From NCBI GenBank assembly GCA_944389295.1, contig CALXLV010000032.1, positions 1-64,000 of the forward strand: DNA of 64,000 bases, written 5' to 3'. Each line of letters begins with the position of its first letter. Position 1 is the first letter of the stretch. This document shows positions 1 through 64,000 of this stretch, one piece after another. The position numbers were made by a program, and so were the translations under genes. Below the pieces are notes generated by a model that was not told the DNA's origin, did not search any database, and was given only the letters and a program-made list of their open reading frames with translations. This DNA is from an uncultured Spirochaetaceae bacterium. Its GTDB lineage: Bacteria; Spirochaetota; Spirochaetia; Sphaerochaetales; Sphaerochaetaceae.

Positions 1-68
1 CGCCCCCGTTTTTTTCTTCAAAGGCAATGTAGTCATCACCAGCAACTTCTCATACAGGCCCCGAAATG

Positions 69-256
69 ATAATAAGAAAGTTGTTGCTACGCTTCTCAAC
101 GCGCGGACAGAATTCGGAAAATGATAACGAGAGAGTTGTATATCAAACGCAAGGATAACGAGAAAGTTGTCGATTTCAGAGTCAAAAATAAACCCTTCCC
201 GTCCCCAAAACTCGCGATTGTAACGAGAAGAGTTGTATCATAACGAGAAGAGTTGT
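69..256. repeat. Five short direct repeats, possibly an IS21-type element end
   Basis: A 15-16 bp sequence close to ATAACGAGAAAGTTGT occurs five times in the same orientation, at 69-84, 124-139, 155-170, 221-236 and 241-256. Copies 2 and 3 differ at one base; copies 4 and 5 carry a one-base insertion. IS21-family elements are known to carry several such repeats just inside their ends, so the window may begin in the end of such an element; no transposase is visible, so this is inference. One frame through 2-120 reads VVITSNFSYRP and stops at 121, faintly IstB-like but not convincing. No other gene is seen in 1-286. Confidence 0.5.
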
Positions 257-286
257 CAATCGACAAAATCATCAAAATGACTTTTA

Positions 287-359
287 TGGAGCCGACGAGA
301 CTCGAACTCGCCACTTTCAGATTGCGAACCTGACGCTCTACCAGATGAGCTACGGCCCC
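287..359 (-). tRNA. tRNA-Ala (anticodon CGC)
   Basis: A 73-nt cloverleaf is readable on the minus strand. The acceptor stem pairs perfectly and contains the alanine identity pair G3-U70. The D-arm is GCTC/GAGC, the anticodon stem is TCAGG/TCTGA around loop TTCGCAA (anticodon CGC, reading GCG), and the T-arm is GCGAG/CTCGT around TTCGAGT. The discriminator base is A and CCA is not encoded, so it must be added after transcription. A promoter lies just upstream on the same strand. Confidence 0.95.
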
Positions 360-370
360 GTAACACACCG

Positions 371-399
371 AATATAACAGCAAACCCGGATTAATGCAA
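371..399 (-). promoter_or_regulatory. Promoter of tRNA-Ala
   Basis: On the minus strand, TTGCAT (399-394), a 17-nt spacer and TATATT (376-371) form a sigma-70 type promoter. Transcription would begin about 5 nt before the tRNA 5' end. The same TTGCAT -35 recurs at 35723. Confidence 0.65.
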
Positions 400-419
400 C
401 GCATGGCGCACTATCCGGG
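385..419 (-). terminator. Hairpin closing the 4443-432 operon
   Basis: CCCGGAT (385-391) and ATCCGGG (413-419) form a 7-bp stem with a 21-nt loop, followed on the minus strand by TTTGC. It lies 12 nt past the stop of the outer-membrane protein gene and overlaps the tRNA promoter. The U-tract is short, so termination may be partial. Confidence 0.45.
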
Positions 420-431
420 CTGATGCCAGTT

Positions 432-947
432 TTAGAAATTCCAGCCGAGGGCAACTGAAGGAAGAGGAATCGTGAAGATAACCTCATCACCGTATGTATC
501 GCCGAGGATACCGGGATCAACGATAAGGCCGGTACCGACTCTCATGAAGAAGCTCTGCGTGATGTCGAAGTCAAAGTCGACAGTCGCGAAGAAACTGAGA
601 CCGAAATCACTCTGCTTTATGAGAAGTGTCGGTCCGACTGCGAGTATCATGTCGCAGCTCTGACTGATGCTCGTCTGGTAGGCATAACCCACGCTGACTC
701 CTATCTCTGTGGACTGACCGAACTTCGGAGCAAATCCCACCATCATTCCATGTCCGCGTCCGAAATCCATATCGAGCTCGGCGTCGATACAGAAATCTGT
801 TTCCGTTTTAGTATCCTTATCGCTTGTGGTTATCGCGATCGAGCCGTATGTGGCCTGTGCACCGAGGGCAAGGCTCATATCAACCGAGGCGAAGATGGAT
901 GCTGTGACTGTGACAGCAACGACCAGAACTGCAATGAAACGCTTCAT
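432..947 (-). CDS. Small outer-membrane beta-barrel-like protein
   Basis: The 171-aa product has a Sec signal peptide (residues 1-20, MKRF then a hydrophobic core ending SIFA) with no lipobox. The mature part is rich in alternating polar/hydrophobic, Gly- and aromatic-containing segments that read as amphipathic beta-strands, and the chain ends in Phe (ALGWNF), as many BAM-inserted barrels do. GGAGG precedes the ATG. The ATG overlaps the stop of the dipeptidase gene as ATGA, so translation is coupled. It is last in a six-gene operon. The family is not recognised and no substrate can be named. Confidence 0.75.
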   Translation of the reverse strand: MKRFIAVLVVAVTVTASIFASVDMSLALGAQATYGSIAITTSDKDTKTETDFCIDAELDMDFGRGHGMMVGFAPKFGQSTEIGVSVGYAYQTSISQSCDMILAVGPTLLIKQSDFGLSFFATVDFDFDITQSFFMRVGTGLIVDPGILGDTYGDEVIFTIPLPSVALGWNF

Positions 948-1909
948 ACTGCCTCCTCTGCTTCTGCAAGCACTCTTTCCGCATTGCTATACCACATCTT
1001 ATCGAGAATGGAGAGGGATATTCCACTCTTATGGAGGGCATCATGGAGAAGATAGAGCCTGTCAGGAGAGGGAATCTCAAGTTTCCCTCCGATACCGTCG
1101 AAGTCCGTCCCGATCGCGAGAACATCCTCTCCCGCCATTCTGTAGATATGGATAACATGACGTACCATATCCTCAATGCGGCTCTCAGCATCTTCCTCCC
1201 TTTCCGCTCCCTCGTCATGGAGGAACGCCGGGCAGAGATTGAGCCCCGCAACCCCGCCATGGTCAGAGAGAATCCTCAGCTCCTCATCTGTGAGGTTTCT
1301 GGAAACACCGGTGACAGCTCTCGCATTTGAGTGCGTCGCGATAAAAGGTCCTTTCGCATACCTTGCGACATCCATGAAGCCGCCGTCCGAGAGGTGTGAT
1401 ACATCCACTATGATTCCGAGCCTGCCGCACTCCTCGACAGCCTCTATCCCCTTCTCCTTCAGTCCCTTTCCCGTGATATCCGGGTCATTGGAGTTAGGAT
1501 AACCAAGCTCGTTCTCCCAGTTCCATGTTAAGCCGAATATCCTTACACCCCACTCCTTCAGGATGGAAAGACGGGAGATATCACCCTCGATGGCTCCGCC
1601 CTCCTCCGTTGTCAGTATGGCATGAAGTCCTTTATGGAGATCGGAGACGGAGCGCATCAGCGGAATTCCCGCAGCCTCTGTCTCGCGTACGAATCGCTCA
1701 TGTAGCTCGAGAAGTATCTCCCAAGGCGACTTTCCTATGTGCCCTGGAGGGACAAGGTCATGCATCACAGTAAACAGTGCAAAACACTGCCCCCTTACTC
1801 CGCCATTGAGCAGCTTCTCCCTGTCTATGCTCAAATCATTTGAAATGAGATTCTTCTCATCTCCGCTCTTCCAGAGCGCGTATATCGTATCAGAATGAAG
1901 GTCTATCAT
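944..1909 (-). CDS. Membrane dipeptidase, peptidase family M19
   Basis: The 321-aa protein is a zinc dipeptidase of the renal dipeptidase (M19) family, which hydrolyses dipeptides, including those with a D-residue. The metal ligands are visible: H5 and D7 in IDLHSDT, the bridging glutamate E108 in GAIEGD, H172 in VDVSHLSD and H193 in ATHSNAR. The conserved AIGTDFDG lies at 265-272. There is no signal peptide, so it is probably cytoplasmic. The start overlaps the stop of the upstream propeller gene (ATGA) and its own stop overlaps the next gene. A role in recycling peptides from import or cell-wall turnover is inference. Confidence 0.92.
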   Translation of the reverse strand: MIDLHSDTIYALWKSGDEKNLISNDLSIDREKLLNGGVRGQCFALFTVMHDLVPPGHIGKSPWEILLELHERFVRETEAAGIPLMRSVSDLHKGLHAILTTEEGGAIEGDISRLSILKEWGVRIFGLTWNWENELGYPNSNDPDITGKGLKEKGIEAVEECGRLGIIVDVSHLSDGGFMDVARYAKGPFIATHSNARAVTGVSRNLTDEELRILSDHGGVAGLNLCPAFLHDEGAEREEDAESRIEDMVRHVIHIYRMAGEDVLAIGTDFDGIGGKLEIPSPDRLYLLHDALHKSGISLSILDKMWYSNAERVLAEAEEAV

Positions 1910-2871
1910 CTCTTTTTTCCCAGAAGAAGTCCCAGTGATTCCCGCCGGAGAGGAAGCCTGTCAGGATATCCCTCGGCAGAGTAATAGCAGTACCATGTCT
2001 CCTCGTTCTCCTTGTATCTTGCATCACAGGAGGTAATAGAACCGGAAGCCCACCCCTCTTCAGGAGTCTGCTGCAGAATACCCGAATCACTCCACGAAAG
2101 CCCGTCCTCGCTTCTCATCAGAATCATAGAGGAAATGGCCTTCTTCCGTTCAGGGCTGTATGAATACGGGCATCCGATAGCCGCCACGGCATCCGAACAG
2201 GGAATTATCCTCACCGCTCCTGCGGCGAGATTCCTCCACCTGCTGTCAGGATCAGGGGCAATGAGAGGAACAGGATTCACCTCATATGGTCCCTCCGGAT
2301 AGTATGAGTCTGCAGACATCAGAACAGCTCCCGTCCTGATTCCCGAGCGGGGAATGACAGCCTCACCCGCTCCGAAGTAGAGCCTGTACCTGCCCTGCCA
2401 CTGCAGGAGCTGCGGCCTCGAGATTCTCCTCTCGCCGCCTCTGAAAGATGCATAGGGGACATCCTCTGAGTCGAGGATTTTCCTGGGTTCAGACCAGAGC
2501 GCAAGATCGGAGGAGCTTGTCAGCATTATGCGCGATGAATCGCTCTTCTCCCCGTGCCGCCCGTATGTGCGTGAATGTATCTCATAAAGGAGGTAGTAAA
2601 TGCCGCCGTCGCGGAAGATGAACGGCGAATGCGCCCTCAGAAAGAGCAGATGCTCATGCTTCCACTCAAGTCCCGACGTTGAAGTGTAGTGCTCTATCCC
2701 CTTCCATGTATGCGCAAAGAGATGCCAGAGGGCATCCGGAGACTCGTCCGGAAGGAGAAATGACGGATCTGAGAGGCGCGGCGCAATATAGGGATTGCCC
2801 GTAGCTATCGGCTCATCATTGAAAGAATACCAGTAGGTATCATCAAGCGAATCGACAGGAAGGAAGCGCAA
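1906..2871 (-). CDS. Five-bladed beta-propeller protein, GH43/GH32-like
   Basis: The 321-aa protein has repeated segments typical of the GH43/32/130 propeller fold: DPSFLL and ALWHLFAHTW near the N-terminus, then SPFIFRDGGIYYLLYE, SRPQLLQWQGRYRLYFGAG and a late TWYCYYSAEG blade. No signal peptide is present, so the substrate would be an intracellular oligosaccharide or glycoside. The three catalytic acids of GH43 cannot be assigned with certainty, so enzymatic activity is unproven. The gene starts 3 nt after the preceding stop and overlaps the dipeptidase start by 4 nt. Confidence 0.7.
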   Translation of the reverse strand: MRFLPVDSLDDTYWYSFNDEPIATGNPYIAPRLSDPSFLLPDESPDALWHLFAHTWKGIEHYTSTSGLEWKHEHLLFLRAHSPFIFRDGGIYYLLYEIHSRTYGRHGEKSDSSRIMLTSSSDLALWSEPRKILDSEDVPYASFRGGERRISRPQLLQWQGRYRLYFGAGEAVIPRSGIRTGAVLMSADSYYPEGPYEVNPVPLIAPDPDSRWRNLAAGAVRIIPCSDAVAAIGCPYSYSPERKKAISSMILMRSEDGLSWSDSGILQQTPEEGWASGSITSCDARYKENEETWYCYYSAEGYPDRLPLRRESLGLLLGKKR

Positions 2872-2874
2872 TGC

Positions 2875-3177
2875 TCACTCCCCCCTCTTTATCCTGTTCC
2901 TCTTCGGCGTGAAGAGAGGATCGAGTTTATTCTCAAGATCAAACTTCACAGTCGCCCACTTGACGAGCTTTGAATAGACAAAGAACGAACCGCCGATGGA
3001 GCCCACGAAGAGAATTATCACGAGGAGTATCATGACACTCGACTCGGCAAGCCCCGGGATATTGGAGACAAGAAGCCCCATTATGACACCGAGAACTATG
3101 AAGAACAGCGCAAGAAGGACGATGTTGACCAGCGTCGCAAGCAGCATGAAAAGCAGTGAATTAGTCTTTTTGCTCAT
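2875..3177 (-). CDS. Small two-helix membrane protein behind lspA
   Basis: The start at 3177 is set by AGGAGA 7 nt upstream; an in-frame ATG at 3201 lacks this support. The 100-aa product has two strong membrane segments (about 8-42 and 50-70) followed by a basic cytoplasmic tail with DPLFTPKRNR. I recall similar small proteins encoded next to lspA in spirochaetes, sometimes called leader peptide processing enzyme; the function is unproven. The first 17 nt overlap the 3' end of lspA in another frame. Confidence 0.8.
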   Translation of the reverse strand: MSKKTNSLLFMLLATLVNIVLLALFFIVLGVIMGLLVSNIPGLAESSVMILLVIILFVGSIGGSFFVYSKLVKWATVKFDLENKLDPLFTPKRNRIKRGE

Positions 3178-3688
3178 CCGAACTTCTCCTTTCAGAAGCA
3201 ATGATGCTTATAATCAGTAATATAACAGAAATGACGACTGCGGCATCGGCTATATTGTAAGTAGGGAATCTCTCCATCCCGAACCAGCCGTAGTTGTTCG
3301 TCGATATCCAGTCCACAACCCTCATCGAGCGGAATATGCGGTCAATGAGATTGCCGGTTCCTCCTCCCACGATTCCCGCGAGGCACCACTTCTGGAAATA
3401 TGAGAATTCCCTGTCCATCCTCCGTGAGATGATCATTGCAGAGAGAAGAACCATCAGAAGAAGCGGAAGCACTATGAAAAGCACCAGCTTAAGCGCGGAT
3501 GAAAGATCGGAGCCGAGGGAGAACGCCACGGCATCGTTTCTGACATGGCATATCCAGAGAAAGTCATTGAAGAACCTCTGCGCAATGCTCCCCTCCGGAA
3601 TGAAATGCACGACTATCCCCTTCGATATCTGGTCAGCAGCTATCACCGCGGCGGAGAGGATGAACGGAAGATACCTCCCCGCTCTCAA
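3161..3688 (-). CDS. lspA: Lipoprotein signal peptidase (SPase II)
   Basis: The 175-aa membrane aspartyl protease cleaves diacylglyceryl-prolipoprotein signal peptides. Four hydrophobic segments are present. The conserved blocks are AADQISK (D20), RNDAVAFS (N51), GGGTGNLIDRI (catalytic D116) and YNIADAA (catalytic D148). The usual N-x-G in block III is N-D-A here. The start codon overlaps the Nif3-like stop as ATGA. Lipoproteins for it to process are encoded in this window at 15844, 42529 and 60205. Confidence 0.95.
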   Translation of the reverse strand: MRAGRYLPFILSAAVIAADQISKGIVVHFIPEGSIAQRFFNDFLWICHVRNDAVAFSLGSDLSSALKLVLFIVLPLLLMVLLSAMIISRRMDREFSYFQKWCLAGIVGGGTGNLIDRIFRSMRVVDWISTNNYGWFGMERFPTYNIADAAVVISVILLIISIIASERRSSDEQKD

Positions 3689-4443
3689 AGTCCCGTCTCC
3701 GCATCAATGAAGAACGAAGGCACTCCGAACTCCTTCTCAGTCATGCGCATCAGGGCCTTAACTCCGAATACCTCGCTTCTGTAATGCCCTCCGGCAAGAA
3801 GATTCATGCCGTTCTCCTTGACTGTATGGAAAACCTCATGTGGAACAGTGCCTGTTATGAAGAGGTCAAGTCCGTCCCTTATAGCCTGATCCACGTCATC
3901 GCCGGCACCGCCCGAGATGATGCCGACGGTATCTATCATGTCGCAGCCGAACTTGAGAACCTGCATTCCCGTCTCCTCTGAGAATCCGAGTATGCGCGCG
4001 ATCTCATGCACCGTCATCGGGAACGGAAGATGACCGCTGAATCCGATTCTGATGCCCTTGTAATCGCCGAAGGGATCAAAGCTCTTCATGCCGAGCATGA
4101 GCGCCATCTGGGCGTTATTTCCCAGCAGCGGGTGGGCATCAAGCGGAAGATGCAGCGCAAGAAGCGTGAGACCGCCGTCTATCGCCCGCTTCACTCTCCT
4201 GTAGTGCGCACCGGTCACTGCTATCGGGGAACCCCAGAAAAGACCATGGTGAACAACGAGTATGTCCGCACCGTTCTCAACGGCGCTGTCTATCGTGTCG
4301 AACGAGGCATCGACTGCGAACGCAGCCTTGCGCAGTTCCCTGTCGGGGGCTCCTATCTGTATGCCATTGAGAGAGAGATCAAACGGGAAGGAGGACACGT
4401 CCAGCCTTCTGATGATCTCCTCTGCGTATTCTCTTACAAGCAT
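3685..4443 (-). CDS. Nif3/YbgI-family dinuclear metal protein
   Basis: The 252-aa protein matches the Nif3-like hexameric dimetal family, sometimes annotated GTP cyclohydrolase 1 type 2. VVHHGLFWG carries the first metal histidines and the C-terminal GGHYRSEVFGVKAL carries the second H/E set. The biochemical role of the family is unsettled. I place the start at ATG 4443 (MLVREYAEEI); a TTG start 13 codons earlier is less likely. There is no ribosome binding site: TATACT ends 6 nt before the ATG, so the mRNA is probably leaderless. It heads the six-gene operon. Confidence 0.88.
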   Translation of the reverse strand: MLVREYAEEIIRRLDVSSFPFDLSLNGIQIGAPDRELRKAAFAVDASFDTIDSAVENGADILVVHHGLFWGSPIAVTGAHYRRVKRAIDGGLTLLALHLPLDAHPLLGNNAQMALMLGMKSFDPFGDYKGIRIGFSGHLPFPMTVHEIARILGFSEETGMQVLKFGCDMIDTVGIISGGAGDDVDQAIRDGLDLFITGTVPHEVFHTVKENGMNLLAGGHYRSEVFGVKALMRMTEKEFGVPSFFIDAETGL

Positions 4444-4449
4444 GGGAAA

Positions 4450-4490
4450 AGTATAATCTGTTTGACATGAAATAATCCACAACTTACACT
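4450..4490. promoter_or_regulatory. Divergent promoters in a 53-bp gap, both leaderless type
   Basis: Plus strand: TTGACA (4462-4467), exactly 17 nt, TACACT (4485-4490), then 6 nt to the GTG of the LonB-like gene at 4497. Minus strand: TATACT (4455-4450), then 6 nt to the ATG of the Nif3-like gene at 4443, with no good -35. The predicted start of each transcript falls on the first base of the start codon. Neither gene has a Shine-Dalgarno sequence, and only 53 bp separate them. Confidence 0.75.
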
Positions 4491-4496
4491 TCCCCT

Positions 4497-6383
4497 GTGC
4501 TAAGGGAACTCAGAACCGAGGAGCTGCAGCTGACGCAGCCTGTATCCTCCTTCTCATCAATAGAAAGCGGAACTGACATAGTAGGACAGGAAAGAGCCAT
4601 AAGCCTTCTGAGGCTGGGGCTCTCAATCGACAGGGTCGGATACAACATCTATCTCTCCGGCGATGACGGCTCAGGACGCCTCACCGCGGTCATGAAGGAG
4701 ATAGCGAAGATAGAAAAAGATACATCTGTACTCCGCGATGCCGCATATGTATGGTCAGGCGGCAGCTCGCGCATAAAGCTGCTGATGTTCCCGAAAGGGA
4801 AAGCCGCTCTTTTCCAGAGCGATCTCTCGGATTATGGCACAGGAAAGCTCTCAGAAGGAGAAATAAAAGAGAGATGGCCGCGGGAGGACATCATTTCTTT
4901 CATATCGTCACTTCCTCCGTACAAAGCCATCCCGGATGCGTACAGGCTGAACATCATCCTTGACCACGGCGCTTCTGAACGCCGTCCCGCGATAATAGAG
5001 ACACATCCGTCGCACCAGTCCCTCTTCGGAAGTGCTGAGAGCGGCGCATCGGCGCATCTGAGCGTGCGTCCCGGCTCATATCAGGCTGCGGCCGGCGGTT
5101 TCCTCATAATGGATGCCGAGGAGATCACGGGGGACGAGACACTCTGGAAAACACTCAAGCGCTATCTTGAGATGACGCAGAGGGCAATCTCCTCCACAGC
5201 CGTCCCTGGTGAGATGATAAGCTCGGTGCGGCCCTCCCCGATTCCCCTTCTCACAAAGATCATACTCATCGGAACGGAGAGCACATACAGCCGCCTGATA
5301 GAGAAGGACGACAAGTTCATACGCTACTTCCGCATCGCTCCGGAGTTCGACTACACGATGCCGCGCACCGAGGAGAACATGAAGGGAACGGGCAGCTTTC
5401 TCAAGGCCGCAGGCAAGGATTTCCTTGAAGCCGATGATTCGGCGTTCAGGGAGATACTCCGCTACTCCTCATGGCTTGCAGAGGACAGGGAGAAGCTGAC
5501 CACAGAGCTCTCGCTTCTCGGCGATCTTCTTGAAGAGGCCAACGGCATTGCCGCAAGCAGCGGCAAAACAAAGATTGACGGGGAGGCTGTGGAGAAGGCC
5601 CTGCACAGAAGGGACTGGCACGCCTCCCTCTCGGAGGAGAGCATCAACAGCGAGATACGCAGGGGCGAGATGGTAATAGACCTCTCAGGCTCGAAGGTTG
5701 GAATCGTCAACGGCCTCGCCGTGATGGACAGGGGCGTCTCATCTTTTGGCACTCCCGCCGTAATCTCCGCGACAGTCGCCCCGGGAAGCGAGGGCATCGT
5801 GAACATAGAGCACGAAGCGGGACTTTCCGGAGGCATACACGACAAAGGGCTGCTGATTCTCGAAGGCTATCTCAGGCACAGGTACGCGAGGAACTTCCCG
5901 CTTTCGCTCTATGCGGGAATATGCTTTGAGCAGAGCTATGCCGAAGTGGACGGCGACAGCGCATCTCTGGGAGAGCTCTATGCACTGCTCTCAGCCATAG
6001 CGGAGATACCGATAAGGCAGGACATAGCTGTGACCGGCTCTGTAAGCCAGATGGGAGCGCTGCAGCCGGTAGGCGGAATAAATGAGAAGATACAGGGCTT
6101 CTTCAACGCCTGCTCGGTCTCAGGACTTACGGGAACACAGGGCGTGATGATTCCCCGCCAGAACATCTCCTCCCTGATTCTCCCCCGCAGCATAGAGAAG
6201 GCCATGGATGCGGGAAGATTCCACATCTGGGCAATCTCCGACGTCGACGAGGGAGTAGAACTCCTTACCGGAATCAGGAGCGGTCAGAGAGACAGGAAGG
6301 GAACCTTCCCTCCCGTATCGTTCAACAGGCGCGTTGAGGACGGACTGAGAAATCTCTGGAGATCGGGACAGGAGAAGGGCTGA
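4497..6383 (+). CDS. LonB-like AAA+ protease with S16 Lon domain
   Basis: The 628-aa protein has an N-terminal ATPase-like part with a degenerate P-loop (GDDGSGR, about residues 55-62) and a C-terminal S16 Lon protease domain. The catalytic serine is S488 in DGDSASLGE and the lysine is K531 in GGINEKIQGF. Their 43-residue separation equals the Ser-Lys spacing of classical Lon. The canonical N-terminal substrate domain of LonA is absent, as in the AAA_32/LonB-like group. A role in degrading damaged or regulatory proteins is a family inference. The start is GTG, placed by the promoter described at 4450. It is monocistronic and convergent with the SpoU methyltransferase gene. Confidence 0.9.
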   Translation: MLRELRTEELQLTQPVSSFSSIESGTDIVGQERAISLLRLGLSIDRVGYNIYLSGDDGSGRLTAVMKEIAKIEKDTSVLRDAAYVWSGGSSRIKLLMFPKGKAALFQSDLSDYGTGKLSEGEIKERWPREDIISFISSLPPYKAIPDAYRLNIILDHGASERRPAIIETHPSHQSLFGSAESGASAHLSVRPGSYQAAAGGFLIMDAEEITGDETLWKTLKRYLEMTQRAISSTAVPGEMISSVRPSPIPLLTKIILIGTESTYSRLIEKDDKFIRYFRIAPEFDYTMPRTEENMKGTGSFLKAAGKDFLEADDSAFREILRYSSWLAEDREKLTTELSLLGDLLEEANGIAASSGKTKIDGEAVEKALHRRDWHASLSEESINSEIRRGEMVIDLSGSKVGIVNGLAVMDRGVSSFGTPAVISATVAPGSEGIVNIEHEAGLSGGIHDKGLLILEGYLRHRYARNFPLSLYAGICFEQSYAEVDGDSASLGELYALLSAIAEIPIRQDIAVTGSVSQMGALQPVGGINEKIQGFFNACSVSGLTGTQGVMIPRQNISSLILPRSIEKAMDAGRFHIWAISDVDEGVELLTGIRSGQRDRKGTFPPVSFNRRVEDGLRNLWRSGQEKG

Positions 6384-6400
6384 GAAACATCGGCTCAGCC
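6378..6400. terminator. Stem-loop shared by two convergent gene ends
   Basis: GGCTGAG (6378-6384) and CTCAGCC (6394-6400) form a 7-bp stem with a 9-nt loop. The TGA stop codons of both convergent genes (6381-6383 plus, 6397-6395 minus) are part of the stem. No T-tract follows on either side, so it may stabilise 3' ends or end transcription inefficiently. Confidence 0.4.
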
Positions 6401-7144
6401 GTATGCCCTCGCCCATTCATACAAGAGTATCGCGGATGCGGAAGCGACATTGATGGAGCCTTTTGCTCCGAACTGCGGGATTGTCACAATTCCCAGCGAG
6501 GCCTCGGCTCTCTCCCTCGCCTCTTTCGTTATTCCCGTCTCCTCGGAGCCTATGATGCATATGCCGTGTTCAGGAAAGACGAAATCCTTTATGTCGGTGC
6601 CTCCGAGCTCAAGGGCAAAAAGAGGAAGAGCCTTCCCCGTCTCGTCAAGCTCGCACTCCTTCCATGGGATAGCCTCCACAGTGCTCCTCGATGTTCTGAC
6701 AGCCCGGGAGTGATCGGGGGAAGCGGTGCCCGGCGCGAGGAAGATGCCGCTTACGCAGAAAGCCTCCGCATTGCGGAATATTGCGCCCACGTTGTACGGA
6801 GAGCGGAGATGATCGAGGAAGAGATAGTGCTCAAGGAGCTTCCTCCTCGACCAGTCGATCTCACCCTCGTCGGTGCGGGCATCCCAGTCCGCGGGGCTGT
6901 CCCCGAGGATGGAGAGAACATTGTAGTAGATATCCTCGAAACCAACGCCCTTTCCCCTTGCATAGAACCGCCTGATCTTCTCCGCCGCGGCGGCATCCAC
7001 GAGATCAGATGAGAGGATGATGGCGAGAACCTCATTAAGATACCCTTCGTCCATCTCCTCACGCGCCGCCTCATGAAATACATCCGCGGCCTTCCTGAGC
7101 TGGACTCTAGGCTTCAGGCTCCGTATCTTCTTCGTCGTTATCAT
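6395..7144 (-). CDS. TrmH/SpoU-family RNA 2'-O-methyltransferase
   Basis: The 249-aa protein has the trefoil-knot SPOUT domain in its C-terminal half: motif 1 SPYNVGAIFRNAEA (R124, N125, E127), motif 2 GICIIGSEETGI and motif 3 VTIPQFGAKGSINVASA. It transfers a methyl group from SAM to a ribose 2'-OH of tRNA or rRNA; the exact target cannot be read from sequence. The start is ATG 7144, 6 nt after GGAGG. The 5' end overlaps the 3' end of rsmI by 38 nt, so the two RNA-modification genes are co-transcribed. Confidence 0.9.
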   Translation of the reverse strand: MITTKKIRSLKPRVQLRKAADVFHEAAREEMDEGYLNEVLAIILSSDLVDAAAAEKIRRFYARGKGVGFEDIYYNVLSILGDSPADWDARTDEGEIDWSRRKLLEHYLFLDHLRSPYNVGAIFRNAEAFCVSGIFLAPGTASPDHSRAVRTSRSTVEAIPWKECELDETGKALPLFALELGGTDIKDFVFPEHGICIIGSEETGITKEARERAEASLGIVTIPQFGAKGSINVASASAILLYEWARAYG

Positions 7145-7820
7145 CACTCTCCTCCGGGACGACTATCACTGCGAACTCGCCCTTTATTCTCTCCCGCCTG
7201 CTGAGGCTTTCGATCACGCTTTTTATGCTTCCTGCGATGATCTCCTCATAGGCTTTCGTTAGCTCGCGCCCCGCGACAACCCTGCAAGACGGCGAGACTT
7301 CGCTTATATCCTCAAGCGTCTTGAGTATTCTGAACGGGGACTCATATATCACGAACGCGTTTCCAGCAGAAAAAAGCTCCTCAAGCCTCTTCCTGCGTCT
7401 ACCCTTCTTGGGAGAAAGGAAACCCTCAAATGTAAAGCTCTTTCCGATATTCCCCGCCACAGAGACAAGAGCTGTGACGGCGGATGCGCCGGGAACCGGT
7501 ATGACTTTATGGCTGCCGTCCGCTCTCACCCTCTCGGCAAGTCTTGCACCGGGGTCTGAAACGCCGGGGGTGCCGGCATCGGAGCAGTACGCGACATTCT
7601 GTCCGCTTCCGAGAAGATTGAGGATTCCCTCTGCGCTCTCGGCCTCATTGTGAGCATGGCAGGCTATCAGCCTCTTGTGTATTCCGTAATGGGAGAGAAG
7701 CTGCATAGTGTGCCTAGTATCCTCGCACGCAATCACATCGACCTCGGAGAGAATGCGCACGGCCCTGTACGTCATGTCCTCAAGATTGCCGATCGGCGTC
7801 GCGACCATATAGAGATTCAT
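7107..7820 (-). CDS. rsmI: 16S rRNA C1402 2'-O-methyltransferase RsmI
   Basis: The 237-aa protein has the tetrapyrrole-methylase-like fold of RsmI, which methylates the ribose of C1402 in the 16S rRNA P-site region. Signatures are VATPIGNLEDMTYRA (7-21), ACEDTRHT, YCSDAGTPGVSDPG and IPVPGASAVTALV. The C-terminus is shorter than in E. coli and ends in a very acidic tail (EESDDNDEEDTEPEA). ATG 7820 has no ribosome binding site; TAGAAT ends 7 nt upstream of it, with TTGCTA 17 nt further up. Confidence 0.93.
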   Translation of the reverse strand: MNLYMVATPIGNLEDMTYRAVRILSEVDVIACEDTRHTMQLLSHYGIHKRLIACHAHNEAESAEGILNLLGSGQNVAYCSDAGTPGVSDPGARLAERVRADGSHKVIPVPGASAVTALVSVAGNIGKSFTFEGFLSPKKGRRRKRLEELFSAGNAFVIYESPFRILKTLEDISEVSPSCRVVAGRELTKAYEEIIAGSIKSVIESLSRRERIKGEFAVIVVPEESDDNDEEDTEPEA

Positions 7821-7827
7821 GACAATG

Positions 7828-7856
7828 ATTCTACAGAAGCGGAAGGCGGTTAGCAA
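7828..7856 (-). promoter_or_regulatory. rsmI promoter, leaderless type
   Basis: On the minus strand TTGCTA (7856-7851), a 17-nt spacer and TAGAAT (7833-7828) precede the rsmI ATG by 7 nt. Transcription should start on or next to the start codon. Confidence 0.65.
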
Positions 7857-7918
7857 TCTCGCATATGCGCGCCTTGATCTTCATTTCCTCCCTGAAAAGC
7901 GCGCATTCCGCGATATAT

Positions 7919-7990
7919 GGTGCAATTCTGTTGCATTGCGTTGTATTTGGTGCAGCATGGTTGCAACAAGCCAATCTCTTCCGCTAATAT
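7919..7990 (+). promoter_or_regulatory. carAB promoter with two operator-like 17-bp repeats
   Basis: TTGCAA (7961-7966), an 18-nt spacer and TAATAT (7985-7990) form a promoter, with a predicted start near 7997. Two direct copies of GGTGCA-N5-GTTGCA lie at 7919-7935 and 7949-7965, exactly 30 bp apart, and the second overlaps the -35 box. The spacing, about three helical turns, suggests cooperative binding of a regulator to one face of the DNA. The sequence does not look like an ArgR or PurR box as I know them. The rest of 7857-8011 holds no gene. Confidence 0.55.
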
Positions 7991-8011
7991 TCAGTCAATT
8001 TGGCTGAAATC

Positions 8012-9112
8012 ATGGAAAGAAAGGCAATACTGAAACTCAAAGACGGAAAGGAATTCACGGGAACCGCTTTCGGTGCCGATGCCGCACAGGGCATCGGAGA
8101 GGTTGTGTTCAATACGGGCATACCGGGGTATCAGGAGATACTCACCGACCCGTCATATGCCGGTCAGATCGTCACTCTGACAAGCCCTATGATCGGGAAC
8201 TACGGCATTTCCTCGGAGGATAATGAGAGCAGCGGGATAAAAGCCGCTGCTCTTGTCGTGAAAAAGCTCTACAGGGGCCCTGTGATGGAGGGACGTATCA
8301 CACTCGATGAATTTCTCAGAAGAGAAGGAATCATCGGCATCGAGGACGTCGATACAAGAGCGCTTACGCTTCATCTGAGAAACCACGGTTCTCAGAACGC
8401 CGTGATCTTCTTCCCCGAGGACAGGGCTGAGGCAGAGAAAAAACTAGCCGCTTTCCCCGAGATAACCGAAAGGGATCTCATAGACGGCGTATCGGTGAAG
8501 AAGAAGGTTGAGAACCCCGATCTCGGACCGGGCTTCTCCAAACCTCCTATGAATGCGAAAAAGCACTTTGCCGTCGTGGACTACGGAATCAAACGCTCAA
8601 TCATAGAGAATCTCTATAAGAGAGATATCTCCGTGACTCTGCTTCCGCATACCGCAGCATCGGAGGATGTACTTGCAGTGAATCCCGATGCACTCTTCCT
8701 TTCCAACGGCCCGGGAGACCCTGCGCTCCTTTCAGATGCCGTGAGCATGGTCAGGGCTCTCATAGGCAAACTCCCGATAGAGGGAATCTGCCTGGGCCAT
8801 CAGATAATAACGATAGCCATTGGAGGAAGGACGGAGAAGATGAAGTTCGGACATCACGGATCGAACCACCCTGTCCGCGATCTCCTTACAGGACGCACTT
8901 TCGTCACCGCGCAGAACCACGGCTTCATGACGGTGAAGGAATCACTGCCGGAGACGACAAATCTCTGGTTCGTCAACGCAAACGACGGCACTGTGGAAGG
9001 TCTCTACGACGAGACGCTCTCCGTACGCTCGGTGCAGTTCCACCCGGAGGCCGCTCCCGGACCGGAGGAAGCTGAATCGATCTTCGATATCTTCATGGAG
9101 AAGGCAAGATGA
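8012..9112 (+). CDS. carA: Carbamoyl-phosphate synthase small subunit
   Basis: The 366-aa glutaminase subunit releases ammonia from glutamine for CarB, feeding pyrimidine and arginine synthesis. The N-terminal CPSase domain is recognisable from GEVVFNTGIPGYQEILTDPS. The class I amidotransferase triad is C260 in EGICLGHQ with H344 and E346 in QFHPEA. I chose ATG 8012, which aligns with the family start; an in-frame TTG at 8000 is possible. No ribosome binding site is evident and the leader would be about 15 nt. The stop overlaps carB by 4 nt. Confidence 0.96.
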   Translation: MERKAILKLKDGKEFTGTAFGADAAQGIGEVVFNTGIPGYQEILTDPSYAGQIVTLTSPMIGNYGISSEDNESSGIKAAALVVKKLYRGPVMEGRITLDEFLRREGIIGIEDVDTRALTLHLRNHGSQNAVIFFPEDRAEAEKKLAAFPEITERDLIDGVSVKKKVENPDLGPGFSKPPMNAKKHFAVVDYGIKRSIIENLYKRDISVTLLPHTAASEDVLAVNPDALFLSNGPGDPALLSDAVSMVRALIGKLPIEGICLGHQIITIAIGGRTEKMKFGHHGSNHPVRDLLTGRTFVTAQNHGFMTVKESLPETTNLWFVNANDGTVEGLYDETLSVRSVQFHPEAAPGPEEAESIFDIFMEKAR

Positions 9113-12100
9113 GACGCGACGACATACACCATATACTTGTTATAGGCTCCGGCCCGATCGTGATAGGACAGGCATGCGAGTTCGACTACTCCGGCAACCA
9201 GGCAGTCAGGGCACTCAAGGAAGAGGGATACGAAGTCTCCCTCATAAACCCCAACCCCGCGACGGTCATGACCACTCCTTCCCTTGCAGACCACATCTTC
9301 CTGGAACCTCTGAAGAAGGAATACATCGAAAGAATCTTCGACCAGGTCGGTCCCGATGCGGTGCTCTCAACCATGGGCGGGCAGACAGCCTTGAACCTCA
9401 CGATGGAGCTGCAGAAAGACGGCACGCTTGAGAAATACGGCGTCAAGGTCATCGGCGCATCGGCTGATGCGATAGAGAAGGCCGAGGACAGAGGCAAGTT
9501 CAAGGACATCATCACGGAACTGGGATATGAGAGCGCGAGAAGCGGCATCGCACACTCCGTGGAGGAAGCGCTCGAGATAAAGAAATCAATTCCCCTGCCG
9601 CTCATAATAAGGCCGTCATTCACTCTCGGAGGAATGGGAGGCTCGATAGCGGAGACCGAGGAAGATTTCATTCCCCTTGTCGAGCATGCCCTTTCCATAA
9701 GCCCCGTGCATGAGATTCTCATAGAGGAATCGCTCATCGGATGGAGGGAGTTCGAGATGGAGGTGATGCGCGACAGAAAGGACAACGCCATCATCGTCTG
9801 CTCAATAGAGAACATCGACCCGATGGGCGTACACACAGGCGACAGCATCACCATCGCACCGATACAGACTCTGAACAACGAAGAGTACCAGAGGATGAGA
9901 ACGGCCTCGATAGAGATACTCAGAGCTGTGGGAGTGGACTGCGGAGGCTCCAATGTCCAGTTCGCGCTCTCCCCTGATCACAGCAGGATGGTTGTGATCG
10001 AGATGAATCCCCGTGTCTCGCGCTCATCCGCGCTGGCAAGCAAGGCAACAGGCTTCCCTATCGCAAGAATCTCCGCGAAGCTCGCGGTGGGCTATACGCT
10101 TGACGAGGTGAAGAATGAGATCACGGGCGAATCTGTCTCATGCTTCGAGCCCGCGCTGGACTATGTCGCGGTCAAGGTGCCGAGATTTGAGCTTGAGAAA
10201 TTCCCGCTTGAGGCATCGGCGCTGGGAACGCAGATGAGATCGGTCGGAGAGGCTCTGGCCCTCGGAAGGACAGCGCTTGAGGCGATAAACAAGGCATTCA
10301 GGTCATCGGAGCAGAAGCTGGAGGGAATCACAGCCCTCGACAGAAAGAAGCATGATCCCGAGCTCCTGCTGCGCTCGGCCCACCCTCTGAGATACCTCGC
10401 AGCCTATACAGCGATAAAGGAAGGAGAAACTGATCTCGAAAAGCTCTCTAAGATAACCGGATTCGATATCTACTTCCTCTCTCTCCTGATGGAGCAGAAG
10501 GAGATTGAGGACGCTCTGGAGAAGGGGCCGCTTACAGAAGAGCTTTACATGAAGGCGAAGAAAGCTGGACTTTCTGACAAGCGCATAAAGGAGCTTTCAG
10601 GGTCGGAGATTCCTGTCAAAGTACTTCCTGCAAGGCACTATGTCGATACATGTGCCGGAGAGTTCGAGGCACTCACCCCTTACTGCTATACCTCGTTCGA
10701 CGAGGAGGATGAAGGAGAAGGGCTTGGCAAGGATGCCGTTATAATAGTCGCATCCGGCCCGAACAGGATCGGACAGGGACTTGAATTCGATACCTGCTGC
10801 ACACTCTCCTCGAGAGCATTCAGGAAGCACGGCAGGAAGACCGTGATGATAAACAGCAACCCCGAAACGGTCTCCACCGACTACAACACCTCCGACAGGC
10901 TCTACATCGCGCCTCTTACCGCAGAGGAAGTCCTCGCCATAATGGAGAAAGAAGGGACAAAGGATGTCGTCGTGCAGCTCGGAGGACAGACGCCGCTCAA
11001 CATGGCGGCAGAGCTGGAGAAGAACGGAGCGCATATAGTCGGCACATCGCTTGAAAGCATAGATGAGACCGAGGACAGGGCCCTCTTCTCCGCGGTGGTG
11101 AAGAAGCTCGGGCTGAGACAGCCTGAGAACAGGACGGCCTCCACGGTGGATGAGATCAAGGAGAAGGCACATGAGATAGGCTTCCCAGTTCTCCTCAGAC
11201 CCTCATTCGTGCTCGGAGGAAGGGCAATGTTCATCGCATACGATGATGCGGGACTTGAAACCTTCATAAAGAAGCCGGAGGTCACAATCTCTTCAGAGGC
11301 TCCGGTTCTCGTCGACCAGTTCCTCGAGGATGCCTTCGAGTACGACCTCGATGCGGTTTCCGACGGAACTTCGGTCTACATCGGCGGAATACTCCAGCAC
11401 ATAGAGGCGGCGGGAATACACTCCGGCGACAGCGCGGCGGTCTTCCCTCCCTACAAGAGCAAGCCTGAAATTCTTGAGGAGATGAGGGAGTGGACGCTCA
11501 GGCTGGCACAGCACCTCAATGTAAGGGGACTGATGAACATACAGTTCGCAGAGAAAGACGGAAAGCTGTATATAATTGAGGTGAACCCGAGAGCAAGCCG
11601 AACCGTTCCGTTCATCTCCAAGTCAAGCGGAGTGGACCTTGTCGAGGCCGCTGTACGCGTATGGCTCGGGGAGGACCTTGTTCAGCAGGGCCTCGTGAAA
11701 GAGAGAGGAAGCTGGTCAGAGGGACGCTGCATCACGGGCTGGGCTATAAAGGAAGCGGTATTCTCATTCGACAGATTCTCCCATGTTGACCCTGCACTCG
11801 GTCCTGAGATGAGGAGCACGGGAGAGGTCGTCGGATACGGCCGCACCTTCGGAGAGGCTTACGCGAAGAGCCAGGCCGCAGCCTACAACAGGCTTCCCGT
11901 ATCGGGCCGCGTGATAATAAGCGTCAACAGCAAGGACAGAAAGACAATCGTTCCGATCGCGAGATCGCTGCAGGAACTGGGCTTCCACATCCTCGCCACC
12001 AAAGGCACGGCAAGGGATCTCTTCAAAGAGGGAATACTGGCCGATGTCGTGCTCAAGACGCAGGACGGACACCCGAACATCGTTGACTACATCAGGCTCC

Positions 12101-12291
12101 GCAAGGCCGATCTCATCATAAACACTCCGATGGGATTCCACTCGCGCCAGAGCGACGATGACATCAGGACGGAAGCCGTCAAGGCCCATATCCCCTACAC
12201 TACGACGACCAGCGCCGCCAAGGCCGCCGTCGAGGCGATAAGGTACCTGCAGGAAAGACGCACAGTCGTGAGGGAACTTCCTCAGAGATAG
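9109..12291 (+). CDS. carB: Carbamoyl-phosphate synthase large subunit
   Basis: The 1060-aa protein has the full-length two-half architecture. Each half carries an ATP-grasp unit: the first includes LIIRPSFTLGGMGGS and EMNPRVSRSSALASKATG, the second LLRPSFVLGGRAMF and EVNPRASRTVPFISK. One half makes carboxyphosphate and the other phosphorylates carbamate. A C-terminal MGS-like allosteric domain (about 930-1060, starting near VIISVNSKDRK) follows. It forms the heterodimer with CarA, and the ATGA overlap supports equimolar expression. A terminator follows within 30 nt. Confidence 0.97.
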   Translation: MRRDDIHHILVIGSGPIVIGQACEFDYSGNQAVRALKEEGYEVSLINPNPATVMTTPSLADHIFLEPLKKEYIERIFDQVGPDAVLSTMGGQTALNLTMELQKDGTLEKYGVKVIGASADAIEKAEDRGKFKDIITELGYESARSGIAHSVEEALEIKKSIPLPLIIRPSFTLGGMGGSIAETEEDFIPLVEHALSISPVHEILIEESLIGWREFEMEVMRDRKDNAIIVCSIENIDPMGVHTGDSITIAPIQTLNNEEYQRMRTASIEILRAVGVDCGGSNVQFALSPDHSRMVVIEMNPRVSRSSALASKATGFPIARISAKLAVGYTLDEVKNEITGESVSCFEPALDYVAVKVPRFELEKFPLEASALGTQMRSVGEALALGRTALEAINKAFRSSEQKLEGITALDRKKHDPELLLRSAHPLRYLAAYTAIKEGETDLEKLSKITGFDIYFLSLLMEQKEIEDALEKGPLTEELYMKAKKAGLSDKRIKELSGSEIPVKVLPARHYVDTCAGEFEALTPYCYTSFDEEDEGEGLGKDAVIIVASGPNRIGQGLEFDTCCTLSSRAFRKHGRKTVMINSNPETVSTDYNTSDRLYIAPLTAEEVLAIMEKEGTKDVVVQLGGQTPLNMAAELEKNGAHIVGTSLESIDETEDRALFSAVVKKLGLRQPENRTASTVDEIKEKAHEIGFPVLLRPSFVLGGRAMFIAYDDAGLETFIKKPEVTISSEAPVLVDQFLEDAFEYDLDAVSDGTSVYIGGILQHIEAAGIHSGDSAAVFPPYKSKPEILEEMREWTLRLAQHLNVRGLMNIQFAEKDGKLYIIEVNPRASRTVPFISKSSGVDLVEAAVRVWLGEDLVQQGLVKERGSWSEGRCITGWAIKEAVFSFDRFSHVDPALGPEMRSTGEVVGYGRTFGEAYAKSQAAAYNRLPVSGRVIISVNSKDRKTIVPIARSLQELGFHILATKGTARDLFKEGILADVVLKTQDGHPNIVDYIRLRKADLIINTPMGFHSRQSDDDIRTEAVKAHIPYTTTTSAAKAAVEAIRYLQERRTVVRELPQR

Positions 12292-12317
12292 GGATACATC
12301 CTTCCAGACAAATCCAG

Positions 12318-12352
12318 CCCCTTCCGGTCAAAGATACCGAGAGGGGTTTTCT
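12318..12352 (+). terminator. carAB terminator
   Basis: CCCCT and AGGGG form the base of the stem, with CGGT/ACCG pairing inside it, followed by TTTTCT. It begins 27 nt after the carB stop. The rest of the 12292-12616 gap holds no gene; a small palindrome, CTGAGA-N6-TCTCAG, sits just before the aspS ribosome binding site. Confidence 0.7.
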
Positions 12353-12616
12353 CTGACGCGGCAGAGGACAAACACCATCAGAGATGAGCGTCTGCGGATG
12401 ATGCAGAGGACTTTCTGCAGCACTGCATGGAGGGGTATATTATCTGATTTACACAAAACTACACATGATCTCCATTTCCCAAACAGGTGTTTGATGCGAT
12501 ATTACAGACAGCGAGCATGGAAGCAGAAAACCTCAGATCCCCCCACGGACAAACAGCACATGCTCGCTTTTCTTTTGTCCCCTGAGATGATATTCTCAGA
12601 TATCCGGAGGAATCCT

Positions 12617-14407
12617 ATGGAAGAATCATTCATGCAGCGTACCGTCACCTGCGGTGAGCTGAGAGCTGCCGATGAGGGAAAGACTGTTGTGCTCAACGGA
12701 TGGGTGCACAGGGACAGAAACCACGGAGCGCTTCATTTCATCAACCTGCGAGACAGGTACGGAATGACGCAGATAGTTGTGGATGACGATGCTGACGAGA
12801 CACTGCAGAAGAAAGCCTCGGAGCTTAAACTTGAATACTGCATAGCTGTGCGCGGCATTGTCCGCCGCCGCCCGGACGAGATGATAAACCCCGATATGGT
12901 CACGGGAGAGATAGAGGTCAAGGCCGAACGAATCGAGATACTCTCGAAGTGCGACACTCTCCCGTTCATGATCGACGAGGAGAACAGTTCAAGGGAGGAT
13001 CTGAGACTTAAGTACAGATATCTCGACCTCAGATGCGCGGGGATGCAGAGACGCATCAGGATGCGCCATGAGATCGTGAAGGCCATCAGGGAATATTTCT
13101 ACGGTACGGATTTCCTTGAGATAGAGACGCCGACACTCATCAGGAGCACCCCGGAGGGAGCCAGGGACTTCCTCGTTCCGTCAAGGATTTATCCTGGAAA
13201 GTTCTTCGCGCTGCCCCAGTCGCCGCAGCTCTACAAGCAGCTGCTGATGGTTTCGGGATTCGATAAATACTTCCAGATAGCGAGATGCTACCGCGATGAG
13301 GACCCGAGAGGAGACAGGCAGCTTGAGTTCACCCAGCTCGATATCGAGATGAGCTACGTCAAGCGCGATGATGTTCTCCTTCTGATGGAGGACCTTTTCG
13401 GCAACGTATTCAAGAAAGTCCTCAATGTCGATCTTCCCGCACATTTCCGCCGCATCTCCTACCACGATGCGATGAACACCTATGGCTGCGACAAGCCCGA
13501 TCTCAGATTCGGAATAGAGATAAAGGAGGCCGCCTCTTTCGCCGCCGCATCATCGTTCAAGGCATTTACAGAGACTCTTGCTGAGGGAGGATTCGTGAAG
13601 TATGTCGTCGCTCCCAAGACAGAAGGACACGACTATACGAGGAAATACCTCTCCGAGCTTGAGAGCGCCGCGAAGATTTACGGCGCGCACGGACTGGCGT
13701 GGATGAAGGTCGAGAACGGAACTGTCTCCGGCGGCGTGTCGAAGTTCTTCGCCGGAATGGAGAAAGAGGTTCTTGCTGCGACAGGCGCATCAGACGGCGA
13801 CGTGATCCTCCTCATAGCGGAGAAGGACTGGAAGAAGTGCTGCACATCGATGGGAGCTGTACGTTCGCGTCTCGGCGCCGATCTTGGTCTGATAAAGCCG
13901 GGCTTCGAGTTCTGCTGGATCATAGATTTCCCGCTCTTCGAGTACAACGAGGATGAGGGACACTGGGAAGCGGCGCATCACATGTTCTCAATGCCTCAGG
14001 TCGAGTACCTCGATACGCTTGAGTCCGATCCGGGTTCTGTGAAGGGCGACCTCTACGACCTTGTTCTCAACGGCTATGAGCTTGCCTCAGGTTCGATAAG
14101 AATTCACGATGTCGAGCTGCAGAAGAGGATATTCAGAATCTGCAACATACCTGATGAAGTGTCGAAGGAGCGTTTCGGCTTCCTGCTTGATGCATTCCGC
14201 TTCAGCCCGCCGCCGCACGGAGGAATCGCTCCCGGAATCGACAGGCTCTGCATGATCGTCGCGAACGAGGCATCCATCAAGGAAGTCATAGCGTTCCCGA
14301 AGAACACAGCGGCGCTCTCCCCAATGGACGACAGCCCGTCATATGTCGAGGAGAAGCAGCTTGAGGAGCTCCATCTTTCGGTAGTCAGGAAAGAAGATAA
14401 GGAGTGA
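12617..14407 (+). CDS. aspS: Aspartyl-tRNA synthetase
   Basis: The 596-aa class II synthetase is of the long bacterial type. An N-terminal OB-fold tRNA-binding domain (VVLNGWVHRDRNHGALHFINLRD) precedes the catalytic core (motif 2 region FQIARCYRDEDPRGDRQLEFTQLD), the GAD insertion and the C-terminal motif 3 (GGIAPGIDRLCM). The start ATG 12617 follows GGAGG by 6 nt; the frame is open further upstream but that part does not resemble the family. The stop overlaps the next gene by 4 nt. Without archaeal-type features, aminoacylation of tRNA-Asp is expected; discrimination against tRNA-Asn cannot be judged. Confidence 0.96.
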   Translation: MEESFMQRTVTCGELRAADEGKTVVLNGWVHRDRNHGALHFINLRDRYGMTQIVVDDDADETLQKKASELKLEYCIAVRGIVRRRPDEMINPDMVTGEIEVKAERIEILSKCDTLPFMIDEENSSREDLRLKYRYLDLRCAGMQRRIRMRHEIVKAIREYFYGTDFLEIETPTLIRSTPEGARDFLVPSRIYPGKFFALPQSPQLYKQLLMVSGFDKYFQIARCYRDEDPRGDRQLEFTQLDIEMSYVKRDDVLLLMEDLFGNVFKKVLNVDLPAHFRRISYHDAMNTYGCDKPDLRFGIEIKEAASFAAASSFKAFTETLAEGGFVKYVVAPKTEGHDYTRKYLSELESAAKIYGAHGLAWMKVENGTVSGGVSKFFAGMEKEVLAATGASDGDVILLIAEKDWKKCCTSMGAVRSRLGADLGLIKPGFEFCWIIDFPLFEYNEDEGHWEAAHHMFSMPQVEYLDTLESDPGSVKGDLYDLVLNGYELASGSIRIHDVELQKRIFRICNIPDEVSKERFGFLLDAFRFSPPPHGGIAPGIDRLCMIVANEASIKEVIAFPKNTAALSPMDDSPSYVEEKQLEELHLSVVRKEDKE

Positions 14408-15519
14408 CAGCAATCATAATAGGAGGAGGAGCCGCAGGTCTTTATGCGGCTTCTCTCATTCCGGGGGCGGTGATCATTGAAAGAAACGCTGAGTGCGGCA
14501 GGAAGCTCCTTCTGACAGGAGGAGGCAGGTGCAACTACACCCACAAAGGTACTGTCCCAGACATCCTTCCCCACTACCACGGCAACATCGCATTCATAAG
14601 GAAAGTCCTTTACAGCCACACTCCGGAAGATATCATCAGCTGTCTGGAGAATCTGGGCATAAGGCCCAAAGATGAGGACGGCAAGATATTTCCGCTCAGA
14701 GGGGATGCCCAGAGTGTGCGCGATGCTCTTCTGGGAAAGACTGGCAGAGCGATGAAAGCCTCTGTCCTCTCCATAGAAAGAATGGAGAGATCATTCCGGA
14801 TAACAACCGATGAGGGGACGCTGGAAGCGGAGAAGGTCATCCTCGCAGCGGGTGGAAACTCCTACCCCGCCACGGGATCGGACGGATCAGGTTTCCGCCT
14901 TGCCTCCTCTCTCGGGCACAGCATCGTATCCCCTCGCCCTGCTCTTGCTCCGCTTGAGATAATACCGTCACTCCGGGACGCGGAGGGAATAACCGCAGAG
15001 GTGGTTCTCAGCAAAGGAAAGACAAGAATCGGGGGATCGGCAGTCATAACGAAGAGGGGGATATCAGGGCCTGCAGCAGAAAACTTCTCACGCTTTCTCA
15101 CAGGAAGAGAAGAGATAAGGATATCATTCGGAAAGACAGATATAGCGGCACTGAGGGAAAGCAGCGGGAAATCACTGGTGAAGAACGTTCTTCCAGTACC
15201 GCCGCGGCTTGCCGCAGTCCTTCTCGGAAAGAGTGCAGAGAAGAAGGTTGCCACACTCTCAAAGCAGGAAGCTGCGATGATTGAGAAGTCCATATCATCA
15301 TTCTCTGCCTCTGCAAAACCGATCGCGGCAGGAGCAATGTCCACTGCAGGCGGGATAAGCACAGATGAGATCACTCCGGAAACGATGGAGTCAAAACTGG
15401 TACCCGGACTCTATTTCGCGGGAGAGATAATCGATGTGGATGCAGACTGCGGCGGATACAGCCTCACATGGGCGTTCGCCTCTGCATATACCGCGGCAAT
15501 GGCGATAAGAAAAGCATAA
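14404..15519 (+). CDS. HI0933/YhiN-family FAD-dependent oxidoreductase
   Basis: The 371-aa flavoprotein begins with the Rossmann dinucleotide motif IIGGGAAGLYAA and the family motif LLTGGGRCNYTH. Further blocks are VILAAGGNSYPATGSDGSGF, TKRGISGPA, and a C-terminal SLTWAFASAYTAA that closes the FAD site. The HI0933/YhiN family has no firmly established reaction; a reductase or dehydrogenase role is inferred from the fold. The start is GTG 14404, overlapping the aspS stop, with AAGGAG just upstream inside aspS, so the two genes are translationally coupled. Confidence 0.88.
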   Translation: MTAIIIGGGAAGLYAASLIPGAVIIERNAECGRKLLLTGGGRCNYTHKGTVPDILPHYHGNIAFIRKVLYSHTPEDIISCLENLGIRPKDEDGKIFPLRGDAQSVRDALLGKTGRAMKASVLSIERMERSFRITTDEGTLEAEKVILAAGGNSYPATGSDGSGFRLASSLGHSIVSPRPALAPLEIIPSLRDAEGITAEVVLSKGKTRIGGSAVITKRGISGPAAENFSRFLTGREEIRISFGKTDIAALRESSGKSLVKNVLPVPPRLAAVLLGKSAEKKVATLSKQEAAMIEKSISSFSASAKPIAAGAMSTAGGISTDEITPETMESKLVPGLYFAGEIIDVDADCGGYSLTWAFASAYTAAMAIRKA

Positions 15520-15558
15520 GCTCATGCAATTTCCCGAAGTATATGCATAATGTGAATC

Positions 15559-15774
15559 TCACGAGGAGGAATTATCTGTTCTTCCCCCTCTTTCTGCCCA
15601 TTTCACATCCCCTGCTTTGTAACGCCTGAGATACTCACGGACAGTGTAAGCATTAAGAGCAGTCACAATCGCAGTCTTTTTATATCCGTATCCCTGCTCA
15701 AAGCAGTCAAGACACTGCCGGCGTTTATCATTGGGAATACGCGGCTTTTTACAACGACAGCTGTTATCATTCAT
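15559..15774 (-). pseudogene. Transposase OrfA-like HTH fragment
   Basis: The 71-aa frame contains a helix-turn-helix of the kind at the N-terminus of IS3/IS150 OrfA proteins (KRRQCLDCFEQGYGYKK, then YTVREYLRRYKAGD), preceded by a Cys/Lys-rich start. No OrfB, no inverted repeats and no second half are present. AGGA lies about 13 nt before the ATG, too far to be convincing. It is probably a relic of an insertion sequence, though a free-standing small DNA-binding protein cannot be excluded. Confidence 0.5.
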
Positions 15775-15787
15775 CGGCAGATTCCTG

Positions 15788-15819
15788 TGAAAACGGCCTG
15801 TCCAGATAGAACAGGCCGT
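15788..15819 (-). terminator. Terminator of the beta-helix lipoprotein gene
   Basis: ACGGCCTGT (15793-15801) and ACAGGCCGT (15811-15819) form a perfect 9-bp stem with a 9-nt loop, followed on the minus strand by TTTTC. It sits 25 nt after the stop at 15844. The plus-strand side is only A/T-rich, so termination is mainly leftward. Confidence 0.8.
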
Positions 15820-15843
15820 ATAAATATTATTGCCATTCAGCTT

Positions 15844-16584
15844 TTACACTGTTGCAGAAGGCCTTACTTCAATACCGGAATCCGCAAATTTTGTTCTTAC
15901 ATCCGTAATATCTACAGAACCGGCATCTGTGAAATCAAGATTAGCTTTATCCCAGTTCTCTGTTTTCACAAGTGTAAGATTATTCAGTTTTTCAGCAGAA
16001 ACATCCACGCCAAAAGTTATACCGCTGTTAAACTTGATTTCATTGAGAGTTACGGAAGATGCATTAACGTAAATCGGTGTATAGCAGTCTGTGAACTCGC
16101 AGTTATTGGCAGTACCTTCGGTTGAAAGGTTGACACCAATTGCGACAGAAGCATTCGTTTCAGAATCTGCATTCCACTTCTCACCTTTGATGGAGCTGTT
16201 CTTAAATGTAAAACCAGTTGATGTGACATTTCCAGCTTCGATCACATACACGCCTGTCTTATCCTCTGTCACTATGATATTCACATTGTCTATAGTCACA
16301 TCTGAAGCAAGAACATTAATAACATATCCCGTCCCATTGTATTCGCTGCCAATGGTCATAGTATGGTCATTTCCTATGATAGTCAGACCGGCGACATCCA
16401 GCTCAAGATTCTCTTTGATATCAATATCATCGGCCAGTGCGATATTCTTCTCACCAGCTTCAGCAGCACCCTTCAGTTCAGAAAAATTCCTAACTTCTCT
16501 GAAAGACGGTCCGTTATCGTCATCACATGCTGTAAATGCAAACAGCATTGCAGCAGCAAGAAGTGCAATCAAAATCTTCTTCAT
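15844..16584 (-). CDS. Lipoprotein with right-handed beta-helix repeats
   Basis: The 246-aa product has a type II signal peptide with lipobox AFTAC (C20), then a stretch resembling parallel beta-helix rungs: LELDVAGLTIIGNDHTM, YVINVLASDVTIDNVNI, STGFTFKNSSIKG and NNCEFTDC. Asn and Thr ladders alternate with hydrophobics. No catalytic residues of a polysaccharide lyase are evident, so an envelope-anchored adhesin or binding role is as likely as an enzyme. GGAGG lies 6 nt before the ATG. The gene is more A/T-rich than its neighbours, which may mean recent acquisition. Confidence 0.75.
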   Translation of the reverse strand: MKKILIALLAAAMLFAFTACDDDNGPSFREVRNFSELKGAAEAGEKNIALADDIDIKENLELDVAGLTIIGNDHTMTIGSEYNGTGYVINVLASDVTIDNVNIIVTEDKTGVYVIEAGNVTSTGFTFKNSSIKGEKWNADSETNASVAIGVNLSTEGTANNCEFTDCYTPIYVNASSVTLNEIKFNSGITFGVDVSAEKLNNLTLVKTENWDKANLDFTDAGSVDITDVRTKFADSGIEVRPSATV

Positions 16585-16615
16585 TTCAATCCTCCATAAG
16601 ATTTCTGGTGACTAC

Positions 16616-16683
16616 AGACTACCCCCACCCCGTACACTTTTGTCAATCATTATTTCCCGGAGAGTTGTGCTATAATCCGCTTA
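16616..16683. promoter_or_regulatory. Divergent promoters for the lipoprotein and OsmC genes
   Basis: Plus strand: extended -10 TGCTATAAT (16668-16676) ends 6 nt before ATG 16683, so the OsmC transcript would be leaderless; no good -35 is seen. Minus strand: TTGACA (16646-16641), a long 19-nt spacer and TAGTCT (16621-16616) lead into a 30-nt leader with GGAGG for the lipoprotein gene. The 19-nt spacer is unusual and could mean activator dependence. Confidence 0.5.
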
Positions 16684-17063
16684 TGGGACAGAAAAGAAAC
16701 ATAACTGCTCACTTCACCGCTGAGAGAAGGTTCTTTGAGAACTCCATTGGAAAAGAGTTTGATTTTACCTCAATGACGGGACCGTATGAATATCTTCTCG
16801 GAGCGCTCTCAGGATGCTTCTATTCAACGCTCGCATCGTTTGAGCGGAAAAGCAGCTGGAAAGAGGTCACGATCGATGTAACTGGAATTAAGAGAGACAG
16901 GGTGCCCACAACTCTCGAGAAAACGGTACTGGCGATAACGGTGACAGGAGCGGAGGACAGAGAAGAATTTGAAGCTCTTGTCAGAAAAGCCGCAGAGGAG
17001 TGTTCCATCTACAATACGATAAGCCGCGTCAGCAGCATGGAGTGGACTATAGAATACATATGA
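16683..17063 (+). CDS. OsmC/Ohr-family protein
   Basis: The 126-aa protein has the OsmC fold with both redox cysteines in place: C45 in ALSGCFYSTL and C107 in AEECSIYNTIS. Such proteins are thiol-dependent peroxidases for organic hydroperoxides, although some short members have other roles. ATG 16683 has no ribosome binding site; TATAAT ends 6 nt upstream. The stop overlaps the following gene as ATGA. Confidence 0.88.
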   Translation: MGQKRNITAHFTAERRFFENSIGKEFDFTSMTGPYEYLLGALSGCFYSTLASFERKSSWKEVTIDVTGIKRDRVPTTLEKTVLAITVTGAEDREEFEALVRKAAEECSIYNTISRVSSMEWTIEYI

Positions 17064-17569
17064 GGGAAGCGGAAGAGAGATTCGAGATATTCACAGCTTT
17101 CAGATCGGGAATGGGAAAGTTCTTCTCCATGAACGCGCTTCCTTCCCAGATGAAGCACAGGCACAGTACCATCTCGCACAGGATCGCAGATTCCATGCGT
17201 CCGTTCTTCCCGGAAGAGATGGAAATAGATGTCGATGCAGACGGCGCGGATGTGCTTGTGTGGAACAGCGGCGGATATGCTCTCGCGCTTTTCTGGTCAT
17301 CATCCTATCTCTCCGCCGACGGAAGAAGGAAGGCCATAGCTTTCCATGAGAAACACTCTCCGGCTCTCACACTCGCATTCTCTCTTTTTCCGGAAAGGGA
17401 GCAGATGCTCGTCTACCGGATAGAGAAAGGGTTCATCGAATACCTGCATATAGAAAAGGACACCTTCGAGGAGAAAGTCCTCAGAAGATGCACCATTGAT
17501 GAAGGGAAGAAAGACGGCGGACAGCTGCTTCTCCCGATAAGAAGAAAGAGAGGAAGGAAGATCACCTGA
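17060..17569 (+). CDS. Hypothetical protein coupled to the OsmC gene
   Basis: I do not recognise this 169-aa protein. It is soluble and ends in a strongly basic tail (RRKRGRKIT). The middle contains an acidic stretch (MEIDVDADGADVLVW) and a hydrophobic/aromatic segment (GGYALALFWSSSYLS). It starts within the stop of the OsmC gene, so the two are translated together, which hints at a link to oxidative stress. The last 8 nt overlap the convergent DUF6062 gene. Confidence 0.7.
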   Translation: MREAEERFEIFTAFRSGMGKFFSMNALPSQMKHRHSTISHRIADSMRPFFPEEMEIDVDADGADVLVWNSGGYALALFWSSSYLSADGRRKAIAFHEKHSPALTLAFSLFPEREQMLVYRIEKGFIEYLHIEKDTFEEKVLRRCTIDEGKKDGGQLLLPIRRKRGRKIT

Positions 17570-18299
17570 CGGGATCAATCACCCTTCCCTCTCCGATCAG
17601 CTTGTAGACAGCCCTCTTCTGGGCATCCTCACACCCGTTCCAGAGTTTGTCCTTGTTCTCGCTCTTGTACTTCTGCGTCATCCACCAGTCATCGTGCTGA
17701 ACACGGTCTAGGTTCTTCATCAGAAGGCTTATGATGAACTTCGTGTATTCGAGAAGATCATCACCGGAGAGAGCCTCTCCGGCTATGTTCAGCAGCGCCT
17801 CCGTATGATGGAGGCAGAAGCCCTTTGAGTCCTCAAGGGCCCTGCGGAAGTCCTGATCATCTCTCCAGAGCGATGCCACGGTATAGCAGTATCTGAGCAG
17901 CCTCTCGTTCATTCTGGAACATATGAGGCAGCCCTTTTCCCGCTCATGAGCAGCTGCAAAAAGAGCTTCGGCAGCCTTCATCGCCTTTCTCGAGTTTCCT
18001 GCGCTCTGCACCTTTTCCGCAAGCGGTGAGAAAATCTTCCTGTTCTCTTCGTAGTATGTGTCCATCGCCAGCGCCAGAGACTGAGGCTTGCCTCCCTCGG
18101 CGAGCATCGCAGAGTGATGCGGACAGAAACCATGCCTGTTCATCTCGACACGCACCTCGGGCGTCATGACCGCGGAGGAGAGATAGTATCTTATCCCGTC
18201 CTCCTCAGCCTTCTTCATCAGGGAGCATATGAAACACTCGCTGCCTTCCTTCACGCCATCCCATACGGGAATAGTCTCTAGCTGGAGCTGGACCTTCAT
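17562..18299 (-). CDS. DUF6062-type cysteine/histidine-rich protein
   Basis: The 245-aa protein has two similar halves, each with a CxxC followed by a CxHH: ECFICSLM (C22, C25) with GFCPHHSAM, then GCLICSRM with GFCLHHTEAL. This fits a duplicated metal-binding helical domain; I place it in DUF6062 from memory of that pattern. The function is unknown. It overlaps the transketolase C-subunit stop by 4 nt and is the last gene of the aldolase/transketolase operon, so a role tied to that pathway is possible but unproven. Confidence 0.75.
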   Translation of the reverse strand: MKVQLQLETIPVWDGVKEGSECFICSLMKKAEEDGIRYYLSSAVMTPEVRVEMNRHGFCPHHSAMLAEGGKPQSLALAMDTYYEENRKIFSPLAEKVQSAGNSRKAMKAAEALFAAAHEREKGCLICSRMNERLLRYCYTVASLWRDDQDFRRALEDSKGFCLHHTEALLNIAGEALSGDDLLEYTKFIISLLMKNLDRVQHDDWWMTQKYKSENKDKLWNGCEDAQKRAVYKLIGEGRVIDPVR

Positions 18300-19240
18300 T
18301 TTCTTGCAAGTTCCTCCGCTTTGTCTGCGATGTTCTCTGCGGTGAATCCGAATGCCGGAGCCAGATACTTGAGGTTTCCGACCTCTCCGAATCTCTCTCC
18401 TACATTGACGAAAGCCATTCTGACAGGGTTCACAGCGGCAAGATGCCCTGCGATCATCTCACCAACGCCTCCCGCATAGCGTCCGTTCTCACATACAAGG
18501 ACACGTCCGCATTTCGCTGCGGCTTTCTCAATGAGCTCAGTATCAAGCGGTCTTATCGTATGAAGATCGATGATTGTGGCCTTTATACCCTTCTCCCTGA
18601 GAATCTTCTCAGCTCCGAGAGCAGCATCAACCATCACCACTCCGGTTGCGATGATTGCGACATCATCCCCATCTGCAAGCTCAACGCCTTTGCCAAGTTT
18701 CACCTCACCCGGCTTATATCTGAAGTTGATGCCCTTTCTCGGGAGGCGCATATATGACGGAGCACCGTTCTCATGAACCTGCAGCGTAAGATCATAGAGG
18801 GACTGGGCATCCGACGGCTCTGTGATCACGAAGCCGGGAATCTGCCTGAACAGCGCGATATCCTCAAACGGCATGTGAGTGCCGCCGTTGTACTGCGCGG
18901 TGATTCCAGGATCAGAACCTATGACATGAACTGTCTGGTGGGCATATCCCACGGAGATGAAGAGCTGGTCATAGTCGCGCCTTGAAGCAAAGCAGCCGAA
19001 TGAATGGATATACGGGACAAGTCCCATGGATGAAAGACCGGCAGCCACTCCTGCCATGTTGGCTTCGGCTATGCCGCAGTTGTAGAACCTCTCCGGATAA
19101 GCCTTCTGGAATGCGGTGGAACCGATGCAGGAAGAGAGGTCGGCATCGAGGAAAACCACTTCCGGATGCTTCTCAGCCAGATCCATGACAGCTCCGATGA
19201 GAGCTTCCTTATAATGGGAAAAAACATGCGCGTCCTTCAT
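18296..19240 (-). CDS. Transketolase, C-terminal subunit
   Basis: The 314-aa protein is the pyrimidine-binding plus C-terminal part of a split transketolase. FLDADLSSCIGS, NCGIAEANMAGVAAGLSSMG (the catalytic Glu region) and the C-terminal domain with GVVMVDAALGAEKILREKG and HTIRPLDTELIEKAA are typical. It pairs with the N-terminal subunit encoded just upstream, whose stop overlaps this ATG by one base. Together they would transfer two-carbon ketol units in the non-oxidative pentose phosphate pathway or a related sugar route. Confidence 0.9.
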   Translation of the reverse strand: MKDAHVFSHYKEALIGAVMDLAEKHPEVVFLDADLSSCIGSTAFQKAYPERFYNCGIAEANMAGVAAGLSSMGLVPYIHSFGCFASRRDYDQLFISVGYAHQTVHVIGSDPGITAQYNGGTHMPFEDIALFRQIPGFVITEPSDAQSLYDLTLQVHENGAPSYMRLPRKGINFRYKPGEVKLGKGVELADGDDVAIIATGVVMVDAALGAEKILREKGIKATIIDLHTIRPLDTELIEKAAAKCGRVLVCENGRYAGGVGEMIAGHLAAVNPVRMAFVNVGERFGEVGNLKYLAPAFGFTAENIADKAEELARK

Positions 19241-20073
19241 TACCTTCCCTCCCTCTCGGCAAGTGCCTTTATGGCCTCCTCGGCCTGTTCCTTCGTTATC
19301 GTCATGGAGTGATTGGCCTTTATGCCCTCTCCGGGGATGTAGCCGAAACTTTTCTTAGTGTGCATCACTATCATGTGCGGCAGTCCGGGAATGCGCTTGG
19401 CATCCTCAATTGCGGCCTCGATCTGTTCGAAGTCATGGCCGTCTATCACATGGACATCCCAGCCGAAGCTGCTCCATCTGTCAGGCATATGCACACTCGG
19501 GATGATGTCCTTCGTATAGCCGTCAAGCTGCTGCCCGTTGAGATCGAGGAAGGCGAAGAGATTGTCCAGCTTCCACGCTCCTGCAGCCTCCGCAGCCTCC
19601 CATATCTGTCCTTCCTGCGCCTCTCCGTCGCCTATTATCGTGAATGTGTGCGCACTCATCTTTCTGATGCGCTGGCCGAGGGCAATGCCGACAGCTGCGG
19701 AGAATCCCTGTCCAAGGGAACCGCCGGTGAAATCGATGCCGGGAGTCTTTGTCATATCACAGTGGGACGGCAGCCTTGTTCCTCCCTGATTCAGCGTCGA
19801 GAGCCACTCCTCTGGGAAGAATCCCTTCGAGGCGAGAGTGGCATAGACTGCGGGCCCTGAGTGGCCTTTTGAGACAACCAGCCTGTCCCTGTCCTCCTTT
19901 CCGGGATTGGAATGGTCGACATTCATCTCCCTGTAATAGAGGTATGAAAGCAGTTCAACAATGGACATGCTTCCGCCTATATGCCCCGAACCGAACGAGG
20001 CGATCTCCCGGATTGTGCTGCATCTGATGCGGAACGCCGCATCCTTCAGCTTTTCCATTTCCGTTTTATCCAT
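19240..20073 (-). CDS. Transketolase, N-terminal (TPP-binding) subunit
   Basis: The 277-aa protein carries the thiamine diphosphate motif beginning GDGEAQEGQIWEAAEAAG and ending at the conserved Asn in DLNGQQ. The N-terminal histidine region (SFGSGHIGGSMS, VSKGHSGPAVYATLA) and the H of DFTGGSLGQG match transketolase. It forms the holoenzyme with the neighbouring C-terminal subunit. Its position between a class II aldolase and that subunit suggests a dedicated sugar pathway rather than the housekeeping enzyme, which cannot be confirmed from this window. Confidence 0.92.
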   Translation of the reverse strand: MDKTEMEKLKDAAFRIRCSTIREIASFGSGHIGGSMSIVELLSYLYYREMNVDHSNPGKEDRDRLVVSKGHSGPAVYATLASKGFFPEEWLSTLNQGGTRLPSHCDMTKTPGIDFTGGSLGQGFSAAVGIALGQRIRKMSAHTFTIIGDGEAQEGQIWEAAEAAGAWKLDNLFAFLDLNGQQLDGYTKDIIPSVHMPDRWSSFGWDVHVIDGHDFEQIEAAIEDAKRIPGLPHMIVMHTKKSFGYIPGEGIKANHSMTITKEQAEEAIKALAEREGR

Positions 20074-20103
20074 ATTACGTTCTCCTGTAAAAGTCTGAGT
20101 ATT

Positions 20104-20727
20104 CTATCTCATTCGGGATATTCTCTCCCGCTCTTCTCCTGCGATTCCATGCACCCTGATACTATGCGCAAGATATGACAACTCCGCAGCCTGCTCCATG
20201 CATTCAAGCCTGTCGAAAGCCTCAAGAAGTGTGCGGCCGACAGCAACAGCTCCATGATTCTCAAGAAGCATCGCACGGCATCCTTTCTCTGCATATCCGG
20301 CCACGCGGACAGCAAGCTCCTCCGTTCCCATCAGCGCATAGGGAACCTTGGCCACCCTGTCCAGCAGATACCAGCTTTCCGCGATCAGAGTTGTGTCTAT
20401 CTCCTCATCGGATGCGGAGAACAGGCAGGAATAGAGGGGATGGCAGTGAACGACGGCCCCCGCATCCGGGCAAGCAAGATAGACTGCCCTGTGCATTCCG
20501 CTCTCTATGCTGAGTTTCTTATCAGGAGAGAGATTCGCGCCATCAGAAAGCCTCACTTCCGCTATGTCATCCGCTGAGAGGGATGCCTTGTCCTTTCCGG
20601 ATGGGGTTATAAGCATGATGTCACCGCATCGCGCGCTTATGTTTCCTCCTGTGGATGTGGTAAGCCCTTTCCGGTAGCATCTTTCCATGAAGGAGGCTAT
20701 CTCCGCCTTCGTATGCTGCATGTCCAT
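20104..20727 (-). CDS. Class II aldolase/epimerase family (fuculose-phosphate aldolase-like)
   Basis: The 207-aa protein has the AraD/FucA fold. The zinc ligands are visible in VVHCHPLYS (HxH) and in LLENHGAVAVG, and the N-terminal STGGNISAR and ITPSGKDKASL bind phosphate. Family members cleave or epimerise phosphorylated deoxy-sugars and pentuloses; L-fuculose-1-P, L-rhamnulose-1-P and L-ribulose-5-P cannot be told apart here. ATG 20727 lacks a ribosome binding site and lies 6 nt after TAGAGT. It is first in an operon with split transketolase and DUF6062. Confidence 0.87.
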   Translation of the reverse strand: MDMQHTKAEIASFMERCYRKGLTTSTGGNISARCGDIMLITPSGKDKASLSADDIAEVRLSDGANLSPDKKLSIESGMHRAVYLACPDAGAVVHCHPLYSCLFSASDEEIDTTLIAESWYLLDRVAKVPYALMGTEELAVRVAGYAEKGCRAMLLENHGAVAVGRTLLEAFDRLECMEQAAELSYLAHSIRVHGIAGEERERISRMR

Positions 20728-20733
20728 GGCAAT

Positions 20734-20739
20734 ACTCTA
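20734..20739 (-). promoter_or_regulatory. -10 box of the aldolase/transketolase operon, leaderless type
   Basis: TAGAGT on the minus strand ends 6 nt before the aldolase ATG at 20727. No convincing -35 lies 16-18 nt upstream, so either an activator helps or this -10 is fortuitous. Confidence 0.4.
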
Positions 20740-20846
20740 GCACAGAGCGCAGTCTGCCGCACCACACAAGAGGAAAGAATTATCATAAGACGGTAGCAAA
20801 TAACTTGCTCTTTTCACTATAATCCGACTGTTGAGGAGAGAAGAAC

Positions 20847-22607
20847 ATGAGAATGTCCAGAATGTTTTCGAGGACCCTCAGAGAAGCACCTAATGGTGCA
20901 GACACCAAAGGGTACGAGTATTTGCTGAGAGCCGGATATATAAGGCAGATGGGAGCCGGTATCTTCTCACTGCTCCCGCTCGGCTACAGGGCGACCGCGA
21001 AGATAGAGGGAATAATAAGGGAAGAGATGGACAGGATCGGTGCGGAGGAGCTTCTGATGCCTGTCGTCAATCCTGCGGATATATGGAAGGAGACGGGACG
21101 TTTCTACTCCATCGACAAGGAGATGGGAAGGTTCAAGGACCGCGCCAACCGCGACATGGTCCTCGCCATGACGCACGAGGAGGCTGTCACCGATCTTGCA
21201 AGGAACATGATAGACTCATACAAGAGGCTTCCCCTGCTTGTCTATCACATCCAGACGAAGTGGAGAGATGATCCGCGCCCGAGAGCGGGACTGATAAGGG
21301 TTAGAGAATTCACAATGCTGGATTCCTACTCTTTCGACAAGGACTACGAGGGGCTGCAGAAGCAGTATGCTGCGCATTACAAGGCATACTTCCGCATCTA
21401 TTCGCGCTGCGCGCTTCCCTGTGTGGCGGTCGCCGCCGATTCGGGAATGATGGGCGGAAAGATTTCCCATGAGTATATGTATCTCTCTCCCGTCGGCGAG
21501 GATACCATCATCCTCTGCCCTGAGTGCGGATACACAGCCAACAGGCAGATCGCGAAGTTCCGCAAAGAGTACTTCAAGGAGGAGATGAAAGAGATCAGCA
21601 AGGTGGAGACACCTGAGGCCAAGACAATCGAGGCCCTCGCCGAGTATCTTCACATCGATCCGAGAAAGACTGCGAAGTGCGTTTTCATGGTCGGCTCATT
21701 CATAAATGACAAGAACGGAGAGGAAGAGGACAAGCTCATCGTAGCTCTCGTCAGAGGAGACCTCGAAGTGGAGGAATCCAAGCTCTCCAACGCCGTGAAG
21801 GCAAATGCGCTCCGCCCGGCCCGTCCGGAGGAGATAGAGGAGCACGGAATGGTTCCAGGCTTCGCATCCCCGATCGGAGCGACAGGCGAGTTCATCTGCG
21901 TGGTCGACGACACCGTGGCCGAGTCCAACAACCTCGTTGCCGGTGCGAATGAGAGCGGATACCACCTCATCAACACAAACTACGGCCGTGACTACAGCGG
22001 AATCGTCGCGGATATAGCGTCCGCACGCGAGGGTGCTCTCTGCCCGCACTGCGGAAAACCTCTCAAGGCTTCAAAGGGTGTAGAGATCGGAAACATCTTC
22101 CAGCTCGGCACGAGGTACTCAGATGCAATGGGGGCAACGTATCAGGACGAGGAAGGAAAGCAGAAGTCCATCATCATGGGCTCCTATGGAATCGGAGTCG
22201 GCAGGCTTCTCGCATGTCTCGCGGAGGAGTACAACGATGAAGGCGGGCTCAAGCTACCGATATCCGTGGCACCCTATCAGGTCCACTTCGTGTCGCTTGT
22301 CAAGGATACAGCGGTCGCAGAGGATATTTACAAAACGCTCACTGAAAACGGCATAGAGGTTCTCTATGATGACAGGAAGGAGACTGCGGGCGTGAAGTTC
22401 GCCGATGCAGACCTCATCGGAGCACCTATACGCATAACCCTTGGCAACAGAAGCCTCAAGGAAGGAAAAGTTGAGGTAAAGCTCAGAAGTACGGGAGAGG
22501 AGACAAGCTACCTCATCTCTGATCTTGCGGAAGAGATAAAAGCCGAGATTGCGAGAGAAATGGCAAGAATCGATGCCGGAATCGTGGAGAAGGAACTGGA
22601 AGACTAA
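20847..22607 (+). CDS. proS: Prolyl-tRNA synthetase
   Basis: The 586-aa protein is the bacterial-type ProRS. Class II motif 1 (GIFSLLPLGYRATAKIEGIIREEM), motif 2 (QTKWRDDPRPRAGLIRVREFTMLDSYSFD) and motif 3 (GSYGIGVGRLLACLAEE) frame a YbaK-like editing insertion at about 240-395 (CVFMVGSF, FASPIGATGE). A C-terminal anticodon-binding domain follows. The editing domain clears mischarged Ala-tRNA(Pro). The gene has a TATAAT (20818-20823), a leader and GAGGAGAG before the ATG, in contrast to the leaderless genes nearby. No T-box is seen. A bidirectional terminator follows. Confidence 0.96.
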   Translation: MRMSRMFSRTLREAPNGADTKGYEYLLRAGYIRQMGAGIFSLLPLGYRATAKIEGIIREEMDRIGAEELLMPVVNPADIWKETGRFYSIDKEMGRFKDRANRDMVLAMTHEEAVTDLARNMIDSYKRLPLLVYHIQTKWRDDPRPRAGLIRVREFTMLDSYSFDKDYEGLQKQYAAHYKAYFRIYSRCALPCVAVAADSGMMGGKISHEYMYLSPVGEDTIILCPECGYTANRQIAKFRKEYFKEEMKEISKVETPEAKTIEALAEYLHIDPRKTAKCVFMVGSFINDKNGEEEDKLIVALVRGDLEVEESKLSNAVKANALRPARPEEIEEHGMVPGFASPIGATGEFICVVDDTVAESNNLVAGANESGYHLINTNYGRDYSGIVADIASAREGALCPHCGKPLKASKGVEIGNIFQLGTRYSDAMGATYQDEEGKQKSIIMGSYGIGVGRLLACLAEEYNDEGGLKLPISVAPYQVHFVSLVKDTAVAEDIYKTLTENGIEVLYDDRKETAGVKFADADLIGAPIRITLGNRSLKEGKVEVKLRSTGEETSYLISDLAEEIKAEIAREMARIDAGIVEKELED

Positions 22608-22647
22608 TTCAGATCTGTTCATTAGAAGCAGTACCAGTTTCCATAAA

Positions 22648-22690
22648 AGAACCCTTCAAGCTGGATTAGCCAGACTGAAGGGTTCTTCAT
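22648..22690. terminator. Bidirectional terminator after proS
   Basis: ACCCTTCA (22651-22658) and TGAAGGGT (22676-22683) form an 8-bp stem; the loop contains a further CTGG/CCAG pairing. TCTTCAT follows on the plus strand and TCTTTTATG on the minus strand, so it can end proS as well as leftward transcripts. Confidence 0.8.
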
Positions 22691-22746
22691 CATAAGGAAA
22701 ATACCTCATTTAGAAAAATCATGAGTGGGAAAGAAGTATATGGCAA

Positions 22747-23133
22747 TCATCTCCACTTCTTGTTTATCTTCCAGTAGCCTTTTTTACGGCTTCCCATACG
22801 GATGACAAAAGCCCTTTCAGCAAGATTATGAATCACCCTTTTACGGTAGATAAAGAAACTACGGAAACTGCTGCTATTTGTCTGTATGCTATTTCTGGAT
22901 CTATCAGCTCCAGAATATTTTTTCTTTTCATTTATTGGCTCATTTATCGTCCCTAGCCATAATTTCCTTTCAGGAATACCTGCCGCATTCTTTCCGAGAA
23001 AAACCACTGACAGAGGAATAATGGTACGGAATATATCCCCTTCCATAAACTGAGGAACAGCTTCCGAATACAGCTGTGTGTACTTATATGTATTCCGCAT
23101 ACCAGACCCAAATTTCTCTTTGAGCTGTTTATC
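22747..23133 (-). pseudogene. Decayed C-terminal part of an AlbA_2/RecG-like protein
   Basis: The frame begins after a stop with EKFGSGMRNTYKY and continues YSEAVPQFMEGDIFRTIIPL. This is the hallmark end of the HATPase_c_4 domain in AlbA_2 (Schlafen-like) RecG-related regulators. The following segment does not match the family. The end, VIRMGSRKKGYWKI, again matches the C-terminal winged helix of this group. The N-terminal two thirds are missing, so this is a truncated and probably frameshifted remnant. It is more A/T-rich than the flanking housekeeping genes. The stretch 23134-23296 holds only the terminator described separately. Confidence 0.65.
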
Positions 23134-23161
23134 TCAGAAAAATCTTATTCTTTCTTCTCAT

Positions 23162-23206
23162 AAAAATTCCCCTTCAAGTAGTTTTTTCATTGCCCTACTT
23201 GAGGGG
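23162..23206 (-). terminator. Terminator of the 33498-23297 sugar operon
   Basis: CCCCTTCAAGTAG (23169-23181) pairs with CTACTTGAGGGG (23195-23206) with one bulged base. On the minus strand the stem is followed by AATTTTTA. It lies about 90 nt past the last stop of the operon. Confidence 0.8.
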
Positions 23207-23296
23207 GAGCGCATCAATTTTGAAACGATCGTATTTTCTGTCCGGTTCATTTCCATGATGATCCTCAATACGACAGGGGATCATCTACAGGAACCT

Positions 23297-24124
23297 CTAT
23301 CTCAATCTCAGAACATCATGCAGATATCTGTACGAAATCTGCGCAGTGTCGAAATTGCAGAGTCTCGGCCAGTCAACTTCAACGCAGAGAATCCCGTCAT
23401 AACCATGGTTCTTCAGAATCTCATGAACCTTTCTGAAATCAACAATTCCCTCTCCAAGTGCGCGGCAGCGCTTGATCGGAAATTCAGGATGCTCATTCTC
23501 ATCGGAGCTTATATCCTTAAGATGCATGTAGGCAATTCTGTCAACATACTTCTCAACGGTCTCACATGGATTCATCTTTCCAAGCACGCAATGACATGTA
23601 TCGATGCAGAACTTCACCTTTGCAGGATCGGTATGCTCAGCGAAGAATGCTATCTGATCAGCTGTCTCGCAGAACGTCCAGTAATGCGGATGAAGGCAGA
23701 GCGTTATTCCCTTCTCAACACAGAGATCAGCAATCTTGTTGACCTGATCGCAGACCTCCTGCATTGCCTCAGGTGTGGCTTCCCTTCCGTTTCTCCTTGA
23801 AACCTCAAGGTTCATAAGATGTGCGCCATGTCTGTTGAGGAAGTCGCAGCACCTTACAGCCAGTGCATAGTCCTTCTCAAAGTCTCCGGTCAGGCAGTGA
23901 TAGATATTCACCAGCTTTGTCCCGTTCTCCCGCATTATGCGCTCAAACTCTTCCGGATAGTCCTCAAACTGTATTACGGTGAAGTTGAAGTTCTCGATAT
24001 TCTTGAATCCGATATCGGCGACCTCTCTTACACCCTGCTCAAATTTTGACCGCTCCTCTTCAGATGACTCGGTAGCGGTGAATGCCGACTTCATATAAGG
24101 CCATACAGTATAAGCTATTTCCAT
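23297..24124 (-). CDS. IolE-like TIM-barrel sugar isomerase/dehydratase, paralogue 1
   Basis: The 275-aa protein belongs to the xylose isomerase-like TIM-barrel (AP endonuclease 2) superfamily. Motifs are TLCLHPHYWTF, FCIDTCHCVLG, YMHLKDI, ALGEGIVDF and ILCVEVDWP, which resemble IolE, the inosose dehydratase. It is the most divergent of three tandem paralogues: it begins with YTVWPYM rather than YTVWTWLSDEH and lacks the HANTPVFTEEQI loop. AGGAG lies 7 nt before ATG 24124; an ATG at 24130 overlapping the upstream stop as ATGA is the alternative. It is the last gene of the sugar operon. Confidence 0.82.
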   Translation of the reverse strand: MEIAYTVWPYMKSAFTATESSEEERSKFEQGVREVADIGFKNIENFNFTVIQFEDYPEEFERIMRENGTKLVNIYHCLTGDFEKDYALAVRCCDFLNRHGAHLMNLEVSRRNGREATPEAMQEVCDQVNKIADLCVEKGITLCLHPHYWTFCETADQIAFFAEHTDPAKVKFCIDTCHCVLGKMNPCETVEKYVDRIAYMHLKDISSDENEHPEFPIKRCRALGEGIVDFRKVHEILKNHGYDGILCVEVDWPRLCNFDTAQISYRYLHDVLRLR

Positions 24125-24126
24125 GT

Positions 24127-24963
24127 TCATGCTCCTAAAACATTCTTTATATATTTCCTGCTGAACTGTGCTGACTCGAAATTGCAAACCTTCTGATAAT
24201 CAAGCTCAACACAGACAATTCCGTCATATCCTTTCTCCTGAAGGAAATGATAAATGCTTCCGAAATTGATCTCTCCCTGCCCCAGTGCCCTGAATCTCTT
24301 CATGGGTTTATCAAGGACAAGAGAGGGGTCCATATCCACATCCTTGAAATGAACATACGAAAGTCTGTCATAGTGATCTTTGAAGACCTTCAGAGGATCT
24401 CCGCCTGACAGCCTGATGTGCGCCGTATCAAGGCAGAACCTTACCTTATCAGGATCTGTCTTGTCCGCAAATATGGCGATCTGTTCTTCTGTGAATACAG
24501 GAGTATTCGCATGAGGATGCACACAGAGGGTAACGCCGTTATCTGCGGCTATCTCAGCTATCTCTGTTGCTTTCCGGGCAGCAGCCGAGATAGCCTCGAT
24601 ATCGGTAGGTCTGTCGAAAGGCGGAGTCTTCCATCCGTTGATCTGAAGATTCATATAAGGAGCCCCGATCTGCCTGGCAAAACTGGAATACACCTTTGCC
24701 TTATTGCGGTCATCCTCATAATCATTTGTCAGATAATGATAGAGATTCACAAATTCAATGCCATAACGTGAACACAGATCTACAAGAGCTCTGGGATCAT
24801 CCAGATAGTAATCAGCGAACCAGTTAAAATTCTCAACTGTTTCATACCCGAGATAAGAGATCTCCCGAAGCGCCTGCTCAAAAGCGGATTTGGGATCCTC
24901 TGCATGTCTGAACTTATTATGCTCATCGCTAAGCCATGTCCATACAGTATATCCGAATCTCAT
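24127..24963 (-). CDS. IolE-like TIM-barrel sugar isomerase/dehydratase, paralogue 2
   Basis: The 278-aa protein is close to paralogue 3: both share YTVWTWLSDEH, ENFNWFADYY, VCVELDYQKVC and the loop HPHANTPVFTEEQI. Putative metal or substrate residues lie in FCLDTAHIRLSGGDP, YVHFKDVD and ALGQGEINF. The IolE-like pattern suggests action on a keto-sugar or keto-cyclitol, by dehydration or isomerisation. Myo-inositol genes iolC, iolD and iolJ are absent, so the substrate is probably different. The close similarity to its neighbour indicates tandem duplication with later divergence. Confidence 0.85.
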   Translation of the reverse strand: MRFGYTVWTWLSDEHNKFRHAEDPKSAFEQALREISYLGYETVENFNWFADYYLDDPRALVDLCSRYGIEFVNLYHYLTNDYEDDRNKAKVYSSFARQIGAPYMNLQINGWKTPPFDRPTDIEAISAAARKATEIAEIAADNGVTLCVHPHANTPVFTEEQIAIFADKTDPDKVRFCLDTAHIRLSGGDPLKVFKDHYDRLSYVHFKDVDMDPSLVLDKPMKRFRALGQGEINFGSIYHFLQEKGYDGIVCVELDYQKVCNFESAQFSRKYIKNVLGA

Positions 24964-24973
24964 CTCACTCCTC

Positions 24974-25813
24974 TCACATCACTCCAAGCACGTCATGAAG
25001 ATAATTCCTGCTATACTGCGCGGATTCATAATGGCATACTTTCTGATAATCGAGCTCAACGCACAGGATTCCGCCAAAATCCTTGCTCTGCAGGAACTTG
25101 TAAATACCGGAGAAATCAATGCAGCCCTGTCCCAACGCTCTGAACCTCTTCATCGGCCATTCGGGATTGAGCGTCGGATCTGGGTCGATATCCTTGAGAT
25201 GCACATAAGCAAGTCTGTCGTAGTACTTCTTGAACACTGTCAGAGGATCAGAACCGGAGAGATAGATATGTGCGGTATCAAGACAGAGGCTTACATATTT
25301 AGGATCGGTCTTCTCAACGAAAATACCAATCTGCTCCTCTGTGAATACAGGTGTATTAGCATGAGGATGCACACAGACCGTAAGGCCATGCTCTGAAGCC
25401 ATCTTGCCGATATAGTTGGCTTTTTCAGCGTATGTTGCGATTGCTTCAGGATTAGTCGGACGGTTATACGGCTGGTCCTTCCATGTCTGCATCTGAAGAT
25501 TCATGTACTTGGCGCCGACCTTTTCAGCGAATTTGCAGTATTCAAGTCCCTTTCTCTTGTCCGACTCCCAGTCCGGAGTAATGTAATGATAAAGGTTCAT
25601 GAATTTGCAGCCATACTTGTTCATAAGCTGCATGAAGCCTTCGGTATCATCGATGTAGTAATCCGCGAACCAGTTGAAGTTCTCGATGTTCCTGAAACCG
25701 AGGTGGGAAACCTCTCTGAGAGCCTGTTCAAATGCGAGCTTTGGATTAGCCACACGAGCCCAATTGTCATGCTCATCGCTGAGCCACGTCCATACAGTAT
25801 ATCCGACCTGCAT
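24974..25813 (-). CDS. IolE-like TIM-barrel sugar isomerase/dehydratase, paralogue 3
   Basis: The 279-aa protein shares the paralogue 2 architecture. Candidate active-site residues are H149 and H151 (CVHPHANTP), D179 and H182 (CLDTAH), H205 and K207 (YVHLKD) and E253 (CVELDY). It lies 10 nt upstream of paralogue 2 and 18 nt behind the MalG-type permease. Three such enzymes behind one importer suggest successive steps on a modified sugar, or a set with different stereochemical preferences. The exact reaction is unknown. Confidence 0.85.
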   Translation of the reverse strand: MQVGYTVWTWLSDEHDNWARVANPKLAFEQALREVSHLGFRNIENFNWFADYYIDDTEGFMQLMNKYGCKFMNLYHYITPDWESDKRKGLEYCKFAEKVGAKYMNLQMQTWKDQPYNRPTNPEAIATYAEKANYIGKMASEHGLTVCVHPHANTPVFTEEQIGIFVEKTDPKYVSLCLDTAHIYLSGSDPLTVFKKYYDRLAYVHLKDIDPDPTLNPEWPMKRFRALGQGCIDFSGIYKFLQSKDFGGILCVELDYQKVCHYESAQYSRNYLHDVLGVM

Positions 25814-25831
25814 GATATTTCCTCCTTTTTA

Positions 25832-26674
25832 TTATCCTTTTGTCGCTCCAGCCGTAAGACCGGTTATAAACTGTTTCTGTGCAAGTATGTAGACGATTAT
25901 CATCGGCAGCGTTGATATCGTGAGCGCTGCAAACATCTGCGGATAATCCGTACTGTATTCTCCGATGAACTTTATGACTCCCAGGGGAAGCGTCTTGAGC
26001 GCATCGGTACGGAGCATAAGATTTGACAGGAAGTATTCATTCCATGTGTTTAGTCCGCTGAATACAATCTGGATCATTATCGCAGGCTTTATCAGCGGAA
26101 GGATGATCTTCGCGAATGCAGAGAACCTGTTGCATCCATCTATCAGAGCCGCTTCCTCAAGACTCTTCGGAAGTGATACAAAGAATGCCCTTAAGAGGAA
26201 AACACCAAAACTTATAGCCTGTCCTGCAAGAACGATTGAAAGTCCTATGAGGTTATTTACAAGACCAAGTTTCAGGGCTACTGAATAAGTCGGCATTCCC
26301 AATACGCCGCCAGGAATCATCAGTCCGATCAGAAGGAAAGTATATATTGCTTTCTTGAACCTGAAGTTCATTCTCGCAATCGTATAGGCCGCACAGCAGT
26401 TGACAGGCAGAAGAATAAGAAGGAAAACACCCGTCACTATTATTGTATTGAGGTATTTAGTCCCAAGGTCACCGTACTGCCAAGCGCCTATATAGTTCTT
26501 CCATACAGGTTCCGAAGGGAAGCCCCATATATTCAGGTAGAACGTACTCGTATCCTTCAGTGATCCGAAAATCATCCATATAACGGGGTAGATTGTTATA
26601 ACGAGGAAGAATATAAGAACCGCCCAGATAAGAATGGTTGATATGGCACTCTTGGCCGTATGTCTGTTTTTCAT
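25832..26674 (-). CDS. Sugar ABC transporter permease, MalG type
   Basis: The 280-aa membrane protein has six predicted helices and the cytoplasmic EAA loop that contacts the ATPase (EEAALIDGCNRFSAFAKIILPLIKPA). It belongs to the carbohydrate-uptake CUT1 group. Together with the MalF-type permease and binding protein encoded upstream it forms an importer. No ATPase is encoded in the operon, so a shared MsiK/MalK-type ATPase elsewhere is expected. Confidence 0.92.
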   Translation of the reverse strand: MKNRHTAKSAISTILIWAVLIFFLVITIYPVIWMIFGSLKDTSTFYLNIWGFPSEPVWKNYIGAWQYGDLGTKYLNTIIVTGVFLLILLPVNCCAAYTIARMNFRFKKAIYTFLLIGLMIPGGVLGMPTYSVALKLGLVNNLIGLSIVLAGQAISFGVFLLRAFFVSLPKSLEEAALIDGCNRFSAFAKIILPLIKPAIMIQIVFSGLNTWNEYFLSNLMLRTDALKTLPLGVIKFIGEYSTDYPQMFAALTISTLPMIIVYILAQKQFITGLTAGATKG

Positions 26675-26684
26675 AATTCCCTCC

Positions 26685-27581
26685 TCAGTCTGTTGTGTTT
26701 TCTTCTCTGGTCATGACCTTGAACTGTGCAAAGCCAATAATGAATACCATTGCGAACAGAACCATCGACATGGCATTCGCCTGACCGAGATTCCTGTAGG
26801 AGAATGCTGTCCTGACTATGTATGTCAGGGATACATCCGTTGAGCCGAACGGACCGCCCTGCGTCATGACGTTGACGAGGTTGTAGTTGTTGACGAACGC
26901 ACCGGTAATTGCAAGAAGGACATTCATGACGATGACGCTGTTGAGCTGCGGTATCGTTATATGCCAGAACTTGCGGAACCAGTTCGCTCCGTCTATATCA
27001 GCAGCTTCGTAATATGTCTCAGGAATAGCCTGGAGACCTGTATAATAGAGAACAAGGTGGAATCCTATCCATTTCCATATGTCAACAGCTGCCACGGAAT
27101 AAAGCGCGATATCAGGATCACTGAGCCATCCCTGACTGAGCCCTCCCAGTCCCACCAGGTTAAGCACGCCGTCAAGTATTCCGAACGTCGGATTGTAGAC
27201 CCATGTCCACAGCACTCCGATTACGACATATGAGAACGTAACGGGCATATAGAGCGCGGTCCGGCAGAATGTCGTACCATGCTTGCGGCTTATAAGCATA
27301 AGAGCAAGAGCGAGGCCGATTCCATTCTTAAAGACCGTTATGACCAGCGCATAAACAAATGTGTTCTTGATGGCATTCCAGAACTGAGGATCACCAAATA
27401 CATGCTTGTAATTCGTGAACCCAAGCCACTTCATATCTGAAAGGCCATCCCACTTAAACAAACTGGTATAGAAACCATAGAAGAACGGACTGATTACAAA
27501 CATGATGAACAGCACTATTGCTGGTAATACCATCAGGTATGGGAAAACTCTGTCCAACTTCTTTGAAACTGTAATATTCAT
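26685..27581 (-). CDS. Sugar ABC transporter permease, MalF type
   Basis: The 298-aa membrane protein has six predicted helices and an EAA loop (YYEAADIDGANWFRKFWHITIPQLN). It is the heterodimer partner of the MalG-type permease encoded 10 nt downstream and receives substrate from the binding protein encoded upstream. The CUT1 family imports mono- to oligosaccharides and polyols; the substrate cannot be named. Confidence 0.92.
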   Translation of the reverse strand: MNITVSKKLDRVFPYLMVLPAIVLFIMFVISPFFYGFYTSLFKWDGLSDMKWLGFTNYKHVFGDPQFWNAIKNTFVYALVITVFKNGIGLALALMLISRKHGTTFCRTALYMPVTFSYVVIGVLWTWVYNPTFGILDGVLNLVGLGGLSQGWLSDPDIALYSVAAVDIWKWIGFHLVLYYTGLQAIPETYYEAADIDGANWFRKFWHITIPQLNSVIVMNVLLAITGAFVNNYNLVNVMTQGGPFGSTDVSLTYIVRTAFSYRNLGQANAMSMVLFAMVFIIGFAQFKVMTREENTTD

Positions 27582-27629
27582 ATTCTATCCTTCTCTTTCT
27601 GGCTTCTATACCAGCCTTCTCTTAACTTG

Positions 27630-29018
27630 TTACTCCGCGTAACTTTCCGGGATGTATGCAGGTGTTACTGCTGCCCAGTCTTCTTCAGTCCAGCTGTTCC
27701 ACCAGTCATAGTCATAGCCATAATCAACAATGCGTTCATATGTGCTCTGAATCTCTTCACAAGCCTGCTCCGCTGTCATATATCCGGTGCCAACCGCAGG
27801 AATATTGCGGGCAACAACATCATTGACCTCAGCCGGCCATATCCAATCAAGATACGCTATCGAATGCTTAGCGTGGTTCTCATTGATCGTCTTTATGAAT
27901 TCGCTGTCTCCAGCAGAAACACCATTGACGCTTGGAATGATCGGCGCGCATGTAGCAATTACCTGTCCTGCCCATTCCGGCCTCGTCATGAATTCGACGA
28001 ATTTCATGATGATGTCATAATTCTCAGGATTGCAGAATGAAGGTATGAACCATCCGCCGCCGCTTCCTGTACCATGGCGCGACTGTGATCCGGGAACCAT
28101 AACAGGGAATTCAAAGATACCTACTTCAAATGCATCTCCGACAACCTGCATTATGTTCGTATATTCCCATGTACCTCCGAAGAACATCGCGGACTTGCCC
28201 TGTGAGAACGCTGCCCTCATTCCGTCTGCGTTGGTGTTGAGACTGTCAGAATCAATAAGGCCATCATCAAAGAACTTCTTTATGAGATTGAAGCCTTCTA
28301 TCTCTTCCGGACCTGTGAATGAGCGCTCACCACTGAGGAATTCATTTACGTTCTCTACGGACTTGTTTCCAGAAGCCTGCTCATATGTCTCGAAGAACCA
28401 CATCGGCCAGTAGATCGCCAGAGTTCCCTGCTGCAGAATCGGAGTGATTCCAAGCTCAGACCTTATCGTATCGCAGATAGCGACGAGCTCATCATAAGTC
28501 TTGGGCTCACTGAGTCCGAGATCCTCAAACATCTGCTTGTTGTAGTAGAAGGTCGTAGAACCGCCGCTTCCAATCGGGAATGCCCATACCCTGTCGCCGA
28601 CCATACAGCCCTCAAGCATTCCGGAAGCGAATCTGTCCGCATACGGCTTTATGAGTTCTGTCATGTCAGTAACGATTCCTGCTGGTGCCAGAGAATTTCT
28701 TATGACACGGGTACCGCATGAGTAGAGGTCAATAGTCTCCCCTGCAAGTTTTGCAGCCTGAAGGTTCTCAGCAGTCTCTTCTATCGTTCCCTGCCATTTG
28801 ATTACAACCTGAACATCAGGATTTTCCTCCATGAAAGCCTCTGCCATTGCCGCCCAGACTTCCTCCTCTCCTGGGTACATTCTTGTATGTCCGGCAATTG
28901 TGAGGATACGTTTTCCTGAAGTGTCCTCAGTCGCGGCAGGAGTCTCCTTACCTCCTCCTGCGAAAACAGACATAGCAACGACGAGTATCAATGTAAAAGC
29001 TATCCATCGTTTCATCAT
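27630..29018 (-). CDS. Sugar-binding protein of the ABC importer
   Basis: The 462-aa family 1 extracellular solute-binding protein has a signal peptide ending VFA before GGGKETPAATED. There is no lipobox cysteine, so it is either periplasmic or held by an uncleaved signal; this GGGKE style is familiar from spirochaetes. The mature part shows ANPDVQVVIKWQG-like and FSQGKSAMFFGGTWEY segments typical of the family. AGGAGA precedes the ATG. It shares the operon with the two permeases. Confidence 0.9.
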   Translation of the reverse strand: MMKRWIAFTLILVVAMSVFAGGGKETPAATEDTSGKRILTIAGHTRMYPGEEEVWAAMAEAFMEENPDVQVVIKWQGTIEETAENLQAAKLAGETIDLYSCGTRVIRNSLAPAGIVTDMTELIKPYADRFASGMLEGCMVGDRVWAFPIGSGGSTTFYYNKQMFEDLGLSEPKTYDELVAICDTIRSELGITPILQQGTLAIYWPMWFFETYEQASGNKSVENVNEFLSGERSFTGPEEIEGFNLIKKFFDDGLIDSDSLNTNADGMRAAFSQGKSAMFFGGTWEYTNIMQVVGDAFEVGIFEFPVMVPGSQSRHGTGSGGGWFIPSFCNPENYDIIMKFVEFMTRPEWAGQVIATCAPIIPSVNGVSAGDSEFIKTINENHAKHSIAYLDWIWPAEVNDVVARNIPAVGTGYMTAEQACEEIQSTYERIVDYGYDYDWWNSWTEEDWAAVTPAYIPESYAE

Positions 29019-29053
29019 AATTCTCTCCTTTTGTTTTTATGTGTCTTGTTTTC

Positions 29054-30046
29054 CTATTTGATGATCAGTATTGCGGCAACAGCCATCAGGATACCGAACG
29101 CCAGCATGAGTTTTGTTTTCACCGATGTCTTATTGAATTCGCCAAGTACAAGTCCCCAGAGATACTGCCATAGGTTGTATGTTGTACTGAGCGGCCATGC
29201 GATGGCATAACTGATGACCGGAGCTGATACCGCATATCCAAGATTTCCGCCATAATGGCAGAACGCACTTATGAAACTCATGAGGATGCAGTCTTTCCGT
29301 GTCCTGAAATTGAACGCCTCTTTCCACTGGTGCTTCATTGAGAGCTGCACCCCGGAGAAGACAAGCGTGCCAATAAAAGAACCCGTTGCAAGGAGCGCGA
29401 TGCACAGCAATGCGGGGATTCCTTCCGGACGCAGATCCGTTTTCACTGTGAGGGACTGTGCCAGTGCATAGTTCGGAGTAAGGAATATCGTACTGAAAAG
29501 AAGCAGCGCGGTATTACGGTGTCTCTTGCTAGCCTCTTCCTCATACGAGCTGTTGCCCTTAACCAGACCATGATCCTTATTTCTTGAGATAGTTGCGAAC
29601 TGACATACTATCGTACTGAGTATAAGCAGCACAGCACCGGCAAGAATTTTCTCAATAGACTGTCCTTCCCTTATTCCTCCGAAAAACGCGGAAATAAGCG
29701 TTCCCATCAAAACACCGGTTGTAGCCATAATGGAAGTGGAGATGACAACTCCGACATTCTTGACCACAATGACATTAAGCTGGACACCCACAGAGAATAC
29801 TGCACCGCAGAAAAGAGCGATCATGCAGCGGCTCCAGTTGGAAGCGATGATCTCTCCCAACGGTTCCTGAACAAAGAAAGGCTTTATGATAAGGACAGCA
29901 GCCCAGACAATCACGGCAGAGAAGAAATACAGCCAGAGCATGAATGCTGCAACAGGCCATCCCCTCAGTTTCTTTCCAAACTGATACCAGCTTCCCCACA
30001 GAACTGTCGTTATGACCAAAAGGATCATTGCTGCTGTCAACGTCAT
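29054..30046 (-). CDS. DMT-superfamily sugar permease (RhaT/GRP-like)
   Basis: The 330-aa protein has about ten hydrophobic segments in two similar halves, with a charged central loop (SRNKDHGLVKGNSSYEEEASKRH). It resembles the L-rhamnose/glucose-ribose porter branch of the drug/metabolite superfamily, as shown by LWGSWYQFGKK near the N-terminus and a late AIAWPLSTTYNLWQYLWG block. It would give the pathway a second, ion- or gradient-driven uptake or export route beside the ABC importer. The substrate is unknown. Confidence 0.75.
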   Translation of the reverse strand: MTLTAAMILLVITTVLWGSWYQFGKKLRGWPVAAFMLWLYFFSAVIVWAAVLIIKPFFVQEPLGEIIASNWSRCMIALFCGAVFSVGVQLNVIVVKNVGVVISTSIMATTGVLMGTLISAFFGGIREGQSIEKILAGAVLLILSTIVCQFATISRNKDHGLVKGNSSYEEEASKRHRNTALLLFSTIFLTPNYALAQSLTVKTDLRPEGIPALLCIALLATGSFIGTLVFSGVQLSMKHQWKEAFNFRTRKDCILMSFISAFCHYGGNLGYAVSAPVISYAIAWPLSTTYNLWQYLWGLVLGEFNKTSVKTKLMLAFGILMAVAAILIIK

Positions 30047-30059
30047 TCCACCAACCTCT

Positions 30060-31127
30060 TTAGAGCTTCACGGCATTCATCATTCCGTACGCGAGTCTTA
30101 TATCCTTGATTGCATCCTCTCCACTGGTCAGCGGAGTCTTCCCATTCACTATACAGTCATAGAAATGAAGAAGCTCATTTCTGTAGGATTCCTCAAATCC
30201 TGTGACAATTTCCTTATCTACATTGACCATCGAACCAGGCTCATTCTCATTTACAATGACCTTTGTCGGATGGTTCTTCAGATATGGCCACGGGAAAGAG
30301 AGAGTCATGTTCTTTTTGGGAGAATAGACACTCAGTTTTTCATCCCAGTCCCGTCTGTCCATTGCGAGTCCGGATTCAAAAAGACATCTGAACTCACCAT
30401 ACTGAAGGACGGAAACGATATATGTTCCCTGGAACACATCACAGAAAAGTATCTCCGGATCTCCGAATGTATGGCGCATCAGAATTGTGTCATGGGTTGA
30501 AAGGCCGAGCATAAGGCTGTATGCAGGACCGAGATGGGCCCGTTCAGGACCAAGCTGATCGGCAATCGCCTTATCAATGTCAGCCTTGCCCTTCTCGATG
30601 ACCTCCGCCGGTATATCGTTTCCTCTGATTATGTTGAATATCAGATTGTTGGAATCGAACGAACCTCCGAAATCATGAACTCTTACAAGACTGATTCCCT
30701 CAAGATCTTTAGCCGCTTTGCTGAAATACTCAAATGCGGGATCATAGCATTTCATATATCCCACGAGAACGATCGCATTGTGGGCTTTCGCTTCCCTTAC
30801 GATTTCCTCAGCCTGTTCGATATTGTATGCAAGCGGTTTCTCAATGAGCATATGCTTTCCGGCACGGGCGGCGCAGAGACCTGGCTCATAATGATCTTTT
30901 GTACAGATTATCACGGCATCAAGATCGGGGTCCTGCACCATCTTCTCCATATCGGTATAGCGGCCAGATTCGGGAACGCCGTATTTCTCTCCGAGTGCCT
31001 CGACAACACTGCGGGAAAGATCACAGAGAGAATGCAGCTCAAACTGATCAAGCTCTCTGAGGTATGGAAGATGCTCAATCTGGGCAATAGCTCCGCATCC
31101 GATTACTCCTATACGTACTTTTCTCAT
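30060..31127 (-). CDS. Gfo/Idh/MocA-family oxidoreductase
   Basis: The 355-aa protein starts with the NAD(P)-binding motif IGVIGCGAIAQIEHLPYL and carries the catalytic-lysine region EKPLAYNIEQAEE. The long C-terminal alpha/beta domain places it in the IolG/Gfo/Idh group, which oxidises or reduces a secondary alcohol on sugars and cyclitols. Next to the IolE-like enzymes, an IolG-like role (making the keto compound that they then convert) is a reasonable inference. The gene lies 13 nt after the dehydrogenase stop. Confidence 0.88.
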   Translation of the reverse strand: MRKVRIGVIGCGAIAQIEHLPYLRELDQFELHSLCDLSRSVVEALGEKYGVPESGRYTDMEKMVQDPDLDAVIICTKDHYEPGLCAARAGKHMLIEKPLAYNIEQAEEIVREAKAHNAIVLVGYMKCYDPAFEYFSKAAKDLEGISLVRVHDFGGSFDSNNLIFNIIRGNDIPAEVIEKGKADIDKAIADQLGPERAHLGPAYSLMLGLSTHDTILMRHTFGDPEILFCDVFQGTYIVSVLQYGEFRCLFESGLAMDRRDWDEKLSVYSPKKNMTLSFPWPYLKNHPTKVIVNENEPGSMVNVDKEIVTGFEESYRNELLHFYDCIVNGKTPLTSGEDAIKDIRLAYGMMNAVKL

Positions 31128-31140
31128 GACTGCTCTCCTC

Positions 31141-32163
31141 TTACGGTTTTACGATCACCTTGACAGCCTGCCCTTTCCGCAGTTTCTCCAGACCTTCCTC
31201 AATTCTTTCGAGAGGGATGACATCTGTGATAAGGGCATTTATGTCTATACATCCATCCTCAAGGATTCTGACGGCAGCGGGGAATGTCGCATTGGCAAGC
31301 CATGTTCCCAGAACACGGATCTCCTTTGTCGTTATCTCGCACTGCTTTATCTCCGCAGAAGCCTTCTTGTTGACTCCAAAGAGAACGATCGTTCCATCCT
31401 TGCGCACAAGATCTATAGATGAAGCGAGCTGTGAGCCTGTAACGTCAAACACATAATCTGCGCCTATCCCCGTCTCCTTATAGACAATATCGTGCACATT
31501 CTCCTCTATGGGATTCAGCACTGTACCAAGAGAAAGTTTCTTAGCGAATTCATTTCTCCATGGAGATGTCTCAAGGATGAACATTCTCGAAATACCTGAA
31601 GCCTTAAGAAGCTGTGCAATCATGAGACCGATGGGACCGGAACCTATGATCACTGCGCTCTCACCCGGCTTGATATCAACTTTATTCAGGCCGTTGACAG
31701 CACAGGCAAGCGGTTCCGCACAGGATGCAACCTCAACACTCACGCTTTCAGAGATCTTGTAAGCTACTGTAGAGTGGATTCTGACATATTTTGCGAAAGC
31801 TCCATCATAATCGATTCCAAGGGCCTCAATGTGTGTGCACTGATTCGGAAGGTTCTTCCTGCAGTATTCACAGTTTCCGCAGTAATAGTTCGGATTGACA
31901 ACCACGCGGTCACCTATTTCAAGGTGATGCACCATACTGCCCTTTTCCACTACGGTCCCGCACAGCTCATGCCCGAGAATCGTTCCGTCGGTAGCAATAT
32001 ATCCTGGAGGATCTGCAGTAATATGCACATCTGTTCCGCAGATACTGACAGCCTCGACCTTAAGAATAACCTCATCTGGAAGCTGGATCTGAGGTACCTG
32101 TACTTCCTTCAGTACGAAACGGCCTTTACCCTCAAATACTCCAGCAAGCATTGTCCCTTCCAT
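31141..32163 (-). CDS. Zinc-dependent medium-chain alcohol/polyol dehydrogenase
   Basis: The 340-aa MDR protein has the catalytic zinc site (ICGTDVHI, GHELCGTVVEKG) and the structural zinc cysteines (CGNCEYCRKNLPNQC). The coenzyme motif is GSGPIGLM. It resembles sorbitol/threonine dehydrogenase-type enzymes and would oxidise a polyol or sugar alcohol with NAD(P). GGAGG precedes the ATG by 8 nt. Within the operon it supplies a second redox step beside the Gfo/Idh enzyme. Confidence 0.9.
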   Translation of the reverse strand: MEGTMLAGVFEGKGRFVLKEVQVPQIQLPDEVILKVEAVSICGTDVHITADPPGYIATDGTILGHELCGTVVEKGSMVHHLEIGDRVVVNPNYYCGNCEYCRKNLPNQCTHIEALGIDYDGAFAKYVRIHSTVAYKISESVSVEVASCAEPLACAVNGLNKVDIKPGESAVIIGSGPIGLMIAQLLKASGISRMFILETSPWRNEFAKKLSLGTVLNPIEENVHDIVYKETGIGADYVFDVTGSQLASSIDLVRKDGTIVLFGVNKKASAEIKQCEITTKEIRVLGTWLANATFPAAVRILEDGCIDINALITDVIPLERIEEGLEKLRKGQAVKVIVKP

Positions 32164-32179
32164 GAAAAATACCTCCTTA

Positions 32180-32575
32180 TCAGAATGTCACTCCGGCCAC
32201 AAGTATCACGTTGGCATACGAAGAGCATTCACCAGTCCTTATGAAAACAAGAGCTTCCCTGGACATCTTCTTGAACTCCTCATGGGATACCGAAGATGAA
32301 GGAATATCTCCCAGGATTTCCCGGATATCCTTGAGAACAGAAGGATTCGCCTTCTCTATCTCGGCTGCATAGACATATGACTCAATCTTCATCTCTTCCG
32401 CTATTGCGCGGAGAACATCCGAAAAGGAAGGCAGTCCGGGAAGAAGTGAAATGTCCACGACTTCACACTCTGAGGGAATCGGAAGTCCGGGGTCACAGAT
32501 CACCATAGTCTGCGTATGCCCGATCCTCGAAATGAATTCCTCTATCCTGTAATTGAGTATTCCGTGCTTTTTCAA
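32180..32575 (-). CDS. rbsD: D-ribose pyranase
   Basis: The 131-aa protein matches RbsD, which interconverts pyran and furan forms of D-ribose or related sugars. MKKHGILNYRIEEFISRIGHTQTMVICDPGLPIP includes the family histidine and aspartate region, and the C-terminus RTGECSSYANVILVAGVTF is typical. The start overlaps the rbsK stop by 4 nt. With RbsK it points to a ribose-like furanose as an intermediate or substrate. Confidence 0.93.
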   Translation of the reverse strand: MKKHGILNYRIEEFISRIGHTQTMVICDPGLPIPSECEVVDISLLPGLPSFSDVLRAIAEEMKIESYVYAAEIEKANPSVLKDIREILGDIPSSSVSHEEFKKMSREALVFIRTGECSSYANVILVAGVTF

Positions 32576-33498
32576 AATCTTCCTCCTTTTGAGGCGAATT
32601 CATCTACTTCTTTTCTGGTCGGGATAGATGTCTGCGCGCCTTTCCTGGATACGGAAATCGTCGAGGCATTATTCGCGAAGGCTATCGCTTCCTCAATGCT
32701 TCTTCCCTCTGCAAGATATACGCAGACCGCACCATTGAACGTGTCTCCTGCCGCCGTTGTGTCAACGACTGCTATGTCTGGAGGCGTAAAAAGACGGTGA
32801 TCTTCCGGACTGACAAGCATTGCCCCGCGGCCTCCGAGGGTAACGATGACATTGCGAACTCCCTTTCCAAGAAGTTTCTCTGCCGCTTTCACAATCTCTT
32901 CATCTGATGAGATGCTCATTCCGCTCATCTTTCCGAGTTCCGTCTCATTAGGAGTTATGTAATCTATGCATGGATACAGGGATTCTTCAAAGGAATCCGG
33001 AGCGGGGGCAGGATTCAGAATGATGGTCTTTTTCAGTTCAGCACCAAGACGTATCGCATATTCGGCACTTTCCTGAGGTATCTCAAGTGAAATGAGAATT
33101 ATATCTGATTCCTCAAAAGCATTTCTGTTGGACTTCAGATATTCCACGGAACAGTCATCATTCGCTCCCGGCACGGCGACAATCGAGTTGCGGCCTTTCT
33201 CATCCACCAGTATATATGCAGTACCTGTCTGCATATCTGCCCTGTGAATGAAGTCCGTATTAAGACCGGCCTGCCCGAACATATCCAGAAGTATCTGTTC
33301 ATCCCCGTCATTGCCAATGGAGGAAAGAAACACAACGGAACCGCCGAGCTTTCCTGCGGCAACCGCCTGATTAGCGCCTTTTCCTCCTGGATTCTTCTCC
33401 ACAGAAAGTCCGTGTACAGTCTCGCCGGGGGCAGGAAGCATTTTCGTTCTCACGACGATGTCTACATTGGAACTTCCAACCACCAAAATCCTTTTCAT
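32572..33498 (-). CDS. rbsK: Ribokinase
   Basis: The 308-aa PfkB-family kinase has the sugar-binding NPGGKGANQAVAAGKLGG and the catalytic DTTAAGDTFNGA with the base Asp. Phosphorylation of ribose or a close analogue is expected. It is the first gene of the long operon, 53 nt downstream of a TTGACA promoter and opposite the LacI regulator. The specificity of PfkB kinases in such clusters often differs from ribose, so the name is provisional in substrate. Confidence 0.9.
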   Translation of the reverse strand: MKRILVVGSSNVDIVVRTKMLPAPGETVHGLSVEKNPGGKGANQAVAAGKLGGSVVFLSSIGNDGDEQILLDMFGQAGLNTDFIHRADMQTGTAYILVDEKGRNSIVAVPGANDDCSVEYLKSNRNAFEESDIILISLEIPQESAEYAIRLGAELKKTIILNPAPAPDSFEESLYPCIDYITPNETELGKMSGMSISSDEEIVKAAEKLLGKGVRNVIVTLGGRGAMLVSPEDHRLFTPPDIAVVDTTAAGDTFNGAVCVYLAEGRSIEEAIAFANNASTISVSRKGAQTSIPTRKEVDEFASKGGRF

Positions 33499-33517
33499 CT
33501 GAACTCCTTTTTTTGCT

Positions 33518-33556
33518 TCTGTAATTGCAGAGTACCATGTCCTGCAAACTTGTCAA
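33518..33556 (-). promoter_or_regulatory. Sugar operon promoter with candidate LacI operator
   Basis: On the minus strand TTGACA (33556-33551), a 16-nt spacer and TACTCT (33534-33529) form the rbsK promoter. A 14-bp near-palindrome, TCTGTAATTGCAGA (33518-33531), overlaps the -10 and transcription start, where a repressor would block. It lacks the central CG usual for LacI-family sites, so its link to the divergent regulator is tentative. The rest of 33499-33764 is strikingly A/T-rich and holds no gene. Confidence 0.5.
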
Positions 33557-33764
33557 GAAATTTATTTTCAATTTATTTTCAGTTTATATTCATAAATTAT
33601 TATCATATATACAAAGAAAATATATTGATACAAAATCGCAAAACTGCAAATATACTGAAAAATTTTTCTTATAATTTTAGAGCTTATTCTTGCAATTATG
33701 TTTCAATTTGGCTAGACGCATCACTGCTTTTGCTATAAAGTTTGAGAAAGCATAAGGGGAACAT

Positions 33765-34775
33765 ATGCAGCAGCTTACGCAAAAAGAAATAGCGAGCATC
33801 TCAGGAGTCTCTATAGCGACCGTATCAAGGTATCTTTCAGACCCCTCTTCAATCCGTGAGAAAACAAAACGGAAGATCGAGAATGCATTGGAATCCTATA
33901 AAAAGAAGATACTGAAAACCCATTCCAATATGATCGCCTTCGTCATACCGGATATCGAGAACCCGTTTTTCCCCATGCTTCTGAAAGGAATTGAAAGCGT
34001 ATCAAGAACTCATGGATATACACTTATGATCTATAATTCCGAAGGAAATCCGACAAATGAGGAACGGATACTGGGAGATCTGCTGGATATAAACGTAGCG
34101 GGAATAATCCTTATACATTCAGGAAGAACAAGTCCTATGCTGAAGGATATAGTCAAGAACCGCAAAATCCCAATCGTGTTTCTTGATCGTGTTCCTGATA
34201 TGGAAAACATAAATACCGTGTCGTCAGACAACTTCGACGGAATGTATCAGGCGGTGAAATACCTGACTTCGCTCGGGCATTCACGGATATTGTATATATC
34301 AGGACCAAAGGACCTCTCAACGGAAAAGGAAAGACTGAGAGGTTTCAAAGCGGCATTGGCAGATTCCGGCACGGACACTTCAGGATTCAGCCAGATTAAC
34401 TGTGAATACAGCAAGACAACAGCTTATGAAGCGATAAAGCAGATAATTTCCGCCGGCAAATTCAACTACACCGCAGTATGTGCTTCAAATGACCTGATGA
34501 TGTGCGGAGTATATCAGGCCCTTACAGAGAAAGGAATCAGAATCCCGGAAGATGTCTCACTGATAGGATATGACGATATTCTGATATCTTCACTGCTGAA
34601 CATTACCACTGTCAGACAGCCTTTTGAAGAAATGGGAAAAAACGCCATGCTTCAGCTTGTTTCCGCAATCGCCTCGCCATATATGCTGAAATCGAACATC
34701 ATTTTGTCCACGGGGCTGATAATACGAAATTCATGCAAGATGCCCCCCCCCTTTTTTATCGAAATAACACATTAG
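33765..34775 (+). CDS. LacI-family transcriptional regulator
   Basis: The 336-aa protein has an N-terminal helix-turn-helix (LTQKEIASISGVSIATVSRYLSD) and a hinge, then a periplasmic-binding-like effector domain (VIPDIENPFFPMLLKGIE, SDNFDGMYQAVKYL, GYDDILISSLLNITTVRQPFEEMG). It is divergent from the sugar operon and probably represses it until a pathway sugar binds. AGGGGA precedes the ATG, with TATAAA further upstream. The last codons run through a C9-T6 tract, so the tail MPPPFFIEITH is prone to slippage frameshifts. Confidence 0.92.
   Translation: MQQLTQKEIASISGVSIATVSRYLSDPSSIREKTKRKIENALESYKKKILKTHSNMIAFVIPDIENPFFPMLLKGIESVSRTHGYTLMIYNSEGNPTNEERILGDLLDINVAGIILIHSGRTSPMLKDIVKNRKIPIVFLDRVPDMENINTVSSDNFDGMYQAVKYLTSLGHSRILYISGPKDLSTEKERLRGFKAALADSGTDTSGFSQINCEYSKTTAYEAIKQIISAGKFNYTAVCASNDLMMCGVYQALTEKGIRIPEDVSLIGYDDILISSLLNITTVRQPFEEMGKNAMLQLVSAIASPYMLKSNIILSTGLIIRNSCKMPPPFFIEITH
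34743..34757 (+). repeat. C9-T6 homopolymer tract at the end of the LacI gene
   Basis: Nine consecutive C (34743-34751) are followed by six T (34752-34757) inside the last eleven codons of the regulator. Gain or loss of one C would replace the C-terminal tail. The family domain already ends before the tract, so the functional effect may be small. The stretch 34776-35002 has no convincing gene; a 40-codon minus-strand frame ending at 34849 is not recognised. Confidence 0.7.
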
Positions 34776-35002
34776 ATTGAGGATGCAAAGAGAATACGGA
34801 TCATCTCATCAGAATTCTTGATCTTCTGCGTATTCCTGTAGTCTGATATCAGATAAAGCACTCCTCACTGAGATCAAAAAATTTCAGAGAGTTTTTGGCA
34901 GCTGCCTCGCTTATCGCTCTTTTGCCATGTTTCATATCTGAAATCACCGCTTTTATCCCGTCCTTATTAAGCTATCTCCGAAACATGCCTGCAAGTTTTC
35001 AG

Positions 35003-35040
35003 AAAAAATGCCACCGCCGGCATATCATCCGCGATGGCAT
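35003..35040 (-). terminator. Terminator of the ankyrin gene
   Basis: ATGCCA (35008-35013) and TGGCAT (35035-35040) form the stem base, with G/C-rich pairing inside, followed on the minus strand by a run of six T. It lies 25 nt after the stop at 35065. Confidence 0.75.
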
Positions 35041-35064
35041 GCAGTTCAGGAACTGGAGTTCAGA

Positions 35065-35577
35065 TCACACAGCTCCCTTGTCCTTGAGGAGATTGACAAT
35101 GTAGGTCTTTTTGGCGTTCTTTGCATAATCAAGAACTGAATGACCCTGATAGTCGCGTGCATTGATATCCGCGCCGCTCTTGATGAGCTGTGTCGTGATC
35201 TTCGTCTCGTCGTTGCTGTTCACAGCCATGATGAGAGCGGTCTCGCCGAGGTAGTTCCTCGCATCGATGTTCGCACCGGCCTCAAGAAGAGCCTCGATGA
35301 CCTTCGGATTCTTCGAGCTGTTCGCCGCAAGATGAAGGGCGTTCGACCTGTACTTCGGCTCAGCCTCGTGGATATCTGCACCTGCCTCGATAAGAGCCTT
35401 GAGCACAGCCACGGAGTGATTGTACTGGGCGGCAAGCATGACCGGGGTGAGCCCCCACTCGTTATGGACATTGATATCCGCGCCCTTGTCGAGAAGGTCC
35501 TTGATATCTCTGGCTTTCGTCGCGCTGATAGCGGCAGCAAGCAGTTTCTTATTGATGGTTTCAGATGTCTTTGCCAT
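35065..35577 (-). CDS. Ankyrin-repeat protein
   Basis: The 170-aa protein consists of about four ankyrin repeats (DIKDLLDKGADINVHNEWGL, then AVLKALIEAGADIHEAE, KVIEALLEAGANIDARNYLG and ITTQLIKSGADINARDYQG) with no signal peptide. Such proteins act as binding scaffolds; the partner is unknown. GGAGG lies 9 nt before ATG 35577; an upstream ATG at 35598 would place the ribosome binding site inside the gene. It is monocistronic with its own terminator. Confidence 0.88.
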   Translation of the reverse strand: MAKTSETINKKLLAAAISATKARDIKDLLDKGADINVHNEWGLTPVMLAAQYNHSVAVLKALIEAGADIHEAEPKYRSNALHLAANSSKNPKVIEALLEAGANIDARNYLGETALIMAVNSNDETKITTQLIKSGADINARDYQGHSVLDYAKNAKKTYIVNLLKDKGAV

Positions 35578-35722
35578 TTTTATATTTCCTCCAAGCATCT
35601 GAATATTCTCTCAAAAAAAGAAGGCTGTAAAGGGTAAAACCACCGTTTTATGCTTGATAATTATTTTATTTCAATGAAGATAAAAGGCCTTTTCTTATAA
35701 AATTCAACGAATCTGGGCGATT

Positions 35723-35751
35723 TTGCATCCTGAGGCCTCTGCGTTTACAAT
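35723..35751 (+). promoter_or_regulatory. Adenosine deaminase promoter, leaderless type
   Basis: TTGCAT (35723-35728), exactly 17 nt, TACAAT (35746-35751), then 6 nt to the ATG at 35758. The predicted transcription start is the A of the ATG. Confidence 0.7.
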
Positions 35752-35757
35752 CTCAAT

Positions 35758-36837
35758 ATGCTGAGCGAAGAATTGATCAGGAAGATACCGAAGGTTGAAC
35801 TGCACGAGCATCTGGACGGCGGACTGAGGCCGGAAACCATAATAGAGACAGCAGAGAAAAAGGGCCTCCCCCTCCCCTCGCATGACAGGAACGAGCTCGC
35901 GCTCTGGTTCCGCCGCGGAGCAATGCAAAAGTCGCTGCCGCTGTATCTTGAGACATTCGATGTGACAGTATCCGTGATGCAGGACAGGGAAAGCCTCAGG
36001 AGAATAGCCCGCGAGGAGATCGAGGATCTCGCGAAGGAGAACATCATCTACGCCGAGATAAGATTCTCCCCAATCCTCCACACAGCCGGAGGACTTACGA
36101 TGGAGGAAGTGGTATCCGCCGTGCTTGAGGGGCTGCAGGAAGGGAGGAAGGAGACAGGCGTGGAGTTCGGCCTCATCCTCTCGGCGATGAGACATCAGAG
36201 CCCTGAGACATCGGAGGCGATCGCATCGCTTGCGGCAGCGTTCTCATCAAGAGGCGTCGTAGGCTTCGACCTTGCCGGAGACGAGGCGGGAAATCCCCCT
36301 AAAAGACACATCAGGGCATTCGAGCTCATCAGAACGCACAACTTCAATATAACCCTCCATGCGGGAGAGGCTTTCGGCCTGGAATCAATCTGGCAGGCCA
36401 TACAGATATGCGGAGCCCACAGGATCGGACACGGAACGCGGCTTACTGAGGACATGGCAATAGAGGACGGCAGGATAGTTAAGATGGGATCGCTTGCCCA
36501 CTACATAATGGACAAGAGAATACCCATTGAAATGTGCCTCACAAGCAACATAGACACAGGCGCCGTGGAAAGCTACAGCACTCATCCCTTCCCTCTCTTC
36601 TTCAGAAGCGGATTCAGAGTATGCCTCTGCACAGACAACCGCCTGATGAGCGGGACATCGCTGACAAAGGAGATGGCCATCGCCGTGAATGAATACGGTC
36701 TGGACATCCGGGATCTGGAAAAGATCACGACAAACGCAATGAAGAGCGCGTTCATCCATCATGATAAACGGCTCGAGCTCATCTACGGAAAGATAAAGCC
36801 TGAATACGCCGCGATAAGAAAGGAATACGGCCTCTGA
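35758..36837 (+). CDS. add: Adenosine deaminase
   Basis: The 359-aa zinc hydrolase converts adenosine or deoxyadenosine to inosine for salvage. Metal and catalytic residues are in place: H16 and H18 (ELHEHLDG), H201 and E204 (HAGEAFG), H225 (RIGHGTRL) and D293 (CTDNRLMSGTS). Some adenosine deaminase-like proteins act on adenine or other purines, but the HAGE and TDN contexts fit adenosine. There is no ribosome binding site. The stop TGA is immediately followed by the reverse-complement stop of the rhomboid gene. Confidence 0.92.
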   Translation: MLSEELIRKIPKVELHEHLDGGLRPETIIETAEKKGLPLPSHDRNELALWFRRGAMQKSLPLYLETFDVTVSVMQDRESLRRIAREEIEDLAKENIIYAEIRFSPILHTAGGLTMEEVVSAVLEGLQEGRKETGVEFGLILSAMRHQSPETSEAIASLAAAFSSRGVVGFDLAGDEAGNPPKRHIRAFELIRTHNFNITLHAGEAFGLESIWQAIQICGAHRIGHGTRLTEDMAIEDGRIVKMGSLAHYIMDKRIPIEMCLTSNIDTGAVESYSTHPFPLFFRSGFRVCLCTDNRLMSGTSLTKEMAIAVNEYGLDIRDLEKITTNAMKSAFIHHDKRLELIYGKIKPEYAAIRKEYGL

Positions 36838-37464
36838 TCAAAGCCCCCACGCCATCCACGGCTTTATCCTCAGCCTTATGAGAGTGTAGAGGAACGCGAA
36901 CAGAAGGCCGAAGAGATGCGTCAGATGCGCTATCCCCGTCCCATATGACCCCATCTGGCTGAAAAGCTCTATCAGGAAGTAGAGGATCACAAGCACAGGA
37001 GCCTTTACCGGAATCACGCCGAAGAGGAATATCACAGCGCGGGGATAGAGTACGGAGAAGAGAAGCATCACTCCATAGAGCGCTCCGGAGGCTCCGAGCA
37101 GCAGCACATTCGTACCCATAAAGAGAAAAACGAGATAGCTCGCGATGCCGGAGAGAATTCCTGTCAGGAAGTAAAAGAGCAGAAACTCCCTCGTGCCGAC
37201 AGCCTTCTCCACAGCCGTCCCGAAGATGTAAAGGCCAAGCATGTTCGAGAAAAGATGCCAGACACCGCTGTGCACGAACATATATGTTACGAACTGCCAG
37301 TAGGCATGGCCGTAGAGAACCGCAGAAGGAAGCAGCGAAAGATAGTAGAGCAGTGACGGGAAGAGAAAGTAAGTTACTGCGAATACAATTACATTCGCAG
37401 CGACAAGCGCCGCAGCGGCGCCTCTGTATGTGTACCGGAATTTTCTGTTCAGTATGCTGTTCAC
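36838..37464 (-). CDS. Rhomboid-family intramembrane serine protease
   Basis: The 208-aa protein has six hydrophobic segments. The catalytic serine is S126 in GASGALYG, and the histidine is probably H183 in THLFGLLFAF. The HSGVWHLFSNM motif in loop L1/TM2 and Y130 near the serine also fit. It would cleave transmembrane substrates within the inner membrane; targets are unknown. The start is GTG 37464, without a ribosome binding site and 6 nt after TACCTT. Confidence 0.92.
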   Translation of the reverse strand: MNSILNRKFRYTYRGAAAALVAANVIVFAVTYFLFPSLLYYLSLLPSAVLYGHAYWQFVTYMFVHSGVWHLFSNMLGLYIFGTAVEKAVGTREFLLFYFLTGILSGIASYLVFLFMGTNVLLLGASGALYGVMLLFSVLYPRAVIFLFGVIPVKAPVLVILYFLIELFSQMGSYGTGIAHLTHLFGLLFAFLYTLIRLRIKPWMAWGL

Positions 37465-37470
37465 AGAGAA

Positions 37471-37499
37471 AAGGTAGAATGGGCGGATATTAAGGTCAA
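37471..37499 (-). promoter_or_regulatory. Rhomboid gene promoter, leaderless type
   Basis: On the minus strand TTGACC (37499-37494), exactly 17 nt, TACCTT (37476-37471), then 6 nt to the GTG at 37464. Confidence 0.65.
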
Positions 37500-37556
37500 C
37501 AGCAAGCTCCGCACTTCACCTATTCTGCACACTTGCAGATGGAAGAAAATTCACAC

Positions 37557-37573
37557 TGTGCAATAATTGCACA
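37557..37573. promoter_or_regulatory. Perfect 17-bp palindrome, operator-like
   Basis: TGTGCAATAATTGCACA is a perfect inverted repeat of 8 bp around one central base, too tight to be a hairpin and therefore more likely a protein-binding site. A smaller dyad, CTGCA-N4-TGCAG (37525-37538), lies just upstream. No coding gene follows directly on the plus strand. The motif is not one I can assign to a regulator. Confidence 0.55.
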
Positions 37574-37726
37574 TCAAAATACCTCTTTTAGCCCAAGACA
37601 GCGTCACTTGCCCGCCTTCGCCGTCTCCGGCAGATATGCAGAATACGCTTCAATTACGGCATCTGACACGGAAAAACGGTATGAGAGCAGAGGAAAAACA
37701 GAAATTGGCACGCTTCCTGCTATACA

Positions 37727-37810
37727 TAAGGCAGAGCAAACAGTTTTTTTCAACAAACCTCCTTTTTAGTGTATTCAAAGACGCTGAACGACAGCGTCTT
37801 TGTTTTTTTT
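37727..37810 (+). ncRNA. Candidate small RNA 1 with a strong terminator
   Basis: A perfect 10-bp stem, AAAGACGCTG (37777-37786) with CAGCGTCTTT (37792-37801), is followed by G and eight T: a textbook plus-strand terminator. No plus-strand protein gene lies upstream of it. An extended -10 (TGCTATACAT, 37718-37727) could start a transcript of about 78 nt. The body contains AACAGTTTTT and an unpaired ACCTCCTTTTT able to pair with Shine-Dalgarno sequences. Alternatively, the minus strand reads as AGGAGG plus a TTG-started 49-codon frame (MKKTVCSALCIAG, stop at 37604). Confidence 0.4.
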
Positions 37811-37858
37811 GCATGAACCCGGACACTCTTGGCATGATTAATGCTTGGAAGAGAGTAA

Positions 37859-37944
37859 AGAGCAACAGTTTTTCATACCTCCTTTGCAACGTTTGAAAAA
37901 CATGCCGGACAGCTTCTCCCACCCCACAAGGCTGTCCGGCTTTT
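37859..37944 (+). ncRNA. Candidate small RNA 2, duplicate of the first
   Basis: The sequence from 37859 repeats the first element (AGAGCAACAGTTTTT, then ACCTCCTTTG) and ends in another terminator: GCCGGACAGC (37904-37913) with GCTGTCCGGC (37931-37940) and TTTT. A TTGGCA motif occurs 22 and 24 nt upstream of the shared AGAGC in the two copies. On the minus strand the same DNA reads as AAAGGAGG, T, ATG and a 12-codon frame (MKNCCSLLSSKH). Which strand is functional cannot be decided from sequence alone. Confidence 0.38.
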
Positions 37945-37947
37945 CAT

Positions 37948-37976
37948 TTGACTACATCATCACCTGTGAATAGACT
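37948..37976 (+). promoter_or_regulatory. rlmE promoter, leaderless type
   Basis: TTGACT (37948-37953), exactly 17 nt, TAGACT (37971-37976), then 6 nt to the ATG at 37983. The -35 begins 3 nt after the T-run of the preceding terminator. Confidence 0.75.
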
Positions 37977-37982
37977 TCCCGT

Positions 37983-38585
37983 ATGGCTGTATCAAGAAGA
38001 GACAAAGCTGATTTCTACACTCAGAAGGCACACAGGGAAGGATATCCCGCACGCTCGGTCTACAAGCTGGAGGAAATAAACAGCGCCCACAGGCTGATAA
38101 AACCCGGAGACAGCGTGCTGGATGTGGGAGCTGCTCCCGGCTCATGGACGCTCTATACGCACAGGGAGCTGATAAAAGGAAAGGGAAAGATCGTCTCGGT
38201 AGACCTCAACCCCCTCTCACTCGACCCGGTACCGCCGACTGTAACGGAATTCACAGGAGATGCCTTCTCGAAGGAAATAAGGGCTAAGCTCGTCGAAGAG
38301 GGCCCTTATGATGCGATCATCTCGGATGCGGCCCCGATGACAACGGGAAACAGAATTGTGGACACCTCCCGCTCGGAATATCTGGCCGAACAGGTCGTAT
38401 ATCTTGCCGAAGAACAGCTTAAAACCCACGGCAACATGGTGATAAAGATATTCCAGGGCGGCGGAGAGCAGGAAATCCTGAAAAAGATGAGAACGATATT
38501 CTCCAAGGCCAAGGCATTCAAGCCCAAGGCCTCAAGGGACGACTCATTCGAGATATTCCTGATAGGACTTGATAAAAAGGAGTGA
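37983..38585 (+). CDS. rlmE: 23S rRNA U2552 2'-O-methyltransferase RlmE
   Basis: The 200-aa protein (FtsJ/RrmJ) methylates the ribose of U2552 in the A-loop of 23S rRNA. The K-D-K-E tetrad is complete: K28 (VYKLEEI), D115 (ISDAAP), K155 (VIKIFQGG) and E190 (SFEIFLIG), offset by 9-10 from the E. coli numbering. The SAM site is DVGAAPGSW. There is no ribosome binding site. The gene is convergent with the MscS channel gene, 6 nt apart. In E. coli rlmE belongs to the heat-shock regulon, and htpG lies close by here, but no shared control is visible. Confidence 0.96.
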   Translation: MAVSRRDKADFYTQKAHREGYPARSVYKLEEINSAHRLIKPGDSVLDVGAAPGSWTLYTHRELIKGKGKIVSVDLNPLSLDPVPPTVTEFTGDAFSKEIRAKLVEEGPYDAIISDAAPMTTGNRIVDTSRSEYLAEQVVYLAEEQLKTHGNMVIKIFQGGGEQEILKKMRTIFSKAKAFKPKASRDDSFEIFLIGLDKKE

Positions 38586-38591
38586 ACTGCC

Positions 38592-39467
38592 TCACTCCTT
38601 CGCCATGCTGACGACAATCTGATTGAACGGCATATCGAGGCCGTTTGCATTCAGAGTCCTGAGAATATCGCTGTTGAAGCGCCAGTAGACATTCCAGTAA
38701 TCCGAAGGAGATACCCACGGCCTGACATAGATCGAGATCGATGAGTCATTGTATGAGCCGACCTCTACAAGAGGCTCAGGCTCTCTGAGTATCTCAGGAT
38801 ACCCCGCGATCAGGCTCCTTATCGTCTCCTTCGCCTTCTCCAGATCATCCGAATAGCGCACCGTCACGGTCATGTCGAGCCTGCGCTTATCTATGAACGA
38901 GTAGTTCACTATTGTGCTTCCCCAGACATTCGTGTTGCTCAGCGTTATCCGCCTGTTGTCTCCCGCGGCAAGCGTTACGCACATGAGATCCATCGAGACG
39001 ACGGAACCGGAGACATCTCCTATATCGACCCAGTCGCCGACGCGGAAAGGATTGTTCACCGCAAGCATGATGCCGCTGAAGAAGGAGCTTATCGACTCCT
39101 GCAGCGCGAAGCCAAGCACGACGCCTGTTATTCCAAGTCCTGCAAGTACAGGCGTCAGATCGATTCCGAAAGCTCCGAGAACCGTTATTATCGCTATGAT
39201 CCAGATTATCACCGAGCATATGCGCGAAATCATCGAGGCCATCATCGGAGTGAGCTTCCCTCCCCTTGAGGAAATACGCCGCAGCGAATGCCTGATGATG
39301 ACGGAGAGTATCTTTGCAGCGGCAATTACTATAACTGCGATTATCGCAGAGACAGCCAGGCGCGGGATATGGAAGTCCGTTGAGATACTCTGGACGACAT
39401 CCCCGATCTCCACGCTCTCGTCAAACTGGGAAGCTGTATCTGAAACAGCGGCATTTAGCAGCAGCAT
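38592..39467 (-). CDS. MscS-family mechanosensitive channel
   Basis: The 291-aa protein has three predicted helices (the third, VLAGLGITGVVLGFALQESISSFFSGIML, is the pore helix with the Ala/Gly pattern) and a cytoplasmic beta domain (NPFRVGDWVDIGDVSGSVVSMDLM, TLSNTNVWGSTIVNYS). It releases small osmolytes on hypo-osmotic shock. GGAGG lies 5 nt before ATG 39467, which I prefer to an ATG 6 codons earlier. Confidence 0.93.
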   Translation of the reverse strand: MLLLNAAVSDTASQFDESVEIGDVVQSISTDFHIPRLAVSAIIAVIVIAAAKILSVIIRHSLRRISSRGGKLTPMMASMISRICSVIIWIIAIITVLGAFGIDLTPVLAGLGITGVVLGFALQESISSFFSGIMLAVNNPFRVGDWVDIGDVSGSVVSMDLMCVTLAAGDNRRITLSNTNVWGSTIVNYSFIDKRRLDMTVTVRYSDDLEKAKETIRSLIAGYPEILREPEPLVEVGSYNDSSISIYVRPWVSPSDYWNVYWRFNSDILRTLNANGLDMPFNQIVVSMAKE

Positions 39468-39541
39468 TGTCACCTCCTGATGCAAAGACGGGCGGTTTCC
39501 CGTCCGTTTCTGACTTTATCATAATCCGCTGTGCAATGCGA

Positions 39542-41416
39542 TCACGAAAGCAGCTTTGTGAGCGCAGAGGCAAATGCCGCTGGATCGGAAGGCATCACTC
39601 CCTCCTGTATCATCGCCTGATCGAGAAGCACGGAACTCATAGTCGCGATGAAATCCTCATCATCGCTTCCCTCTATCTTCGCGATCACAGGCGAATCCGG
39701 GTTGATCTCCAGCATCGGCTTCACATCCGGCATCTCTCCGCCCATCTGCTTCATGATGCGCTGCATCTGCATCGAAGGATCATCATCTGAGAAGATGACC
39801 GCCGCAGGAGAACCGGCAAGCCGTGTCGATATGACGACATCTTTAACTCTGTCTCCGAGCGCCTTCTTTATCTTCTCAGCAACAGGCTTCTTAGCCTCCT
39901 CCTTCGCCTTGTCCTCGTCGCTCTTGAGATCATCGAGGGCGCCTGCCTTGTTTATGGCCTTGAGAGGAGTCTTGTCGTACTCGCCTACAGTGGAGATGAC
40001 GATATCATCGATATCATCGCCCATGATCAGAACCTCATACCCCTTCTCGCGGTATGCGGCGACCAGAGGAGAGGTTCTGAGAACATCCTCCTTGCCTCCG
40101 GAGATGTAGTATATGGCCTTCTGCCCTTCCTTCATCCTCGACTTGTAGTCCTTGAGGGAGACATAGCCGTCCTCCGTACTGCTTTTATAGCGTACGAGCT
40201 CGAGGAGAGTCTCGCGGTTCGCATAATCCGAGTAGAGGCCTTCCTTGAGCGGCCTGTTGTACTCTGCGATGAACTTCGCATAGAGCTCGGGATTGTTCTC
40301 CGCAATCTTCTTGAACTCACCAAGCAGCTTCTTCACCGAGGCGTTCCTGATGGACACCATCACCCTGTTCTCCTGCAGTATCTCCCTTGAGACATTGAGG
40401 GGAAGATCCTCGCTGTCGATGATGCCGCGCACGAATCTCAGGTATGAAGGAAGAAGATCCTTATCGTCATCTGTGATGTAGACCCTCTTCACATAGAGCT
40501 TCACGCCGGGGCGGTAGTCCGCATAGTACATATCGAAAGGCGCCTTGGCAGGGATGTAGAAGAGCGTCGTGTACTCAGTCGTTCCCTCAGCCTGCGTATG
40601 TATGTAGAAGAGCGGATCATCGCTGTCATAAAATGTGTTCTTGTAGAACTCCTTGTATTCCTCGTCCTTTATCGAGGACTTAGGTCTCTTCCACAGAGCC
40701 GATGCCGAGTTGATCTGCTCGATCTTGTGCTCCGTAGTCTTGAGGGCATTGCCCTTCTCATCCTTCTTCTCGTTGTCGTAATGTACCTGGTCATACTCGA
40801 GGAAGATCGGATATGCGATGTTGTCGGAATACTTCTTTATAAGAGTCTCAAGCTCCCAGCGGTTCGCGTACTGCTCTCCCTCCTCGTTGAGAGTGAGGAT
40901 GATCGTGGAACCCTGGCTGCCGCGCTCAGCCTCCTCAATGGAGTATGAGCTCTCGCCGTCGGACTCCCACTTCCACGCCTTCTCCTCGCCTGCCTTTCTC
41001 GATATCACGGTGATGTGCTTTGCGACCATGAAAGCCGAATAGAAACCGACGCCGAACTGTCCGATGAGATTTGAGTCCTTCTTCTGCTCGTCGGTCAGCG
41101 ATGCGAGGAACTTTCTCGTTCCCGATGATGCGATCGTGCCGAGGTTGTTGTTCAGGTCATCCTCGTTCATGCCGATGCCGTTGTCTTTTATCGTGAGGGT
41201 CCTCGTCCCCTCCTCCGTGAAGCTGATATCGATTCTCGGCTCAAAGGAAAAGCCTTTCAGCTTCTCGTCCGCAAGCGAGAGGTATTTCAGCTTGTCGATC
41301 GCATCGGATGCGTTGGATATGAGCTCGCGAAGGAAGATCTCCTTGTTTGAATAAAGCGAATGGATTATCAGGTGGAGGAGATCCGCCACCTCTGTCTTGA
41401 ATTTTCTGTTTGACAT
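39542..41416 (-). CDS. htpG: Chaperone HtpG (Hsp90)
   Basis: The 624-aa protein is full-length bacterial Hsp90. The GHKL ATPase site includes NKEIFLRELISNASDAIDKL, the DNGIGM lid motif and GQFGVGFYSAFMVA. The middle domain has RGIIDSEDLPLNVSREILQ with the catalytic Arg region, and the C-terminal dimer domain follows. GGAGG lies 6 nt before ATG 41416; the frame is open upstream but not family-like. No CIRCE element is visible upstream. It is divergent from the ROK gene. Confidence 0.96.
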   Translation of the reverse strand: MSNRKFKTEVADLLHLIIHSLYSNKEIFLRELISNASDAIDKLKYLSLADEKLKGFSFEPRIDISFTEEGTRTLTIKDNGIGMNEDDLNNNLGTIASSGTRKFLASLTDEQKKDSNLIGQFGVGFYSAFMVAKHITVISRKAGEEKAWKWESDGESSYSIEEAERGSQGSTIILTLNEEGEQYANRWELETLIKKYSDNIAYPIFLEYDQVHYDNEKKDEKGNALKTTEHKIEQINSASALWKRPKSSIKDEEYKEFYKNTFYDSDDPLFYIHTQAEGTTEYTTLFYIPAKAPFDMYYADYRPGVKLYVKRVYITDDDKDLLPSYLRFVRGIIDSEDLPLNVSREILQENRVMVSIRNASVKKLLGEFKKIAENNPELYAKFIAEYNRPLKEGLYSDYANRETLLELVRYKSSTEDGYVSLKDYKSRMKEGQKAIYYISGGKEDVLRTSPLVAAYREKGYEVLIMGDDIDDIVISTVGEYDKTPLKAINKAGALDDLKSDEDKAKEEAKKPVAEKIKKALGDRVKDVVISTRLAGSPAAVIFSDDDPSMQMQRIMKQMGGEMPDVKPMLEINPDSPVIAKIEGSDDEDFIATMSSVLLDQAMIQEGVMPSDPAAFASALTKLLS

Positions 41417-41469
41417 CTCTTTCCTCCCGGAAGATTCACCAGAGGAGAAGATACTAACGGAAAAGACAA

Positions 41470-41498
41470 TCGGCAACAGCGCCGGAATCGATTACAAT
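41470..41498 (+). promoter_or_regulatory. ROK regulator promoter, leaderless type
   Basis: TACAAT (41493-41498) ends 6 nt before the ATG at 41505; a weak -35, TCGGCA (41470-41475), lies exactly 17 nt upstream of it. Confidence 0.55.
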
Positions 41499-41504
41499 TC
41501 ATCT

Positions 41505-42566
41505 ATGGATTTTTCCAGACCGGACAACGCAAGAACGATAAACAGGCTGAAAGTGCTGTCCGTCCTGAGAAAGGGAAGCTCATCGAGAGCGGAACTCTCA
41601 AGGACGCTCGGCATAAACAAAGTCTCGGTGGGAGAGATAATCTCCTCGCTGATAAAAGACGGACTCATAACTGAGGGAGAGAAGGACTTCTCCGCTCCCG
41701 GACGCCCTGCGACGAAGATATCGGTGGAAAAGGATGCCGGACGCGTATTCGCCTTCGAGGTGAAACCCCGCTCCGTCTCAGTCTCAGTCTCCGACCTGAC
41801 GGGAAGGATACTGAGATTCGAGCAGATACCGAAAACGGGAGAAGAGTGGAAGGAGAACACAGCAAAAGCCGTCGAGAGGATGAAGGGAGACGGCAGGGCC
41901 AGGATATACGGAAGCGCACTCGTCTCTGTCTCAGACGATATTCCCTCCGCAATCCCGGAACCTGTGATCCGCATACCGCCTGCCATAGCGGAGGCCGCCG
42001 CCGAGGAGGCGAAGCTGGGGCCGCTGGAGGGAATGCTCTTTCTCTCGTGGTCGTACTCGCTTGATGCGGCCGTCCGCAAGGGCGACCTCATCCCTCTTCC
42101 CCACTTTCCGCATATGAGAGTGCAGAGGGAAGGTGCGTGCAGATGCGGAGGCAGGGGATGCCTCGAGGCTGCGGCAGGAGGAAGTGCGCTTGCCGAGAAA
42201 ACCGGAATTCCGACGATAAGGGAACTTGTCAGGAAGGGAGCTGAGTCGGATGCGGTGAAAGGCGCGATTAAATCCCTTGCGATGGCGCTCTCCGAGGCGG
42301 TGCAGGCGCTCTCTGCATCATCTGTGATGCTCACAGGAGAGATGTCTGCGCTCCCAGACTCCTCGTACGCGTACCTGCAGTCTCTTCTTCTGCAGATGCT
42401 TCCGCCGGACAGGCAGGATGTGACAGTTTACAGGGCGACAGCGGGAGATAAAGGAGCAAGGGAAGGCGCTGCGGCAATCGCTCTGGATGCCTTCTTCTAC
42501 AGCCGTCCTCTCCTTGACAGGCTTGCGGCTATCGAGAACCTTTCCTCCCTGACGAGCGGAAGATGA
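41505..42566 (+). CDS. ROK-family transcriptional regulator
   Basis: The 353-aa protein has an N-terminal winged helix (NARTINRLKVLSVLRKGSSSRAELSRTLGINKVSVGEIISSLIKDGL) and a ROK domain with the zinc motif ACRCGGRGCLEAAAGG. It resembles NagC/XylR-type repressors that sense a sugar or sugar phosphate. There is no adjacent sugar operon on the same strand, so its targets are unknown; galM and the xylosidase-type genes elsewhere in the window are possible. The last 38 nt overlap the convergent lipoprotein gene. Confidence 0.9.
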   Translation: MDFSRPDNARTINRLKVLSVLRKGSSSRAELSRTLGINKVSVGEIISSLIKDGLITEGEKDFSAPGRPATKISVEKDAGRVFAFEVKPRSVSVSVSDLTGRILRFEQIPKTGEEWKENTAKAVERMKGDGRARIYGSALVSVSDDIPSAIPEPVIRIPPAIAEAAAEEAKLGPLEGMLFLSWSYSLDAAVRKGDLIPLPHFPHMRVQREGACRCGGRGCLEAAAGGSALAEKTGIPTIRELVRKGAESDAVKGAIKSLAMALSEAVQALSASSVMLTGEMSALPDSSYAYLQSLLLQMLPPDRQDVTVYRATAGDKGAREGAAAIALDAFFYSRPLLDRLAAIENLSSLTSGR

Positions 42567-43290
42567 AATAAGTGAACACAAGCACAAGATAGGCAAGCCA
42601 CAGCAGCGAGGGGCCGAGGAGAAGATACGAGACTGCGGCAGGAACCGCCGCGAACAGGAGAGCCGCAGCCGCCGACACAGGACGCGGAAGCGGAATGCGT
42701 GATGCGTTCCTTATCGCCGTGGCGACTGTGAAAAGGACTATATCTATCGCAAAGACTGCCATGAGAATCATCATCCACGGCCTCATCTGGCTGTCCATTA
42801 TTCTCTCGGAATCCGAAGTCTCCGGAGCCTCACCTCCATGATTGACCACAAACGGACGCGGAGCTTCCTCCGCCTTGCTTTCCGCTGCAGGCGTGTCGAA
42901 AGTTATTACACTCTCAACATCAGGGGAAGAGACCTGCTGTTCAGGAATATCCGCACTCTCTTCCGGGATGGGAATCTCCGGAGTTTCCTCTGCTGCAGTC
43001 TCAATGACAGGCTCCGGAATTTCAGTCTCCGCGGCAGCAGTCTCTGCGACTGCGGGTATTTCAGCAGGTATTTCCTCTGCGGCAGCCGCAGGCTCCTCCG
43101 GCTTTCTCACAACAGGAACGACAATCTCCGGCTGCGGGATATCGCTGCCCTTCTTCTCGGCAGATGAATCGCCGGCAAGCGCCTCGATGAGAGCAGCTCT
43201 CCTGTCCTGAGGCTGGAAAACATTTCCTCCTGTCGAAGCGCAGGAGGATAGCAGTACAATGATAGCAAGAATTATCCAGAGCTTTCTCAT
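42529..43290 (-). CDS. Lipoprotein with Pro/Glu/Ala-rich linker and membrane helices
   Basis: The 253-aa product has a lipobox (VLLSSCAST), then a long low-complexity stretch rich in Pro, Glu and Ala (about 50-150) and two or three hydrophobic helices at the C-terminus. The combination is odd: a lipid anchor at one end and integral helices at the other, with an extended spacer that could span periplasm. The family is not recognised. I use ATG 43290; GTG 43299 is possible. A promoter with TTGCAG and TAGATA lies immediately upstream. Confidence 0.72.
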   Translation of the reverse strand: MRKLWIILAIIVLLSSCASTGGNVFQPQDRRAALIEALAGDSSAEKKGSDIPQPEIVVPVVRKPEEPAAAAEEIPAEIPAVAETAAAETEIPEPVIETAAEETPEIPIPEESADIPEQQVSSPDVESVITFDTPAAESKAEEAPRPFVVNHGGEAPETSDSERIMDSQMRPWMMILMAVFAIDIVLFTVATAIRNASRIPLPRPVSAAAALLFAAVPAAVSYLLLGPSLLWLAYLVLVFTYFIFRSSGRKGSR

Positions 43291-43302
43291 CGGTTTCACT
43301 TT

Positions 43303-43332
43303 TATCTACCAGAAAAGATGAAGAACCTGCAA
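43303..43332 (-). promoter_or_regulatory. Promoter of the Pro/Glu-rich lipoprotein gene
   Basis: On the minus strand TTGCAG (43332-43327), an 18-nt spacer and TAGATA (43308-43303) predict a start about 6 nt before ATG 43290, again leaving almost no leader and no ribosome binding site. Confidence 0.5.
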
Positions 43333-43378
43333 GCATTCTCCTCTGAATACTTCCAATCTACACAGAGAGCGGCAGTCC

Positions 43379-44332
43379 TCACTTTCTGACAAGCTGATAG
43401 GTCGTCATGCTCTCGAAAGTTTTTCCCGGCTCCGTATATGCGCCAGGGTACTCCGGATGGTTCGGGAAATCTGGGAAGAACTCCGTTTCCATCGCAACTC
43501 CTGAGAACGGCACTATCATCCTGCCGCCCTTTCCCGGAACCGGGGAAGAGAGCGAGATGCCTGTGTATATCTGTATTGCCGGGAGATCGGTGACTACGGA
43601 GAGCCTGTACTCATCATTCTCAAGAACAGCTTTTCTCTCCCTTCCGAACACGAAGCATGTGTCGTATTCCCCGTTTCTTCTTTTTCCGATGATCTCTCCC
43701 GTGCGGAAATCGAAGTCAGTCGATGAAACGGATGCCCTTCCAGCCGGTATCAGATCGGGAGTGGTCTCAAGGTACTCCGGACAAGAGAGCGTCAGCATAT
43801 GATTCCTGACATCCCCCGCCCCGTCCAGATTAAAATAGGCGTGGTTGGTCATGTTTACAGGACACCGCTCATCGCTTGAAAGGCGGTAGAGAATGGACAG
43901 CCTTCCGTCCGGCGTCAGCGTATATACAACCTCAGCATGGTGGTTTCCGGGAAAACCTCCGCCCTCCCTGGACTCAAGCGAGAGCTGCACGCTGCTGTCC
44001 TCAGCAGAGTCTATCTTCCAGAAAGCCGAACCGAAATTCCTGCTTCCGGAATGGAGGCTGTTCTCTCCGTCGTTCTTCTCCAGCGTACAGCGTCTGCCGT
44101 CCATCATGAAAGATGCTCCCGCTATCCTGTTCGCGAACGGACCTATCACCTCGCTCATATACCCGTCCCCCGCAAGATACGGCGTATAGCTGTCGTAGCC
44201 GACGACGATATCCCTGCCGCCTATCGAGAACGAATGAAGCACCGCGCCGAATGTGTATATGCCTGCGCTGTAATCCCCTGCCGAGAGGATTATCTCCGAA
44301 ACCCTGCTGTCTATCTTCCTGACATCTGCCAT
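43379..44332 (-). CDS. galM: Galactose mutarotase (aldose 1-epimerase)
   Basis: The 317-aa protein fits the GalM family. The catalytic acid histidine lies in NMTNHAYFNLDG and the base glutamate in VAMETEFFPD; NRIAGASF and ENSLHSG are the N-terminal substrate loops. It interconverts alpha and beta anomers of hexoses. A TATAAT (44355-44350) and AGGTGA before the ATG give it a conventional leader. Confidence 0.93.
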   Translation of the reverse strand: MADVRKIDSRVSEIILSAGDYSAGIYTFGAVLHSFSIGGRDIVVGYDSYTPYLAGDGYMSEVIGPFANRIAGASFMMDGRRCTLEKNDGENSLHSGSRNFGSAFWKIDSAEDSSVQLSLESREGGGFPGNHHAEVVYTLTPDGRLSILYRLSSDERCPVNMTNHAYFNLDGAGDVRNHMLTLSCPEYLETTPDLIPAGRASVSSTDFDFRTGEIIGKRRNGEYDTCFVFGRERKAVLENDEYRLSVVTDLPAIQIYTGISLSSPVPGKGGRMIVPFSGVAMETEFFPDFPNHPEYPGAYTEPGKTFESMTTYQLVRK

Positions 44333-44543
44333 TTGATCACCTCGCCATGATTATAGCGTCATACACCGCTCCCGTGGGGATGTGATGAGGAAATTCTGCT
44401 CAGAGGAAATAATTCATGATTTCAGAAGTCACGGCTGAGGAGAAAATCCGCCGCATGGACTATCTTCACGCCATTGATGTTTCCTGCAGCAAACTAAATA
44501 TATCTGCACTAACTCCCCGGACAACCATATTATTTCTCTCCAT

Positions 44544-44841
44544 GTTTTTACTGAATTAACCCAAAAACTTCAGCAATTCCGACAGTTTTTACACGCTGGA
44601 CGTAAAAACTATGAGAAAAAACAAAGTTTTTCGGTTAAATCCGTAAAAAGTTAAAATCCCCTGACGGAAAAAGAGGCACATATCGGGAAAGCTGCAGGAA
44701 ACAGCAGTTATTAAGATGGGAAGATAAAAAAATGCAGTTCAATCTCAGCTCACAGAATGGAGGTTTCCTGCCGCATGAGCAGCAAAAACGAATTCAAAAT
44801 GGCAAAAAATCACCGCTGGAGCAAACCAGCGGCAAACCTCC
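44544..44841. repeat. Noncoding region with inverted repeats and a leftward terminator
   Basis: The 44333-44978 gap has no gene I can support and is A/T-rich. It contains AGTTTTTAC (44584-44592) facing GTAAAAACT (44602-44610), another GTTTTTAC at 44544-44551, and a weaker related dyad near 44626-44652. Further right, GGAGGTTT (44759-44766) and AAACCTCC (44834-44841) enclose CCGCTGG-N6-CCAGCGG (44813-44832), which on the minus strand is followed by T6 (44809-44804) and can terminate the isochorismatase-type transcript. The long and short stems are mutually competing. Confidence 0.5.
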
Positions 44842-44978
44842 TTGTTCCCACTTTTCATCATGAGACGTATCAAGGAGCCTGCTGGGTCTATCAGAACTCC
44901 CCTCTACACTGATGATTGTCTCATGGTTTTTTGCAGAAAGCAAATGTTTTTTTCACATCCTGCGGTAATTTTTCACGA

Positions 44979-45557
44979 TTATTTAACACAGAACGTATCT
45001 CCAGACCCGGATGCGGGGGAAAGATACTCATCTGTCTCCATCAGGCAGCCGTGGAGAGGCGTGAAGTATGAGACTATGGCGGCAGTCTCCGCCTCTGATT
45101 TATCAGTAAGCCCCGACACGCCGTCCTTTATATATATGAAAGGAACACCGGCATCCACTGCAGAGATCAGCGTTGAGAGTACGCAGCACTCTGCGACCAC
45201 CCCGGTGATGAGGAGCCTTCCGCACCTTGAAGCCTTTTCCCTGACTTCCGGAATGGAGAATGATGAGTAGACGCTCTTTGAATAGAGAGGATGGCTGCTC
45301 AGATAAGGCGTCAGCTCATCCATCATCGCACCGAGATACGGGTCGGCATCGATTTCCCTGTTCACACGGCAGTATTCCTTCCAGACGCCCTCAGGATTCT
45401 GTGGGGAATCAAAACGGGTGAACACCGCATCGATGCCCGAGTCCAGGAGCTTCTTTATATTCTCCAGGGCGCGTTCGGTATGGGCGCATCCCCACGCCTC
45501 TCCTTCCCTGTAAACATTCTGCATATCAATAACCAGAAGCAGATCTTTCCTTTCCAT
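44979..45557 (-). CDS. Isochorismatase-family cysteine hydrolase
   Basis: The 192-aa protein has the family triad: D11 (VIDMQNVY), K94 (YSKSVYSSF) and nucleophile C125 in GVVAECCVLST, including the cis-peptide region. This family includes nicotinamidases, which fits a salvage function, but the zinc-binding histidines of nicotinamidase are not evident, so another amide or isochorismate-like substrate is possible. ATG 45557 has no ribosome binding site and lies 6 nt after TAGAAT. Confidence 0.85.
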   Translation of the reverse strand: MERKDLLLVIDMQNVYREGEAWGCAHTERALENIKKLLDSGIDAVFTRFDSPQNPEGVWKEYCRVNREIDADPYLGAMMDELTPYLSSHPLYSKSVYSSFSIPEVREKASRCGRLLITGVVAECCVLSTLISAVDAGVPFIYIKDGVSGLTDKSEAETAAIVSYFTPLHGCLMETDEYLSPASGSGDTFCVK

Positions 45558-45563
45558 GGCGAT

Positions 45564-45569
45564 ATTCTA
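45564..45569 (-). promoter_or_regulatory. -10 box of the isochorismatase-type gene, leaderless type
   Basis: TAGAAT on the minus strand ends 6 nt before the ATG at 45557. No good -35 is seen at 16-18 nt. Confidence 0.45.
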
Positions 45570-45615
45570 TCATCAATGAGCTCTTCTGATGCTAAAATGG
45601 CATGGAGGTGAAACT

Positions 45616-46374
45616 ATGAAGATGCCGCATATACAGCTTCCCGATGATCTGGGCGTGAGCTATGCAGTAATGCCCGGAGACCCCGCCAGGGCGGAACGCG
45701 CCGCCGAGCTGCTTGATGAGAAAACCGACTGGGGCATGGCAAGGGAGTACAGGAGCATCTCCGGCACATACAAAGGAACGAAGGTCCTTGTGATCTCCAC
45801 AGGAATGGGAGGCCCCTCCGCAGCGATAGCGGCCGAGGAACTGGGAAGAATCGGCGTCACGGCTATGATAAGGATAGGAAGCTCGGGAGCGCTTAAGCCG
45901 TTCATGGCTCCGGGAGTGCTCGCCATAGTCACAGGAGCGATCAGAGATGACGGCACGAGCCGCGGCTACATCGATCTCGCCTACCCCGCCATCGCAGACT
46001 ACGATTTGACAGGAATCATTAGGAAAAAGGCGGAGGAACTCTCGATGCCGTTTCACATGGGAATATGCCGCAGCCACGACACGATGTACAGCGACAGGAA
46101 TCCTGAGCTCTACAGGAAGTGGGCCGCGACGCCCGCGATCGCATCCGACATGGAGACGGCGACGCTGCTGACTGTTGCATCTCTGAGGGGAATCAGGGCA
46201 GCATCAATACTGAACACGGTCTCGGCCTTCCAGAGCGATGTGCCCTCTTCCGTCGGCAGATATGCCGATGAAGAGGCTTCGAGGATGGAAGGAGAAAGGA
46301 ACGAGATACTTCTGGCTCTGGAGAGCATCCATGAGCTTGACAGGAAGGGAAAGGAGGAAGGAAATGTCCGCTAA
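45616..46374 (+). CDS. Nucleoside phosphorylase (uridine phosphorylase-like)
   Basis: The 252-aa protein belongs to nucleoside phosphorylase family 1. VMPGDPARAERAAELLDE binds phosphate, ISTGMGGPSAAIAAEEL is the family signature, and DMETATLLTVASLRGIRAASIL supplies the ribose-binding Met-Glu. It would split a nucleoside to base and (deoxy)ribose-1-phosphate; uridine is the likeliest substrate. GGAGGTGA precedes ATG 45616. The gene overlaps the ECF S-component gene by 11 nt, tying import to breakdown. Confidence 0.9.
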   Translation: MKMPHIQLPDDLGVSYAVMPGDPARAERAAELLDEKTDWGMAREYRSISGTYKGTKVLVISTGMGGPSAAIAAEELGRIGVTAMIRIGSSGALKPFMAPGVLAIVTGAIRDDGTSRGYIDLAYPAIADYDLTGIIRKKAEELSMPFHMGICRSHDTMYSDRNPELYRKWAATPAIASDMETATLLTVASLRGIRAASILNTVSAFQSDVPSSVGRYADEEASRMEGERNEILLALESIHELDRKGKEEGNVR

Positions 46375-46969
46375 AGATGTATTCAGGACAAGATTCGATG
46401 CCGCCTCGATAGTGCTCATACCGGCATGCATAGGCATCAACTACATCGGAAAGCTCTTTGCATCGGTGCTCAAGCTCCCGCTCTGGCTCGACTCGATCGG
46501 GACCTGCATAGGCGCATGTCTGGGAGGCCCTGTGATCGGAGGAATCTGCGGAGCTGCCAACAACCTCATCTACGGACTCACCACCGGCGACTCGATCACG
46601 CTCGTCTATGCGCTGACAAGTCTCTTCATCGGTTTCTTCGTCGGCATAATGGCCAGGACAGGATTCATGAAGAGTTTCCCGCGCGCGCTGGTGACAGCCT
46701 GTGTGGCAGGAGCCGTCGCGATCGTGATCTCAACTCCGCTCAACATCATTTTCTGGGCCGGAACGACTGGAAACGTATGGGGAGATGCGGCATTCGCGGC
46801 AACACAGGCGATGGGCATGCCTCTTGTGCTCTCCTCCCTTGTGGACGAGATCATCGTTGACATCCCGGACAAGATCATCACGCTCATCATCGTATTCGTG
46901 ATCCTGAAAGCTCTCCCGGAGAAGCTGACGGCGCTCTACGATGCCTCTGACAAGGTGGAAAGGCTGTAG
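46364..46969 (+). CDS. ECF transporter substrate-binding (S) component
   Basis: The 201-aa membrane protein has about six hydrophobic segments and the fold pattern of ECF S-components (VLIPACIGINYIGKLFASVL near the N-terminus, GGPVIGGICGAANNLIYGL, and a long central hydrophobic region). It captures a small substrate, and the T and A proteins encoded next power uptake. The substrate is inferred, not seen: co-translation with a nucleoside phosphorylase suggests a pyrimidine nucleoside. AAGGAGGAAGG precedes ATG 46364 inside the previous gene. Confidence 0.85.
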   Translation: MSAKDVFRTRFDAASIVLIPACIGINYIGKLFASVLKLPLWLDSIGTCIGACLGGPVIGGICGAANNLIYGLTTGDSITLVYALTSLFIGFFVGIMARTGFMKSFPRALVTACVAGAVAIVISTPLNIIFWAGTTGNVWGDAAFAATQAMGMPLVLSSLVDEIIVDIPDKIITLIIVFVILKALPEKLTALYDASDKVERL

Positions 46970-46972
46970 TCA

Positions 46973-47749
46973 GTGAAGAGCATAAGCCTCTACAGCGACA
47001 ACGGAACATGGCTCTGCCGCGTCCACCCGTTCACAAAGGTGATGTACGCGGTAGCCGCGATCTCCGTGCCGCTCATACTCGGCTCTCTCTGGGCATTCGC
47101 CGCCGCGATCATCGCAGACCTCGCACTGCTTGCAAGCGGAAAGGTGCTCAGGCGGGCACGAGCCCTCATCGTTTTCTCATTCACGATCATAGCGACGATA
47201 TTCATAGTCAGGAGCCTCTTCGGACAGGAAGGAAGCGAGATCATGTTCTCAATAGGCCCGGTGAATGTCTACAGGGAAGGATTCATGATCGCGCTCCGCA
47301 CCGGACTCAATATTCTGAGCATGCTCCTTGCGTTCGCGGTCCTTGTGCTGACTACAAATCCTCAGGACCTCTCCACTGAGATGGAGAGGCACGGCTTCTC
47401 TCCCCGCTTCAGCTATGTGATAAGCTCCGTATTCAACATAATCCCGCAGATGATGGGAACGATGTCCACAATATCGGATGCGCAGAGAAGCAGAGGAATG
47501 GAGACAGAGGGAAGCCTGATTACGAGAATGAAGGCTTTCATCCCTCTTATAACTCCTGTTGTCACAAGTTCCCTTATAACCACGCGCGAAAGGGCCATGG
47601 CGCTTGATGCGAGGGGATTCGGAGCCAAGATAAAAAGAACGTATCCCGAGACGAGGGAAAAGCATCGCGGAGACACCGCCGCTACAGTGATCCTCGCACT
47701 CATCGTGGTACTCTCCATCCTGATAAAGGCGGCGCTATGGCTTTCATAG
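46973..47749 (+). CDS. ecfT: ECF transporter transmembrane (T) component
   Basis: The 258-aa protein has four to five helices and two conserved cytoplasmic Ala-Arg-Gly coupling motifs typical of EcfT: DAQRSRGMETEG and ALDARGFG. The N-terminal HPFTKVMYAV is also typical. It couples ATP hydrolysis to the S-component. The start is GTG 46973, 3 nt after the S-component stop, without a clear ribosome binding site. The 3' end overlaps the ATPase gene by 13 nt. Confidence 0.93.
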   Translation: MKSISLYSDNGTWLCRVHPFTKVMYAVAAISVPLILGSLWAFAAAIIADLALLASGKVLRRARALIVFSFTIIATIFIVRSLFGQEGSEIMFSIGPVNVYREGFMIALRTGLNILSMLLAFAVLVLTTNPQDLSTEMERHGFSPRFSYVISSVFNIIPQMMGTMSTISDAQRSRGMETEGSLITRMKAFIPLITPVVTSSLITTRERAMALDARGFGAKIKRTYPETREKHRGDTAATVILALIVVLSILIKAALWLS

Positions 47750-49431
47750 AGATAAGAGGGCTCAAATACAGATACCCAAGAGCAGCAGGGCTCCAGCTCG
47801 ACGGCATAACGGCAGATATAGAGAAAGGCAGCTTCACGGGCATCATAGGGCGCAACGGCTCCGGCAAATCGACGCTCGCCGAGGCCATTCTCGGGCTGGT
47901 GCCGCAGTTCTACAAAGGTGCGTACGGCGGAAGCGTCACCGTTGACGGCCTTGATGCCTCGAGAACTCCCGTCAGCAGTATGTGCCGCAAGGTCGGACTT
48001 GTATTCCAGAATCCGTTTAATCAGCTCTCCGGAGCCAACGACACAGTATTCGGAGAGATATGCTTCGGCATGCAGAACACAGGAGTTTCTGCTCCTGAGA
48101 TGAGGGAAAGAGCGGAGGAGGTGATGGAGATGCTCGGCATCTCGGAGTTCAGGAACCGCAACCCCTTCGATCTCTCCGGAGGCCAGATGCAGCGCGCCGC
48201 GATAGCATCCATCCTTGTCATGCGCCCCGATGCAATAATTCTCGATGAACCCACCAGCCAGCTCGATCCCGCAGGCTCTGAGGAAGTGTTCAGAGCGGTG
48301 GACGATCTGAGGCGCACAGGACTTACGATCCTGATGATAGAACAGAAAATAGAGAGGGTTGCGGAATACTCGGACATGATCATGCTGATGGACGGAGGAA
48401 AGCTCATCGCCTCAGGCTCCCCTTCTGAAGTCCTCTCCCGCGATGATCTTGAAGAGCACGGAGTTAGACCTCCCCTCTCTCTGAGGACGGCAAAAGCTCT
48501 TTCTTTCCGCTGCAGCGACGGGACATACCCTGTCACGGAGAAAGAAGCCGCCGGACTGATGAGAGGAAGGATAGTCATATCTGAGGAGGAGAACGGAAAA
48601 GAGAGCCAGGCTCCTGACGCCGCGACAGAAAATGCCGTCATGGAGGTGCGTAATCTCTCATTCAGCTATACAGCCGGCACAGAGGTGCTTCACGGTGTCT
48701 CGCTCTCATTTGACAGCCGCAGAACAGCTGTCATCGGGCAGAACGGCGCAGGAAAGACAACGCTCGCGAAACTCCTGAAAGGACTGCTGAAACCGTCGGA
48801 AGGAAGCATTCTCTTCCACGGCGAGGACACTGCGGGAAAGAGTGTGGCATCGCTTGCGGGAAAGATAGGATATGTATTCCAGAACCCCGATGATCAGATA
48901 TTCAAGCCAAATGTGCTCGATGAGGTGATGTTCGGCCCGCTGAACATAGGAATGCATCCCGATACTGCGGAGATGAAGGCAAAAGAAGCCCTCAGCATGG
49001 TTTCCCTCGACGGCAAGGAGAGCCGCAATCCATTTGATCTCGACCTCCATGAGCGCAAGATGGTCGCGCTCGCTTCAGTGATAGCGATGGATACAGAAGT
49101 CCTCATCCTCGACGAGCCTACGATAGCGCAGGATGATGACGGCAAACTGATGGTATCGATGCTGATACACACTCTCAGTGAAAGGGGAAAGCTGGTGATA
49201 TCGATACTTCACGACATGGATCTCGTCGCATCATCGTTTGAGCGCGTCATAGCCATGGCAGGAGGAAAGGTCATAGCTGACGGGGAGCCTGCAGCAGTCT
49301 TTGCAGACAGCGGTGTTCTCAGTGCGGCCGGCCTTGAGCTTCCCCATGCAGCATCGCTCGGGCGGAGTCTCGGCGCGAAGAGGATATTCCTCACCGACAG
49401 CAGCCTTCTCCATTCGGTGCACAGGCTCTGA
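47737..49431 (+). CDS. ECF transporter ATPase, two fused domains
   Basis: The 564-aa protein fuses the two ECF ATPases. Domain 1 (about 1-240) has GRNGSGKST, the signature DLSGGQMQR and ILDEPTSQLD. Domain 2 (about 300-560) has GQNGAGKTT and LILDEPTIAQDDDG, but its signature is DLDLHERKMVALAS instead of LSGGQ. The pair may therefore be functionally asymmetric. With the upstream S and T genes it makes a complete stand-alone ECF importer. Confidence 0.92.
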   Translation: MAFIEIRGLKYRYPRAAGLQLDGITADIEKGSFTGIIGRNGSGKSTLAEAILGLVPQFYKGAYGGSVTVDGLDASRTPVSSMCRKVGLVFQNPFNQLSGANDTVFGEICFGMQNTGVSAPEMRERAEEVMEMLGISEFRNRNPFDLSGGQMQRAAIASILVMRPDAIILDEPTSQLDPAGSEEVFRAVDDLRRTGLTILMIEQKIERVAEYSDMIMLMDGGKLIASGSPSEVLSRDDLEEHGVRPPLSLRTAKALSFRCSDGTYPVTEKEAAGLMRGRIVISEEENGKESQAPDAATENAVMEVRNLSFSYTAGTEVLHGVSLSFDSRRTAVIGQNGAGKTTLAKLLKGLLKPSEGSILFHGEDTAGKSVASLAGKIGYVFQNPDDQIFKPNVLDEVMFGPLNIGMHPDTAEMKAKEALSMVSLDGKESRNPFDLDLHERKMVALASVIAMDTEVLILDEPTIAQDDDGKLMVSMLIHTLSERGKLVISILHDMDLVASSFERVIAMAGGKVIADGEPAAVFADSGVLSAAGLELPHAASLGRSLGAKRIFLTDSSLLHSVHRL

Positions 49432-49459
49432 CCCACTCCCACAGCCGGCGGCGATGGAT

Positions 49460-49465
49460 TATCAT
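49460..49465 (+). promoter_or_regulatory. -10 box of the lone ABC ATPase gene, leaderless type
   Basis: TATCAT ends 6 nt before the ATG at 49472. No good -35 lies upstream, and readthrough from the ECF operon 40 nt away is an alternative. Confidence 0.4.
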
Positions 49466-49471
49466 GCTGGT

Positions 49472-50248
49472 ATGGAAGCATTCAGGGTTGAACACGCCAG
49501 TGTGAGAAGAGACGGCAAGCTGATACTCTCCGACGTCTCGATAAAGGCGGAAGAGGGAGAGCGCATCGCGATAATAGGCCCAAACGGAGCCGGGAAATCG
49601 ACGCTTATAGATGTGATAGACAGAAGGGTCTACCCTCTCGCCAGGGACGAGTACAGATCATCGCTCTTCGGAGAGGAGAGATGGATAGTCTCAGAACTGC
49701 GCAAAAAAATCGGACACGTCGCTCCGGGGCAGGACGAGTTCTTCCGCACTACATACACGGCACGCGAGATTGTCGCCTCCGGGCTGCACGCCTCACTCGG
49801 CTTCGACTTCCACCACATAATAGACCGCACGGACTGGGAGAGGGCCGACGAGGAGCTTGCCAAGGTCTCAATGCTCGACAAGAAGGACAGGACTATGAAC
49901 ACACTCTCAACCGGTGAGATGAGGAGAGTCCTTCTGGCCAGAGCCGCAATAACGAATCCCGACATGCTCCTTCTCGACGAGGCATCCTCGGGGCTGGACT
50001 TCCCCGCAAGGGCATCGCTGAGGGAGACAATCTCATCCTACGCCACAGGCAGGCGCACGATCGTGATGGTCACTCACGAGCTCTCGGAGATAATCCCGGC
50101 GATAGAGAGGATTGTGCTGATGAAGGACGGAAAGATAGTCATGGAAGGCAGCAAGAAGGAGACGCTGAGAGAGGATGTCCTCTCCGACCTCTACTCCACG
50201 AAAGTCCATGTGGCCGAAGCGGACGGCATCTACACAGCGTTCTGCTGA
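49472..50248 (+). CDS. Stand-alone ABC ATPase, YlmA/ModF-like
   Basis: The 258-aa single ATPase domain has Walker A GPNGAGKST, signature LSTGEMRRVLLARA, Walker B MLLLDEASSGLDFP and the H-loop VTHELSEI. No permease is adjacent, which fits the YlmA-type lone ATPases of uncertain function. The stop overlaps the following gene region by one base. Whether it belongs with the ECF genes 40 nt upstream is not clear. Confidence 0.85.
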   Translation: MEAFRVEHASVRRDGKLILSDVSIKAEEGERIAIIGPNGAGKSTLIDVIDRRVYPLARDEYRSSLFGEERWIVSELRKKIGHVAPGQDEFFRTTYTAREIVASGLHASLGFDFHHIIDRTDWERADEELAKVSMLDKKDRTMNTLSTGEMRRVLLARAAITNPDMLLLDEASSGLDFPARASLRETISSYATGRRTIVMVTHELSEIIPAIERIVLMKDGKIVMEGSKKETLREDVLSDLYSTKVHVAEADGIYTAFC

Positions 50249-50262
50249 TGAAGGAGGAAACA

Positions 50263-51414
50263 GTGCACGGAATAGCTATAATAGGCACAGGCGCGATCGC
50301 GGATCAGCATATAGAGGGATTTCTCAGGGACGGAAGATGCCAGGTGAAGGCGCTCTGCAACACTACGACGGAGAAGTGCATCCGCCTCAGCAGCAAGTAC
50401 GGTCTCTCTGCTGATATCACCGATGACTACAGAACGCTGCTTGAGAGAAAGGACATAGACATAGTATCCATCTGCCTTCCTCCCGCACTCCATGAGGAGG
50501 CAGCGGAGGCGTTCCTCAGGAACGGAAAGCATGTGCTTATCGAGAAGCCCATGGCACTGTCGCTCGAGGAAGAGGACAGAATGATCAAGACAGCCGGAGA
50601 AAACGGAAAACTCCTATCCGTAATCTTTCAGAAGCGCTATCTGCCCTCATTCTGGAAAGCGCGGAAGATGCTCAGGGACGGAGTGTTCGGAAAGATTCTC
50701 TCCGTAAACGTGACGGCACACCAGTACAGGGGCGTACATTACCACGATGTCTATTGGCGCGGAACGTGGGAGAGCGAAGGCGGCGGCGTTCTGATAAACC
50801 AGGCCATCCATCAGGTCGATCTGCTGAACTGGTTCATGGGAGGGCTTCCCCTGAGCATCACCGCGATGTTCGCCAATGCGATCCACACTCAGAGCGAAGC
50901 CGAGGACAACGGCTTTGCGATGCTCTCCTACCCCGGGAACATCACAGCCGGTCTTTCCGTCTCCCTCTGCGACATGAACGAATATCAGGGGCTTGAATTC
51001 CAGTGCGAGAAGGCATCATTCACGGTTCCCGACTGGTCTGTGCACTGCGTGAAGCCGCAGCCCAACGGATTCCCGATCCGCGATGAAGAAGCAGAGCAGC
51101 GCTTTCAGGAGATATATGAGAGCACTCCAACGCCGGAGGAGAGCGGACATACTGCCCAGATAAAGAACTTCGTGGATGCTGTGGAAGGAAAAAGCGGGCT
51201 TGAGATCACCGCGGAGGACGGAAGGAACGCTTCCGAGTTCGTCTCCGCTTTCTACATGTCTGCGGCGCTGAAAAGAACGGTGAACTTCCCTCTTTCGCCT
51301 TCTGATCCTGTTTTCACTCTCAGGGGACTGGTGGAGACGATGCCGCGTTTCGGCCGCAAAACCATAAGCACAAAGAACGCAGGTGGTCCGATTTCATTCG
51401 GAACGGGCTCATAA
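50263..51414 (+). CDS. Gfo/Idh/MocA-family oxidoreductase
   Basis: The 383-aa protein has the NAD(P) motif IAIIGTGAIADQHIEGFL and the catalytic-lysine region LIEKPMALSLEEED, then the conserved GGGVLINQAIHQVDLLNWFMG of the dimer domain. It acts on a sugar or cyclitol hydroxyl. I prefer GTG 50263, which has GGAGG 5 nt upstream, to ATG 50248, which overlaps the preceding stop. It differs clearly from the other Gfo/Idh protein at 30060, so they are unlikely to be recent duplicates. Confidence 0.88.
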   Translation: MHGIAIIGTGAIADQHIEGFLRDGRCQVKALCNTTTEKCIRLSSKYGLSADITDDYRTLLERKDIDIVSICLPPALHEEAAEAFLRNGKHVLIEKPMALSLEEEDRMIKTAGENGKLLSVIFQKRYLPSFWKARKMLRDGVFGKILSVNVTAHQYRGVHYHDVYWRGTWESEGGGVLINQAIHQVDLLNWFMGGLPLSITAMFANAIHTQSEAEDNGFAMLSYPGNITAGLSVSLCDMNEYQGLEFQCEKASFTVPDWSVHCVKPQPNGFPIRDEEAEQRFQEIYESTPTPEESGHTAQIKNFVDAVEGKSGLEITAEDGRNASEFVSAFYMSAALKRTVNFPLSPSDPVFTLRGLVETMPRFGRKTISTKNAGGPISFGTGS

Positions 51415-51473
51415 GCAATGTTTTTCCCAGAAATGGATGAATGAAGGTTATAATTCCTGAAAAGGAGGAGGAG

Positions 51474-52031
51474 ATGAGAGCAAATATCATAATACACTCC
51501 ATTTCAGGAAATCTTTATCTTATAGCCGAGACGTTCAGGGAGAAGCTGGAGGAGAGAGGCTACGACGCCCGTCTCTACAGAGTCTCCGATCCCGATCTCC
51601 ACCTCGCGGCGAACGAGAGAACTGAGGCGATAGAATACTATGAGGAGATAACGGCGCTTCCGGAAGCGGGCATGGAGAAGCTAGAGAGCGCCGACATAAT
51701 AATACTCGGAACTCCGTCGCGCTTCGGTATGCCTACAGCGGAAATGAAGGCGTTCCTCGATGCCTCATGGCCTCTGTATCAGAAGAAAAAGCTCAGGGGA
51801 AAGAGATTCTACGCTTTCGCCTCATCCTCCGTCGATGACAGCGACGGATTCTCAGCAGCATCCTGCCTCTACAGATGGGCAGGAATGATGGAACTGTCCA
51901 ACATCCCCTATGAACCTTATGTGCACAAGGAGAGCGAGATAATGCCCAACAGGCCATCGGAGAGCATAGACGGCATCGCGGAGAAGCTGGCGGACATGGC
52001 AGCCATCTCCGATATGGCGTTCAGTTCCTAG
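51474..52031 (+). CDS. Flavodoxin-like NAD(P)H:quinone oxidoreductase (WrbA-type)
   Basis: The 185-aa protein has the flavodoxin fold: an FMN-phosphate loop near the N-terminus (HSISGNLYLIAETF) and the isoalloxazine-binding GTPSRFGMPTAEMKAFLD. It is of the NADPH-dependent FMN reductase/WrbA type, probably giving two-electron quinone reduction. TATAAT (51449-51454), a leader and GGAGGAGG before ATG 51474 give it conventional control. It is convergent with, and overlaps by 11 nt, the ParB-like gene. Confidence 0.85.
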   Translation: MRANIIIHSISGNLYLIAETFREKLEERGYDARLYRVSDPDLHLAANERTEAIEYYEEITALPEAGMEKLESADIIILGTPSRFGMPTAEMKAFLDASWPLYQKKKLRGKRFYAFASSSVDDSDGFSAASCLYRWAGMMELSNIPYEPYVHKESEIMPNRPSESIDGIAEKLADMAAISDMAFSS

Positions 52032-52926
52032 AGAACTTGGAGAGGTAGTACTGTGCGTAGCGCCCGATGCGGTGGAAGAAGTCCTTCCCCTTCTCTTTTC
52101 CGGCCTTGCGCACAGCCTCCTCTGCGCTCATGTTCTTATCCTTGTGCTTGTACTCGTCCCACCTTCTGACGAGCCAGAGGTACATATCGCCCTCGGTCTG
52201 GCCGGGGAACGCCGCGAGAAGGTGCTCCGCCCTTATCTCACTGACTATCGGCGAGTAGACATTCTCATACCAGCTCTTCGCCGCATCCTCGAATGATATC
52301 TCATAGTCCTTGTCCTGATTGATATAGTACTTGTGCACAAGTATGTGATTCACCATCTCGGGATATGAGCCGGGAGATGTGAACACGATGTCGCCCATGG
52401 GAAGGTATGATGGTTTGTACTGTGAGATGAAGGTGTTTCTCTCGTAGTCCACGACCTTCTCTCTAAGCTCCTTCATCGAGATGCCGGGCTTGATAGGAAT
52501 TTCCGTATCGAGCTCGACAACTTCGGCATCGATGAACTCCACACCCTGCGCTTTGGCAACCGACACCCTGTGGTTGCCGTCGCGGACAAAGTAATACCCT
52601 CCAAGACTGTAGACGGATATCGGAGGGAGAATCACCGAGTTTATCACGGCGGCATCGACGCTGCACCACCTAGTCCTCAGCTGCTCCCGCTTTGGAAAGA
52701 ACGCAGAAGAGAAGTCATGATAGCGTCCTTCCGAACCTATTATCTTCGAGACGGGAATGGTCCTCATCCCGAGGTATGTCTCTGATTTCGGCTTTATTAT
52801 CGAAGTGACCTCATACAGCGACATGAGATCATTGTTCTTCCATGAGAGTGCCGACATAAGCCCCTGGAACTTGGCTTTGCGCTTCGCCTTAGTGAAATCT
52901 TCCAATGCTGTAGAGTCGATAGCCAT
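52021..52926 (-). CDS. ParB/sulfiredoxin-fold-like protein of unknown function
   Basis: The 301-aa protein contains YYFVRDGNHRVSVAKAQG (about 108-125), resembling the phosphate-binding GxHR loop of ParB-like nuclease and sulfiredoxin domains. The C-terminal half is helical and charged. No helix-turn-helix for a ParB chromosome-segregation role is evident and no ParA is near. It is cotranscribed with the phosphoesterase gene, 1 nt apart, so the two probably act in one process. The true function is unknown. Confidence 0.7.
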   Translation of the reverse strand: MAIDSTALEDFTKAKRKAKFQGLMSALSWKNNDLMSLYEVTSIIKPKSETYLGMRTIPVSKIIGSEGRYHDFSSAFFPKREQLRTRWCSVDAAVINSVILPPISVYSLGGYYFVRDGNHRVSVAKAQGVEFIDAEVVELDTEIPIKPGISMKELREKVVDYERNTFISQYKPSYLPMGDIVFTSPGSYPEMVNHILVHKYYINQDKDYEISFEDAAKSWYENVYSPIVSEIRAEHLLAAFPGQTEGDMYLWLVRRWDEYKHKDKNMSAEEAVRKAGKEKGKDFFHRIGRYAQYYLSKFSRN

Positions 52927-52927
52927 A

Positions 52928-53623
52928 TCACTTCCCTAATGTCTCATCCTCAAGGATGTAGTTCTTGTAGATGTTTATAACCTTTGTATCGCAGTATTCC
53001 GAGAGCCTCTTGGCGTTTATGTCATCGAGATGGACATGTCCGTGCAGGAGGTATTTCGGCTTGTACTTCGCCATGAACGAGAGGAAGCACTCGAAACCTT
53101 TGTGACAGAGATCCTCCCCATCTCCCATGCCGCGCGGAGGCGCATGGGTGACAAGAATGTCGAGGGCCCTCCCGTAACGTTTCCTGTTGTAGATCAGGCG
53201 GGGAATTAGGCGGTTGATGCGCCACTGCATCTGCTTCTCGGAGTACTGGCTGTCCCCGTTGTTGTAGAGCATCGAGCCGCCCAGTCCCGCGATTATGAGA
53301 TCATGACGCTTGTCGTAGATGCACTTGCCGTCGAGGAAGAAGCCTCCGAACGCCGGCATTGTCTGCACGCTCCCTGTCTGACTGAAGCCATGAAGCACCT
53401 GACTGTCACTGCCGAAGCCCTTCATCATCCTCCCGAAATCCTCAAGGTTATGATTGCCATAGACATAGTAGACATCCTTGCGGAGCATTGTCTGTATGTA
53501 GTCATAGTAACGGAGAGGAAGATCGCCTGCGGAGATGACAAAATCGACATCCCTGTAGAGCTCAGGGGCAATGGATGAGTAGATGAGAGTATCCGTCGCA
53601 TCCGATATGCAGAGAATCTTCAT
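52928..53623 (-). CDS. Calcineurin-like metallophosphoesterase
   Basis: The 231-aa protein has SAGDLP, the GNHN motif (YGNHNLEDF), THAPPRG and HGHVHLDD of the dimetal phosphoesterase family. The first motif, usually DxH, reads SDATD: the Asp is present but the His is not, so the first metal site may be altered. TAATCT with TTGCAA 18 nt upstream predicts a start about 3-4 nt before the ATG. The paired gene downstream is ParB-like. Confidence 0.85.
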   Translation of the reverse strand: MKILCISDATDTLIYSSIAPELYRDVDFVISAGDLPLRYYDYIQTMLRKDVYYVYGNHNLEDFGRMMKGFGSDSQVLHGFSQTGSVQTMPAFGGFFLDGKCIYDKRHDLIIAGLGGSMLYNNGDSQYSEKQMQWRINRLIPRLIYNRKRYGRALDILVTHAPPRGMGDGEDLCHKGFECFLSFMAKYKPKYLLHGHVHLDDINAKRLSEYCDTKVINIYKNYILEDETLGK

Positions 53624-53866
53624 AGCCAGCTATAGATTATTGCGGAGAGACCGTGTTTTGCAAAGCCATTTCATCATAAGAAAATCATGAAATTAAGCAT
53701 TCAGGTCAATGTCGGAATTCTTTAACGAAATTTGCTCTTCCAAGATTATATCCCTTCCCGTTCAGGTTCCGGGAAAGCAGTCAGCCTTGGAAATGGCATC
53801 AGCCCTTTTGCTGACCTTCAGAGTCATATGCGCAGTTCTCTTCAGTCAGGCTCTGGCGCGTCAGAC

Positions 53867-53921
53867 TGCGAGATTAGTGCGAGATTAGTGCGAGATTAGT
53901 GCGAGATTACTGCGAGAATCA
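53867..53921. repeat. Tandem 11-bp repeats after the AlbA_2-type gene
   Basis: TGCGAGATTAG occurs three times in direct tandem at 53867-53899, with TGCGAGATTAC at 53900-53910 and a decayed copy at 53911-53921 that runs into the stop codon of the AlbA_2-type gene. Eleven is not a multiple of three, so copy-number change would shift frames. The rest of 53624-53866 holds no gene. Confidence 0.8.
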
Positions 53922-55571
53922 TGGAATGAAATAAGACGTACTCCTGCCATTTCCACGCTTCGCAATTTTACCGGCTTTAACAAGACTGCGAAGCAAAAAG
54001 GTCGCATGATCGGCACTGCTGTTGCAGATACAGGCAGCTTCCATTCTTGTTATACTGCCGTTTTCCCTGATGTGCTCTATTATTTTTTTCCGCTCTGTTC
54101 TGGTATCAGAGCCAGCCTGCCTTGAGTAACTCTCAGGATTTCCTTCCGCAATAAAAATCTTTTTACTGGGAATATAATACCTTCCCGGCCCATTTCCAAT
54201 TCCATCTGCAAGCTCATGTTCCACAAGCCATTCAATTGTGTCTCTGGCCTCACTAGACTGTTTCTGAACGCGTTTAGCCAGAATATCCAGTGTAACTCTG
54301 CGCTCAGTACGCAAGACAGACAGCATGATAAGCATATCCACAGAAAACTCAGTATCAAGCCTGCTCTGCTCTTCAACAATCATTCTGACAAAATTCAGAT
54401 CTTTATCATAGCTCTTCATTCTGAGCTCAACAAAAGTGTCCGTCGATGATGAATAATCCGGGAAAGAATGGCCGCTCTTTATCATTGAAGCAAATATCTT
54501 ATCAACACCGCGCCCCGTTCTCTCCGCCAGTCCAATGCGTTTAGCAGCTTCTGCAAGCAGCCTGTTTCTCGGTATAGGCCCGACTGTAAGTATATTGTCG
54601 GGAGAAACGCCGCGGACAAAACCTCCCGGACTGGTTATCGTCAAAACTCCAGGACGCATCTGGACAACCACGGCACCAAGTCTGTAATAATCACGATGAA
54701 CGAGAGCGTTGACAAAACCTTCACGGAACGCCTCGTGCTCATAATCAGGAACAAGAATTCTGAAAAGCCCTACCTGCAATTCCTGTTCAGAGACTCTGGA
54801 TAAAAACAGATTATTCACAGTCTCAAAGATTTCAATGAGTGACGAAAACATGGCAGGAGGATTCATAATAACCTTTGTATCATCAAGAACCTGAAATAGA
54901 ACTTCATGACCCGGTACAAAATCCTTAATAACTTCACGTTTTCCTACAAAAAGTACACCTGCCACCGTAGGATAAACAATTCCTTTTATACTGCGCGAGA
55001 ACCCCAGAGCAAGATCGAGTTCATCATCTGTGAGAGAAAGCAGAGTCCTGTCACCATTGTGTATTCCGACCAGCTTGCGGAGACGCTCATGCTCAAGAGA
55101 ACTGAACGCCTACGCTGCGGTAATACTCGTAATAACCTGCGCAGAAGGATCAAGAAGCTGCAGATAGGAAAGGCGCTGTACTATTTCAGGCGGTGTGAGA
55201 GGTTTTGTATATGGTTCTCCATCCTGGTGCAGCCTTCTCTCTCCATACCGCCCATCACTCGTAGCATAAAGCTGATCTGGAGAATCGATATTTATAACAA
55301 GAACTTTCTGGCCCTCATCACTTTCTTCCAAAGTAACGGATACGGGAACAGGTGGATATGTATGTTCCTGTATAGCAGCCTTCATTTTCACAGCATCAGA
55401 ATGCTGCTTACAGACACCGCTCACCCGTCCGTCATCTTCGATACCGAGATAAAGAATGCCGCCCTCTGAATTAGCCATGGAACAGACATCATAATAAAGT
55501 CTATCCATTGGATAGCATTTAACGTCGCTCTTGAACTCTATTGTAATCGATTCCTTCTCAGGAAACTTCAT
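53919..55571 (-). pseudogene. AlbA_2/Schlafen-like ATP-binding regulator with in-frame amber stop
   Basis: A single frame of 551 codons is interrupted only by TAG at 55112-55110. The first part (153 aa) has the AlbA_2 domain: ESITIEFKSDV, MANSEGGILYLGIEDDGRVSG. After the stop the same frame continues AFSSLEHERLRKLVG, then VAGVLFVGKREV, the GHKL-like block REGFVNALVHRDYY, RTGRGVDKIF and a C-terminal winged helix. AGGAGA precedes the ATG, and the gene starts 13 nt after punA. It is a recent nonsense pseudogene, a sequencing error or a case of readthrough. Confidence 0.8.
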
Positions 55572-55584
55572 CAGCTCTCCTCTG

Positions 55585-56421
55585 TCACAGCTTCTCTTCC
55601 GGCCATCTTCTCACGATCTCACGGACAAGCGATGTGAATGATGATTTAACTCTCTCACCCGTCTCAAGCACTTCCTCGTGGTTGAGAGGCTGATCAAGGA
55701 TTCCAGCAGCCATGTTCGTGAGGCAGCTTATGCCGAGTGTATGCATCCTCATATGCGAGGCGGCTATCGCCTCCGGGACTGTGGACATGCCGACCGCATC
55801 CGCGCCTGCAAGGCGTGCGAAACGGACTTCCGCCGCTGTCTCGAACGACGGGCCGGTGAAGAGCATGTAGACACCCTTTCTGACGCTCAGCCCCTTTACA
55901 GCAGCGGCTTCCTCTGCTGTCTGCAGAAGTTCCTTGTCATAAGCTGTGGTCATATCAAAAAAGCGCGCACCGAGCCCATCGGGGTTGCGCCCGCGGAGAG
56001 GATTGTCTGCAATGAGCTTGATATGATCCTCGATGAGCATGAGATCACCGGGCTTCCACGCCGTATTCACGCATCCTGCGGCGTTTGTGAGGAAGAGCGA
56101 ACGGATTCCGAGCATATACATCGTACGCACAGGATAGACGACCTCGTCCATCGAGTAGCCCTCATAGTAGTGGAAGCGGCCCTGCATGCACATGACGCAC
56201 TTTCCCTCAAGCATGCCGGTGACAAGCCTGCCCTTATGTCCCGGCACAGTCGATACAGGGAAGTGCGGAATCTCGTGATAATCAATCACAGCCGCATCTT
56301 CTATGCTGTCCGCAAGATCGCCGAGTCCTGATCCCAGGATCATCCCGATCACAGGTTTTCTTCCATCAAGCCTCTTTTCGATGAAGGCTTTCGTTTCATT
56401 CAGTTTTTCCATCAGTTCCAT
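55585..56421 (-). CDS. punA: Purine nucleoside phosphorylase
   Basis: The 278-aa protein is the trimeric PNP type. GSGLGDLADSIEDA, PHFPVSTVPGHKGRLV, MQGRFHYYEGYSMDEV and LTNAAGCVN are family blocks, and Glu/Met in FETAAEVRF with the Asn of CLTNMAAGI line the purine and ribose sites. It splits inosine, guanosine and their deoxy forms. It is co-transcribed with the BMP-type importer, pairing uptake with breakdown. TAGGAT ends 6 nt before ATG 56421 and its AGGAT could also serve as a weak ribosome binding site. Confidence 0.95.
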   Translation of the reverse strand: MELMEKLNETKAFIEKRLDGRKPVIGMILGSGLGDLADSIEDAAVIDYHEIPHFPVSTVPGHKGRLVTGMLEGKCVMCMQGRFHYYEGYSMDEVVYPVRTMYMLGIRSLFLTNAAGCVNTAWKPGDLMLIEDHIKLIADNPLRGRNPDGLGARFFDMTTAYDKELLQTAEEAAAVKGLSVRKGVYMLFTGPSFETAAEVRFARLAGADAVGMSTVPEAIAASHMRMHTLGISCLTNMAAGILDQPLNHEEVLETGERVKSSFTSLVREIVRRWPEEKL

Positions 56422-56435
56422 ATCATCATCCTACA

Positions 56436-57389
56436 TCAGAACGGCTCCCCGGAAGCAAGAGGAGCGGCGCTTCTCCTGCTCGAGAATACAAGTGCGATAA
56501 GCGTGGCCAGATAGGGGAACATCCCGAGATATCCCGTAGGTATGCTCTGGAATACGGGGAATACCTTTCCCATATTCGCGATCGTCATGCACAGCCCGAA
56601 GAAGAATGTCGAGCCGAGTATTCCCAGCGGCTTCCACTGCCCGAAAATAAGCGCAGCGATGGCCAAAAAGCCGAGGCCGTTTATGCCGCTTCCGGCGTTG
56701 TATTCACCCGCGTATGTCACGAGGATGCACGCTCCGCCGAGACCTGAGAGGAGGCCGGATGCCATGACGCCGATGTATCTCATTCTGTGGACATTCACCC
56801 CCGCAGATGCGACAGCGGATGGATGCTCTCCGCACGCCCTGAGGCGCAGTCCGAAAGAAGTCTTGTAAAGAAGGAACCACGATGCAAGCCATATGAAAAG
56901 GCACACCCACGTCGTCCAGTATGTGCTGGTGAAGAAGAGCGGACCTATGACCGGGATATTGGAAAGAAGGGGAACATCATTCCTGATGATTCCGCGCACG
57001 ATCGTTATATTTCCGCTTCCCGTTATCGTCTGCGCAAGAAAGAGCGTGACTGCCGTGGAGAGCATGTTTATCGCGGTTCCGGATATCACCTGATTGGCTT
57101 TCAGGTTTATCGCGGCGAAGGCATGAAGAAGCGAGAGAAGCGTGGATGCGGCCATCGCCACCGCAATCCCGATCACAATGGCGAGGACGAAGCTGAATCC
57201 CGGTATGGCCTGCAGCTTCACAATCGCGGCGGCCGCCGAGAATACGCCGAAGAGCATCAGGCCCTCGATGCAGAGATTCGTCACGCCGGAGCGTTCGGAG
57301 TAAAGCCCGCCGAGTGCACCCATTAAAATCGGAATGGTATATGCTATCGCAGACGGTATTATGGTTGTGAGAACGTTCCAGAAACCCAT
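56436..57389 (-). CDS. Nucleoside ABC transporter permease 2
   Basis: The 317-aa membrane protein (BPD_transp_2 type) has about eight to ten helices and the conserved YSERSGVTNLCIEGLMLFG near the N-terminus, and it ends in a short basic tail. It is the shorter of two permeases of the RfuD/NupQ group. The start is ATG 57389, overlapping the stop of the first permease. It partners the permease and ATPase genes upstream. Confidence 0.92.
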   Translation of the reverse strand: MGFWNVLTTIIPSAIAYTIPILMGALGGLYSERSGVTNLCIEGLMLFGVFSAAAAIVKLQAIPGFSFVLAIVIGIAVAMAASTLLSLLHAFAAINLKANQVISGTAINMLSTAVTLFLAQTITGSGNITIVRGIIRNDVPLLSNIPVIGPLFFTSTYWTTWVCLFIWLASWFLLYKTSFGLRLRACGEHPSAVASAGVNVHRMRYIGVMASGLLSGLGGACILVTYAGEYNAGSGINGLGFLAIAALIFGQWKPLGILGSTFFFGLCMTIANMGKVFPVFQSIPTGYLGMFPYLATLIALVFSSRRSAAPLASGEPF

Positions 57390-58606
57390 CACCTCTCCTC
57401 CTTTTCCGCTCTGAGAAGGGCCTTTCCCTCTTTGGCGTAGACTTTGAACTTCTCCTTGGTAAGCGACTCTATCGGAGAAGTGTCTCCCTGCTTTCGCATA
57501 GCCGCCTTTGCCGCATCCTCCTTCTTCTCAAAGCGGGATCGGAAGATTCCGTTCCAGAACGAGGCGAGAATAACGTTTGTGGCGGTGAAGTAGATTATCG
57601 TGGCGATTATCGTGTCCGCGATCTCTGTGGGAATGCCCGTAGCTGCCAGCGAACCCCTTCCCATCTTGAGTATTCCGAAGAAGATTGCGGAGAAGAATAT
57701 TCCCGCAGGAGAACAGTTGCCGAGAAGAGCCACAGCGATGCCGTCAAAGCCCTCGTTAGGCATCTTGCCCATCTCCATTATATTGGAATATCCGCAGTAG
57801 TAGGTAAGACCAGCAAGGCTGGCAAGGGCGCCCGCTATGGCCATCGAGACCATTATCGAACGGTTGACCTTTATGCCCGCGTACTCTGCGCAGAACCTGT
57901 TGGCTCCGACAGCCTTGAGGTTGAAGCCCAGTGTCGTCCTCTCAAGGATGAACCATACGGCAAAGCACATTATTATTGCCAAGAAGAAACCGTAGTTGAG
58001 CGTCGAGAAGCCTGTGAGCCCCGTAATCCAGTCGGCGCGGAGGGTATGTATAGTCTCTATCGGTCTGGACTTCACTGAAATCGTTGGATCGATAATGAAG
58101 CGCGGAATGAAGTCATAGACGAGCCAGTAGGCAGTCCAGTTGAGCATGATCGTCGAGACAACCTCATGGACGTTGAACTTCGCTTTCAGAAAGCCCGCGA
58201 TGAATCCCCATACAGCCCCAGCCGCCATGGAGGCGACAATGATTATCGGAAGATATATCGCCCTCGGCATATCAAGAGGAAGGTAGTATGCGAGTATCGA
58301 CCCGGTTATTCCTCCAATGAGCATCTGTCCGGATGCCCCGATGTTGAAGAGTCCTGTCTTGAACGCGAACGCCACCGAAAGGCCTATGAGAATCAGCTGA
58401 GTGGACATTCCCAGCGTATTTCCTATGCGCCTTGTGTTGGAAAGCGCTCCGAAGAGTATCCTCTCAAAGCCGGCGAAGGGGTTCTTGCCTATGCAGAGGA
58501 TGAAAACGCATCCTGCGGCTATTCCGAGGAGCACCGCCGAAAGCGAGACGATAAGCGGCGATGCCTTCCTTGCCTCGAGGGGCTTATGTATCTCTCTTCT
58601 TCTCAT
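57389..58606 (-). CDS. Nucleoside ABC transporter permease 1
   Basis: The 405-aa permease (NupP/RfuC type) has AFKTGLFNIGASGQMLIGG, the counterpart of the motif in permease 2, and FNVHEVVSTIMLNW and YSNIMEMGKMPNEGFDGIAVALLGNCSP. A charged C-terminal extension of about 50 residues is present. It forms the heterodimeric channel with permease 2. The start overlaps the ATPase stop. Confidence 0.92.
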   Translation of the reverse strand: MRRREIHKPLEARKASPLIVSLSAVLLGIAAGCVFILCIGKNPFAGFERILFGALSNTRRIGNTLGMSTQLILIGLSVAFAFKTGLFNIGASGQMLIGGITGSILAYYLPLDMPRAIYLPIIIVASMAAGAVWGFIAGFLKAKFNVHEVVSTIMLNWTAYWLVYDFIPRFIIDPTISVKSRPIETIHTLRADWITGLTGFSTLNYGFFLAIIMCFAVWFILERTTLGFNLKAVGANRFCAEYAGIKVNRSIMVSMAIAGALASLAGLTYYCGYSNIMEMGKMPNEGFDGIAVALLGNCSPAGIFFSAIFFGILKMGRGSLAATGIPTEIADTIIATIIYFTATNVILASFWNGIFRSRFEKKEDAAKAAMRKQGDTSPIESLTKEKFKVYAKEGKALLRAEKEER

Positions 58607-60120
58607 CACTTCTCCCCCTTCCTTATTCCCGCCATCATGAGGCCGACGGCGTGCTCATCGGTCGAGGATGTGTCAACAATGTCTATCAGCTCGCCGCCGG
58701 ATATCACAGCTATCTTATCGGAGAGGTTGAAGATCTCATCGAGCTCGAACGATACCAAAAGGACGGCCTTTCCCCTGTCGCGCTCTTCGACAAGCTGCTT
58801 GTGGATGAACTCTATGGCGCCGACATCAAGACCGCGCGTCGGCTGTACCGCAATCAGGAGATCGGGGTCCGCTGTGATCTCGCGTCCTATTATCGCCTTC
58901 TGCTGGTTACCGCCTGAGAGCTTTCCCGCAAGCGAGTCTATGCCCTCTCCGGAGCGGACATCAAACTTGTCTGTGATCTCCTCAGCATATGCGGCTATCT
59001 CCCCGTAATCGAGAAGCCCGTGCTTTGAGAACGGCTCCTTCGTGAAAAGTTTTATCACCATGTTTGATGAAATCGGCTCAGAGAGTATAAGTCCTCTCTT
59101 CTGCCTGTCCTCAGGGATATGCCCCATCCCCATCTCGTTGCGTCCGGCGATGGAGAGCTTCGTTATGTCGCGCCCTTTGAACTTTATCGTCCCCGATTCT
59201 GCCTTTCTCAGGCCTGTGACAGCCTCGACAAGCTCCGTCTGGCCGTTGCCGTCAACTCCCGCAAGCCCTATTATCTCACCGGAGCGCACGGTAAGGGAGA
59301 AATGCTTCACTCCCAGGACTCTCCTGCTGTTCATCACAGAGAGGTCCTCCACCTCAAGAACGGGACTGCCCGGCTTTGACGGAGCCTTCTTAACCTTGAA
59401 TGATACGGGGCGGCCCACCATCGCCGCGGCCATCTCCTCAACGCTCGTGGATGCGGCATCCACAACTCCCACGAGGCGTCCGCGCCTTATTATCGTGCAG
59501 CGCTGCGCGACAGCCTTTATCTCCTCGAGCTTGTGGGTAATCAGGATGATGGACTTTCCTTCAGCCGCCAGATTTCTCATGATCTGCATCAGCTCGTCTA
59601 TCTCCTGCGGAGTGAGAACTGCCGTCGGCTCGTCGAATATAAGGATATCGGCATCGCGGTAGAGCATCTTGAGAATCTCTACCCTCTGCTGCATTCCTAC
59701 GGTTATATCCTCTATCACCATATCTGGTTCGATTGATAGTCCGTAGCGTTCAGATATCTCCTTTATCTTTCTGAAGGCCTTCTTTATGTCGTAGATGAAG
59801 CCCCCTTCCTTTCCCATTATTATGTTTTCGGCGACGGTGAAGTTGTGCACGAGCTGGAAGTGCTGGTGAACCATTCCTATGCCGAGATCGAAGGCATCGT
59901 TGGGATTCTTTATGCTGACTTCCCTTCCCCTTACCTTTATTACTCCCCTGTCAGGGCGGTAAAGGCCGAAGAGGATGCTCATCAGCGTCGATTTGCCCGC
60001 GCCGTTCTCTCCGAGGATTGCGTGGATCTCTCCTTCCTCGACCTGCAAAGTGATATCGTCGTTAGCCACGATACCGGGAAACTCCTTGCGGATTCCAAGC
60101 ATTTCAATAACGTAACTCAA
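58606..60120 (-). CDS. Nucleoside ABC transporter ATPase, two domains
   Basis: The 504-aa protein has two ABC domains as in RbsA/NupO. Domain 1 has GENGAGKSTLM and ILIFDEPTAVLTP. Domain 2 has GVDGNGQTE in place of a Walker A lysine motif, and LSGGNQQKAIIGRE with LLIAVQPTRGLD, so only the first site may hydrolyse ATP efficiently. The start is TTG 60120 with GGAGAA 4 nt upstream; an ATG 6 codons later has no ribosome binding site. Confidence 0.92.
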   Translation of the reverse strand: MSYVIEMLGIRKEFPGIVANDDITLQVEEGEIHAILGENGAGKSTLMSILFGLYRPDRGVIKVRGREVSIKNPNDAFDLGIGMVHQHFQLVHNFTVAENIIMGKEGGFIYDIKKAFRKIKEISERYGLSIEPDMVIEDITVGMQQRVEILKMLYRDADILIFDEPTAVLTPQEIDELMQIMRNLAAEGKSIILITHKLEEIKAVAQRCTIIRRGRLVGVVDAASTSVEEMAAAMVGRPVSFKVKKAPSKPGSPVLEVEDLSVMNSRRVLGVKHFSLTVRSGEIIGLAGVDGNGQTELVEAVTGLRKAESGTIKFKGRDITKLSIAGRNEMGMGHIPEDRQKRGLILSEPISSNMVIKLFTKEPFSKHGLLDYGEIAAYAEEITDKFDVRSGEGIDSLAGKLSGGNQQKAIIGREITADPDLLIAVQPTRGLDVGAIEFIHKQLVEERDRGKAVLLVSFELDEIFNLSDKIAVISGGELIDIVDTSSTDEHAVGLMMAGIRKGEK

Positions 60121-60163
60121 TGGATTCTCCCATCAGAGGGCGCAGAGAGCGCATTTCAAATAA

Positions 60164-60184
60164 GGCCACCCGTAACAGGTGGCC
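60164..60184 (-). terminator. Intercistronic hairpin after the binding-protein gene
   Basis: GGCCACC (60164-60170) and GGTGGCC (60178-60184) form a 7-bp stem, followed on the minus strand by TTATTTG. It lies in the 84-nt gap between the binding-protein and ATPase genes. Such a stem would let the binding protein be made in excess by partial termination or mRNA stabilisation. Confidence 0.6.
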
Positions 60185-60204
60185 ATGCTGTTTCCTGGAC
60201 TGTC

Positions 60205-61260
60205 TCAGGGAATCAGGCCGTCAGCCGTATCCTGCACGGTGATGGCTCCGTCCTTGATGAACTGGGCGACCTCTGCCACCGCAGCCTCGATCTCGGGAGT
60301 GAGGTTGGGGTTCTCAGCTGGAATTCCGGCCCTGTCGTCAGCGACTCCGAGCACGAGGTGCTGTCCGCCCTGGTATGTGCCGTTGGCCGCAGCCATCGCC
60401 TGATCATAAGCGACACCTGTGACATCCTTCATAGCGGATGTGAGTATGCATGACTCGCCGTTTCCCATGTCTCCGACGGTGTACTGGTCGACATCGACGC
60501 CGACTGCCCAGACATCCTCTCCTGCAAGACGGCGATTCTTCGCTTCGTTGATAACGCCGACGCCCGTACCGCCCGCGGCTGCGAAGATGGCATCAACGCC
60601 CTTGTCGAACATAGCCATAGCAAGCTGCTGTCCTCCTGCGAGATCAGCGAACGATCCCTGATAGACGAAGTTGGAGGGGTCCATCGAGACAGATGTGCCG
60701 AAGTTGTCATTGGCGTACTTCACGCCCTGCTGGAAGCCCCAGTTGAACTTCTGCACGGCGGGAATCTCAAGGCCGCCGACAAAGCCCACATCCCCTTCCT
60801 GGAGCTTGAGAGCCGTAGCGAGACCGGCCATGAATCCGGATTCCTGCTCCTTGAATGTGATCGCGACTGTGTTCGGTCCGATTCCCGAAGCGAGAGCGTC
60901 ATCGATGATGATGAGCTTGAGATCAGGATACATCTCCTGTGCCTGAGAAACTGCCTCAGCGAAGAGGTAACCCGGGCATGCGATGAATCTGTAGCCATTG
61001 TCGTAGAGATCAGAGATGGCCGTGAGATAATCGGTTGTGGTAGTTCCGGAAGGTCTGAGATATGTGCACTGGAGACCGAGCTCGTCAGCGGCCTTCTTCA
61101 CTCCCTCATATGTTCCCTGATTGAACGAACGGTCATCGATCGTGCCTGAGTCGGTAACCATTCCGAACATCAGCTCTCCCCCGGCAGCCTCGCCTGAGCC
61201 GCTTGCACAGGCTGCGAAGCAGATACATGCCATAAGAAGCACAGAAATGATCTTCTTCAT
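60205..61260 (-). CDS. BMP-family nucleoside-binding lipoprotein
   Basis: The 351-aa protein has a lipobox (CFAAC, C18) and the BMP/PnrA fold: FGMVTDSGTIDDRSFNQGTYEGVKKAADELG, TYLRPSGTTT, FKEQESGFMAGLATALK and FAAAGGTGVGVINEAK. Treponemal PnrA/TmpC of this family binds purine nucleosides. The adjacent punA supports the same here. AGGAG precedes the ATG and a strong promoter lies 31-59 nt upstream of it. Confidence 0.93.
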   Translation of the reverse strand: MKKIISVLLMACICFAACASGSGEAAGGELMFGMVTDSGTIDDRSFNQGTYEGVKKAADELGLQCTYLRPSGTTTTDYLTAISDLYDNGYRFIACPGYLFAEAVSQAQEMYPDLKLIIIDDALASGIGPNTVAITFKEQESGFMAGLATALKLQEGDVGFVGGLEIPAVQKFNWGFQQGVKYANDNFGTSVSMDPSNFVYQGSFADLAGGQQLAMAMFDKGVDAIFAAAGGTGVGVINEAKNRRLAGEDVWAVGVDVDQYTVGDMGNGESCILTSAMKDVTGVAYDQAMAAANGTYQGGQHLVLGVADDRAGIPAENPNLTPEIEAAVAEVAQFIKDGAITVQDTADGLIP

Positions 61261-61278
61261 CGTACTCTCCTTTTAGGA

Positions 61279-61319
61279 TGTGGTGACCACATTCTAATCT
61301 GTAGATATACAGCTGTCAA
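61279..61319 (-). promoter_or_regulatory. Nucleoside importer promoter and operator-like dyad
   Basis: On the minus strand TTGACA (61319-61314), exactly 17 nt and TAGAAT (61296-61291) form the best promoter match in the window. TGTGGT-C-ACCACA (61279-61291), a perfect 6+1+6 inverted repeat, starts within the -10 and covers the transcription start. A second dyad, CTGTA-N4-TACAG, occupies the spacer. Both are placed where a repressor would act; the regulator is unknown and no purine riboswitch is visible. Confidence 0.7.
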
Positions 61320-61482
61320 ACCTGACGGCATGCCCGCATTACAGCATCAAATACCGCAACTGCAGCATCCGCAATGAGTTACGAAGGAACAGAGAATGAT
61401 GCAGAAAGGCAAAATACAACAACTTGCAACAGAGCGGCGCAAAACCCGCTCCACAATGCTTTCAGAAAGATGAAGATTATCG

Positions 61483-61511
61483 TTGTTTCCCCGGAAAAGC
61501 AGTGCGATACT
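61483..61511 (+). promoter_or_regulatory. Promoter of the GH120 gene
   Basis: TTGTTT (61483-61488), 17 nt, GATACT (61506-61511). The predicted start is about 30 nt before ATG 61548, leaving room for the AAGGAG ribosome binding site. The rest of 61320-61547 has no gene. Confidence 0.5.
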
Positions 61512-61547
61512 TCTCGTGATGCACGAGCACATGCAGAAGGAGCGCAT

Positions 61548-63512
61548 ATGGAATACTTTGTCTCATCATCTGCCTGTAGCGGAGGAAACGGAACTCCGGA
61601 AAGGCCTTTCAGAACGATTTCAGCCGCCGCGGAAACGGCGATGCCAGGCGATATCATCACGGTGATGCCGGGAACATACAGGGAGGAGGTCGTACCGCCC
61701 AGGGGCGGCACGGAGGAAAAGAGGATAACCTACAGATCCGCTGTTCCGGGAGAAGCGGTAATAACGGGTGCTGAGATCATGAAGGGATGGGAGAAGGTCA
61801 GCGGCACGATATACCGCCTGAGCGTGGACAACGCCGTATTCGGCGGCTACAACCCCTACACAGAGGTCATCTTCGGAGACTGGTACAACAGTCCTCTGCC
61901 CTATCACGCAGGCGAGGTCTATCTCAACGGAAGATCAATGTTCGAGGTATTCTCTCTCAAAGAACTTGAGGACGGAACGCGCCGGGACAGGGCATGGGAC
62001 AGCTCTTTCGCGATGCACAGATGGTACACCGAACAGGACGGAACCTCTACAGTGATCTACGCCGATTTCCAGGGCGCCGATCCTGAAAAGGAGTGCGTCG
62101 AGATAAATGTGAGGAGAAGATGCTTCTTCCCCGCCGTGACAGGAATCGGGTACATCACGCTTTCAGGCTTCACCATCTGCAAGGCTGCGACAACCTGGGC
62201 CCCTCCCACGGCCTTCCAAGACGGAATGATCGGCACGCACTGGAGCCGCGGCTGGATAATCGAGAACTGCGATATCTCGGACTCGAAGTGCTCCGGAATC
62301 TCACTCGGCAAATACTACAGAGCAGACAACGAGAACGTCTGGGCGCGCTTCGGAATAAAGGACGGAACGCAGACGCAGAGGGAAGAAGTCTGCCAGGCGA
62401 TCGCGGACGGCTGGACAAAAGAGAGCGTCGGTTCGCACATAATACGGAGATGCCATATTCATGACTGCGAGCAGACAGGAATCGTCGGCCATATGGGAGG
62501 AGCATTCTCCGTAATTGAGGACAACGAGATTGACCACATCAACAACAAGGGCCAGCTGGAGGGAGCTGAGATAGGAGGAATAAAGCTCCATGCCGCCCTC
62601 GACACGATAATACGCCGCAACAGAATCCACCACTGCACAAGGGGAATCTGGCTCGACTGGGAAGCGCAGGGAACAAGAGTCTCATCAAACGTCCTCTACG
62701 CCAATGCCACGCCGGAGGATGTGCTGACTCCGGACAGGGGACTTCAGGGAGAGGATCTCTTCATCGAAGTGAGCCACGGTCCGACGACTGTCGACAACAA
62801 TCTCTTCCTCTCTCCCTTCCCGCTCCGCCTCGCGGCACAGGGAACGGCGTTCATACACAACGTATTCTGCGGCCCGTTCACCAGCGTCGGAAGCGGCACG
62901 AACAACGGAAAGACGAAGTATCAGAGATACACTCCGTACCACATGCCCCACAGCACGGCGCTCTACGGCTTCATGACGATAATGCATGGCGACAACCGTT
63001 TCTTCGGAAATATCTTCACAGGTACTGAGAAATATAAGAAAGAAATCACGGAGAACGGCCTTGCTGCAGGAACATATCCATTCAATGACTACCCGGATGA
63101 GAAGTCGTACTACGGCAGGCTTGAGAAGGCGCTGAGAGAGGATATCAGAATAGACAGGGAGAGATTTTACGATCCTCTTCCGGTATGGGCGGAGCACAAT
63201 GTCTACCTTTCCGGCGCAAAGCCGATGGAGAGGGAAAAGGATGCGGAAGTCATAGACGGCCACTTCACATACGAGGAGAAAGACGGAAAGATCTTCATAG
63301 ACACCGATATCCTCAGGAAAGCGAAGGGATGGAAGGGCAGATGCTGGAACACGGAGGATCTCGGCAAGGCGTTCGAGCCCGAAGAGGCATTCGAGTCGCC
63401 GGACGGCTTACCGATAGTATTCGACGAGGACATCAACGGCGTGAAGAGATGCTGCGGAAACATTCTTCCCGGCCCGTTCAGCACTCCGGAATCCCTCGCC
63501 CGTCCGCTCTGA
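61548..63512 (+). CDS. GH120-type beta-xylosidase, right-handed beta-helix
   Basis: The 654-aa protein matches the GH120 family (type member XylC of Thermoanaerobacterium), with shared blocks EINVRRRCFFPAVTGIGYIT, WAPPTAFQDGMIG, SRGWIIENCDI, GIKLHAALDTIIRRNRIHHC and the two active-site blocks. The nucleophile is D370 in WLDWEAQGTRVS, and the acid/base is E407 in FIEVSHGPTTVD. It releases xylose from xylo-oligosaccharides. No signal peptide is present, so it acts in the cytoplasm. AAGGAG lies 6 nt before ATG 61548; the frame is open 58 codons further upstream without similarity. Confidence 0.9.
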   Translation: MEYFVSSSACSGGNGTPERPFRTISAAAETAMPGDIITVMPGTYREEVVPPRGGTEEKRITYRSAVPGEAVITGAEIMKGWEKVSGTIYRLSVDNAVFGGYNPYTEVIFGDWYNSPLPYHAGEVYLNGRSMFEVFSLKELEDGTRRDRAWDSSFAMHRWYTEQDGTSTVIYADFQGADPEKECVEINVRRRCFFPAVTGIGYITLSGFTICKAATTWAPPTAFQDGMIGTHWSRGWIIENCDISDSKCSGISLGKYYRADNENVWARFGIKDGTQTQREEVCQAIADGWTKESVGSHIIRRCHIHDCEQTGIVGHMGGAFSVIEDNEIDHINNKGQLEGAEIGGIKLHAALDTIIRRNRIHHCTRGIWLDWEAQGTRVSSNVLYANATPEDVLTPDRGLQGEDLFIEVSHGPTTVDNNLFLSPFPLRLAAQGTAFIHNVFCGPFTSVGSGTNNGKTKYQRYTPYHMPHSTALYGFMTIMHGDNRFFGNIFTGTEKYKKEITENGLAAGTYPFNDYPDEKSYYGRLEKALREDIRIDRERFYDPLPVWAEHNVYLSGAKPMEREKDAEVIDGHFTYEEKDGKIFIDTDILRKAKGWKGRCWNTEDLGKAFEPEEAFESPDGLPIVFDEDINGVKRCCGNILPGPFSTPESLARPL

Positions 63513-63537
63513 CGGATAAGGACGCTGATAAGGAAAA

Positions 63538-63555
63538 GGCGGGCATGAGCCCGCC
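63538..63555 (-). terminator. Terminator of the GH105-type gene
   Basis: GGCGGGC (63538-63544) and GCCCGCC (63549-63555) form a 7-bp G/C stem with an ATGA loop, followed on the minus strand by TTTTCC. A second hairpin, GAGCC-CTTC-GGCTC (63556-63569), abuts it. There is no T-tract on the plus strand, so the GH120 transcript may read past. Confidence 0.75.
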
Positions 63556-63590
63556 GAGCCCTTCGGCTCCGAGGTAAACTGCATCGGAAA

Positions 63591-64000
63591 TCACTTCGTC
63601 TGAAGCTCTTCCTCTATACAGGCAAGGATAAATGGTCCCACACCTTTGAAGTCATCGATTCTGATGGGTTCTGTGATGTAGTACCTGAACGAGCCGTCCC
63701 TGTAAGGATTGCCTCCGAGACCGGCCACGCTGCATATGCCTCCGAGATGGAGGTTTCCCTTCTCATCCTCTTTGAGATATCTCTCCCTGATGCCGGAGAG
63801 AGCCCGGAGAGCGCTCTCACGGAAATTCCCGCCGAGATATCCAAGTCTCACACCTTTGAGGAAAGAGTACGCGAACATAGCCGTACCAGAGGTCTCGAGA
63901 TAGTTTCCGCTCCTCTTCCCCTCATCCGTGACCTGCCACCACATTCCGCTTTCGTCCTGAACGCGGAGAAGCGCTGCCGAGAGATCACGGATTATCGAGA
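63591..64000 (-). CDS. GH105/GH88-type unsaturated glucuronyl hydrolase, 3' part
   Basis: The gene enters from beyond the right edge; 136 residues are visible. SAALLRVQDESGMWWQVTDEG, NYLETSGTAMFAYSFLKGVRLGYL and the terminal YYITEPIRIDDFKGVGPFILACIEEE match the C-terminal half of the (alpha/alpha)6 barrel of YteR/RhiN-type enzymes. These remove unsaturated uronic acids from pectin or rhamnogalacturonan lyase products. The catalytic Asp lies in the missing part. Convergence with the GH120 gene suggests a plant-polysaccharide region continuing to the right. Confidence 0.85.
   Translation of the reverse strand, partial: SIIRDLSAALLRVQDESGMWWQVTDEGKRSGNYLETSGTAMFAYSFLKGVRLGYLGGNFRESALRALSGIRERYLKEDEKGNLHLGGICSVAGLGGNPYRDGSFRYYITEPIRIDDFKGVGPFILACIEEELQTK

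Follow-up and report, generated by a model that had tools for sequence, protein, structure and literature searches.

Which sugar is broken down, and by which chemistry, by an operon that joins a ribokinase and a ribose pyranase to two dehydrogenases, two transport systems and three IolE-like TIM barrels? We addressed this question for a locus in a stretch of 64,000 nucleotides from an uncultured Spirochaetaceae bacterium (contig CALXLV010000032.1), hereafter the window. Eleven closely spaced ORFs lie on its minus strand at 23297-33498, with a divergent LacI gene beyond them (Table 1). They are transcribed in the order RbsK, RbsD, zinc dehydrogenase, Gfo/Idh, RhaT-like carrier, ABC binding protein, two ABC permeases, T3, T2 and T1, and neighbouring genes overlap by 4 bp at the closest and lie 48 bp apart at the widest. 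A sequence-only reading of this DNA had treated the genes as one unit under the LacI regulator. All the ORFs were recovered where it placed them, in an order that is conserved elsewhere. The T1 ORF, called as 23297-24187, was too long because its TTG start falls within T2; its true start is likely the ATG at 24124 (or 24130). The operon includes no ATPase gene for the ABC transporter. The closest NCBIfam family of the regulator is RbsR, at 209 bits against an equivalog cut-off of 382. The 266 bp between the divergent genes, the likely control region, are partly conserved with the sister spirochaete locus L001. A search for operators in them gave weak inverted repeats, and pattern scans across the operon region revealed no excess of promoter-like or terminator-like sites over shuffled sequence.

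Table 1. Features of the operon and of its neighbourhood in the window
Feature	Position	Strand	Basis or remark
LacI-family regulator, divergent, RbsR/CytR-like	33765..34775	+	Pfam LacI + Peripla_BP_3
Intergenic region, 266 bp, AT-rich, likely control region	33499..33764	.	between divergent genes
RbsK ribokinase	32572..33498	-	TIGR02152
RbsD D-ribose pyranase	32180..32575	-	PRK11797
Zinc-dependent MDR dehydrogenase (ADH)	31141..32163	-	ADH_N + ADH_zinc_N
Gfo/Idh oxidoreductase, presumed sugar 3-dehydrogenase	30060..31127	-	PF01408
RhaT-like secondary sugar transporter	29054..30046	-	RhaT family, weak (38 bits, cut-off 369)
ABC sugar-binding protein, SBP_bac_1, CUT1 type	27630..29018	-	PF01547
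ABC permease 1	26685..27581	-	PF00528
ABC permease 2	25832..26674	-	PF00528
T3, TIM barrel, candidate keto-sugar eliminase/hydratase	24974..25813	-	PF01261
T2, TIM barrel, T3 paralogue	24127..24963	-	PF01261
T1, TIM barrel of separate clade	23297..24124	-	PF01261
Class II aldolase	20104-20727	-	neighbour of operon
Split transketolase	19240-20073 + 18296-19240	-	neighbour of operon

The ribokinase/pyranase end that had been claimed for the operon was borne out by curated families. RbsK scores 336.4 bits with TIGR02152 (cut-off 299.65) and RbsD 151.3 bits with PRK11797 (cut-off 93). The former retains the N-x-D, GGKGANQ and DTTAAGDTF motifs, and the latter GHTQ, D28 and RTGEC..YANV. RbsK is the sole match in the genome at E<=1e-40, and we found no second RbsD/FucU besides that of the operon in this draft genome, which is 87.5% complete and in which gene absences are soft. 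Since both proteins exceed their curated cut-offs, the sequences support ribose as the end point of the pathway.

Because a transketolase and a class II aldolase lie next to the operon, we considered an apiose pathway, which we rejected as the main reading. The aldolase is found in 42 of the 48 genomes of the genus, mostly without the operon (in several of them beside a PfkB kinase that shares about 33-34% identity with RbsK), and is therefore not specific to it. The genes at 18296..20727 are probably a core pentose-phosphate cluster of the genus. A literature search on the apiose pathway returned no paper combining all its terms. Other genes were noticed further along. A plus-strand run at 45589-51414 comprises a uridine-phosphorylase-like gene (below cut-off), an ECF transporter component, a CbiQ-like permease, ABC ATPases and a second Gfo/Idh. 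A gene of the nucleoside phosphorylase family lies with two BPD_transp_2 permeases at 55585-58609, a set likely involved in nucleoside uptake and cleavage. Beyond the window, at G000:C32:72000-84500 (L047), we recognised by eye sugar-acid genes (uronate isomerase, altronate or fructuronate enzymes, KDG kinase and KDPG aldolase) that form an apparent hexuronate pathway.

The chemistry of the route depends on the barrels. T2 is 62% identical to T3, and T1 40%. Their description as IolE-like paralogues stands in part: IolE (TIGR04379) is the nearest curated family of all three, and they share its fold and its H-x-H motif, but their scores (100.7, 111.2 and 113.9 bits) are far beneath the cut-off of 290. 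The structural comparison that the sequence-only reading had called for gave the same neighbour, as the predicted structures of T3 (pLDDT 93.3) and T1 (pLDDT 95.1) both match IolE 3cny best (Z 32.1 and rmsd 2.5 A over 270 residues for T3, Z 30.4 and 2.6 A over 265 residues for T1). Many epimerases of the same fold come next in the ranking, with Z of 24-26, and hence the fold alone cannot assign the reaction. AtOGE itself did not appear among the PDB fold matches listed, which bears neither way. The active site is more informative. T3 carries HPH/DTAH/HLKD/VELD, and the motifs HPH, DTxH, HxKD and VExD are present in 29 of the 29 T-family proteins checked, from operon types A, B, C and D (described below). 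Two outgroup barrels, labelled 'E' (L114 and L116), are without HPH, DTxH and VExD. In AtOGE, which performs beta-elimination on 3-keto-glycosides, the metal ligands are His132, Asp163, His189 and Glu233, and His134 is needed for activity (PMC10628242). Comparison with that study placed the same type of metal and base set (H-x-H, D, H, E) in all 29 proteins, and the H-x-H of IolE and of the 3-keto-glucoside 1,2-lyases AL1 and BT1 aligns at the AtOGE strand-5 site.

Because strand 5 of the barrels bears an H-x-H (HPH), as do AtOGE and IolE, where the epimerase YcjR bears EPLNR, elimination, dehydration or hydration is favoured over simple epimerisation. Motif and fold thus agree with the earlier view of the barrels as keto-sugar dehydratases or eliminases, and these comparisons support a predicted role in eliminating, dehydrating or hydrating a keto-sugar. 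The motifs that they have in common with IolE do not tell eliminase, hydratase and dehydratase apart for each barrel. The barrels do not fit a C-glycoside deglycosidase of the DgpB-C type, in which strand 5 carries Glu-x-His and a small subunit accompanies the barrel (PMC8563793, PMC10628242): the operon has no small-subunit gene and its barrels have HPH at that place. Homologues of T3 on plasmids reach about 25-31% at best, are mostly IolE or 'sugar isomerase' and gave no information on function.

We propose, with a probability of roughly 50%, that the operon encodes the catabolism of a glycoside that contains a pentose, or of a related sugar, through oxidation, elimination, hydration and reduction, and that the ribose so obtained is converted to ribose-5-phosphate. 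The substrate would be imported by the CUT1 ABC system or by the RhaT-like carrier, for which we found no Pfam match. The Gfo/Idh enzyme would oxidise a ring hydroxyl, most likely that of C3, to a ketone. It retains the EKP and HD residues, no Pfam family matched its C-terminal half, and it scores 46.4 bits with the levoglucosan dehydrogenase LgdA (NF052479), against a cut-off of 650. The metal-dependent barrels would then remove the substituent beta to this ketone, add water, or do both, and T1 and T3 would probably divide elimination and hydration between them. Reduction of the 3-keto-pentose would fall to the zinc dehydrogenase or to Gfo, RbsD would turn ribose from pyranose to furanose, and RbsK would deliver ribose-5-phosphate to the pentose-phosphate pathway. 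This model takes the gene set, the families, the catalytic motifs, the conservation and, by curated cut-offs, the ribose end point from the sequence, whereas we infer the order of the steps, the C3 position, the elimination chemistry, the division of labour and the substrate. The levoglucosan route offers a precedent for this four-step sequence (PMC7676230), and ycjQRS one for the pairing of a zinc dehydrogenase and a Gfo enzyme with a TIM barrel (PMC11543891). In a more specific and rather doubtful form of the proposal, pentosides would undergo oxidation and elimination so that D-ribose is released as the glycone, whether ribosides are cleaved in the manner of a lyase or C3 is inverted. In the case of inversion, Gfo would oxidise a xylo-configured pyranoside, the barrels would cleave and hydrate it, and the zinc dehydrogenase would reduce the 3-keto-pentose to ribopyranose. 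A pentoside route of this sort would account for the two dehydrogenases and for the conserved ribose mutarotase.

The need for two dehydrogenases would also be explained if the operon worked like the ycj cluster of E. coli, where a Zn-ADH, Gfo and TIM trio likewise occurs with CUT1 and LacI genes and is annotated as D-guloside 3-dehydrogenase, 3-dehydro-D-guloside 4-epimerase and D-glucoside 3-dehydrogenase. The zinc dehydrogenase and Gfo would then carry out oxidation and reduction at C3 from opposite faces, and a barrel would epimerise the neighbouring carbon, turning an unusual pentose or pentoside into ribose with no bond cleavage. The ADH, Gfo and permeases of the window do match YcjQ, YcjS, YcjO and YcjP, if weakly. 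However, the strand-5 motif disfavours a YcjR-type epimerase, with HPH in place of the Glu of EPLNR, and the barrels resemble YcjR only marginally (20%, E 2e-4). In addition, the profile search placed IolE and the 3-keto-glucoside 1,2-lyases on top and the epimerases far lower. We thus consider this alternative unlikely.

The sequence-only reading had named a lack of shared gene content in other genomes as evidence against it, and such content was found. A scan of the genome collection gave 11 loci, and the order RbsK-RbsD-ADH-Gfo-RhaT-like-SBP-permease-permease-TIM(s) is repeated in other phyla, and genomes of the same genus have a closely similar version of it, which shows that it is not due to chance. 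We refer to operons of the window's kind as type A and to the variants as types B, C and D. Type A is present in a sister spirochaete (L001), with the same flanking genes, and in Clostridia. The latter include an Oscillospiraceae MAG (L002/L020), with two barrels and an RbsD that proved intact on re-reading, Blautia sp. An249 (L004), also with two barrels, and a Clostridia MAG with the operon on two contigs of one assembly (L003, with three barrels, and L019). In sampled searches, a single one of 296 Spirochaetota genomes had T3, and a single one of 391 Clostridia genomes had the window-type Gfo. The operon is uncommon, but it is genuine.

Type D (L044-L046 with L088) was found in three genomes of the same genus, on the opposite side of the same ProRS gene. 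It has one barrel and an IU-type nucleoside hydrolase with the motifs DTDIGDDVDD, PEYN and LHDP, and it is followed by the class II aldolase and the split transketolase (directly so in L045, L046 and L088). Within the genus, 5 of the 48 genomes have a T gene, and the same five hold a close RbsK (59% or more). The ADH of the window is 65-74% identical to the copies in Clostridia type A and same-genus type D. Type B, from Blautia and other Bacillota, keeps the barrel and RbsD, to which the more complete loci add LacI, RbsK and the RhaT-like carrier. It also has ribose-type ABC genes, another dehydrogenase and an unassigned protein in place of Gfo. Homologues of the RhaT-like carrier are present in types A, B and D. 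In type C, from Oscillospirales and a single genome of Lachnospiraceae, the barrel is paired with Gfo while ribose genes are lacking; in one case GH35/42-like and GH43 glycosidases lie nearby. As related operons have two barrels (L002, L004) or one (L044-L046 with L088), three are not essential.

These variants speak partly for and partly against the oxidation-elimination pathway. The type D nucleoside hydrolase, whose motifs are intact, would be another source of ribose, but it would also make oxidative cleavage partly redundant for ordinary nucleosides. The barrels of type C adjoin Gfo/Idh genes, as the pathway would have it, whereas types C and B show the barrel family working without ribose genes or without Gfo. 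Two further features of the type B loci were observed. A conserved protein with the motif LPRLIIGCNWxSGxSHR (L006 17913-18773; L005 3620-4483; L008 18770-19639) adjoins a zinc dehydrogenase, and a ThuA gene is also present in several loci; the L006 copy of this protein matched no Pfam family above cut-off and no NCBIfam family. A run of nucleoside transport and salvage genes, identified by eye, lies directly upstream of the Blautia type B cluster (L006 130-9694).

The phylogenies of barrels and ribokinases differ. The barrel tree unites the T1 proteins of the spirochaete and the Clostridia (100/100), and likewise T2 plus T3 (100/98), which places the duplication of T1 and T3 before the transfer. 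The module was probably acquired horizontally, judging from its low GC content (45-48%, against mostly 51-56% in the neighbourhood) and its patchy occurrence. Whereas the barrels unite type A across phyla, the RbsK of the window groups with same-genus type D (100/99), apart from Clostridia type A, and the Blautia copies L004 and L006/L010 are placed elsewhere. From these trees, the keto-sugar module seems to have recruited different ribokinases on more than one occasion, although the number of recruitments is unsure because the tree has long branches around several of these forks. Repeated recruitment would make a functional link to ribose likely. The distinct history of RbsK can also be read differently, together with the lower conservation of RbsK and RbsD between loci relative to the core genes and the lack of ribose genes around the type C pairs. 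One regulator might govern two functions, with the RhaT-like carrier, RbsD and RbsK taking free ribose while the ABC, Gfo, ADH and TIM proteins handle another sugar whose product takes a separate route. Yet the ribose genes are still joined to the core in several lineages, RbsK and RbsD overlap by 4 bp, RbsD is only 16 bp from the ADH gene, and the operon has no kinase for a second product, all of which makes this division improbable.

A variant of an inositol or inosose pathway, to which the iol-like names and the IolE fold matches would point, is very improbable: the curated families closest to TIM, Gfo and ADH are IolE, IolG and IolM, but the scores reach only about one third to one half of the equivalog cut-offs (114 of 290, 107 of 355 and 218 of 450 bits), the genome has no IolD over its cut-off (best 221.6 bits against 715, an absence that is soft in such a draft), and we know of no role for a ribokinase and a ribose pyranase in known inositol pathways. 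The inositol connection drawn by the sequence-only reading is thus not retained.

In contrast, its view of the operon as a candidate undescribed route agrees with our searches: papers on levoglucosan, C-glycosides, ribokinase and nucleoside hydrolase, from a collection that omits most subscription journals, described neither this set nor a characterised substrate for it. The oxidative 3-keto glycoside routes covered act on glucosides (PMC7676230, PMC10628242, PMC8563793). If the route does end in ribose, it would extend 3-keto chemistry to pentosides and provide a function for the IolE-like barrel family of gut Firmicutes and spirochaetes. The entire route would be held in one transferable operon, and the existence of an isolate that carries it, Blautia sp. 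An249, makes it directly testable.

The operon looks like an undescribed route that is kin to LgdABC, AtOGE and YcjQRS. It resembles the levoglucosan system LgdA-LgdB1-LgdB2-LgdC (PMC7676230, PMC10066097) in C3 oxidation by a Gfo enzyme, elimination and hydration by TIM barrels and a final reduction, and in combining an ABC transporter with at least two PF01261 paralogues. That system differs in that its end product is glucose, both its dehydrogenases are of the Gfo type and ribose genes are absent. AtOGE/AtHYD (PMC10628242) and the 3-keto-beta-glucopyranoside-1,2-lyases AL1 and BT1 (PDB 8tcd, 8tct) are TIM barrels that act on 3-keto-sugars with the same constellation of H-x-H, Asp, His and Glu, but their substrates are glucosides and they are only about 15-20% identical to T3. 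The E. coli ycjNOPQRS cluster shares the Zn-ADH, the Gfo, the TIM barrel, the CUT1 binding protein and permeases and the LacI regulator, with Glu instead of His on strand 5 and with phosphorylases and a phosphoglucomutase where the operon has RbsK and RbsD. The inosose dehydratase IolE is the top fold match and has the H-x-H motif, but the barrels remain at 101-114 of 290 bits and its pathway partners are missing here. Finally, RbsD, RbsK and a LacI-type regulator are common to the operon and to E. coli rbsDACBKR, whereas RbsABC is missing here and a CUT1 transporter and a keto-sugar module are added.
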